From contig PAPN01000023.1 in the NCBI GenBank assembly GCA_002708925.1, forward strand, positions 1-37,803: a stretch of 37,803 nucleotides of DNA, written 5' to 3'. Position 1 is the stretch's first letter. Each line of letters opens with the position of its first letter. A model generated the notes under the pieces. The model was not told the origin of the DNA. It made no database searches and saw only the letters and a program-made list of their open reading frames with translations. Both the position numbers and the translations under genes were made by a program. Below are positions 1 to 37,803 of this stretch, one piece after another. The stretch is from Paracoccaceae bacterium (GTDB taxonomy: Bacteria > Pseudomonadota > Alphaproteobacteria > Rhodobacterales > Rhodobacteraceae).

Positions 1-655
<655 letters not shown>

Positions 656-720
656 TTACGGCATCCTGCCCCGATCCTGTTTTGCGGCGTTCCGGATTGG
701 GTTCACCGCGCTTCTGGGCG

Positions 721-750
721 TATATAAGGAGGGCGAAAGCACCCTGCAAG
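721..750 (-). promoter_or_regulatory. Putative heat-shock sigma factor (RpoH) promoter of dnaK
   Basis: On the minus strand CTTGCA (750-745) is followed after about 15 bases by CCTTATAT (729-722). This fits the alphaproteobacterial RpoH pattern of a CTTG -35 element and a C(C/T)TAT-type -10 element. It would start transcription near position 715 and give dnaK a leader of about 108 bases. The assignment rests on motif and position only. Confidence 0.5.
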
Positions 751-827
751 CATTGCGACGCGGCGGATTTTACGATTCCGCGTGAAAATGGCGTCAGGGT
801 ATGAATTTCGGGTAAAAGGTGATGAAA

Positions 828-1430
828 ATGGCAGAGATCGACATCCGGGGATTTCGGATTTTGCAGGGGTATCTGGAGGGCGCGGCGCAGGAATCGCTGG
901 TGCAGGATTTGCGGCAGGTGATCCTGGCCGCGCCCCTGTTTTCGCCGCTGACACCTTATGGAAAGCCGATGAGCGTCCGGATGACCTCGGCCGGGCGCTA
1001 CGGCTGGTATGCGGATCGCCGGGGCTATTGTTACAGGCCGCGTCACCCGCAGGGCGGGCCATGGCCGCCGATCCCCGAGGCGATTTTGCAAATCTGGCGG
1101 GCGCTGGTCAGCGCTGAGCGCGATCCGGATTGCTGCCTGATCAATTTCTATGGCGAAGGCGCGCGTATGGGGATGCATCAGGACAGGGACGAGGCGGATT
1201 TCACCTGGCCGGTTCTGTCTGTTTCCCTGGGGGACGAGGGGCTGTTTCGGATCGGTAACGAGACGCGCGGCGGTAAGACCGAGAGTATCTGGCTGAACTC
1301 AGGGGATGTGGTGGTCATGGGCGGCGCCGCGCGGCTGACCTATCACGGGGTGGATCGAATCCGGTTCGGCTCGTCCCGGTTGTTGCCCAAAGGCGGCCGC
1401 ATAAACCTGACGTGCCGTGTGGTCGATTAA
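828..1430 (+). CDS. alkB: AlkB-like 2-oxoglutarate/Fe(II) dioxygenase (alkylated-nucleic-acid repair)
   Basis: This 200-residue protein belongs to the AlkB family, which oxidatively removes methyl groups from 1-methyladenine and 3-methylcytosine using Fe(II) and 2-oxoglutarate. The iron triad is visible as H117-x-D119 (in MHQDRDE) and H173 (in YHGVDR). The C-terminal arginines, ending LTCRVVD, match those that bind 2-oxoglutarate. INFYGEGARMGMHQD is a family signature. I chose the ATG at 828, about 8 bases after AAAAGG (814-819); the in-frame ATG at 822 and GTG at 819 are alternatives. The gene diverges from dnaK, and its last four bases overlap the end of the convergent permease gene. Confidence 0.9.
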   Translation: MAEIDIRGFRILQGYLEGAAQESLVQDLRQVILAAPLFSPLTPYGKPMSVRMTSAGRYGWYADRRGYCYRPRHPQGGPWPPIPEAILQIWRALVSAERDPDCCLINFYGEGARMGMHQDRDEADFTWPVLSVSLGDEGLFRIGNETRGGKTESIWLNSGDVVVMGGAARLTYHGVDRIRFGSSRLLPKGGRINLTCRVVD

Positions 1431-2272
1431 CGCCGCGCGCCCCAACTGACCGAGGAATGCCGGCGGGTATAAAACTCACCCATCAGGCCGATCATCAGGA
1501 ACACCAGCCCGAAATAAAACGGATATGTCGCCGAGGTATTGCGCGGCACATAATTGATGAACACGAACCCGCGCGACTGATCAATGCAGTGAAACAAGGG
1601 GTTCCAATCGAACATGGCCAACATGAACGAGGGCAGCGAGTTGGCCACGAACATCTTCCCCGAGGCGATCATATTCGCCCGCTGATACACCATGGTGAAA
1701 ATCCGCACTGGCGTCGGAAACCAGGGTTTCGCGGCCAGCAGCACCATCCCGATGCCCAGCCCCGAAAACCAGGCCAAAAGCAACATGCCAAACGCCTCGA
1801 CCGGCTGTTCGATGGTGAAGTGCTGAAAGCCTACATAGTAGACAAACAGAATGACCGCCAGAGACAGCACCTGAATGTAAAGCGCGCTTAGCGCGCCGGC
1901 GGCGATGGCGATAATTGTGTTCATCGGCGCGTGCAGCATCATCGGCGAGGTCGGCCCCTCGGATCCGACAACGGCACCGATGGTCTTAATCTGGGTCATA
2001 TAAAGGAAAACCCCAGACATCAGATACAGTAGGAAATCCCCCCGGATCGCCGCAGACCGCAGCCCCAGAACCGAGAACATGACATAAAAGGCCATCACGA
2101 AAATGATCACTTGCAGCATGTTCATGAACAGCGACATGAACGCATTGCCGTGGGTTTTCCGGATCGAGCGCGCGATGGAATGATAAATCAGTTCGGCAAT
2201 CGGTAATGCCGATCCCAAATTGGACGTTCGCTTGGTCTGGTGGAACATTTCCGCGCCGATCTGCCGTTTCAA
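1427..2272 (-). CDS. ABC-2 type polysaccharide export permease (KpsM/Wzm-like)
   Basis: This 281-residue inner-membrane protein has about six hydrophobic segments, for example near residues 48-70, 78-95, 115-145, 150-180 and 240-260, and resembles the permease of KpsM/Wzm capsule or O-antigen exporters. The amphipathic N-terminus (residues 20-45) is typical of the family. It would pair with a KpsT/Wzt ATPase to move a lipid-linked polysaccharide across the inner membrane. No such ATPase is found in the window, so the partner must be elsewhere. The gene is divergent from the cysQ-like gene and converges on alkB with a 4-base overlap. Substrate cannot be read from the sequence. Confidence 0.8.
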   Translation of the reverse strand: MKRQIGAEMFHQTKRTSNLGSALPIAELIYHSIARSIRKTHGNAFMSLFMNMLQVIIFVMAFYVMFSVLGLRSAAIRGDFLLYLMSGVFLYMTQIKTIGAVVGSEGPTSPMMLHAPMNTIIAIAAGALSALYIQVLSLAVILFVYYVGFQHFTIEQPVEAFGMLLLAWFSGLGIGMVLLAAKPWFPTPVRIFTMVYQRANMIASGKMFVANSLPSFMLAMFDWNPLFHCIDQSRGFVFINYVPRNTSATYPFYFGLVFLMIGLMGEFYTRRHSSVSWGARR

Positions 2273-2384
2273 AGGTTTTTTCGCATGGAATTCTTGCCGT
2301 TCCGTTAGCAGAATATCATAAGGGGGATGACGTTAATAATCAACAAAACCCGTTTCTTGTGGGTTGAAAACTGGGGCAAGTGCT

Positions 2385-3182
2385 TTGGATTACGAAAAAC
2401 TGACCACCGTGATGCGCCGTCTGGCTTTGGAAGCAGGCGACAAGATCATGGAGATTTACAACTCGGATGATTTCGAGGTGAAAACCAAATCCGACGAAAG
2501 CCCCGTGACCGAAGCAGACGAAGCGGCGGATGCTCTGATCTCAGCCGGCTTGCGCGCTGAATTCCCCGATGTAACCCTGATCACCGAGGAACAAGCCGAC
2601 AGCCACAGCGCCAAAGCCGAAACCTTTCTGATCGTTGACCCGCTGGACGGGACCAAGGAATTCGTCCACCGCCGCGGCGATTTCACCGTCAATATCGCCT
2701 ATGTGGAAAACGGCGTGCCGACCCGCGGCGTCGTTTATGCCCCGGCAAAGGATCGGATGTTCCTGACGCTGGCCGATGGCTCCTCGGTTGAGGAAACAGG
2801 CGATTTCGCCAAGGACGCGATGGGGGCAACCACTGCGATTCAGGTCTCGGACGCGGATAATACGGCGCTGCTGGTCGTGGCCTCGAAATCGCACCGCGAT
2901 CAGGCGACGGACGATTACATCAACAAATACGCGGTGGCGGATTCCAAAAGCGCGGGCTCGTCGCTGAAATTCTGCCTGGTGGCCACGGGCGAGGCCGACA
3001 TCTACCCCCGCGTTGGCCGCACGATGGAGTGGGACACCGCCGCGGGCCACGCCGTTCTGCATGGCGCAGGTGGCAAGGTTGTGCGTTTCGACGATCACAG
3101 CCCGCTGGTTTACGGCAAAGAGGACTATGCCAACCCGTTCTTCATCGCCTATTCTCCGAGTGTCGCGCTAAAGCAGGCCTAG
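2385..3182 (+). CDS. cysQ: 3'(2'),5'-bisphosphate nucleotidase, CysQ type (inositol monophosphatase superfamily)
   Basis: This 265-residue cytoplasmic phosphatase of the inositol monophosphatase superfamily would hydrolyse 3'-phosphoadenosine 5'-phosphate (PAP), the by-product of PAPS-using reactions. The metal-binding motif DPLDGTKEF, with the upstream acidic pair ITEEQAD, is clear. The C-terminal motif MEWDTAAGHAVL is the second superfamily signature. I prefer the TTG at 2385, which gives MDYEKL and follows GGGG at 2373-2376; an in-frame TTG at 2364 would add seven residues. PAP removal fits the presence of four sulfotransferase-like genes later in the window, since those enzymes release PAP. 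That link is inference. Confidence 0.88.
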   Translation: MDYEKLTTVMRRLALEAGDKIMEIYNSDDFEVKTKSDESPVTEADEAADALISAGLRAEFPDVTLITEEQADSHSAKAETFLIVDPLDGTKEFVHRRGDFTVNIAYVENGVPTRGVVYAPAKDRMFLTLADGSSVEETGDFAKDAMGATTAIQVSDADNTALLVVASKSHRDQATDDYINKYAVADSKSAGSSLKFCLVATGEADIYPRVGRTMEWDTAAGHAVLHGAGGKVVRFDDHSPLVYGKEDYANPFFIAYSPSVALKQA

Positions 3183-3212
3183 GCGGATCACCCGGCCTGG
3201 CCGAGGAGGACC

Positions 3213-4445
3213 ATGGATCAGCCGCCCATCAGTGTTGTTGTGGTCAGCCGGGGCAGGCCAGCCAGCCTGTCCCTGTGTCTGACCGGCCTGGCGCGGCTGT
3301 ATTACCGTAATCATGAGGTTATCGTCGTCGCGGATGCCGCCGGGCTGTCTGCGGCTCGCGCTTTGCCGTTTGCCCGGCACCTGAAGCTGATCCCGTATGA
3401 GGTGGCGAATATCTCGGGTGCACGGAATTTGGGGATTTCGGCTTCGGCCGGGGAAATCGTGGCCTTTATTGACGATGATGCCGTGCCCGAACCCACCTGG
3501 CTGACCCATCTGGCCGAGGCATTTTCGGATTCCAAAGTGGGCGCTGCCGGAGGATTTGTCATCGGGCGGAACGGGATTTCCTGGCAATGGAAGGCCCGCG
3601 CGCTGAATACCGGCGGGCAAGCCAGCGCTCTGAATGTAGATGAGAGCGTGACAACTGTCCTGCACCCCTCGGCGGGGCGGGCCGTGAAAACCGAAGGCAC
3701 CAATATGGCCGTGCGGCGCTGGGTGCTGAAGAAACTGGGCGGGTTTGACGAAAATTTTCGCTTCTACATGGATGAAACCGATCTGAACATGCGTCTGGCG
3801 CAACTGGGGATTGCGACGGCGATTGTGCCGTCCGCCATTGTGCACCATGCCTATGCCCCCAGCGCGCGCCGTCGTCAGGACCGGGCGGTTCTGGATTTGT
3901 CGGATATCGGGCGCAGTTCGGCTCTGTTCTGGCGCAAACACGCCTTACATCAAGACCGGGGCAGGTTTCGCACCGATCTGGAAACCGAGCAGCGCAAACG
4001 CGTTCTGCGCCAGATGACCGCAGGCCTGCTAGAGCCCGGCGCCGCCCGAGCCGCGCTGAAATCCTTGCAAACCGGACTGACCGAGGGGGCTGTCGCCCTT
4101 CAGGTGCCACCAACGCATATTGCCCGCCGCCCCGATGATTTTCTGCGGTTTCCCAGCCTGGCGACGGGTAAGGCGATCACGCTTTGCTCGGGTCGGTTGG
4201 GGCGGCGCAAGATGATGCAACAGGCGCGTGATCTGGCCGCCCAGGGGCATACTGTTTCGGCCTATAGTCTGACGAAAACGGCGGTTTTCCATACTGTTAA
4301 ATTTCTGCCAGATGGGTATTGGTTACAAACAGGAGGACAATTCGGAAGAAGCAACCGGGGCACGGCCTTGTTCCGCCTGATCAGCCGGAAATCCCGGCTG
4401 CGGCAGGAACGAAACCGGGTCAGGAAATGGCGAGAGATCGCCTAA
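3213..4445 (+). CDS. Family 2 glycosyltransferase (GT-A fold)
   Basis: This 410-residue protein has an N-terminal GT2 domain (residues 5-220) that starts ISVVVVSRGRP. The acidic nucleotide-sugar-binding motif IDDDA is at residues 86-90, and the ANISGARNLGISAS segment precedes it. The catalytic-base region is MDETDLNMRL around 186-195. The C-terminal 180 residues match no family I recognise and end in a basic stretch. It lies 30 bases after cysQ, so the two are probably co-transcribed. Donor and acceptor sugars are unknown; the galU and galE genes that follow suggest a hexose. No membrane segment is seen, so it probably acts on the cytoplasmic face. Confidence 0.85.
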   Translation: MDQPPISVVVVSRGRPASLSLCLTGLARLYYRNHEVIVVADAAGLSAARALPFARHLKLIPYEVANISGARNLGISASAGEIVAFIDDDAVPEPTWLTHLAEAFSDSKVGAAGGFVIGRNGISWQWKARALNTGGQASALNVDESVTTVLHPSAGRAVKTEGTNMAVRRWVLKKLGGFDENFRFYMDETDLNMRLAQLGIATAIVPSAIVHHAYAPSARRRQDRAVLDLSDIGRSSALFWRKHALHQDRGRFRTDLETEQRKRVLRQMTAGLLEPGAARAALKSLQTGLTEGAVALQVPPTHIARRPDDFLRFPSLATGKAITLCSGRLGRRKMMQQARDLAAQGHTVSAYSLTKTAVFHTVKFLPDGYWLQTGGQFGRSNRGTALFRLISRKSRLRQERNRVRKWREIA

Positions 4446-4584
4446 GTTTTCATCGAAAAAGCGGATCACGCCGCCAATTCGCATAAAGAGACGCCTGTTT
4501 GATCGGCTTTTGCCCAAAACCGCGCCATATCTCGGGGATAGTTTCCGTTTTTCTGGATCATGAGGAATTCCAAAGGACTTGATG

Positions 4585-5478
4585 ATGACACGTAAGGTTA
4601 CGAAGGCGATTTTTCCTGTTGCCGGCCTGGGGACGCGTTTTTTGCCCGCGACGAAATCGGTGCCCAAAGAGATCATGACGCTGGTGGACCGCCCGCTGGT
4701 GCAATACGCGATCGACGAGGCCCGCGCCGCCGGGATCGAGGAATTCATCTTTGTCACTTCGCGCGGGAAATCGGCGCTTGAGGATTATTTCGATCAGCGC
4801 CCCTATCTGGAAGACGAGCTGCGCAAGAAGAACAAGACCAAGCTGCTGGAGGTTCTGGAAACCACCAATATGGAAAGCGGCGCGGTGGCCTATATCCGCC
4901 AGGCTCAGGCGCTGGGTCTGGGACATGCGGTGTGGTGCGCGCGCCGTCTGATCCATGACGAACCCTTCGCGGTGATCCTGCCCGATGACGTGATCGCGGC
5001 GGAAAAGCCCTGCCTGCAACAGATGGTCGAGGCCTATCAGGAAACCGGCGGCAGCATGGTCGCCGCGATGGAAGTCCCGCCCGAGAAAGTCTCGGCCTAC
5101 GGGGTGCTGGACGTGAAGGAAGACATGGGCTCGGTCGTGTCGGTGAACGGCATGGTGGAAAAGCCCCCCGCCGGCACCGAGCCGTCCAACCTGGCGGTGA
5201 TCGGCCGCTATATCCTGTCGCCCAACGTGCTGAAAACGCTGGATAAAAAGGAAACCGGCGCGGGCGGAGAAATCCAGCTGACCGACGCCATCGCCCGCGA
5301 GATCACCCAGGGCCGCGGCGTCTACGGGCTGCGTTTCAACGGCGAGCGTTTCGATTGCGGCTCCAAGGCGGGCTTCTTGCAGGCCACCATCGCCTTCGGC
5401 CTCTCACGCGACGACCTGCGCGATGAGCTCATGGACTACCTGCAGGCCGTGACCCATACCGACAAGGCAGCCCAGTAA
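4585..5478 (+). CDS. galU: UTP-glucose-1-phosphate uridylyltransferase
   Basis: This 297-residue enzyme makes UDP-glucose from UTP and glucose 1-phosphate. The nucleotide-binding signature FPVAGLGTRFLPATKS lies near residues 10-25. KEIMTLVDRPLVQYAIDEA and VEKPPAGTEPSNLAVIGRY are family-typical blocks. Starts are possible at TTG 4579, ATG 4582 and ATG 4585; I chose 4585 because it sits 7 bases after AAAGGA (4572-4577) and gives the usual MTRKVTKA start. galE follows 9 bases after the stop, so the two form an operon that supplies UDP-glucose and UDP-galactose for the glycosyltransferases and for glf downstream. Confidence 0.96.
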   Translation: MTRKVTKAIFPVAGLGTRFLPATKSVPKEIMTLVDRPLVQYAIDEARAAGIEEFIFVTSRGKSALEDYFDQRPYLEDELRKKNKTKLLEVLETTNMESGAVAYIRQAQALGLGHAVWCARRLIHDEPFAVILPDDVIAAEKPCLQQMVEAYQETGGSMVAAMEVPPEKVSAYGVLDVKEDMGSVVSVNGMVEKPPAGTEPSNLAVIGRYILSPNVLKTLDKKETGAGGEIQLTDAIAREITQGRGVYGLRFNGERFDCGSKAGFLQATIAFGLSRDDLRDELMDYLQAVTHTDKAAQ

Positions 5479-5487
5479 GGACGTTCC

Positions 5488-6471
5488 ATGACCAATGTTC
5501 TGGTGACCGGCGGGGCCGGGTACATCGGCAGCCACGCCTGCAAGGCGCTGAAGGCGGCCGGGTTCACCCCTGTGACCTTTGATAATCTTGTCACCGGCTG
5601 GCAGGACGCGGTGAAATTCGGCCCCTTTGAGAAGGGCGATCTGCTGGACCGCGCTCGCCTGGATCAGGTGTTCGCCCAATATCAGCCCGTGGCGGTGATG
5701 CATTTCGCCGCGCTGTCTCAGGTTGGCGAAAGCATGTCCAACCCCGGCAAATACTGGCTGAACAACACCGGCGGATCGCTGAACCTCATTGAGGCCGCGG
5801 CCGAGGCCGGCTGTCTGAACTTCGTCTTTTCCTCGACCTGCGCCACCTATGGTGAACAGGACAACGTGGTGTTGAACGAGGACAGCGTGCAGCTGCCGAT
5901 CAACGCCTATGGCGGCTCCAAACGCACGATCGAGGATATGCTGCGCGACTTTGACGCCTCTCATGGGATGAAATCGGTGATCTTCCGCTATTTCAACGTG
6001 GCCGGTGGCGACCCCGAGGCCGAGGTGGGCGAATTCCACCGCCCCGAGACCCATCTGATCCCGCTGATTCTGGATGCGATTGACGGCAAGCGCGACGCGC
6101 TGACCATCTTTGGCACCGATTACGACACGCCCGATGGCACCTGCATTCGCGATTACGTCCATGTCTGCGATCTGGTGGATGCGCATGTTCTGGGGGTGGA
6201 CTGGCTGAAGGCCGGTCAAGGCAGCCGGGTGTTCAATCTGGGCACGGGCAGCGGTTTTTCCGTGCGCGAGGTCATGGACGCCGCCGCCGCCGTCACGGGC
6301 CGCAAGGTGCCCTATACCGAAGGGCCGCGCCGGGCGGGCGATTGCACCAAACTGGTGTCCGGATCCACCCGCGCCGAGGAAGAGCTGGGCTGGCGCCCCA
6401 AACGCTCGACCCTGGATCTGATGATCGCCGATGCCTGGCGCTGGCACCAATCGGGCCATTACGAGAAATAA
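5488..6471 (+). CDS. galE: UDP-glucose 4-epimerase
   Basis: This 327-residue short-chain dehydrogenase/reductase interconverts UDP-glucose and UDP-galactose. The NAD-binding motif TGGAGYIGSHA is at residues 7-17. The catalytic serine/threonine block is SSTCATYG (115-122), and the YxxxK pair is Y141 and K145 in AYGGSK. DYVHVCDLVDAH is a family-typical block. The gene is tightly coupled to galU. UDP-galactose from this step is the substrate of the glf product at 24.3 kb, so the pair supports a galactofuranose branch. It ends just before a strong terminator, closing the galU-galE unit. Confidence 0.96.
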   Translation: MTNVLVTGGAGYIGSHACKALKAAGFTPVTFDNLVTGWQDAVKFGPFEKGDLLDRARLDQVFAQYQPVAVMHFAALSQVGESMSNPGKYWLNNTGGSLNLIEAAAEAGCLNFVFSSTCATYGEQDNVVLNEDSVQLPINAYGGSKRTIEDMLRDFDASHGMKSVIFRYFNVAGGDPEAEVGEFHRPETHLIPLILDAIDGKRDALTIFGTDYDTPDGTCIRDYVHVCDLVDAHVLGVDWLKAGQGSRVFNLGTGSGFSVREVMDAAAAVTGRKVPYTEGPRRAGDCTKLVSGSTRAEEELGWRPKRSTLDLMIADAWRWHQSGHYEK

Positions 6472-6477
6472 CACCAC

Positions 6478-6502
6478 AGGCCCGCCCCCGCGCGGGCCTT
6501 TT
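6478..6502 (+). terminator. Rho-independent terminator after galE
   Basis: AGGCCCGC (6478-6485) pairs with GCGGGCCT (6492-6499) around a 6-base loop and is followed by TTT. It lies 7 bases after the galE stop codon and separates galU-galE from the rfb operon. Confidence 0.75.
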
Positions 6503-6562
6503 CATGCCAAGATTGCCGGATATGCAGCAATCCTCTAAGCCTTTGGTCAAAGGAGATTGTTC

Positions 6563-7129
6563 ATGCAGATTCAGGAAACCGCCCTGCCCGGCGTGCTGAT
6601 CCTGACGCCTCAGCGGTTTGGCGATCATCGCGGGTTCTTCAGCGAAAGCTGGAACCGGCAGCGCATGGCCGATCACGGGCTGGAGATTGATTTCGTGCAG
6701 GACAATCACTCGCTGTCTGCCGCCGTGGGCACGCTGCGGGGCCTGCATTTCCAAACGCCCCCCCATGCGCAGGCCAAGCTGGTGCGCTGCGGGCGTGGGG
6801 CCATGCTGGATGTGGCCGTGGATATTCGCCGCGCCAGCCCCACTTATGGGCAATGGGTGGGGGTCGAATTGACGGCTGAAAACGGGCGGCAATTGCTGAT
6901 CCCGGCCGGGTTTGCCCATGGCTTTGTCACCCGTGCGCCGGATACCGAGATCATCTATAAATGCAGTGACTATTACGCCCCGGAATGCGACCGGGCGCTG
7001 CGATACGATGATCCTCAGGTGGGGATTGAGTGGGGCCTGACCGGCGATCCGATCCTGTCGGAAAAAGACGCCGCCGCCCCCCTGCTGGCCGATCTGGACA
7101 GCCCGTTTACCTGGAAGGACGCGCAATGA
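6563..7129 (+). CDS. rfbC: dTDP-4-dehydrorhamnose 3,5-epimerase
   Basis: This 188-residue cupin enzyme is the third step of dTDP-L-rhamnose synthesis. The family core is visible as [29 protein letters not shown] with catalytic H62, and [12 protein letters not shown]132 in [12 protein letters not shown] is the expected second catalytic residue. The ATG at 6563 is 6 bases after a strong AGGAGA (6551-6556), which decides the start. It is the first gene of rfbCBDA; its TGA overlaps the ATG of rfbB (7126-7129), which implies coupled translation. I see no clear promoter in the 60 bases between the galE terminator and this gene. Confidence 0.96.
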
Positions 7130-8163
7130 CCCTTTTGATTACAGGCGGCGCGGGGTTCATCGGATCGGCCGTGGTGCGCCTGGCCATCGCGCGCGGGCAG
7201 CGCGTGGTGAATGTCGATGCGCTGACCTATGCCGCCTGCCTGGAGAATGTCGCCAGCGTCGCAGACAACCCGCTTTACCATTTCGAACAGGCCGACATCC
7301 GCGACGCCGAGGCCATGACCCGGATTTTCGCAGCGTATCGGCCCACCGCCGTGATGCATCTGGCCGCGGAATCCCATGTGGATCGGTCCATCGACGGGCC
7401 GGGTGCGTTCATCGAAACCAACGTGAACGGCACCTACACCCTGCTGCAAGCCGCCCGCGCCCAGTGGGAGGCGCAGGGCCGCCCCGCCGATTTCCGGTTT
7501 CACCATATTTCCACCGACGATGTTTACGGCACCCTGGGCGACACCGGCCAGTTCACCGAGGACACGCCCTATGCGCCAAACAGTCCCTATTCTGCCTCAA
7601 AAGCCGCCAGCGACCATCTGGTGCGCGCCTGGCATGAAACCTATGGCCTGCCCGTGGTGCTGACCAATTGTTCCAACAATTACGGCCCCTATCATTTCCC
7701 CGAAAAGCTGATCCCCGTGGTGATCCTGAACGCGCTGGCCGGGCAGCCGATCCCCGTTTACGGGCAAGGCCTGAACGTGCGGGACTGGCTGTATGTGGAG
7801 GATCACGCCGATGCGCTACTAACGGTTCTGGCGCGCGGGCAAAACGGCCGCAGCTATAATATCGGCGGCGAGAACGAGGCCCGCAACATTGATCTGGTGC
7901 GGATGATCTGTGCCATTCTGGATCGCCTGCGGCCCGCAGATCGCCCCTATGACAGCCTGATCAGCTATGTGCAGGACCGCCCCGGCCATGATCTGCGCTA
8001 TGCGATTGATCCGGCGCGGATCCGGGCTGAGCTGGGCTGGCGGCCCTCGGTGACATTGGAGCAGGGGCTGGAGAAAACCGTGCAATGGTATCTGGAGAAC
8101 GAGGCCTGGTGGCGTCCGTTGCAGGCCCGTGCGGGTGTGGGCACACGGCTGGGAACGGGATGA
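7126..8163 (+). CDS. rfbB: dTDP-glucose 4,6-dehydratase
   Basis: This 345-residue NAD-dependent dehydratase converts dTDP-glucose to dTDP-4-keto-6-deoxyglucose. The dinucleotide motif TGGAGFIGS is at residues 6-14. The catalytic triad region is STDDVYG (129-135), with D131, and the YxxxK pair is Y155 and K159 in [23 protein letters not shown] and RDWLYVEDH are strong family signatures. The start is the ATG at 7126, overlapping the rfbC stop. The C-terminus ends normally before a G-rich gap leading to rfbD. Confidence 0.96.
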
Positions 8164-8210
8164 GGGGGCGGGGCCTCCGGCGGGAGTATTTCGCGAGCAA
8201 AGAAAGGCGG
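8164..8210 (+). repeat. G-rich spacer with a recurrent Rhodobacteraceae intergenic motif
   Basis: The rfbB-rfbD spacer contains CCTCCGGCGGGAGTATTT, then CGCGAGCAAAGAAAGG. From memory, similar 'GGAGTATTT...CAAAGAAAG' blocks are common between genes in Rhodobacteraceae genomes. Only one copy is obvious in this window, so calling it a genomic repeat is recall, not observation. Its end, AGAAAGG (8201-8207), can act as the ribosome binding site for rfbD. Confidence 0.3.
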
Positions 8211-8215
8211 GGGGG

Positions 8216-9058
8216 ATGATCCTGGTCTTTGGGAAAACCGGGCAGGTGGCGCGGGAATTGGCGCGGGCCTGTCCTGAGGCGGTGTTTCTGGGGCGCGCCG
8301 AGGCGGATTTATGCGATCCTGCGGGATGTGCGGCGCATATACGGGCGTTGCGCCCCAGTGCGGTGATTAATGCGGCGGCCTATACGGCGGTGGACCGGGC
8401 TGAGGCGGAAGAGGATTTGGCGCAGGTGGTGAATGGCGCGGCACCGGGCGCGATGGCGCGGGCCTGTGCGGAATTGGATGTACCGTTTTTGCATGTCTCC
8501 ACCGATTATGTGTTTGATGGGTCGGGGGTGCGGCCTTGGGCGCCGGGGGATGCGGTGCATCCGGTGAATGCCTATGGGCGGTCCAAGCTGGCGGGCGAGC
8601 GGGCGATTGCGCAGGCCGGGGGGCGTTGGGCTGTGTTGCGGACGTCTTGGGTGTTTTCGGCCCATGGGGCGAATTTCGTGAAAACCATGTTGCGCCTGTC
8701 CGAGAGCCGCGACGCGCTGAGCGTGGTAGCCGATCAGATCGGCGGGCCGACGCCGGCGCGGGGGATTGCGCAGGCTTTGGTGCAGATGGCCTAGGCGATG
8801 AGCGCGGGGCAGGGCGGTGGAATTTACCATTACGCCGGGGCCCCCGCCACCAGCTGGGCCTGTTTCGCGCGCGAAACATTTGCCTTGGCCGGGCGGGATG
8901 TGACGGTGACGGATATTCCCAGCGCGGACTATCCGACGCCGGCGGCGCGGCCCTTGAATTCCCGGCTGGAGTGCCGCGCAATAGAGACAGATTTCGGGAT
9001 AGAACAGCCCGATTGGAAGGCCGCTTTGGCCGAGGTGATACACGAGGTGAGCGCATGA
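8216..9058 (+). pseudogene. rfbD: dTDP-4-dehydrorhamnose reductase, interrupted by an in-frame TAG
   Basis: The frame encodes the last enzyme of dTDP-L-rhamnose synthesis, an NADPH-dependent reductase. The start MILVFGKTGQVAREL, the NAAAYTAVDRAE block, STDYVFDG, and the YxxxK pair (Y120, K124 in YGRSK) are all present. At codon 193 (8792-8794) the reading frame has TAG. Eighty-seven more residues continue in the same frame with family-typical sequence, GGIYHYAGAPATSW and ending before rfbA. There is no shift, just one stop. The truncated 192-residue product would lose the C-terminal substrate-binding part. ATG 8798 could restart the tail. Either this is a real nonsense mutation, a suppressed codon, or a sequencing error. 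A parS-like palindrome sits in the tail at 8861-8878. Confidence 0.85.
8861..8878. other. parS-like palindrome inside rfbD
   Basis: TGTTTCGCGCGCGAAACA is a perfect 18-bp palindrome, identical to copies at 10462 and 11622 beside parB. It lies in the reading frame of the rfbD tail, encoding CFARET, so the coding sequence tolerates a ParB site. The outer arms TGTTTC and GAAACA are those of the canonical chromosomal parS, but the centre is GCGCGC (6 bp) rather than ACGT (4 bp). Confidence 0.75.
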
Positions 9059-9924
9059 AACGCAAAGGCATTATTCTGGCGGGCGGCTCGGGGACGCGGC
9101 TCTATCCGATCACCATGGGCGTGTCCAAACAGCTGTTGCCGGTCTATGACAAGCCGATGATTTTCTATCCTCTGTCGGTGCTGATGCTGTCGGGGATTCA
9201 AGAGATCGCGGTGATCACCACGCCGCAGGATCAGGCGCAATTTCAGCGCACTTTGGGGAACGGCAGCCAATGGGGGCTGAGCCTGACCTATATCACCCAG
9301 CCCAGCCCCGACGGGCTGGCGCAGGCCTATATCCTGGCCGAGGATTTCCTGAACGGCGCCCCCAGCGCGATGGTGCTGGGCGACAATATCTTTTTCGGTC
9401 ACGGGCTGCCCGAGCGCCTGGCCGCCGCAGATGCACAGGGGCAGGGGGGCACGGTCTTTGGCTATCGTGTCGCCGATCCGGAACGCTATGGCGTGGTGGA
9501 TTTCGCCGAAGATGGTACCGTGCGCCAGATCATCGAAAAACCACAGGTCGCGCCCTCGCCCTATGCCGTCACCGGGCTCTATTTTCTGGATGGCAGCGCG
9601 CCGCAGCGGGCGCAGGCGGTGACGCCCTCGGCGCGCGGAGAGCTGGAGATCGTGACCCTGCTGGAAAGCTATCTGGCCGATGGTTTGCTGAATGTGCAGC
9701 AGATGGGGCGCGGTTATGCCTGGCTGGACACTGGCACCCATGCCAGCCTGCTGGACGCGGGCAATTTCGTGCGCACCCTGTCCGAACGGCAGGGCCAGCA
9801 GGTGGGCTGCCCCGAGGAAATCGCCTATGCCAAGGGCTGGATTAATGCCGATCAGCTGCGCGCCCGTGCGGAACAATTCGGGAAAAACGGCTACGGCGCC
9901 TATTTGATGAGGCTTTTAGACTAA
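9055..9924 (+). CDS. rfbA: Glucose-1-phosphate thymidylyltransferase
   Basis: This 289-residue enzyme makes dTDP-glucose, the first step toward dTDP-L-rhamnose. The nucleotidyltransferase signature GGSGTRLYP is at residues 10-18, and GVSKQLLPVYDKPMIFYPLS follows at once. LGDNIFFGHG holds the metal-binding aspartate D110, and VEFAEDG-like and EKP blocks follow. The start is ATG 9055 with GAGGTG five bases before it; it overlaps the rfbD stop (ATGA at 9055-9058). The intact rfbA and translational coupling argue that the operon is still expressed despite the rfbD stop. Confidence 0.97.
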   Translation: MKRKGIILAGGSGTRLYPITMGVSKQLLPVYDKPMIFYPLSVLMLSGIQEIAVITTPQDQAQFQRTLGNGSQWGLSLTYITQPSPDGLAQAYILAEDFLNGAPSAMVLGDNIFFGHGLPERLAAADAQGQGGTVFGYRVADPERYGVVDFAEDGTVRQIIEKPQVAPSPYAVTGLYFLDGSAPQRAQAVTPSARGELEIVTLLESYLADGLLNVQQMGRGYAWLDTGTHASLLDAGNFVRTLSERQGQQVGCPEEIAYAKGWINADQLRARAEQFGKNGYGAYLMRLLD

Positions 9925-10460
9925 TGAGCTGGAAAATCCTGAAGGACGAAACCGTCTTCGAACACGCGCCGTTCCTGCGCATCCGCAAAGAACAGGTCGA
10001 GGTCCGCCCCGGCCAGATCATCGACGATTTCTATAAGATCGACCTGCGCCCCTTTGCCCTGATCATCCCGTTTCTGGAAAATGGCAAAGTGCTGGTGATC
10101 CGCCAGTATAAACACGGGCCGGGGGCCGAGATGCTGGGCTTTCCCGCCGGCTATGTCGATCCGGGCGAACCCGCCGATCTGACCGCCACGCGTGAATTGA
10201 TGGAGGAAACCGGGCTGCAAACCGGCCAGCTGATCCCCATGGGCGCCTATGTGGACAATGGCAATCAGACCGGCAGCACCGGGCATTATTTTGCTGCCAC
10301 CGGGTGCCGCCGCGTGGCCGATCCCGCGCCCGGCGATCTTGAGGATTTCGCCTATGAGGAAATGACCCCCGCAGAGATTAACGTCGCGATGAAGGCCGGC
10401 CAGTTCAGCGTGATTCATCACGTCGCCGCTTGGGGGCTGTGGGGGCTCTATAGGCCCTGA
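9924..10460 (+). CDS. Nudix hydrolase, ADP-ribose pyrophosphatase-like
   Basis: This 178-residue protein has a complete Nudix box, G-x5-E-x7-REL-x-EE-x-GL, at residues 76-98 (GYVDPGE ... RELMEETGL). The strand IIPFLENGKVLVIRQYKHG before it, and the overall length, fit the ADP-ribose/nucleotide-sugar pyrophosphatase subgroup. The ATG overlaps the rfbA stop by one base, making it the last gene of the rfb transcript. It may trim nucleotide sugars or act as a house-cleaning enzyme; the substrate cannot be read from sequence. Its TGA lies inside the left arm of the hairpin at 10451-10486. Confidence 0.85.
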   Translation: MSWKILKDETVFEHAPFLRIRKEQVEVRPGQIIDDFYKIDLRPFALIIPFLENGKVLVIRQYKHGPGAEMLGFPAGYVDPGEPADLTATRELMEETGLQTGQLIPMGAYVDNGNQTGSTGHYFAATGCRRVADPAPGDLEDFAYEEMTPAEINVAMKAGQFSVIHHVAAWGLWGLYRP

Positions 10461-10486
10461 CTGTTTCGCGCGCGAAACAGGGCCTA
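10451..10486. terminator. Hairpin enclosing a parS-like site between convergent nudix and parB
   Basis: TAGGCCCTG (10451-10459) pairs exactly with CAGGGCCTA (10478-10486), giving a 9-bp stem. The loop is almost filled by the palindrome at 10462-10479. The plus strand continues AATTT, a weak U tract. It lies between two convergent genes, so it may stop transcription from both sides as well as hold a ParB site. Confidence 0.45.
10462..10479. other. parS-like palindrome downstream of parB
   Basis: TGTTTCGCGCGCGAAACA, perfect 18 bp and symmetrical for one more base on each side. It lies 24 bases beyond the parB stop codon and is one of two copies that bracket parB. Confidence 0.85.
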
Positions 10487-10502
10487 ATTTGGGAAATAGA
10501 GT

Positions 10503-11546
10503 CTATTTTTGCGCGGAACGCTCGGCCAGCCAGGCGATCAGATCGTCGGCCAGGTTCTCATCCACCGCCGCACCCTTGATCGTCAGCCGTCCGCCCTTGG
10601 GATTGGTGATGTCATGGCGCACCACATGCAGGCCCGCGTGGATCTGACGGGTAAAATTCGTCTCTGATCCGCGTTTTGGGGTCTGATTTTTAATCTTTGT
10701 CTCCGCCTTGGCAGCGGCCGCGATCTCGGACAGGGCGGCGTTGATCCGGTCCAGCTCGTCCAGCGGGGTCTGAGGCGGATCGGCCTGGATATGCGCCGCG
10801 ATCCGGCGGGCAATCGCGGGGGCTTGATCCAGCTCTCGGGCCAGGATCAGACCGGCGCGTTCGCCGATGGATTCAGGGAAATGCAGCACGCCATCCAGAT
10901 GTTTGACCAACGTCAGAAAGCTGCCGATTTTTGACCGTTTGGCGCGGCTTGCGGCGTGATAGAGACTGCGTAGCGCGCTGCGCTCGTCGGGGTAAACGCC
11001 TTGTTCCACCGCGCGAGCGGCGATGCGGGCGCGTTCATAATAGCTCAGCCCGACACGGATTTCGTTTTCCTCGACCATGGCCAGATAGGCATCGGACGCC
11101 TGTTCGGGCTGGCGCAAAAAGGCCAGGATCTGCGGCTGCGCCTCGCCGGTTTCAGCCAGGCGGGTGATCGCGCGCAGACGCCGCCACCCCGAGATCAGCC
11201 CATAGCGGCCACCTGGCAGAGGGGCGACCTCGATCGGAGTTTGCTGCCCACGTTGACGGATCGAGGCGATCAGCACCTCCATCTCACCCTCATCCACATT
11301 GATCCGGTCGCGCACCAGATAATCGGTGACGATCTGATCCAGCGGCAGCTCCAGCGCCATGCGGCCCTCTTCGCGGGCGCGGCGCAGGGTGTCGGACATT
11401 TCCTCGAGCGCGGCGGTGGTGCTGGCATGGCCCGCGACATCGGCAATGGGGGGCGCGCGACGCGGCGGTTCGGGTAGGATCGCAGAGGGCGCCGGCGTAT
11501 CCAGATAATCGGTTTTCGGGGGCGCAAGGCGTTTGCGTTTGGCCAT
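10503..11546 (-). CDS. parB: ParB-family partition protein (centromere-binding)
   Basis: This 347-residue ParB-like protein has the N-terminal ParB/Srx domain at about 63-165, including GQQTPIEVAP (100-109) and LISGWRRLRA (117-126), the nucleotide-binding and clamp-forming region. A helix-turn-helix region follows (ALRSLYHAASRAKRSKIGSFLTLVKHLDGVL). A charged linker leads to a small C-terminal domain. The ATG at 11546 follows AGGAGA (11560-11555). It lies downstream of parA on the same strand, 107 bases apart, with parS-like palindromes on both sides. It would bind those sites and, with ParA, segregate the replicon. Confidence 0.93.
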   Translation of the reverse strand: MAKRKRLAPPKTDYLDTPAPSAILPEPPRRAPPIADVAGHASTTAALEEMSDTLRRAREEGRMALELPLDQIVTDYLVRDRINVDEGEMEVLIASIRQRGQQTPIEVAPLPGGRYGLISGWRRLRAITRLAETGEAQPQILAFLRQPEQASDAYLAMVEENEIRVGLSYYERARIAARAVEQGVYPDERSALRSLYHAASRAKRSKIGSFLTLVKHLDGVLHFPESIGERAGLILARELDQAPAIARRIAAHIQADPPQTPLDELDRINAALSEIAAAAKAETKIKNQTPKRGSETNFTRQIHAGLHVVRHDITNPKGGRLTIKGAAVDENLADDLIAWLAERSAQK

Positions 11547-11621
11547 GGCTCAGGTCTCCTGTCGTGTGCGGGGCAGGGTGGGGCGGTCTGATAAACAGAG
11601 CCTAACCCGGCCGAACGCTGC

Positions 11622-11639
11622 TGTTTCGCGCGCGAAACA
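11622..11639. other. parS-like palindrome between parA and parB
   Basis: TGTTTCGCGCGCGAAACA, perfect 18 bp, in the 107-base parA-parB spacer. The same sequence lies beyond parB at 10462. Placement within the partition operon is typical of plasmid centromeres. Confidence 0.85.
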
Positions 11640-11653
11640 TTTGAGGCGGGGGC

Positions 11654-13045
11654 TCACTCGGCCGCCTGTTGTTGGGCCAGCTCATCGCGGCGCCAGGCCC
11701 CGATCAGCAGGGATTTGAACGCGGCATAGGTGGCATCAAAAGTCTCGCGCCCGCGGGCATAGGTTTCGCGGTTGAAGTCGCGATAGTCAGCCTCGTAGAT
11801 GCCCTGAACCTGCTCGCCGGCCTGACCGATCAGAGCGGTGAAATCCTGCCGATGCGGAGACAGGGTGGGCCCCAGATAGGCCTGCATCAGCGCGGCCAGC
11901 TCGGCCTGTTGGCTGCCATCATAGCGGGTGATCACCGCGCGCACCGCGTCCCATTCGAAATTCAGCTCATCCCGGCCCAGGGCGCGGGCGGCCAGGTTCT
12001 CGCCGTCCTCGATGGATTGAAAGGTGGTGTGCAGCATGTCGAAAAACCGGCCCGTGGAATCGAATTCCAGAAACGAGGCCCCCAGCGGCACCAGCAGAAT
12101 ATCGCTGGCCGCCAGCCCGTTGATCGTCAGATAGCCCAGGGCGGGGGGGGTATCGACGAAAATCACGTCATACTGATCCAGAATGCCGTCGGCCTCCAGA
12201 CTGTCGGTCAGCGCATCCCACAGTTTCCAGCCGCGCCCCTGCATCCGCCAAACGGGGATCTGGAACTCGGCCCAATACAGATTCAGCTGCGCGCCGATCA
12301 GATCAATATTGGGCCAATGGGTGGGCTGGATCAGCGACCGGGCGGTGACATCCAAAGCGGCGCTCAGCGTGTCGTCCAGCGGAATGGGGGGCTCGCCCCG
12401 GTCCAGCCGGCGCTGATTATCGCTGCGCAGATAGCTGGCGTAATGACGCGCCAGAAGGGGGAAAACGGTCTGCCATTCATCCTCGACCCGCCCGCCGAAA
12501 ATGGACGTCATGGACCCCTGACTGTCCAGATCAATCACCAGCACCTTATAGCCGTCCAACGCGGCGGACATGGCCAGATGCGCGGCGGTCGAGGTCTTGC
12601 CGACCCCGCCCTTGAAATTGGCCACGGCGACCATTTTGGCGGGCTGGCCCTTGGGGCGATAGGGCAGGTAGTTTTTCGCCTTGGACCCTTCGGCGGCGAA
12701 ATGGGCGCGCAGGCGCAGCACCTCGTCCAGAGTGAACCATTTCGCCCCCCCGGCGGTTTCCGAACGCCCCTGTGGCAGATCGGGCTTCTGTTTCAGCACG
12801 CGGCGGAAATGGCCCTGGGCGACGGGGATCAGATAGCGGGTGATCTCCCATGTGGAAAACAGGCGCAGATGGCGGTCGCCGTCGTCCTCTAATCCGCGGC
12901 TGGCCAGATCCGAACGCCCGCGGGCACAGGCCTGAGAAATGGCGGCAAACCCTTCGGTGCCGGTAGGATTGCCCAAAGCGGACAAGGCCTGGTCGGGATC
13001 AATGTTGAAGTAGGGGGGCAGGGCGGATGTCACTGCGGATGTCAT
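11654..13045 (-). CDS. parA: ParA-family partition ATPase
   Basis: This 463-residue protein carries the deviant Walker A motif KGGVGKTS near residues 145-152, VLVIDLDSQGSMT after it, and the Walker B-like VIFVDTPPALGYL. The N-terminal extension of about 140 residues (ITRYLIP, WFTLDEVLRLRAHF) resembles the DNA-binding N-terminus of plasmid-type ParA that autoregulates the par operon. I chose ATG 13045, with GAGG eight bases upstream; the in-frame ATG at 13099 has no good ribosome site. It would use ATP to position ParB-parS complexes. It diverges from repA across the origin region. Confidence 0.92.
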   Translation of the reverse strand: MTSAVTSALPPYFNIDPDQALSALGNPTGTEGFAAISQACARGRSDLASRGLEDDGDRHLRLFSTWEITRYLIPVAQGHFRRVLKQKPDLPQGRSETAGGAKWFTLDEVLRLRAHFAAEGSKAKNYLPYRPKGQPAKMVAVANFKGGVGKTSTAAHLAMSAALDGYKVLVIDLDSQGSMTSIFGGRVEDEWQTVFPLLARHYASYLRSDNQRRLDRGEPPIPLDDTLSAALDVTARSLIQPTHWPNIDLIGAQLNLYWAEFQIPVWRMQGRGWKLWDALTDSLEADGILDQYDVIFVDTPPALGYLTINGLAASDILLVPLGASFLEFDSTGRFFDMLHTTFQSIEDGENLAARALGRDELNFEWDAVRAVITRYDGSQQAELAALMQAYLGPTLSPHRQDFTALIGQAGEQVQGIYEADYRDFNRETYARGRETFDATYAAFKSLLIGAWRRDELAQQQAAE

Positions 13046-13288
13046 GGCTCGGGCCTCATGTGCGCTCTTTTCCTTAACATACGGGAAAACGTCACACATG
13101 GAAGCAAAACCCTCACCTCCCTTGGCTATTTCTTAGCATAATTGCCCCGGTTTTTGCAGGAAAATCAGGCTGGATAGGGGGGAAGAGCAAAAATTTCCTG
13201 TTAGGATTCTGTTAGTTTATAGTTACAGGTAAGATGAGATTTGCTTAAGGCCCTGATTTCCAAGATGTTTTGGATTTGATTTTGGCCC

Positions 13289-13420
13289 GGTGCGACTCTG
13301 AAACCCCGAAAAGGCGACTCTGATCCGACGCAGGTGCGACTCTGATCCCCCGATGCGAGGGGCGCTGAGGGCTGGACGCGTTCTGTGGATAACTTTAGGG
13401 TGTCACTGAAACCCCGAAAA
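13289..13420 (+). repeat. Iteron-like direct repeats upstream of repA
   Basis: Four related units are visible. Units at 13289 and 13333 begin GGTGCGACTCTGA; 13313 begins GGCGACTCTGA; 13399 begins GGTGTCACTGA. The first and fourth continue AAACCCCGAAAA, while the second and third continue TCC. The core GCGACTCTGA occurs three times within about 60 bases. Spacing is 20-24 bases between the first three, about two helical turns. The last unit is degenerate and overlaps a hairpin, so it may be a repA operator. Confidence 0.7.
13384..13392 (-). other. DnaA box
   Basis: TGTGGATAA on the plus strand is the reverse complement of TTATCCACA, a perfect consensus DnaA box. It lies among the repeats about 75 bases before repA. 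Confidence 0.75.
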
Positions 13421-13466
13421 ACGGGGACACGAGCAGAGCAGATAAAATGCGACAGGACAGGCACGC

Positions 13467-14498
13467 ATGACAGGGGCCATGACAGCAGGGCAGGGGGGGC
13501 TTTTGCCCGACCGCCACCCAACGGGCGACATGTTCGTCTGCGATATTTTCGAGGCCAGCCCCAAGGACGATCTGGGCTCGATGGAGCATCCGATTTTCTC
13601 ACTGTCCACGCGGCCGGACCGGCGCATTCTGAACTATGCCCATAATGGGGTGCAGGTGCAGGTCACGCCCTCGGTGCGGGGGCGGGCGACGATCCACGAT
13701 AAGGACATCCTGATCTATTGCATCAGCCAGCTGGTGGCGGCGCTGAATGCAGGGCGCGAAATCTCTCGGACGCTGCAACTGAAGGCGCATGATCTGCTGG
13801 TGGCCACCAATCGCGACACCGGCGGCGACAGCTATGCCCGCCTGCGCGAGGCCTTTGAACGCCTGGCCGGCACGCGCATCACCACCAATCTGGAAACCGG
13901 CGGGCAAGAGGTGACCAGCGGTTTCGGCCTGATCGAGCGCTGGGAAATCATCCGCAAATCGCGCGGGGGGCGGATGGTCAGGGTCTCGGTTCCCCTGTCT
14001 GAATGGCTGTACCGGGCGGTGCTGTCGAAATCGGTGCTGACGCTGAACCGCGCCTATTTCCGCCTGCGCAAACCGCTGGAGCGGCGAATCTACGAATTGG
14101 CGCGCAAACATTGCGGCCGCCAGCCCGAATGGCAGGGCAGCCTGGCGACTTTGCACAAGAAGGCCGGATCCACCGCGCCTTTGCGGGTGTTTCGCGCGGC
14201 GGTGCGCAAGATCATCGCCGCCGGCACCCTGCCCGATTACGACATGGCCGAGGAACCGGGCGATCTGATCGCCTTTACCCGGCAGGGGCATGTGGTGTCC
14301 GGGGCCGGCCCCGCCGAGGGCCCGCAGCTGAGCCCCGCCGCGCTGGAGCGCGCGCGGCAGATGGCGCCGGGCGCGGATGTCTATGCGCTGGAGGCCGAAT
14401 GGCGCGCCTTCTGGGCCAGCGCCGGGCGGGTGCGCCTGCACGCGCCGGATAAGGCTTTTCTGGCCTGGCTGACCAGCCGCCTCGCGCGTGGGTTGTAA
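13467..14498 (+). CDS. repA: Plasmid replication initiator RepA (RPA family)
   Basis: This 343-residue protein matches the replication initiator A family used by RepA-type plasmids of Rhodobacteraceae. Family-typical blocks are MEHPIFSLSTRPDRRILNYAHNG, RATIHDKDILIYCISQL, and LSEWLYRAVLSK followed by LNRAYFRLRKPLERRIYELARKHCG, a winged-helix region. It would bind the repeats just upstream and recruit host DnaA and helicase. The ATG at 13467 is the first of two close candidates (13479 is the other). The gene is intact, and it diverges from parA across the origin. No repB- or repC-type initiator is seen. Confidence 0.9.
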   Translation: MTGAMTAGQGGLLPDRHPTGDMFVCDIFEASPKDDLGSMEHPIFSLSTRPDRRILNYAHNGVQVQVTPSVRGRATIHDKDILIYCISQLVAALNAGREISRTLQLKAHDLLVATNRDTGGDSYARLREAFERLAGTRITTNLETGGQEVTSGFGLIERWEIIRKSRGGRMVRVSVPLSEWLYRAVLSKSVLTLNRAYFRLRKPLERRIYELARKHCGRQPEWQGSLATLHKKAGSTAPLRVFRAAVRKIIAAGTLPDYDMAEEPGDLIAFTRQGHVVSGAGPAEGPQLSPAALERARQMAPGADVYALEAEWRAFWASAGRVRLHAPDKAFLAWLTSRLARGL

Positions 14499-14623
14499 GG
14501 CGGGCCCGCCCCGGCTGCACCAAGGTATGGTTTCCCCGACTTTGCCCAACTTTGAAAGACTTGTGCGTTGATAAGGCGGGCAAAGACCTGATAAGATTCG
14601 CCTTAGGGGGAATGGGGGTAACG

Positions 14624-15106
14624 ATGCGCAGACACCGTCACAGGATTGACTGCCGCCAAATAAACCGCCGCGCTATCGTGGCTGGCCTGTGTACCAGCAT
14701 GGCCCTGACAGGAGGAGCCCTGATGACCGATCCCGCCCTGGCCCAGAGCCAACGGCTGCGCCCCGTGTTCGAACTGTCCTGCCCGGACGGGGACAGCGCG
14801 ATGCAGCAGGCTCTGTGCGGTGCGCTGCAACAGGCGCTGCAACAGGCCGTCCCCCATGCCGTGATCCGGATGGGCGACAGCGTGGCCCCCGTGGCGGGCA
14901 GCCTGGCCATCCGGCTGCTGCCCGAACGCGAGACCCGGCACGCCATGGCCGCCCGCCTGTCGTGGAAAACCGATCAGGCCGCAGATTGGGTGATGGGCCC
15001 GGATGTGGCGCTGGATTCCGCCGATGTGGCGCTGCGCCCGCATATGATGGAGCAACTGGCCCAGGGGCTGCTGAAAGTTAGCAAACTGCCGCTTCCCGCC
15101 GTTTAG
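14624..15106 (+). CDS. Small exported protein of unknown function
   Basis: I do not recognise this 160-residue protein. The N-terminus is basic (MRRHRHR), then a hydrophobic stretch around AIVAGLCTSMALTGGALM and a likely signal peptidase I site after PALA, so the mature protein would start near QSQRLRP in the periplasm. The mature part has three cysteine-containing or polar segments, with FELSCPDGDSAMQQALCGAL possibly forming a disulfide between two cysteines. No enzyme motif is seen. The ATG at 14624 follows GGGGG at 14615-14619; ATG 14612 is an alternative. It sits alone between repA and the metalloprotease gene. Confidence 0.6.
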   Translation: MRRHRHRIDCRQINRRAIVAGLCTSMALTGGALMTDPALAQSQRLRPVFELSCPDGDSAMQQALCGALQQALQQAVPHAVIRMGDSVAPVAGSLAIRLLPERETRHAMAARLSWKTDQAADWVMGPDVALDSADVALRPHMMEQLAQGLLKVSKLPLPAV

Positions 15107-15194
15107 GCGGGGGGATCGCGCCGGGGGCTGCATCGCCGTTGCATTTCCCTGGCCTCAATAGAATTAAGACGGAACATCTTACGGAGATTCTCAC

Positions 15195-17381
15195 ATGTGT
15201 TTCATTTGCGCACAATTGCACCCGACGGACCCGGAATGCTCGTTGACGCCGGATCCCAACGGGGCCACCATTTTTGAAGTCGCCGATGCCATCGCGGGCA
15301 CCGGCACGGGATATACGATCGGCGTCGGCGATACTTTCTCGGGGAACCTGGGCGCGTCGGGGGATCGCGACTGGGTGGCCGTGACCCTGACGGCCGGCCA
15401 GACCTATGAGGTTGCCCTGACCGGGGTCTCTCTGTCTGATCCCTATCTGCGGATCTATGACGATACCGGCACGCTGATCTATTCCAATGATGACGGGGGC
15501 GTGGGCTATAACTCGTTCCTGGCCTTCACCGCCAGCTATACCGGCACCTTCTATCTGGCCGCGGGCGCCTATGCGGATGGCTACTCGGGCACCTATGACA
15601 TGACGATCGTCGAAAGCGTGCCGCCCGCACCGGGCACCCTGGACGAGCTGGCCGACTTCCTGACCGATGGCTACTGGAACGCCAATGGTGCCAGCGGCCG
15701 GGCGTTTGACACGTCGGGCTCGAACCAGATCACGGTGAACCTGACCGCCCTGACCGCCGATGGCCAGCAGCTGGCCCGCTGGGCGCTGGAGGCCTGGGAA
15801 ATGGTCGCCGATATCGAGTTTGTCGAGGTGACCTCGGGCGGCGATATCACCTTTGATGACAATAACAGCGGGGCCTATTCCACCTCGACCCTGTCGGGCG
15901 GCACCATCGTGTCCTCGCATGTGAACGTGTCCACGGCCTGGATCGCCGCCTATGGCACCACGATGGACAGCTATTCCTTCCAGACCTATATCCACGAGAT
16001 CGGCCATGCGCTGGGTCTGGGCCACCAGGGCGGCTATAACGGTGCGGCCACCTATGGCGTGGACGAGGACTTCAGCAATGACAGCTGGCAGATCTCGATC
16101 ATGTCCTATTTCAGCCAGACCGAGAACACCACGACCAACGCCAACTTTGCCTGGCTGCTGACCACGATGATGGCCGATATCGTGGCGATCCAGAACCTGT
16201 ATGGCGCGCCGGGGGCCAGCAGCGCCACCGCAGGCGATACCATCTGGGGGGCGAACACCAACCTGGGCAACTATCTGGGCCTGCTGCTGGACAGCGTGAT
16301 CAGCGGCAACACCTCGGGGATCTACGATGGTGAGGACGTGGCGCTGACCATCTATGACCAGGGCGGCACCGATACGCTGGACCTGACCCCCTCGACCACC
16401 AATGACACGGTCCGCATGACCGATGAGCAATTCTCGGACATCCTGGGCGGCACCGGCAACCTGGGGATCGCCCGCGGCACCATCATTGAAAACCTGCTGG
16501 CCGGGTCGGGCAACGATCTGATCTTCGGCAACATGGTGGCCAATAATATCTCGGGGAACAATGGCAGCGATACCATCTGGGCCGCGGGCGGCAATGACAC
16601 CGTTGCAGGCGGCGCCGGCGCGGACGAGCTGGGCGGCGGCGGCGGCGATGACCGCCTGTGGGGCGGCGGCGACAATGACACCCTGTGGGGCGGTCGCGGC
16701 AATGACATCCTGGGCGGTGACGCCGGGAACGATTCCATGGGCGCCAATGCCGACAATGACACGCTTTATGGCGGCACCGGCGATGACACCCTGCTGGGCG
16801 GCGGCGGCCGTGACCTGATCTTCGGCGATGACGACAATGACAGCCTGTCCGGGTCCTGGGGCCGTGACACGATCAATGGCGGCGCGGGCAATGACTTCCT
16901 GGGCGGCGATGAAGGCGCGGACGAGCTGTATGGCGGCACCGGCAACGATACGCTGGGCGGCGGTCTGGCGGGTGACGCGCTCTATGGTGGCGGCGACAAT
17001 GACGAGATGTACGGCGGCGACGGCGATGACACGCTGGGCGGCGGCAGCGGCTCGGACACGCTGTATGGCGGGGCGGATAACGACCTGCTGATCGGCGGCA
17101 CCGGCAATGACACGCTGACCGGCGGCGCCGGCGCGGATACCTTTGTCTTTGGCGTGGGCGACGGGCTGGACCTGGTCACCGATTTCGATGCGGGCGAGAA
17201 CGACCGCCTGCAACTGGACGATGCGCTGTGGGGCGGCGGGCTGACCGCGGCTCAGGTGATTGCCACTTACGGGACCACCACGGCATCGGGCACGGTGTTC
17301 GATTTTGGCGGCGGCCAGATCTTCACGGTGCAGGGGGCCAATGACGCAGGCGTTCTGGCCGGGCTGCTGGATATCGTCTAA
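15195..17381 (+). CDS. Serralysin-type (M10) RTX metalloprotease
   Basis: This 728-residue protein combines a pre-peptidase C-type beta-sandwich (about residues 40-140; DRDWVAVTL ... TGTFYLAAGAY) with an M10B metalloprotease domain. The zinc site is HEIGHALGLGH (267-277) and the Met-turn is SIMSY at about M303. From about 430 to 645 runs a series of calcium-binding RTX nonapeptides of the GGxGxDxLx type, then a C-terminal domain (VFGVGDGLDLVTDFD...) that usually carries the type I secretion signal. There is no Sec signal. The ATG follows ACGGAGA (15180-15186). No type I exporter gene is in the window. It would digest proteins outside the cell. Confidence 0.92.
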   Translation: MCFICAQLHPTDPECSLTPDPNGATIFEVADAIAGTGTGYTIGVGDTFSGNLGASGDRDWVAVTLTAGQTYEVALTGVSLSDPYLRIYDDTGTLIYSNDDGGVGYNSFLAFTASYTGTFYLAAGAYADGYSGTYDMTIVESVPPAPGTLDELADFLTDGYWNANGASGRAFDTSGSNQITVNLTALTADGQQLARWALEAWEMVADIEFVEVTSGGDITFDDNNSGAYSTSTLSGGTIVSSHVNVSTAWIAAYGTTMDSYSFQTYIHEIGHALGLGHQGGYNGAATYGVDEDFSNDSWQISIMSYFSQTENTTTNANFAWLLTTMMADIVAIQNLYGAPGASSATAGDTIWGANTNLGNYLGLLLDSVISGNTSGIYDGEDVALTIYDQGGTDTLDLTPSTTNDTVRMTDEQFSDILGGTGNLGIARGTIIENLLAGSGNDLIFGNMVANNISGNNGSDTIWAAGGNDTVAGGAGADELGGGGGDDRLWGGGDNDTLWGGRGNDILGGDAGNDSMGANADNDTLYGGTGDDTLLGGGGRDLIFGDDDNDSLSGSWGRDTINGGAGNDFLGGDEGADELYGGTGNDTLGGGLAGDALYGGGDNDEMYGGDGDDTLGGGSGSDTLYGGADNDLLIGGTGNDTLTGGAGADTFVFGVGDGLDLVTDFDAGENDRLQLDDALWGGGLTAAQVIATYGTTTASGTVFDFGGGQIFTVQGANDAGVLAGLLDIV

Positions 17382-17411
17382 GCGGCTTTGCAACAGTGAA
17401 AACAAGTTGAA

Positions 17412-17438
17412 CCCGGCCCCCGCAAAGGGCCGGGTTTT
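17412..17438 (+). terminator. Rho-independent terminator after the metalloprotease gene
   Basis: CCCGGCCC (17412-17419) pairs with GGGCCGGG (17427-17434) around a 7-base loop, followed by TTTT. It lies 30 bases after the stop codon. Confidence 0.85.
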
Positions 17439-17565
17439 CCTAAGCGGGACGAGGTGTTATTGGGACATGCGGGGATTTGCGTGACCTGTTGGATCCCTCT
17501 GCCGCATGGGCAGGTTTGCAAGATGGCTCTGGTGTTTGCAGAGCCCAAAAACAAAAGGAGCAGGG

Positions 17566-18303
17566 ATGCAGCACCCCTATATCATCCTGACGATGCGCCG
17601 CACCGGCGGCACGTCGCTGATGAGCTTTATGAGCGCGATCTCATCCTTTCCGACCCGGCAGCACGAACCTTTGAACGTGGATCGGGTCTGGGGGCAGATC
17701 ACCCGTGATTTCACCGCCACCCAGGATCAGGCCGCCGCGCGCGCGGCCCTGGCCGAACAGCTGGCGGACCGGCCCAATATCAAACATTGCTTTGAGATCA
17801 TCCCCGCGCATCTGAATCGCATCCTGATCGAGGAATGCGCCGCCCGCGGCTATCGGTTTTTCGTGCTGACCCGCCGGAACGAGGCCAGCCGGCTGCGCTC
17901 GTTGTTTCTGGCGCTGGCCACGCAGGCCTGGGGTCCGGAACAGGCGGCCAGGATCTACCCCGAGATTCGCGCCGGCCGGCAAAAGGCGCAGGCCGTGTCC
18001 GTGGAACAGGGCCGCAAGGCGGTGCATCAGGCCGCGATTTCCCTGGGGCAGGTGCTGACGGTGCTGCGCAACCGGCGGATTGATCATGACTGGCTGGTCT
18101 TCGAAGAAATCTACAAGGGCGAGACCTCGATTCAGGATCATGCGATCCGTATTGCGGCCCAGCTGGGGGTGCAGGTGGGCCCCGATGACGGCCGATTGCA
18201 GGCTTTTGCGTCCGGAGAGGGGCAGAACTCGGGGGCGATCGAGGGATTCGTGCCCGGTATGCCCGACCTGATGAACATGCTGGAGGATCTGGTGCTGACC
18301 TGA
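17566..18303 (+). CDS. Sulfotransferase-like protein, short RRTGGTS type (first of two paralogs)
   Basis: This 245-residue protein opens MQHPYIILTMRRTGGTSLMS. The RRTGGTS loop near residues 11-17 resembles the 5'-phosphosulfate loop of PAPS-dependent sulfotransferases, and QHEPLN after it recalls Stf0-type enzymes. A weak 3'-phosphate-binding equivalent may be in FFVLTRRNEASRLRSL. The ATG at 17566 follows AAAGGAG (17554-17560). A close relative starts at 25529, sharing TMRRTGGTSL, QHEP.N.DR and IKHC.E..P..LNR. Transfer of sulfate to a glycan is the likely job, but the family assignment rests on the loop, so activity is inferred. Confidence 0.65.
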   Translation: MQHPYIILTMRRTGGTSLMSFMSAISSFPTRQHEPLNVDRVWGQITRDFTATQDQAAARAALAEQLADRPNIKHCFEIIPAHLNRILIEECAARGYRFFVLTRRNEASRLRSLFLALATQAWGPEQAARIYPEIRAGRQKAQAVSVEQGRKAVHQAAISLGQVLTVLRNRRIDHDWLVFEEIYKGETSIQDHAIRIAAQLGVQVGPDDGRLQAFASGEGQNSGAIEGFVPGMPDLMNMLEDLVLT

Positions 18304-18335
18304 CCCTGGGCCTGCTTTCCGGATCTGAGGGAGTC

Positions 18336-18366
18336 AAAAAGGCCGCCCCTGACGGGGCGGCCTTTT
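18336..18366. terminator. Bidirectional terminator between the sulfotransferase-like and Wza-like genes
   Basis: AAAAAGGCCGCCCC pairs with GGGGCGGCCTTTT around TGAC. A-rich and T-rich flanks on opposite sides make it work for both converging genes, which end at 18303 and 18391. Confidence 0.9.
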
Positions 18367-18390
18367 GCTATGAAATAGCAAACGCGCGGA

Positions 18391-19503
18391 TCAGATGTTC
18401 GGCGCTGCGTTCACCACCCCAAAGACCGAGCCGATCAGCCCCAGGATCGTGCGCGTCGCGCTGAGCGGGCTTTCGGTGGCGATCACGGTATCCTGCGGCT
18501 GGATCTGGAATTTGCGCGCAGCAAACAGCCCCTCGGCCGAGGTCAGATCGAAGGTGAACACCATCTGATCCGAGCTGGGCCCGGTGCCGTTATAGCGCAC
18601 CGCCTTGGCCGGGTATTCGCGCAGCACCAGCACGCCCTTAAGATTGGCCTGATAATCGGTCAGACCGCCGATCATCGACAGCGATTCCAGCGCGGTGATG
18701 GTTTCCTTTTCGAAATAGACCAGCTCTTCGTTGCGGGCCGCGCCCATGGCGGTGAAATAGCGGTCATCCTCTTCGACGATCACCTTGTCATTGCCGCGCA
18801 GGGGGACGTTCTTACGCGGGTCCTCGAACAGGTCTCCGGCGCGGATCTCATAGCTGCGCCCGCCGCGTTGCAGACGCACGATCGGGTTGCGCATGTTCTT
18901 GTTGATGCCGCCGCCCTGGGCGATCAGGCTGAGGATCGTATAATTGCGGTCGGGCAGGGGATAGGTGCCGGGGCTTTCGACGCCGGACACCAGATCAACC
19001 GAGTTCTGCTTGCCCGCATTCAGCGTCAGCTGCACCTGGGCCTGGGGCACGATCGGCTCCAGCGCGTCCTGGATTTTCTGGCGGGCCTGGCCGGGGGTTT
19101 TGCCGCGGACCTGGACCTCGTCCAGATAGGGGACAAAGATGGTGCCGGTGTTGGACACGGTCAGCCCGGTCATGTTCACCGATTTTTCCTGCGCCGAGGC
19201 CAGCAGCGAGTTTTCCTGGTTGTCCCAGATCACCAGGTTGATCTGGTCTCCGGTGCGGATGACGGCGCTTTCGGGCCCGCGCGAGGGGCCGATCCAGTGG
19301 TAGTGCCCCGCCCAGCCGGTGCTGGGCCATTGTTGCAGCGCCTTGATATTGGCGCGGGTCACGGGCACCACGGCAAAACCGGGGTTGGGCGCATCCTGTT
19401 CCTTGAGAATTTCGCTGGTCAGCGCCACACCGCGGGGCGAGCTACAGGCCGAGGGCAGGGCAAGGGCCAGAATAATGGCCGTAAGTTTGAAAAAACGCGT
19501 CAC
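18391..19503 (-). CDS. Polysaccharide export outer-membrane lipoprotein (Wza/KpsD family)
   Basis: This 370-residue protein begins with a lipoprotein signal peptide whose lipobox ends LPSAC at C20. The polysaccharide export domain follows (about residues 80-170; IRTGDQINLVIWDN, GTIFVPYLDEVQVRGKT), then two SLBB-like stretches (VDLVSGVESPGTYPL and YFTAMGAARNEELVYF). In this family the octamer forms the outer-membrane exit channel for capsule or exopolysaccharide. The start is GTG at 19503 with only a weak ribosome site. No Wzc or KpsE partner, flippase or polymerase is next to it, so the export machine is split across the genome. Confidence 0.9.
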   Translation of the reverse strand: MTRFFKLTAIILALALPSACSSPRGVALTSEILKEQDAPNPGFAVVPVTRANIKALQQWPSTGWAGHYHWIGPSRGPESAVIRTGDQINLVIWDNQENSLLASAQEKSVNMTGLTVSNTGTIFVPYLDEVQVRGKTPGQARQKIQDALEPIVPQAQVQLTLNAGKQNSVDLVSGVESPGTYPLPDRNYTILSLIAQGGGINKNMRNPIVRLQRGGRSYEIRAGDLFEDPRKNVPLRGNDKVIVEEDDRYFTAMGAARNEELVYFEKETITALESLSMIGGLTDYQANLKGVLVLREYPAKAVRYNGTGPSSDQMVFTFDLTSAEGLFAARKFQIQPQDTVIATESPLSATRTILGLIGSVFGVVNAAPNI

Positions 19504-19672
19504 GTCTGGGAATCCCGAATGCTTGATCTGAGCACGGTTGTACCCAAGAGCCCGGCCGAAATCAGCCCCGTTTTTTCCCTACACGCCAAAACGCGCCGCT
19601 TATCGGGGATTATTGCCTTGGCTGCGGCAAGTGGGGCACAGGTGAATCTTATAACTTAGATTATGGTAATTA

Positions 19673-22192
19673 TTAGATGAACACAAAGTCCGCAGCCCCC
19701 AGATCGGACAGGCTTAGCCCTTCCAGCACGATGGTGCCGTCACCCGTGTCGATCAACACGCCGCCGGTGGTGGCGCTAAGGGTCAGGTCGTCGAAATCCC
19801 CGGCCGTGCCCAACAGGCGCAGGCGGTCCGTGCCGGGGGTGAAATCGGTGATCCGGTCGGTGCCGTGGTCTGTTTCAAAGAGGAACACATCCGGATTGCT
19901 GCCCCCGGTCAGAAGATCATCGCCCGCGCCGCCGCTGAGCGTATCCGCCCCCGCGCCGCCCGACAGGCTGTCATCGCCCAGATCGCCCGACAGGCTGTCA
20001 TTGCCATTGCCGCCCCAGACCTCGTCCGCGCCGCCCTCGCCCATCAGGCTGTCATCGCCGTAGCCGCCATAGAGCGTATCCCAGCCGTCCCCGCCCCAGA
20101 TCGTGTCCATCCCGCTACCGCCGCCGATCAGATCCGCGCCGGTCTCGCCATAGGCCAGATCGTGGCCCGCGCCGCCCCAGATCGTGTCATTGCCCTCGCC
20201 GCCCCACAAGCTGTCACGCCCATTGCCCGCGCCGCCGCCGATTTCATCATCCTGGGCACCCGCCCGGATCAGATCATTGCCGCGCCCGCCCCAGATCGTG
20301 TCCTGCCCGCCGTTGCCTTCCAGGGAATCGTCTCCGCTGCTGGCATAGATCGTGTCACTGCCCGCGCCACCCAGAATGATGTCATTGCCCGCGCCGCCGC
20401 CCAGAAGATCGGCATCCTCGCCGCCGCTGATCGTGTCATTGCCATCGCCGCCCCAGATCTCGTCGTTGTTTTCGCCGCCCCACAGGCTGTCATTGCCGGC
20501 CCCGCCCAGCAGAGTGTCATCGCCCCCCGCCGCATCCACCGTGTCATGCCCGTCGCCCGCGGAGACATGATCGTGGCCCCACCCGGCCTGAATGGAATCG
20601 TCGCCGGCGCGCGCGTCGATCTGATCATGCCCGCCGCCCGCGTCGATCGTGTCATTGCCGTCATCGCCGGTCAGCAGGTCATTCTCGCGCGAGCCGGTCA
20701 GCGTCTGCCCCCCCGGCGTGCCCAGGATCAGCACCCGGTCGGGACTGCTGAAATAAGAGCCTATATTGGCCAAAGGCTGCCCCGAGGCGGTATAAATCGT
20801 CAGGCTATTGTCATGATAGGTGATCACCGCGCCCCAGCGCGTGGGGGTGATCGTCAGCTGGCCCGGATCGCGCAGCATTGGCCAGGCGGACAGGTCCAGC
20901 CGGTCATTGTTCGGGTCGAAATCGGTGATCGTGGCGTGATGCCCGCCCGAGGCCAGCACGAACAGATCCGCTCCGCTGCCTCCTGTCATCACGGTATCGC
21001 CCCAGCCGGCCACCAGAATATCATCGCCCGCGCGGCCCAGGATCGTGTCATCGCCAGTGGACACCAGCAGATCGTTCCCTGCCCCGCCGCTGCTGCCATC
21101 GGTGCGGGTGACGCCCAGGTTATCCAGGGAAATGGTGAATTGAGACAGGCCGGCGGCCTCCTCCGAGGCCACAAAGATCTGGATCTCATCGCCCACCCGC
21201 TGCGCGGCGATTTCGCTGACATCCATCAGCTGGTTTGCGCCCCAATGCGCGATGGTCTGCACATGGGCCAGACGGCCATCGGGCAACAGGGTAAAGAGGC
21301 TCAGCCCGTCATCGGCCCCGCCAGCGACGATGAAGACCTGCCCCTCGGTTTCCACAACGGCCAGGGACTGCACCCCGCCGAACCGGGTGTGCAGCGTGTC
21401 GATGACATGATCGGTGGCGATCAGCTCTCCGGTGCCGGTCACGCGCATAACGCTGAGCGAGCTGCTCTCGGCGCCAGCCAGGATCACCCAGGTGGCGCCA
21501 TGGACCTGGACCACCTCCATTGCGGTGGGCACGGAAATCCCCAGCCCGTTATTGGCGCCCATCGTATCGGCCGAGGTCAGCGCGCCGGTCTGGGGATTGA
21601 TGCGAAAGCTGGACACCCCCTGCACGCCCTGATCGGCAGCCAGCAAAAACGTGTTGCCCGAAACGGTGACGGTGGTCATGGCCACGGTGCCTTGCAGCCC
21701 TGGCACCGCGCCGCCGGCCTGCTGCACCAGATCGTTGCCATCCGCGGCATAGGTGGTCAGCGCGCCCGTGCCGTCATCGGCGACATAGACGGCCATGCCG
21801 GTTTCCAAAGTGACGGCGGCCACGGCGCAGATTGCCTCGGTGCCGCCTGTCATGGTGCCGGTCTGAACACGGGTTTCGATCTGCCCATCGGCGCCCAGAC
21901 GGACGGCCTGCAAGGTGCCCGCGCCGCCAAAGACCAGAAGATCCTCGGGCCCCGAGCCCAGAAACGCCAAAGACCCGGAAATCAAATCCGGGGCAATTGC
22001 GCCATAATAGAGACTATCCTGCCAATCGGCCAGCGCGCCTTCGTCCAGGCCATAGCCCGTCAGCCCGCCGCCCGCGCCCGTTGTCGCATAAAGATAGATG
22101 CCAGTGTCCAGCGTCACGATTTGCAGATCTCGCAGATCGCCATCCAGTATCTGTTGTCCCGTTCCCACACGGCCCTGAAATTGCAAAAACAT
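19673..22192 (-). CDS. RTX protein with N-terminal beta-propeller-like region
   Basis: This 839-residue protein has two halves. Residues 1-360 are repeating strand-rich units (for example LQAVRLGADGQIETR, TAMEVVQVHGATWVILAGA, SLAVVETEGQVFIVAGG) that look like a lactonase-type seven-bladed propeller. Residues about 365-420 and 495-765 are RTX nonapeptides such as GGAGNDSLWGG, with many aromatic WGG variants. The C-terminus (PDVFLFETDHGTDRITDF ... AADFVFI) has the hydrophobic end expected of a type I secretion signal. There is no Sec signal. ATG 22192 is preferred; GTG 22195 is just before it. It is probably a secreted calcium-binding surface or matrix protein. Confidence 0.8.
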   Translation of the reverse strand: MFLQFQGRVGTGQQILDGDLRDLQIVTLDTGIYLYATTGAGGGLTGYGLDEGALADWQDSLYYGAIAPDLISGSLAFLGSGPEDLLVFGGAGTLQAVRLGADGQIETRVQTGTMTGGTEAICAVAAVTLETGMAVYVADDGTGALTTYAADGNDLVQQAGGAVPGLQGTVAMTTVTVSGNTFLLAADQGVQGVSSFRINPQTGALTSADTMGANNGLGISVPTAMEVVQVHGATWVILAGAESSSLSVMRVTGTGELIATDHVIDTLHTRFGGVQSLAVVETEGQVFIVAGGADDGLSLFTLLPDGRLAHVQTIAHWGANQLMDVSEIAAQRVGDEIQIFVASEEAAGLSQFTISLDNLGVTRTDGSSGGAGNDLLVSTGDDTILGRAGDDILVAGWGDTVMTGGSGADLFVLASGGHHATITDFDPNNDRLDLSAWPMLRDPGQLTITPTRWGAVITYHDNSLTIYTASGQPLANIGSYFSSPDRVLILGTPGGQTLTGSRENDLLTGDDGNDTIDAGGGHDQIDARAGDDSIQAGWGHDHVSAGDGHDTVDAAGGDDTLLGGAGNDSLWGGENNDEIWGGDGNDTISGGEDADLLGGGAGNDIILGGAGSDTIYASSGDDSLEGNGGQDTIWGGRGNDLIRAGAQDDEIGGGAGNGRDSLWGGEGNDTIWGGAGHDLAYGETGADLIGGGSGMDTIWGGDGWDTLYGGYGDDSLMGEGGADEVWGGNGNDSLSGDLGDDSLSGGAGADTLSGGAGDDLLTGGSNPDVFLFETDHGTDRITDFTPGTDRLRLLGTAGDFDDLTLSATTGGVLIDTGDGTIVLEGLSLSDLGAADFVFI

Positions 22193-22311
22193 CACCCAAC
22201 CCCAGTTTAACCACCGGGATCAGGGTGCTTTGGCGGTCAGGCGTGGGCGGTGCGGGAATGGGACGAAACCGAGGCTCTTACGGACAATCCGATTTCAAAC
22301 TGGCCCGAATT

Positions 22312-22725
22312 TTAAGAGCCTGCCGCCAGGGCCTGGGCAAATGCGGCCTGCAGATCCAGGGCGGCGGGATCCTCTGAGATTTCAAGTTGGGCGCTGATCG
22401 CGCGTTCCGCAGCAAAACAGGCGCGCACATGGGCGCTGACCTGGGTGGCCATGTCCAGCAGGGAAACGGGGGAAAACTCGGTCCAGCCCTGCAGGGTTTT
22501 CCAGGGCATCGGATCGGTGATCAATCCGGCCTGCACCCCCATCGCGGCATTGGCGATCTGGGACTGGCTTTCGCGGGTGGTGGCAATGTGCTGACCATCC
22601 GCGAGTATCAGACCGGCGGTTTCATGCTGCCAGCGCAGTTGGGCCAGGGCGTCCCGCGCGCTCAGACGATTGCTTTCCTGTTTCTGGGTGGCGGTAATCA
22701 GGGCCGAGAGGTCTATCTGGCTCAT
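22312..22725 (-). CDS. DUF4376-like phage-associated protein
   Basis: This 137-residue protein resembles the DUF4376 group found next to phage tail genes. The supporting blocks are helical RLSARDALAQLRWQHETAGLIL, the short strand IATTRESQSQIANAA, a tryptophan-containing WKTLQGWTEFSPVSLLDMATQ, and the HVRACFAAERAI helix. Function is unknown; relatives often look like tail-assembly accessories. Its ATG overlaps the stop of the upstream 103-residue gene (ATGA, 22722-22725), so the two are translationally coupled. It ends 120 bases before the RTX gene on the same strand. Confidence 0.6.
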   Translation of the reverse strand: MSQIDLSALITATQKQESNRLSARDALAQLRWQHETAGLILADGQHIATTRESQSQIANAAMGVQAGLITDPMPWKTLQGWTEFSPVSLLDMATQVSAHVRACFAAERAISAQLEISEDPAALDLQAAFAQALAAGS

Positions 22726-23033
22726 TCCTGGGGCTCCTCGCTTGGGGTGGGAAGAACAATGGGGCCGTCATCCTCTACGGTGATTGCCGCGGGAAACAGG
22801 GCCTCTTGCGGGGCATCCGGGCCGTGCGGCAGGATCAGCGTAAGATGCAAACGCCCGTCGATGCGCTCGATATCCGAGGCCAGCCAGTCACAGGTTACCG
22901 CCTCTTGTGGCAGGGTGGCCCCTTCGGGGATGATGGACAGATCGAAGGCGATGTCATTGATGATCAGGGTATCGCCAGATTTGGCCAAAGACAGGCTCTG
23001 ATCATGGCGCATGGGGGTGAAGCGGATCTGCAT
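22722..23033 (-). CDS. Small protein of unknown function in a tail-fibre-like cassette
   Basis: I do not recognise this 103-residue protein. It begins MQIRFTPMRHDQ, is strand-rich (LIINDIAFDLSIIPEG, LHLTLILPHG) and ends in an acidic tail (TPSEEPQE). The ATG at 23033 is set by AAGGAGA, which overlaps the TAA of the DUF2793 gene. Its tight position between DUF2793 and DUF4376-like genes suggests a phage tail-tip or fibre accessory. No signal peptide or membrane segment is seen. Confidence 0.6.
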   Translation of the reverse strand: MQIRFTPMRHDQSLSLAKSGDTLIINDIAFDLSIIPEGATLPQEAVTCDWLASDIERIDGRLHLTLILPHGPDAPQEALFPAAITVEDDGPIVLPTPSEEPQE

Positions 23034-23043
23034 GGGGATCTCC

Positions 23044-24135
23044 TTAGAACCAGCGGCCAATGGCCAGGATGTTGACCAGGACACTGCCGGAATGCGCGTC
23101 CGAAGACAGGCGCTGGACGGTCAGGTAGCTCCAGCCTGTATTCAACGGTGCGATCGCAGGCGTCAGCATCAAGGCCCGTGACTTCGGATTCACCACGTTG
23201 TCAGACATGCGCACATGAGAGGTACAGTGCGGGACCTGGCTGAAAGCCGATGGCCAGGTCACCGAGAACGTATCCGTACGGTACAAATCCGTGAACTGAC
23301 CGGCCCCGGCAAATGTGGCAGAGCCCGCGTCGAAATCCTGAACCAGGCAAATCTGCGTGCCATCGGCCAGACGAATATAGCTGCCATTGGCGTTCGAGCC
23401 GCTTTCGATCACGGCGCCGGTGGGCTGCCCTCCGGTTTGGCTGACACTGCCCAGTAGATTGCCCAGATGCAGGGCGGTGTGCCCGGCCACCTCCAGCCCG
23501 GTTTGGGCTGAGACAGAGCCTGTTGTAGGGTCTACTTCCAGGGCCGAAGTCCAGCTGCTGCCATCGGGGCTGACCTTGACGGAAAACCCGGTATCCCCTG
23601 CCAGACCCATCTCTGCGTGGCCGGTCCAGCCGCTTTGGAATAGCAAAGAGGCGGTGTCCGTATCGCTGGCCTTGTTGATGGTCAGCCGATGGTCGCTGCC
23701 TTCGTGGGTCAGCAGGCTGGCCGGGGCCGCAACCGCCAGCCGGTTGGTGGGGTCCGAGGTGGTATTCACCCCCAGCCCGGTCAGGTTCTGGGTTTGCCCG
23801 CTGGCCCCCACCCAGGCCGATCCGGTCCAGATCCGCAGGTCCGTGCTGCCGGCCAGGGTCGCGCTCCAGCCCGGTTGCGGGGCCAGGAAATGCCAGCCGG
23901 ATTCTTCACGCAGGGCCAGCATACCGGCCTGTCCGGCCCAGTCTCCGGTGGGCGCGGCCCCCAGCGCGAAAACCTGCCCCGTCACGGGCAGCGCGGGGGG
24001 CGTGGTTTCATCGAATGCTTCGACGCTTAGCTGTACCAGCATGTCCAGGCTGCGCAGGGCTTCGTTATGGGTGACGTGTTTTTGGGCCTGGGCGGGCTCC
24101 AGATAGGGCAACTCTAGCCGGGGCGAGAGGGGCAT
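23044..24135 (-). CDS. DUF2793 tail-fibre-like protein with a possible H-type-lectin C-terminus
   Basis: This 363-residue protein starts with the DUF2793 signature (residues 9-38; LPYLEPAQAQKHVTHNEALR, then LDMLVQLSV), a domain seen in prophage and gene-transfer-agent tail proteins. The middle is fibre-like with NRLAVAAPASLLTHEG and a NANGSYIRLADGTQIC block, typical of phage tail fibres. The last 80 residues (TWPSAFSQVPHCTSHVRM ... SVLVNILAIGRWF) resemble the H-type lectin/gp37 tip fold, which would bind glycans. The ATG at 24135 follows AAAGGAGT. It may be a phage remnant or a recruited adhesin. Confidence 0.7.
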   Translation of the reverse strand: MPLSPRLELPYLEPAQAQKHVTHNEALRSLDMLVQLSVEAFDETTPPALPVTGQVFALGAAPTGDWAGQAGMLALREESGWHFLAPQPGWSATLAGSTDLRIWTGSAWVGASGQTQNLTGLGVNTTSDPTNRLAVAAPASLLTHEGSDHRLTINKASDTDTASLLFQSGWTGHAEMGLAGDTGFSVKVSPDGSSWTSALEVDPTTGSVSAQTGLEVAGHTALHLGNLLGSVSQTGGQPTGAVIESGSNANGSYIRLADGTQICLVQDFDAGSATFAGAGQFTDLYRTDTFSVTWPSAFSQVPHCTSHVRMSDNVVNPKSRALMLTPAIAPLNTGWSYLTVQRLSSDAHSGSVLVNILAIGRWF

Positions 24136-24267
24136 GGCGCACTCCTTTGATTGGATTGCGGCAGGTGTAGCGCGCCGGTCCTTCCCGGACGCTGAACAGC
24201 GCGCGCGCAAAGCCTGCCCAAGGATAAAGCCACCGCACGTTGCATTGCGTTTCGCGGGCGGCTCTGA

Positions 24268-25455
<1,188 letters not shown>

Positions 25456-25528
25456 GCGGGGCAGGTGCTTGCACGCTTTTTCGGGCGGTGTTACCTCCTA
25501 TGGATTATCCCATCTCGAAGAGTTTCCA

Positions 25529-26284
25529 TTGAGCCATCCTTTCATCATCTGGACCATGCGCCGCACCGGGGGCACCAGTCTGGCCACTTTGCTGATGAAA
25601 CTGTCCGAACATCCGGGCACCCAGCACGAACCGTTCAACGCTGACCGGGCTTTGGGCCATGTTCTGACCGCGTGGCAGCAGGATCGGGATGTGCCTGCCA
25701 TGCGCGGGGCGATCCGGCAGGCGCTGGCCAGAACGCCGACGATCAAACATTGCTACGAGCTGATGCCGCTCAAGCTGAACCGGGCGTTGCTGCAGGTGTC
25801 CAACAACCTGGGCTATCGCCATATTATTCTGGAACGTCAGGACGAGGCGGCGCGCATTCTGTCCCTGGAGCTGGCCAAGATGACCGGCGCCTGGGGCAAA
25901 GAGGCCGCGACGGATATTTACGCGCAGATCGCCGCGGGCAACCGTCAGATGGAGCCGATTGATACCTCATCCGCGCTTAGCCATCTGCGCACATGTCGCC
26001 AGAAACGCGCGGATCTGCTGGCGCTGTTCGCGGAATACCAGCAAGAGCCTTTCAGCGTTTGTTTCGAAGACATGTACACCGATTACGATCGGGGCCGGGC
26101 CAAGCTGCAAGAGCTGCTGGACTTCCTGAGCCTCGATGTCTCGGGCCTGCCCGATTTCGAGGATCAGGTGCGCACGGCCCTGGTGCAGAGCGGGCAGAAC
26201 TCGGCCCGGATGCAGCACTATGTGCCCAATCTGCACAAGGCCCGCCAGGTGTTGCAGCGCGCGCTGGACGAGGAAAGCCGCTGA
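25529..26284 (+). CDS. Sulfotransferase-like protein, short RRTGGTS type (second paralog)
   Basis: This 251-residue protein is a relative of the one at 17566: MSHPFIIWTMRRTGGTSLAT against MQHPYIILTMRRTGGTSLMS, then QHEPFNADRALG and IKHCYELMPLKLNRALL. The RRTGGTS loop near residues 11-17 suggests a phosphosulfate-binding loop. There is no in-frame ATG at the conserved start, so I chose TTG at 25529, whose product aligns with its paralog; the ribosome site is weak (GAAGAG, 25517-25522). It lies 73 bases after glf on the same strand. Assignment to the Stf0-like group is inferred. Confidence 0.65.
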   Translation: MSHPFIIWTMRRTGGTSLATLLMKLSEHPGTQHEPFNADRALGHVLTAWQQDRDVPAMRGAIRQALARTPTIKHCYELMPLKLNRALLQVSNNLGYRHIILERQDEAARILSLELAKMTGAWGKEAATDIYAQIAAGNRQMEPIDTSSALSHLRTCRQKRADLLALFAEYQQEPFSVCFEDMYTDYDRGRAKLQELLDFLSLDVSGLPDFEDQVRTALVQSGQNSARMQHYVPNLHKARQVLQRALDEESR

Positions 26285-26290
26285 CCGGGA

Positions 26291-27178
26291 TCAGTCCAGC
26301 AGGGCCGCATAGGGCCAGATCTTGCGAATGAACGCATCTCCGAACCGATCCGCACAATATTCATAGGCCCCGCGGTAATGCTCGGCCACGCCCCTAAGCG
26401 CCTGGGGGTCGGGGTTGTCGGTCTTGGGCGAGGCATTGGATTTCGCGTTCAGATTGGCATCCTGGCGGCGAATGCCCAGGAAATCGCAAATCGCATCGAC
26501 ATGAGACTGATCGAACAGGGTCTCATAGAATCCATAGTGAATGTCCTCGGCGGGGAACACGCGCTCCAGCTTGGGCAGGATCACATCGTATTTGGTGCGC
26601 TTTTCCTGCCAGTCGGCCTTGGCGCTTTTGCCGAAGTTCTGGCGCGCGCGCTCATAGGCCTCGGGGGTGCCAAAGGTATTGCGAACCCCCATCCGCAGCG
26701 CCGAATAGCACCGATCTACCGGGTCACGCATCAGGAACACCACCTTGATCCGGTATCCCCGTGCCTCCAGCGCGTCGCGCAGGCGCCGGAACCGGGTTTC
26801 CTCCAGGCCCGAATAGGCGGGGGTGATTTCCCCGGTCAGCGATGCGTTCGGATTCTGCGCGACCACCCGGTCGAAATAGGACAGGTAGTGCGGCAGCCCC
26901 ATGGTGGCCGAGACCGCATCCATCGCCCGTTCGAAGGCCCGGTTGGCCTGGGCGCGGTCCTGCGCGTCCGCCCCGGTCAGGGCCTCGATGGCCTGTGTCA
27001 GGGTCTCTAACCGTTCCTGATGGATATTGGCGTTCTCGGCCCGTTCCGACAGGGTGGGAAAGGCGTGGAGTTCCTTGATCGGCCCGATGGCGCAGTCGGG
27101 ATGGTGGCGCAGAAATTCATGCAGCCAAGTTGTGCCAGCTTTTTGGGCACCCACACCCAACAGAAAAGTCTTTGTCAT
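26291..27178 (-). CDS. PAPS-dependent sulfotransferase-domain protein
   Basis: This 295-residue protein has a clear sulfotransferase domain. The 5'-phosphosulfate loop is GAQKAGTTWLHEFL near residues 9-22, and the 3'-phosphate region is VVFLMRDPVDRCYSALRMGVR near the middle, which is the expected RDPxxRxxS pattern. The C-terminal FYETLFDQSHVDAICDFLGI block is also family-like. ATG 27178 follows GGGAGT about 9 bases upstream. It converges on the short sulfotransferase-like gene, with only 6 bases between them, and diverges from the giant glycosyltransferase. Sulfation of the surface glycan is the likely role. Confidence 0.88.
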   Translation of the reverse strand: MTKTFLLGVGAQKAGTTWLHEFLRHHPDCAIGPIKELHAFPTLSERAENANIHQERLETLTQAIEALTGADAQDRAQANRAFERAMDAVSATMGLPHYLSYFDRVVAQNPNASLTGEITPAYSGLEETRFRRLRDALEARGYRIKVVFLMRDPVDRCYSALRMGVRNTFGTPEAYERARQNFGKSAKADWQEKRTKYDVILPKLERVFPAEDIHYGFYETLFDQSHVDAICDFLGIRRQDANLNAKSNASPKTDNPDPQALRGVAEHYRGAYEYCADRFGDAFIRKIWPYAALLD

Positions 27179-27431
27179 TCTATATGACTCCCAAAATGAG
27201 TCCCAAGCACGCATCGTTGCGAACCTCTGCCCGTCGGCGGGGGAAAAGCCCCGGAAATCCGCACGGATTTCGCGATATCGGGATTGGTATAAAACGAGAG
27301 GGATAGAGGTACAATTGAATTGCACCCCGTCCCCCCGGTCCGGCCCCGCCTGTGTAACGGGCATAAAAGCGGGGCGTTGATGCTGTTGCTCTGGTTTCCA
27401 AGAGATGGGACAGCTAGAACGGGACGATAGA

Positions 27432-27437
27432 TATAAT
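27432..27437 (+). promoter_or_regulatory. Perfect -10 box just before the giant glycosyltransferase
   Basis: TATAAT lies only 14 bases before the GTG start at 27452. A poor -35 (GGGACA, 27407-27412) is 19 bases upstream. Transcription from here would give a leader of only about 7 bases, which agrees with the lack of any ribosome binding site. Confidence 0.4.
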
Positions 27438-27451
27438 AACGGCGTTTTCTT

Positions 27452-30400
27452 GTGAGCTTTCCTCTGATCTCGATCATTCTGCCTGTGTATAATGTGCAGG
27501 ATCACGTGGCGGCCTGCATCACCAGCCTGCGGGCGCAGACCTTGACGGATTTTCAGGTGCTGCTGATTGACGATGGTTCAACCGATGACAGCGCGCGCCG
27601 TGCCCGTGCCGCCATTGGCGAGGATCCGCGGTTTCAGGTGATTTCTCAGGATAACCGGGGCCTGTCAGGGGCGCGCAATGCCGGTCTGGATCTGGCACAG
27701 GGAGAGTATATCGCCTTTCTGGACAGCGATGACCGTTTCGCCCCGCAGTTTCTGGAACATATGCTGCGTGCGCTGACGGGCAGCGGGGCCGATTGGGTGG
27801 CCTGCGGGATTCAGTTCTGTTTTCCCGATGGAGCCAGCACGCGGCATTCGGCCATTCACGGGCGGGCGGCGCAGCACAGCTCGGGGCGGGTGACGCGGTT
27901 TGATCTGTCCGACTGGGGCCAGGCGATCCGGCATTTCCCCTCGGCTTGGAACAAGCTTTACCGGCGCTCTTTGATCGAGGGGCTGCGCTTCCCTGAAGGC
28001 ACCTGGTTCGAGGATCACGGGTTTTTCTATCGCGCCGCCGCGCGCACCGATCATATCGTGCATCTGGCGGAACCGCTGTATCTGCAAACCCGAGGCCGCG
28101 CCGGACAGATCACCGGCCGTGACGATGACCGGGTGTTCGAACAGTTCGATGTGCTTGAGGATATGCGCGCCCTGATGCAGGGGCACCATTCCGGCGGCCC
28201 CGCCGCCTTTGAGAAAATCGCCACCCGGCTGCTGTTCGAACGCTCGACCGCGCTGCGCGATCCCCAGCGGCGCGCGCGCTATGCCCGGGCCTGTGCCGCC
28301 TATCTGGAACAGCACGGCCTAAGCTATCGCCCAGATTGGGATCCGCATATCTCGCGCGCCTGGGCGTTGGAAATGGCCGGCGACATCCCGCTAAGCGTGA
28401 TCATTCCCTGGTCGGGTCAGGCCCTCGATCTGCTGTTGGACAGTCTGCGCGCGCTGGCCGCCCAAGGCGCGCCCGGCCGGGAAGTCCTGATCGTCTGCGA
28501 TCGTGAAAACCTGGCGGATCAGGCTCGAAAACAGGCTCTGAATCACCTCAATGTGCGGGTTTTGGTGCAGCGCGGGCGCGGCGCGGGGGCGGCGCGTAAT
28601 GCCGGGCTGGACGCGGCGCAGGGGCGCTATGTCTGCTTTTTGGATGCCGGGGACCGGCTGGCCGAAATGGCGCTGCATGACTGGGTGGATGGCGCGATCG
28701 AGGCGCAGGCGGATATGGTGGTCTCGGCCTATCTGCAAGGGATCGGCACGGGCGATACCCATTGCGGTTTTGTCGATGAGGCCTCTGTTTCGCGCGCGAA
28801 ACTGACCGAGGGGCCCTTTGCCTTTACCCCCAAAGAGGCGCTTTTGCTGGATCCGCAGGTATCGGCCAAACTGTATCGCCGGGCCTTTGTGCAAGACGCA
28901 GGCATCCGGTTCGGCACAGGGGCCCTGCCCGGCTGGCAGATGGCGCTCAAGGCGGCTCTGGCGGCGAAAACGGCGCTGTATTTCCCCTGGGCGGGGGCCG
29001 AGATTCGCCAACGCCCATTGGCGCGGCACTCCGCCGGGCAGCTGGCGCGGGGCCTGGACCGGCTGGCCCGCAGCCTGACCCCCGATCAGGCCGCGCAATT
29101 GCCGCAAGGCTGGTGGCGGCAACTGTTTGCCCGCGCTTTGTGGCAGCAGTGGTCCCGCGCGGCGCCTGCACGCGCCCGGCCGGGCAAGGCTGTCTTTGCG
29201 GCCAGCGCAGGCTGGGCGGCCTTGTGGCGGGGCAAATCGCGCCATCGCACCCCGCTGGATCCCGGAATGGGCCCCCGGATCGAACAATTGCTAAGCCTGG
29301 AGGCCCTGCTCCGGCGGCGCCCGGCTCTGGCTTGCGCCTCGCAGGCGGATGCCGGCCCCGATGATGATCTTTCACAAACTCTGCAAGGAGCGAACATGCT
29401 GTCCTTTGCCGTGCAGGAAGGCGCGCGTCTGCGCTACCGGGCGGAATTCTCGGCCCATCCTTATGCCAATATCTCATTTTATGACGCAGAGCGGGAAAAT
29501 ATCCTGTTCCACCTGTCGCTGCGCCACGATGAATCCCGCGCGGTCTGCAACCGACGCGATGGCGAAACCTGGCGCCGCGAGATCGGCCGGGCGGTTCAGC
29601 TGCCGGCCGCAGGCGTGACGGTCGATATTCTGTTCACCCCTCCCGTTGTCACCGTGAAACTGGACGGCCGCCAGGTGTTTCGGTTCGGCAAGGGGCTGCG
29701 TCGGCCGTTTCCGCAGACGGGCCGGATTGCCTATGTGGATCTGCAAGGCGGGATCACGCCGGGCGGGGTGGATATCGACGATCTGGCGCGGGTTCCGGAC
29801 AATCGCCTATATCTGAACAGCCGGCTGGAACTGCGCGCGCATCTGCGCAACTTGCCCCCCGAAACCGAATTGCACATGCAGGTAAGCGAAACAAAAGAAG
29901 CGCTGCCGGTGATCGTGCAGCCTGCCGGGGACGGTCTGGAGCTGCGCGCCTTGTTGCCGGGCCGTGTCTGGGACACGGTGCCAGCGGATATGCCGCTGGA
30001 AATCGCGGTGATGCACGCAGATGGCCGTGCGGCCTGCCCGGCCCTGTCGCTGGACCGCGCCGCGCTGGCGCAGCGTATAGATCAGAGCCTGACCCGGCTG
30101 GATCTGCGCAATGATGCCCTGACGGCGATGCAGGTTCTGGAACATATCCGCTTTGCCGGGCTGCTGGCGCAATTGTCCCCGCAGGCGCGCAGCCGGCTCA
30201 GCACGGCGCAGCGGTTTTTCAAACTGGATGATTTCCTGCTGGGCACAGACGAGAAAGCCCCCGATCTCCCTCCTCCGCCGTCTGCCGACCCCGATCCGGT
30301 GGTCGTGGCTCAGGCGCGCTTTGGGCACAGGCTGCACGCGGATCCCGCTCTGGACCCGCTGGACCTGATCCAGAGCCTGACCTCGGATATGCCCCGCGAA

Positions 30401-33400
30401 AAGCGCCCCTATCTGTATCTGGCGCTGTGCGAATATTTCTGCGATCCGGCCCGCGACTTCGAGCCCTTCCATGCGCAGTTCATAGAAGAGGGCCATGGCG
30501 GCATTCTGGCCCCTGCCCCCGGCGATATATGGAAAAACTCGGCCCTGGTGCCGTTTTTGCTGCTGGAGGGCCGCTACAAAGAGCTGGGGGATATTCTGTG
30601 GCCTCTGACCGAACCCACCAAGGACTGGATCGTGACGCCCGCCATGGCCTGGGCGCTGCGCCGGGTGATCTGGGACACATCCCTGCCCGATGACACCCGC
30701 GAGGCGGTGCTCTATGCGGGGCTGGAACTGATCCGCCAGCAGGCCTGGAACTACTGGGGACGGGCCCATTGCGTGGCGCTGACCGGGGCGGCGGTGCAGG
30801 TGGTTTTGCATCGGGATCGCTTTGCCGATTACACGCATTCCACGATTCTACAGGTCCTGCGCGAGGCCTATGGCCTGTCGCGGCAATTCTGGCAGATGCT
30901 GGAGGAGGCGCTGGCCGGGGCTCCGATCCCCGAGGCGCTGGCCCCGGCCAAAGCCGCCTTTGATATCGTGGCGCGCGCGGCAAGCACCGGGCAGGCGGAT
31001 ATGCAGACCGAACAGGCGCTGGATCTGTTCACCCGCTACGGCACGGCCGATACGCTGCGCACCCGGCGCGAGGTGCTGGGCCCGGCCGCGCAATATCTGC
31101 CCCCGGACAGCCCGCCCGATGCCGCAAGCCTGACTCTGGCCGGGGTAGACCCGCAAGAGGCCGTCCTGCGCCACATGGCCTTTCCCGGCGCGGCGGCGGT
31201 GGGGCCGGATCTGGTGGCCCTGTCGGCCCGGACAGTGCCCCAGCTTTACCCCGATGTGCCCCGCGCGCCCTATTATGCGGCGCAATTGCGGGTCAGCCGC
31301 AGCATTCAGGCGCTGCTGACGCAAGACGCGCCGATTGAGCCGGCGCAGATCCACGCCCTGAAGGATGATCTGAAGCTCTTGTCCGGCGCGCGCGATCAGT
31401 TCCTGGGTTTGGGTCTTATTTTGGCTCTGATACGGGGGGTTTTGACCCTTGGCAGCCCCTCAGAGACCCATGGTGCGGCCCTCTCGGTGCTGGCCGAGAT
31501 GGCCCAGGACATCGACCCGCAGGATCATGAGGCCCTGCAACAGGCCCCTGCCCCGCGTCTGGCGCTGATGGCCTTGCGTCAGGTGCCCAAAGCGGATGGG
31601 GCCTTGGCGCTGATGGCCGGGCTTTTGCCGCAGACAGAGGACAGCTCTGGCGCCCTGCCCCCCTGCCCCGGCGGCCTGCGGCAATCGGCTCTTTATGATA
31701 CGATCGTCACGGTGTTTTCCTGTGTGCCGAACCTGACCACCCGCATCCCGCCGATGCGCGCCGGCTGGCTGACCCTGCTCAGCGCGCTGGACATTCCCTA
31801 TGTGATCGTGGTGGGCAATGGGAACGGCCGGATCGAGGGCGACGTGCTGCATGTGGACGCCCCCGACGATTACGAGGGGCTGCCGCAGAAAACCCTGGCC
31901 ACGCTGCGCTGGGTGCATGATCACACGCCCTATGCTCATATGCTGAAAATCGACGATGATTGCTTCCTCAATGTCGAGGAATTCTTCCACTCGCTCAGCT
32001 ATCGCAAGTTTGACTATTACGGCCGGGTGCTGACGCGCAACGCCGGCCAGACCGATCGCGCCTGGCATAACGAAAAATCCACGTCCCTGCGCGGGCGGCT
32101 GGAGCTGGATAAATCACCTGAACCCTCCACCTATACCGATGGGGGCTCGGGTTATGTGATCAGCCGCACCGCCATGGCCGCCGCGATTGACGCGATGAAC
32201 AGCCCCGAGGGGCAATATCTGATCCAGGTTTCGTTCATGGAGGATAAGATGCTGGGCGATCTGCTGGCCCTGCGCGGCATCCGCCCCGCGGACGAGGATT
32301 ACCGCATCGCCATCCGCCGCCGCACCTGGGGCAAGGCCCGCCCGGTATCGCGCTGGGTGAACAGTTTCGATGCCAGCCCCGCCGCGCCCGTCAAACTGGT
32401 GCATCTGGATGCGCATGACACGCAAATTCCGGCGATGGAGACCCTGAAAACCCCGATCCTGACGCCGAAAAAAATCTGGCCCAGCTATCAGGATGTGCAA
32501 CTGGTTTACCAAAGCAACGCGCTGGAGCTGATCAGCCCTCAGGATCGGCTGGACGCCGCCCGCGAGGCCGAGGTCGCCGTGGTCGCCTGCATGCGCAATG
32601 AGATGTTCATGCTGCCGCAATTCCTGGCCCATTACCGCAAGCTGGGCGTGACCAGTTTCATGATCGTGGACAACTGTTCAGATGACGGCACGCTGGAATA
32701 CCTGCTGGATCAGCCCGACGTGGCGCTGTTTTCCGTGGATACCGATTACAACCTGTCCTACTATGGTGTGGCCTGGCAGCAGGCGATGATGGCGGGGTTC
32801 CGTGTGGGCAAATGGTCTTTGGTGGCCGATGCGGATGAATTGCTGGTCTGGCAGGAGAATCAGACCCAAACCTTGCCCGATTTGCTGAAAACCGACGATT
32901 TCCAGGGCGTGGATGCGGCGCGGATTTTCATGCTGGATATGTACCCCAAGGGGTCCCTGTCAGAGGCCACATTCGAAACCGACCCCTTTGCCGAGGCCGG
33001 CTATGTTGATCGCGAACCCTTCCTGACGAATTGGACGGGGCGGGGGCCGTTCTCTAATATGCCCACCTGGACCAGCGCCCTGCGCCACCGGCTGATTGCC
33101 GGATCGCGCACCGATCTGTTCGTGGCGCAGAAAATCGCGCTGTTGAAATATCAGCCGTGGATGCGGGTCTCGGCCGGGCTGCATTTCCTGACCGATGTGC
33201 AGCTGTCATCGCGCGAGCTGCTGTTCGCCCATTTCAAATACAACGCCGATTTCCGCCGCAAAGCCCAGGCCGAGGTCGCCCGCGGGCAGCATTTCAACGA
33301 TGCCGAGGAATACCGCAAATACCTGGCGCTGATTTCCGAAGGGCGCGACGTGATCTATGAGGACGGCCTGTCCGTGCCCTGGACGCAAGCGCCGTTTGTT

Positions 33401-33421
33401 AAGGCATTGCTGCAGGAATAG
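27452..33421 (+). CDS. Giant multi-domain glycosyltransferase (GT2-GT2-galectin-like-GT31-like-GT92-like)
   Basis: This 1989-residue protein has several domains in series. Residues 5-230 are a GT2 domain (ISIILPVYNVQDH, LIDDGSTDDS, FLDSDDRF). Residues 313-450 are a second, degenerate GT2 domain (LSVIIPW, GAGAARNAGLDAAQG, FLDAGDRL). Residues about 649-750 look like a galectin fold (LRYRAEFSAHPYANISFYD, ILFHLSLRHD, CNRRDGETWRREIG). Residues about 880-1400 are helical and unrecognised. Residues about 1411-1610 resemble GT31/Fringe (KIDDDCF near 1500, GGSGYVISRTA, MEDKMLGDLLA). Residues about 1702-1900 resemble the GT92/Glyco_tranf_2_4 group (ACMRNEMFMLPQFLAHYRKL, DADELLVW). It overlaps the end of the convergent GT4 gene by 23 bases. 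It could build several linkages of one repeat unit; specificity is unknown. Confidence 0.85.
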   Translation: MSFPLISIILPVYNVQDHVAACITSLRAQTLTDFQVLLIDDGSTDDSARRARAAIGEDPRFQVISQDNRGLSGARNAGLDLAQGEYIAFLDSDDRFAPQFLEHMLRALTGSGADWVACGIQFCFPDGASTRHSAIHGRAAQHSSGRVTRFDLSDWGQAIRHFPSAWNKLYRRSLIEGLRFPEGTWFEDHGFFYRAAARTDHIVHLAEPLYLQTRGRAGQITGRDDDRVFEQFDVLEDMRALMQGHHSGGPAAFEKIATRLLFERSTALRDPQRRARYARACAAYLEQHGLSYRPDWDPHISRAWALEMAGDIPLSVIIPWSGQALDLLLDSLRALAAQGAPGREVLIVCDRENLADQARKQALNHLNVRVLVQRGRGAGAARNAGLDAAQGRYVCFLDAGDRLAEMALHDWVDGAIEAQADMVVSAYLQGIGTGDTHCGFVDEASVSRAKLTEGPFAFTPKEALLLDPQVSAKLYRRAFVQDAGIRFGTGALPGWQMALKAALAAKTALYFPWAGAEIRQRPLARHSAGQLARGLDRLARSLTPDQAAQLPQGWWRQLFARALWQQWSRAAPARARPGKAVFAASAGWAALWRGKSRHRTPLDPGMGPRIEQLLSLEALLRRRPALACASQADAGPDDDLSQTLQGANMLSFAVQEGARLRYRAEFSAHPYANISFYDAERENILFHLSLRHDESRAVCNRRDGETWRREIGRAVQLPAAGVTVDILFTPPVVTVKLDGRQVFRFGKGLRRPFPQTGRIAYVDLQGGITPGGVDIDDLARVPDNRLYLNSRLELRAHLRNLPPETELHMQVSETKEALPVIVQPAGDGLELRALLPGRVWDTVPADMPLEIAVMHADGRAACPALSLDRAALAQRIDQSLTRLDLRNDALTAMQVLEHIRFAGLLAQLSPQARSRLSTAQRFFKLDDFLLGTDEKAPDLPPPPSADPDPVVVAQARFGHRLHADPALDPLDLIQSLTSDMPREKRPYLYLALCEYFCDPARDFEPFHAQFIEEGHGGILAPAPGDIWKNSALVPFLLLEGRYKELGDILWPLTEPTKDWIVTPAMAWALRRVIWDTSLPDDTREAVLYAGLELIRQQAWNYWGRAHCVALTGAAVQVVLHRDRFADYTHSTILQVLREAYGLSRQFWQMLEEALAGAPIPEALAPAKAAFDIVARAASTGQADMQTEQALDLFTRYGTADTLRTRREVLGPAAQYLPPDSPPDAASLTLAGVDPQEAVLRHMAFPGAAAVGPDLVALSARTVPQLYPDVPRAPYYAAQLRVSRSIQALLTQDAPIEPAQIHALKDDLKLLSGARDQFLGLGLILALIRGVLTLGSPSETHGAALSVLAEMAQDIDPQDHEALQQAPAPRLALMALRQVPKADGALALMAGLLPQTEDSSGALPPCPGGLRQSALYDTIVTVFSCVPNLTTRIPPMRAGWLTLLSALDIPYVIVVGNGNGRIEGDVLHVDAPDDYEGLPQKTLATLRWVHDHTPYAHMLKIDDDCFLNVEEFFHSLSYRKFDYYGRVLTRNAGQTDRAWHNEKSTSLRGRLELDKSPEPSTYTDGGSGYVISRTAMAAAIDAMNSPEGQYLIQVSFMEDKMLGDLLALRGIRPADEDYRIAIRRRTWGKARPVSRWVNSFDASPAAPVKLVHLDAHDTQIPAMETLKTPILTPKKIWPSYQDVQLVYQSNALELISPQDRLDAAREAEVAVVACMRNEMFMLPQFLAHYRKLGVTSFMIVDNCSDDGTLEYLLDQPDVALFSVDTDYNLSYYGVAWQQAMMAGFRVGKWSLVADADELLVWQENQTQTLPDLLKTDDFQGVDAARIFMLDMYPKGSLSEATFETDPFAEAGYVDREPFLTNWTGRGPFSNMPTWTSALRHRLIAGSRTDLFVAQKIALLKYQPWMRVSAGLHFLTDVQLSSRELLFAHFKYNADFRRKAQAEVARGQHFNDAEEYRKYLALISEGRDVIYEDGLSVPWTQAPFVKALLQE
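28786..28803. other. parS-like palindrome inside the giant glycosyltransferase gene (one mismatch)
   Basis: TGTTTCGCGCGCGAAACT differs from the other three copies only in its last base; the inner 16 bp are a perfect palindrome. It is in frame and encodes VSRAK in the second GT2 domain. It lies 17 kb from parB. Confidence 0.6.
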
Positions 33422-34916
33422 GGTCTGAAACAGGCTCTGATCCGGCGTAAACCGCGCGCAATTCATCCAGGTGCTGCGGCATCGACACCGGCGCGCGGGC
33501 CCCGGCCCAGTAGGCGGCCAGATCAATCTGCCCCGACAGGATGGCGCGCAGGCGGGCGTGGAAGGCCTCAACATCGCCGGCGCGGAACACCATTTGCGGG
33601 CAATGCGCCAATTCCTGCGCCCCGCCCAGATCGCTGGTCAGCAGCGGAATGTGCCGGGCGTGCATTTCAATCGCAACCTGAGGCAGGTTGTCATTCCACA
33701 GCACCGGGATGACGCCCAGATCCACGTTCTTCAGCAGATCATCCAGCCCGTCATGGGTATAGCCGTCGGCATAGCTGAGCCCGCCCAGACGCGCCCCCAG
33801 ATCCGAGAGCCTCTCTAACGTGCCGTCCTTGATATCGCGCGCGGCCACCACCAGGCGGATGCGTTTGGCCAGAGGCTCGGGCAGGGATTCCAGCGCCTCC
33901 AGCAGGAAAAAGAACCCCTTATCCCGGCGCATATAGCCCAGATAGGCCATGCTGAACGTGCCATCGGATTGCAGCAGGCTGGGCTTGGGCCGGGTGCGGG
34001 TGAAGCAATCGGCCTCGGCCGTGCCAATATACGAGGTCTTCAGCAGATCGCGCCGCACCCCAAAGCGCTCGGCAATATGGCCCACCGCATCCGAGACGCA
34101 CAGCACCCGGTCGCAATGATCGTTGATCATCTGCACCATCTGGGCGCGGCGCGCGGCAAAAGGCGTGCCGTCGGGGGCGCTGAGCGGGGCCAGACGGCCG
34201 GGTTTGGGCAGGGGCTTCCCCCCCCGCCGCAGCAGTTTCAGCCCCATGGCCACGCGCCGGCCCACCTTGATCGTGGGGCGGAACAGAGCCTCGAACGCTG
34301 TGGAGCCGGGCCGCAGCCCCGCAGATTTCAGATGATAAGCCAGCCCGTTGGCCAGTTTCAGCTGCTGCGCATTATGCGTATGGGGCAGGCAGTGGACGCA
34401 TGTGCGCCCCTGATCGAAATCCGTGCAGGTTTCGCGTTCCTGATGCCACAGGTTCACCTGCGGGCAGAACGGATAATAATTGTGCAGAGACAGGATCACG
34501 CGGGTATCGGGCCAGATGGATTTCAGATCCAGCGCCTGAACGGGCAGGCCTTCCAGATTGTTGAAATGCACCACGTCATAGGGGCCGGTGGCGTCGATGA
34601 AATCATGCAGCGCCCGCAAGGTCGCGTCATCGCGCAGCTGGCTGGCCTGACCAAAGGAATGATGCGCGGGCGACAGCACCCCCGAGTTGACGATCTCATA
34701 GCGGCGATGGCGGTCCTGGGCGGGCCCGTGGCGCATCTGTTCCCAGCGCGGCACCCGCCGCAGCAGATCATAGGAAATCCCCGAGGACAGAAAGGTGGCC
34801 TTGATCCCGTCCTGCCGGTCCAGTTCCTTCAGGACATTGCGCTGATACTGAGTCACCCCGCCGCCGCGGTTCTCGTCGTCCAGATAGTCGACCCAGTTAT
34901 AGTAGAGGATCCTCAT
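33399..34916 (-). CDS. Family 4 glycosyltransferase (GT-B fold)
   Basis: This 505-residue protein begins MRILYYNWVDYLDDENRGGG, a GT4-type N-terminus with a glycine-rich acceptor loop (GGGVTQYQRNV). DVVHFNNLEGLP and ILSLHNYYPFCPQ are typical of the N-terminal Rossmann domain, and a CxxC-like pair (TCVHCLPH) is present. The C-terminal domain has MAYLGYMRRDKGFFFLLEAL and the sugar-nucleotide-binding VIPVLWNDNLPQVAIEMHARHIPLL, whose E in place of ExxxxxE is partial. It overlaps the upstream sulfotransferase-like gene by four bases (ATGA) and is co-transcribed with it. Linkage is unknown. Confidence 0.88.
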   Translation of the reverse strand: MRILYYNWVDYLDDENRGGGVTQYQRNVLKELDRQDGIKATFLSSGISYDLLRRVPRWEQMRHGPAQDRHRRYEIVNSGVLSPAHHSFGQASQLRDDATLRALHDFIDATGPYDVVHFNNLEGLPVQALDLKSIWPDTRVILSLHNYYPFCPQVNLWHQERETCTDFDQGRTCVHCLPHTHNAQQLKLANGLAYHLKSAGLRPGSTAFEALFRPTIKVGRRVAMGLKLLRRGGKPLPKPGRLAPLSAPDGTPFAARRAQMVQMINDHCDRVLCVSDAVGHIAERFGVRRDLLKTSYIGTAEADCFTRTRPKPSLLQSDGTFSMAYLGYMRRDKGFFFLLEALESLPEPLAKRIRLVVAARDIKDGTLERLSDLGARLGGLSYADGYTHDGLDDLLKNVDLGVIPVLWNDNLPQVAIEMHARHIPLLTSDLGGAQELAHCPQMVFRAGDVEAFHARLRAILSGQIDLAAYWAGARAPVSMPQHLDELRAVYAGSEPVSDPIPAAMP

Positions 34917-36004
34917 TTCTTTGGCCTGGGGTCCAGGGCCAGGTGCTGCTCTAGCCGGTGCAGCCTGTCATGAAGACCTGCGTTTTCCTTGGTCATGCGC
35001 TGGCGCAGCGCGTGCAGCTCGTTCAGCAACATCCCGGTCATGTGCCAGATCTGGCGGTCGGTTTCCGGTTCGGGCCGGGGCAGATCCGCGCCCAAAGTCC
35101 CGACCAGATCGGGCCCGGCGCCGGGGATCAGGGCCTGGAGATTTTCCAACCCCGCAACCGCCTGGCTGCGGACCTGCGCGAAATCTCCGGCGGGCGCACC
35201 GGCGTCCTCTTGCTGCCGTTCGTTGAATTTCTGGCTCCGGATCACTGTCCAGTCGATGACATCCTTGGGGATGCCCGCATTCTGCATCATCCGCACCAGC
35301 TCCAGGGTGCTGTCATCCATGCGCGGGTTCGGATCGATCAGTGGCAGACTGACCCCGTCATCGGGCAGCTCAACCCCGAAGAGCGACAGGAAATCGCGAT
35401 AGAGACTGTCATCATGGCGGCTGGCTTCGTCATAAGAGCGCAGGATCAGCGCTTCGGGGCCGAAAATCTCGGCCCAGGGTTTCAGCGCCAGGGCGTAATC
35501 ATAGTGCACCGGCTCGATCACCTGGGTCACGGCCGTGTTGAAATCCGGCACCCTGACGCCCATTTTCACCAGCTGGTTATACCAGGACCGCAGATGGCTT
35601 GCGGGGGGGCGCAGATAGGCGATGACCCGGATCTGCAGATCCTGAGCATAGGTCGTCACGATGGATTTCAGCCGTTCTGCGGCCTCGGGGACATTACCCA
35701 GGCGCGCGAATTCCTCGGAGCTGACAATCATCCGGCCAGAGGGGCTGGTGCGGGTTTCGGCGAACAATTCCTGCCACAGGGTTTCAGGGGCAACGGGGTT
35801 ATCATAGCCATGCATCAGCCGGGTCACCCCTGCCGCCTTATAAAGCGCAAAAGCATAGATCGAGTGTTTGCCCAGATGGCGCCGCTGCGCACCATAGGCC
35901 AGATCATGATTGGCCAGGAATTCGGGATTGTTGGACAAAAGCGCCTGAAGCGCCGTCGTGCCGGTCTTGAAATGACCGATATGGAGATAGAGTGTCTTTG
36001 TCAT
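34913..36004 (-). CDS. Sulfotransferase-like protein with a coiled-coil tail
   Basis: This 363-residue protein opens MTKTLYLHIGHFKTGTTALQ, where GHFKTGTT is the phosphosulfate-type loop of sulfotransferases. The 3'-phosphate-type region is IRVIAYLRPPASHLRSWYNQLV. The last 60 residues (MTGMLLNELHALRQRM ... HDRLHRLEQHL) form a probable coiled coil. ATG 36004 follows AGGTGG by about 7 bases. It is the first gene of a two-gene unit with the GT4 gene (ATGA overlap), suggesting that one adds a sugar and the other a sulfate to the same glycan. Confidence 0.8.
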   Translation of the reverse strand: MTKTLYLHIGHFKTGTTALQALLSNNPEFLANHDLAYGAQRRHLGKHSIYAFALYKAAGVTRLMHGYDNPVAPETLWQELFAETRTSPSGRMIVSSEEFARLGNVPEAAERLKSIVTTYAQDLQIRVIAYLRPPASHLRSWYNQLVKMGVRVPDFNTAVTQVIEPVHYDYALALKPWAEIFGPEALILRSYDEASRHDDSLYRDFLSLFGVELPDDGVSLPLIDPNPRMDDSTLELVRMMQNAGIPKDVIDWTVIRSQKFNERQQEDAGAPAGDFAQVRSQAVAGLENLQALIPGAGPDLVGTLGADLPRPEPETDRQIWHMTGMLLNELHALRQRMTKENAGLHDRLHRLEQHLALDPRPKK

Positions 36005-36038
36005 CTGCGTACCACCTGCTGATCGTGATCCGCAGGCC

Positions 36039-36614
36039 TTACCCTACGCTGGCGGCCTGGGCCGAGGCAGACCGGAACCCGCGCCCGGCTTCGACAACGA
36101 AAAGGCGCATGTCATGCAATGTCAGGGAAAAGGCCTGGCACGGCAGGGGAATGACCAGGGTATGAAAGGCCTCCTGGATCAGCGGATCGCCCGGTTCGAC
36201 CGTATGCAGCAGGGTCGAGATCTGGCGGCCCTCGCCTTTTACGTCCAGGCCGTCCTGCCAGTAGGTGTCACCATGGTTTTCCTCAAGCGCCGAGCGGCAA
36301 AACGGCGCGCTGTAGAAGGCTCTGGCGCTTTCGGTTTCGAACACGATCCCCAGCACATCACCGACCTTCAGAGCCCCCTGGCCCAGCCCGATATTGAGGG
36401 AAAACCAGCGCGGCTCTTGCGACACCTGGGCCTCCAGGGCCAGCAGCATGTTTGCATCGGTCTGGGCTGTCAGCTCGACGCGGCCGTCTTCATCATCCCA
36501 GCTGACATAGATTTCAGGGCTTAAATGTGCATTGTTTTCAATCAGTAGATCGTCTTGATTGGCGCGGCATGTGGAAATGACATCCGCGGTAAAGGTCTCA
36601 ATAGAATGCGACAT
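36039..36614 (-). CDS. Protein of unknown function, probably a beta-sandwich
   Basis: I do not recognise this 191-residue protein. It is strand-rich (IYVSWDDEDGRVELTAQT, WFSLNIGLGQGALKVGDVLGIVFE, FSLTLHDMRLFVVEAGRG), without a signal peptide or membrane segment. A carbohydrate-binding beta-sandwich is conceivable but nothing proves it. The ATG at 36614 has only a weak ribosome site. It lies 34 bases upstream of the sulfotransferase-like gene on the same strand and may lead that transcript. Confidence 0.6.
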   Translation of the reverse strand: MSHSIETFTADVISTCRANQDDLLIENNAHLSPEIYVSWDDEDGRVELTAQTDANMLLALEAQVSQEPRWFSLNIGLGQGALKVGDVLGIVFETESARAFYSAPFCRSALEENHGDTYWQDGLDVKGEGRQISTLLHTVEPGDPLIQEAFHTLVIPLPCQAFSLTLHDMRLFVVEAGRGFRSASAQAASVG

Positions 36615-36856
36615 GAAAATTTCCCATCTTTTCAGCCGTTACAGCAGGAAAACAAATACAAGGCAAGCTGCTTGGCTTCAAAATGGCTGTGGGCGCAGAA
36701 TATGCGCGAATTAGGCGCAGGATAGCGGCAGGGCCGCAAAACGACCGTTTGTTGCGCGGATTTCGTGAATACCCGCACCAGTCGGTTGAAGGCCCAGCAC
36801 AACCCGCCTAAACAGAAATGAATAGAGCCTGTTAATGCGCCAAAGGATTTTTTCTC

Positions 36857-37803
36857 ATGCCCTCTTCCCTGGATTTGCACGCGGCGTCTCCTTTTGGAAC
36901 CATCCTCTATATCGGGGCCGGTGAGGCACAGGACCTTGGACAGTTTCAGGACCTGAACCCCCAGCAGATCCTCCTGGTCGAGGCCAACCCCGCGCGGGCC
37001 AGGGCCCTGGAAAAGCAGGTGGCCGGACAGGCGGGAATCGAGATCCTGTCCGTCGCGGTCGGCGGGTTCACCGGCCAGGGCCGGCTGCGGATTCTGAACA
37101 TGCCGGAATATTCCAGCCTGCGCCCCTTTACCGGGCTGTCCGATCTGTTCCCCGGCATCCGCGAAACCCGCCAGACAGATGTCGATACCTATATGGCGCA
37201 CGAGTTGGTTTCCCAGCTGGATCTGCCCGAAGACCGGGCCCATGTGCTGATCCTGGACGCGCCTGGCGTCGAAGAGGTGATCCTGCATTCCCTGATCGCC
37301 CATGACCAACTGACCCGATTCGAATATGTGATTCTGCGCGCTGGCATCGAGCCCTTCTATGAAGGCAACAAGGGGTTGGACGCCCTGATTCCGATGGCCA
37401 CTCAGGCAGGGTTCCGCGCTGTCGGGCGCAGCGAAGAAGACCCGGATTTCCCACAGGCGACGCTGGTCAAGGATCCGCTGACACTGGAAAACCGCGCCTT
37501 GCAGGAAAAGCAAACCACCCTTGAGGCCAGGCTGAAAACACTGGAAGGGACACTCAAGACCGCTCAGGCCCGTGCCACAAAGGCCGAGGGCGCCTGGAAA
37601 GAGGTTAACGAGAGCCTCAAGGCCAAGACCTCGGAGCTGACTGAGACCACCGACAAGCTGACCGCCGCTCAGGCCCGTGCCACAAAGGCCGAGGGCGCTT
37701 GGAAAGAGGTTAACGAGACCCTCCAGGCCAAGACCTCGGAGCTGACTGAGACCACCGACAAGCTGACCGCCGCTCAGGCCCGTGCCACAAAGGCCGAGGG
37801 CGC
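36857..37803 (+). CDS. FkbM-like methyltransferase fused to a repeat coiled coil, gene runs off the right edge
   Basis: At least 315 codons are present with no stop. Residues about 15-210 resemble an FkbM-type SAM-dependent methyltransferase: the SAM loop is ILYIGAGEAQD, the acidic residue is in LLVEANPAR, and VLILDAPGVEEVIL stands where FkbM proteins have an IDVEG-type motif. From about residue 215 the protein turns into heptad-rich coiled coil. From 37562 it is built of nearly identical 35-residue repeats (AQARATKAEGAWKEVNE ... TTDKLTA), encoded by 105-bp DNA repeats. ATG 36857 follows AAAGGA (36842-36847) by 9 bases. It probably methylates a sugar of the surface glycan, perhaps scaffolded by the coiled coil. 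Confidence 0.8.
   Translation, partial: MPSSLDLHAASPFGTILYIGAGEAQDLGQFQDLNPQQILLVEANPARARALEKQVAGQAGIEILSVAVGGFTGQGRLRILNMPEYSSLRPFTGLSDLFPGIRETRQTDVDTYMAHELVSQLDLPEDRAHVLILDAPGVEEVILHSLIAHDQLTRFEYVILRAGIEPFYEGNKGLDALIPMATQAGFRAVGRSEEDPDFPQATLVKDPLTLENRALQEKQTTLEARLKTLEGTLKTAQARATKAEGAWKEVNESLKAKTSELTETTDKLTAAQARATKAEGAWKEVNETLQAKTSELTETTDKLTAAQARATKAEG
37562..37803 (+). repeat. 105-bp in-frame tandem repeats
   Basis: Units start at 37562, 37667 and 37772, exactly 105 bases apart, each beginning GCTCAGGCCCGTGCC. The first two are almost identical and the third is cut by the window edge. Each encodes 35 residues, five heptads of coiled coil. Confidence 0.92.

What the first reader, a model, noticed from the sequence alone, without database searches (positions are those of the whole stretch)
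27452..33421. A 1989-residue glycosyltransferase with four transferase-like domains and an internal galectin-like domain
Two GT2 domains, a galectin-like fold, a long helical region, a GT31/Fringe-like domain and a GT92-like domain are joined in one frame. Bacterial GT2 fusions are known, but joining a sugar-binding galectin-like module to eukaryote-like GT31 and GT92-like domains is unusual. The galectin-like part could hold the growing glycan while successive domains add sugars, so the protein may act as a one-chain assembly line.
Basis: partly seen in the sequence, partly recalled or inferred. Interest (0 to 1): 0.85.

Follow-up and report, generated by a model that had tools for sequence, protein, structure and literature searches.

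The report
Galectin-bearing bacterial sugar-chain enzyme
A giant marine-bacterial enzyme that seems to build a surface sugar chain carries, inside it, a genuine galectin, a sugar-gripping domain best known from animals, fungi and plants; a comparable pairing with a galactose-adding domain is known in plant cell-wall enzymes.

Summary

Corrections: the second GT2 has lost its metal-binding motif in 29 of 29 rows, so three transferases, not four, look active. In 13 of 34 orthologues the GT2 part is not in the same frame. Galectin plus GT31 is known from plants (GALT2-6).

Orthologues lie in roseobacter polysaccharide loci (ABC export, sulfotransferases, often UDP-galactopyranose mutase), some on plasmids with rhamnose genes; the window also has galU and galE. 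Best reading: a cytoplasmic multi-transferase building part of a sulfated, galactose-containing surface polysaccharide, the galectin gripping the chain. In the genomes sampled, galectin matches fell only in glycosyltransferase loci, two of them a different GT2-GT25 protein. Gripping and assembly-line action are inferred.

The parts
27452..33421 (+). Whole gene, 1989 codons, GTG start
   Evidence: an identical copy on contig C60 of the same assembly lies in a 28,465-base stretch 99.9% identical to the window, most simply a redundant contig
27452..28351 (+). GT2-A, residues about 1-300: looks catalytically intact (D40, D41, D91, D93, E187, D188)
   Evidence: Pfam PF00535; these residues kept in 28 or 29 of 29 rows
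28388..29251 (+). GT2-B, residues about 313-600: degenerate, probably non-catalytic
   Evidence: PF00535 54.9 bits when scanned alone; third place of DxD is G in 29 of 29, the Asp of the ED pair in 0 of 29
29381..29788 (+). Galectin domain, residues 644-779
29510..29581 (+). Galectin sugar site, residues 687-710: H687, S689, R691, N700, W707, E710
   Evidence: 6 of the 7 invariant columns of the domain (136 columns, 25 rows); motif in 33 of 34 distinct orthologues that cover it
29813..31621 (+). Small beta part then a long all-helical region, residues about 788-1390; no known family
   Evidence: AlphaFold secondary structure, mean pLDDT of the 612-1405 model 86.0; no Pfam match in the window row; no PDB sequence match; fold not searched alone
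31664..32473 (+). GT31 domain, residues 1405-1674
32477..33388 (+). GT-A domain of Pfam PF13704, GT92-like by fold, residues 1676-1979
33402..34916 (-). GT4-type glycosyltransferase, convergent neighbour
   Evidence: Pfam; homologue in 20 of 25 related loci
34916..36004 (-). Sulfotransferase-like protein
   Evidence: PF13469 21.4 bits, under the cut-off of 27; homologue in 10 of 25 loci
26294..27505 (-). Sulfotransferase, divergent neighbour (its true start must lie further in, as the frame overlaps the big gene)
   Evidence: PF13469 53.1 bits
25556..26281 (+). Stf0-like sulfotransferase, weak match
   Evidence: PF09037 20.4 bits, cut-off 22 (scanned from 25436); homologue in 10 of 25 loci
24307..25455 (+). 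glf, UDP-galactopyranose mutase
   Evidence: TIGR00031 304.0 bits, cut-off 303.75; homologue in 11 of 25 loci
4582..6471 (+). galU and galE (UDP-glucose to UDP-galactose)
   Evidence: TIGR01099 330.8 over 326.8; TIGR01179 413.6 over 262.3
6563..9924 (+). rmlC, rmlB, rmlD, rmlA (dTDP-rhamnose)
   Evidence: rmlD reading frame is short (profile 2-196 of 287)
10506..14498 (.). ParB-like, ParA-like and replication initiator protein A: plasmid replication and partition
   Evidence: PF02195 25.7 bits (cut-off 26.3), PF13614, PF10134 327 bits
18394..19503 (-). Polysaccharide export protein
   Evidence: PF02563, SLBB; NCBIfam

Best explanation
It is a cytoplasmic multi-domain glycosyltransferase of a surface-polysaccharide locus carried on roseobacter plasmids and chromosomes. 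Three GT-A domains (GT2-A, GT31, GT92-like) look active and a fourth (GT2-B) serves as a dead structural or regulatory domain. The galectin binds a beta-galactoside in the growing chain and keeps it near the GT31 and GT92-like active sites, which most likely add galactose (pyranose or furanose). The product is sulfated and sent out by a KpsM/KpsT/KpsE-like ABC exporter. Shown by computation: domains, conserved site and catalytic residues, the locus. Inferred: cytoplasmic site, ligand, sugars, order of steps, holding role.
For: Domains and folds. The galectin site is conserved while the domain drifts: 6 of 7 invariant columns out of 136 are signature residues, hypergeometric p 2.5e-8; motif in 33 of 34 distinct orthologues. 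GT31 and GT92-like catalytic-type residues in 25 of 25 rows; GT2-A residues in 28-29 of 29. No window of 19 residues looks like a membrane anchor (highest mean hydropathy 1.94, inside the helical region). Galectin and GT31 go together: 8 genomes with PF00337 and 9 with PF01762 among the same 295, the 8 lying within the 9, and the ninth (G163, L090) has the galectin motif. Locus: in 25 related loci GT4 in 20, ABC permease in 13, ATPase in 12, KpsE-like in 12, UDP-galactopyranose mutase in 11, at least one protein of a sulfotransferase-type cluster in 22. All 5 plasmids with the protein show GT, ABC permease, ABC ATPase, 'sugar transporter' and sulfotransferase in the part viewed. The window itself has galU, galE and glf over NCBIfam cut-offs.
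Against: No biochemical data on any member were found in the searches made. In the galectin the recalled signature Asn is Ser in 25 of 25 and the last Arg is not kept (R in 3 of 25); one orthologue (Palleronia, L096) has a broken site. A paralogue in Thalassococcus S3 has GT31-like and PF13704 domains without galectin, and G055 has GT2 and PF13704 without galectin and GT31, so the galectin is dispensable in relatives. The window's own ABC permease match is weak (18.8 bits, cut-off 26.9), and no ATPase or KpsE-like gene was seen in the window genes scanned. GT31 domains add galactose, N-acetylglucosamine and other sugars (recalled), so galactose is a guess.
Confidence: 0.55

Rival explanations
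1. The galectin fold is only a scaffold: it packs the domains together or binds a partner protein, and binds no sugar.
For: Signature Asn replaced by Ser in 25 of 25 rows and the last Arg lost; Palleronia protein has a broken site yet keeps GT31 and PF13704; the modelled placing of galectin against the helical region is uncertain (pTM 0.54).
Against: H, S, R, N, W, E are invariant in 25 of 25 while the rest drifts, which a mere scaffold would not need; the Toxascaris leonina galectin also has HxSxR at this place (alignment) and its structures include a glucose complex (title of 8zqi).
Confidence: 0.25
2. The enzyme glycosylates secreted RTX-type proteins made next door instead of building a free polysaccharide.
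For: RTX proteins lie in 10 of 25 related loci and twice in the window; the plant galectin-GT31 enzymes start protein O-glycans (passages of PMC8667403 and PMC4431829).
Against: Polysaccharide exporters are at least as common (ABC permease 13 of 25) and present in all 5 plasmids viewed; RTX proteins are absent from the fetched stretch of 15 of 25 loci.
Confidence: 0.1
3. The galectin and GT31 domains came as a pair from a plant or alga by gene transfer.
For: Plant GALT2-6 hold PF00337 then PF01762 (passages); in the family sample the two Pfam families occur in the same genomes.
Against: In the plant proteins the two domains are close (GALT5: 194-392 and 465-672), here about 630 residues lie between; base composition is even over the gene (GC 0.60-0.68 by domain), so nothing recent; no plant sequence was at hand for a tree; a different galectin-GT2-GT25 protein exists in another alphaproteobacterial family.
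Confidence: 0.12
4. The long frame is an assembly or chance artefact.
For: The assembly is 83% complete with 5% contamination and holds the region twice.
Against: Orthologues of the same order in independent cultured genomes and complete plasmids.
Confidence: 0.01

Closest known systems
Plant hydroxyproline galactosyltransferases GALT2-6 (and GALT1)
   Same: Galectin PF00337 plus GT31 PF01762 in one protein, galectin first; a holding role for the galectin has been suggested (passages of PMC8667403 and PMC4431829)
   Different: The plant proteins are Golgi membrane proteins of up to 741 residues with one transferase domain; here no membrane anchor, a long helical insert, and further GT2 and GT92-like domains
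Human B3GalT5/B3GalT6, B3GNT2, Manic Fringe (GT31)
   Same: Nearest solved folds and the only PDB sequence matches of the C-terminal profile (B3GalT6 E 2.4e-7, B3GalT5 1.9e-6)
   Different: About 20% identity; single-domain eukaryotic enzymes
GalS1, beta-1,4-galactan synthase of poplar (GT92; family and activity recalled)
   Different: 11% identity; PF01697 not reached; Pfam places the domain in PF13704
CHSY3-CHPF chondroitin synthase and E. coli K4 chondroitin polymerase
   Same: Two GT-A domains in tandem; CHSY3 has the best Foldseek E-value for the C-terminal model (2.0e-11)
   Different: rmsd over 20 across both domains, so only the GT31 part and the tandem idea are alike; no galectin noted in those hits
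[quoted passage not shown] 2016, seen only as a citation and in passages of other papers)
   Same: Window has replication initiator protein A, ParA/ParB-like genes and rml genes; three of five related plasmids show the same set in the part viewed
   Different: Replicon subtype not tested; the paper itself is not held

Membership tests
Galectin | Pfam PF00337 over its curated cut-off | tested here: met
   23.0 bits against 22.1, marginal for the single sequence; profile of 25 rows to solved galectins E 2.7e-16
Galectin | Galectin beta-sandwich fold | tested here: met
Galectin | Core sugar-contacting residues H, R, N, W, E of the signature (signature recalled) | tested here: met
   Invariant in 25 of 25 rows; full motif in 33 of 34 distinct orthologues
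Galectin | All eight recalled signature residues | tested here: inconclusive
   Asn is Ser in 25 of 25 and the last Arg is R in 3 of 25; a solved nematode galectin also has Ser there, so this alone does not define membership
Galectin | Affinity for beta-galactosides | not testable with these tools
   Needs a binding assay
GT31 | Pfam PF01762 over its cut-off | tested here: met
   45.1 bits against 23
GT31 | GT31 fold with DxD and acidic base (motifs recalled) | tested here: met
GT31 | Transfer of a sugar | not testable with these tools
   Needs an assay
GT92 | Pfam PF01697 over its cut-off | tested here: not met
   12.3 bits (window) and 13.6-13.8 bits (L090) against 23; not filed as GT92
GT92 | GT92 fold (GalS1) | tested here: inconclusive
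Active GT2, second domain | DxD and ED pair kept | tested here: not met
   G at the third DxD place in 29 of 29; Asp of the ED pair in 0 of 29, Glu in 2 of 29
Plant-type GALT (galectin plus GT31) | Both domains in one protein, galectin first | tested here: met
   plant layout from passages
Plant-type GALT (galectin plus GT31) | Common descent with the plant clade | not tested
   No plant sequences in the collections at hand; not filed as a member
ABC-exported polysaccharide locus | ABC permease, ATPase and KpsE-like protein near the gene | tested here: inconclusive
   In relatives 13, 12 and 12 of 25 loci; in the window only a weak permease match (18.8 bits, cut-off 26.9)
Roseobacter biofilm plasmid | Replication initiator A and a rhamnose operon on one replicon | tested here: met
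   Window 13467-14498 and 6563-9924, with a short rmlD frame; RepA-I subtype and biofilm role not tested

The most novel reading that the evidence does not exclude
Galectins have a bacterial life as built-in chain grips of multi-domain glycosyltransferases that build galactose-containing surface glycans in the cytoplasm. Evolution made this pairing at least twice in Alphaproteobacteria (GT2 / galectin / GT31 / GT92-like here; galectin / GT2 / GT25 elsewhere), in parallel with plant GALTs, so that galectin plus galactosyltransferase is a general solution for processive galactan building.
Probability: 0.3. Interest if true: 0.78.

Novelty: new variant of a known kind. Interest (0 to 1): 0.62.

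Why it matters
Galectins are studied as animal, fungal and plant-associated lectins. Finding them with an intact site inside bacterial polysaccharide enzymes gives a soluble, tractable system for an open question that the plant papers state themselves: what the galectin domain does in GALT2-6 (passage of PMC8667403). It also points to the chemistry of surface glycans encoded on plasmids of the kind tied to roseobacter attachment.

Tried and rejected
Rejected: four active transferases; a chance or assembly frame; a true gene duplication in this genome (the second copy lies in a 99.9% identical 28.5-kb stretch of contig C60, read as a redundant contig, though a real duplication is not strictly excluded); a recent transfer (even base composition).

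Led nowhere: the helical region has no Pfam match in the window row and only chance-level ones (E 0.14 and above) in one of three relatives scanned, and no PDB sequence match. The viral fold search gave many giant-virus and phage glycosyltransferases but nothing that settled the origin. Only B3GalT6 and B3GalT5 matched the C-terminal profile in the PDB by sequence. The key paper on biofilm plasmids is not held. A first script read the wrong record as the window and was redone. Nothing on a bacterial galectin-GT31 protein came up in searches; the library holds only open-licence PMC papers, and CAZy could not be searched. One phage tail fibre with a galectin-like domain is in print (passage of PMC11990801).

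Limits of the counts: genome samples overlap, so they cannot be added. One search leaves out the GT2 parts of L054, L059, L088 and L092, which fell under its score limit. Flanks of the 25 loci were at most 8 kb and some were cut, so neighbour counts are lower bounds. The direction of fusion or fission was not determined. The matching of GT2-B places to GT2-A catalytic places beyond residue 491 was extended by eye from the self-alignment.
Full report

Which parts look alive. In the galectin, 7 of 136 columns are invariant over 25 rows and 6 of these are signature sugar-contact places: H687, S689 (Asn in the recalled signature), R691, N700, W707, E710; hypergeometric p 2.5e-8; the last signature Arg is not kept. 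The motif is present in 33 of 34 distinct orthologues that cover it; the exception, Palleronia L096, has Gln for Arg and Arg for Glu. A background of 1810 other frames gave one match, and that was the galectin of a broken orthologue, L093. GT31 residues D1501-D1503, E1597, D1598 and last-domain residues D1793, D1795, E1796 are kept in 25 of 25 rows (L047, cut by its contig end, left out). GT2-A keeps D40 in 28 and D41, D91, D93, E187, D188 in 29 of 29. GT2-B has G at the third DxD place in 29 of 29, D at the first in 10, the ED pair's Asp in none and its Glu in 2; a D at the next place is kept in 25. So three transferases look active. GT2-B is also less conserved (38% against 64% mean identity to the window), while the GT31-GT92-like part is the most conserved (mean column identity 69%, against 35% for galectin plus helical region).

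Distribution. A scan of genome contigs gave 25 distinct loci, 41-68% identity in the best segment. On a tree of the GT31-GT92-like part with 34 rows, 21 have GT2 and galectin-GT31 in one frame and 13 do not. The label changes at least 4 times (starred branches force 4; 4-5 over bootstraps), and the window with its nearest relative L038 lies beside a split clade with starred support. In 12 of the 13 the GT2 part is a separate nearby gene, in L088 on the opposite strand; in L060 it was not in the fetched stretch. The stable unit is thus galectin-helical-GT31-GT92-like. Exceptions to that: a Thalassococcus S3 paralogue without galectin (GT31 match 20.0 bits, under the cut-off of 23) and G055 without galectin and GT31.

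Galectin in bacteria. PF00337 reached its cut-off in 8 of 295 genomes of the family, 1 of 299 and 2 of 369 of the phylum, 3 of 385 of the class and 2 of 4 of one other order; the samples overlap and hold 10 distinct positive genomes. Eight are this family of proteins, one of them (G280) with broken frames. PF01762 is over its cut-off in 9 of the same 295 genomes, including all 8 with galectin; the ninth, G163, has the galectin motif though PF00337 was not listed for it. The other two (G856, G929) carry a different protein of 1223-1282 residues: galectin, GT2 and GT25 (PF01755), whose galectin shows no BLASTP similarity to this one. PF01762 was in 1 of 200 phylum genomes, the window's own. In 72,556 plasmid records the galectin part matches 5, all this protein; the GT31 part matches 9, four of them distant Shinella and Paracoccus proteins.

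Surroundings. In the 25 loci (flanks up to 8 kb): GT4 in 20, ABC permease in 13, ATPase in 12, KpsE-like protein in 12 (197.7 bits to TIGR01010, under its cut-off of 437.5), another GT2 in 12, UDP-galactopyranose mutase in 11, RTX proteins in 10, and at least one protein of seven sulfotransferase-type clusters in 22, two of these clusters matching sulfotransferase models only under the cut-off. Five plasmids hold most of the protein: Tropicibacter oceani, Sulfitobacter D7 and W027, Thalassococcus S3 (split) and Palleronia LCG004. In the parts viewed all 5 show a glycosyltransferase, ABC permease, ABC ATPase, 'sugar transporter' and sulfotransferase; 4 show UDP-galactopyranose mutase, 4 show rfb genes, 3 show replication initiator protein A. 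The window shows galU, galE, glf and rmlA over NCBIfam cut-offs, further rml genes, a polysaccharide export protein, and plasmid replication and partition genes, but only a weak ABC permease match. Not all relatives are plasmid-borne: L043 lies on a 4.1-Mb scaffold.

Mechanism. Most likely the protein works in the cytoplasm: the highest 19-residue hydropathy mean is 1.94, inside the helical region. It adds two or three sugars to a glycan that is then sulfated and exported. The supply genes galU, galE and glf, a beta-galactoside lectin, a GT31 nearest to beta-1,3-galactosyltransferases and a domain nearest to a plant galactan synthase all point to galactose, but each pointer is by likeness. The galectin would hold the growing chain; the same idea is in print for plants as a possibility. 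That GT2 and galectin-GT31 parts are often separate genes says that covalent linkage of all domains is not needed, which weakens the 'one-chain' picture.

What is known. Plant GALT2-6 join galectin and GT31 (passages). Biofilm plasmids with rhamnose genes are known in roseobacters (passages). Eight paper searches found no bacterial galectin-GT31 protein, in an open-licence library only. I therefore rate it a new variant of a known kind, with a real and testable surprise in the bacterial galectin.

Noticed in passing
L099:7475-11143 (+) and L100:4686-8531 (+): A second bacterial galectin protein in another alphaproteobacterial family: galectin, GT2 and GT25 in one frame of 1223-1282 residues, with site H-x-A-x-R..N..W..E.
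   Followed up: partly
window 8129-8971: The rmlD frame ends early (profile positions 2-196 of 287); a frameshift, true or from assembly, is possible. The C60 copy starts at window 9335 and does not cover it.
   Followed up: no
window 9335-37799: The window contig C23 repeats 28,465 bases of contig C60 at 99.9% identity; C7 and C22 also match the first 5 kb at 99.97% and 97%. The assembly looks strain-redundant.
   Followed up: partly
window 37560-37803: A direct repeat of about 135-139 bases at 93% identity at the window's end, within a frame with weak coiled-coil matches; a likely cause of the contig break.
   Followed up: no
window 15195-17378 and 19676-22195: Two RTX calcium-binding proteins, one with metallopeptidase-type matches, next to the polysaccharide genes.
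   Followed up: no
window 22315-23084; L038:4701-5786 (-): Small proteins with DUF4376 and a DUF2793 protein travel with several of these loci; the window's 711-residue DUF2793 frame overlaps glf on the other strand.
   Followed up: no
L085:39016-42630 (-): Thalassococcus S3 has a second, galectin-free relative with helical region, GT31-like and PF13704 domains.
   Followed up: partly
L083:18246-20000 (-): Beyond the window on C60, a frame with GT47 exostosin and GT10 fucosyltransferase matches, more eukaryote-like glycosyltransferases on the same replicon, with GDP-fucose genes nearby.
   Followed up: no
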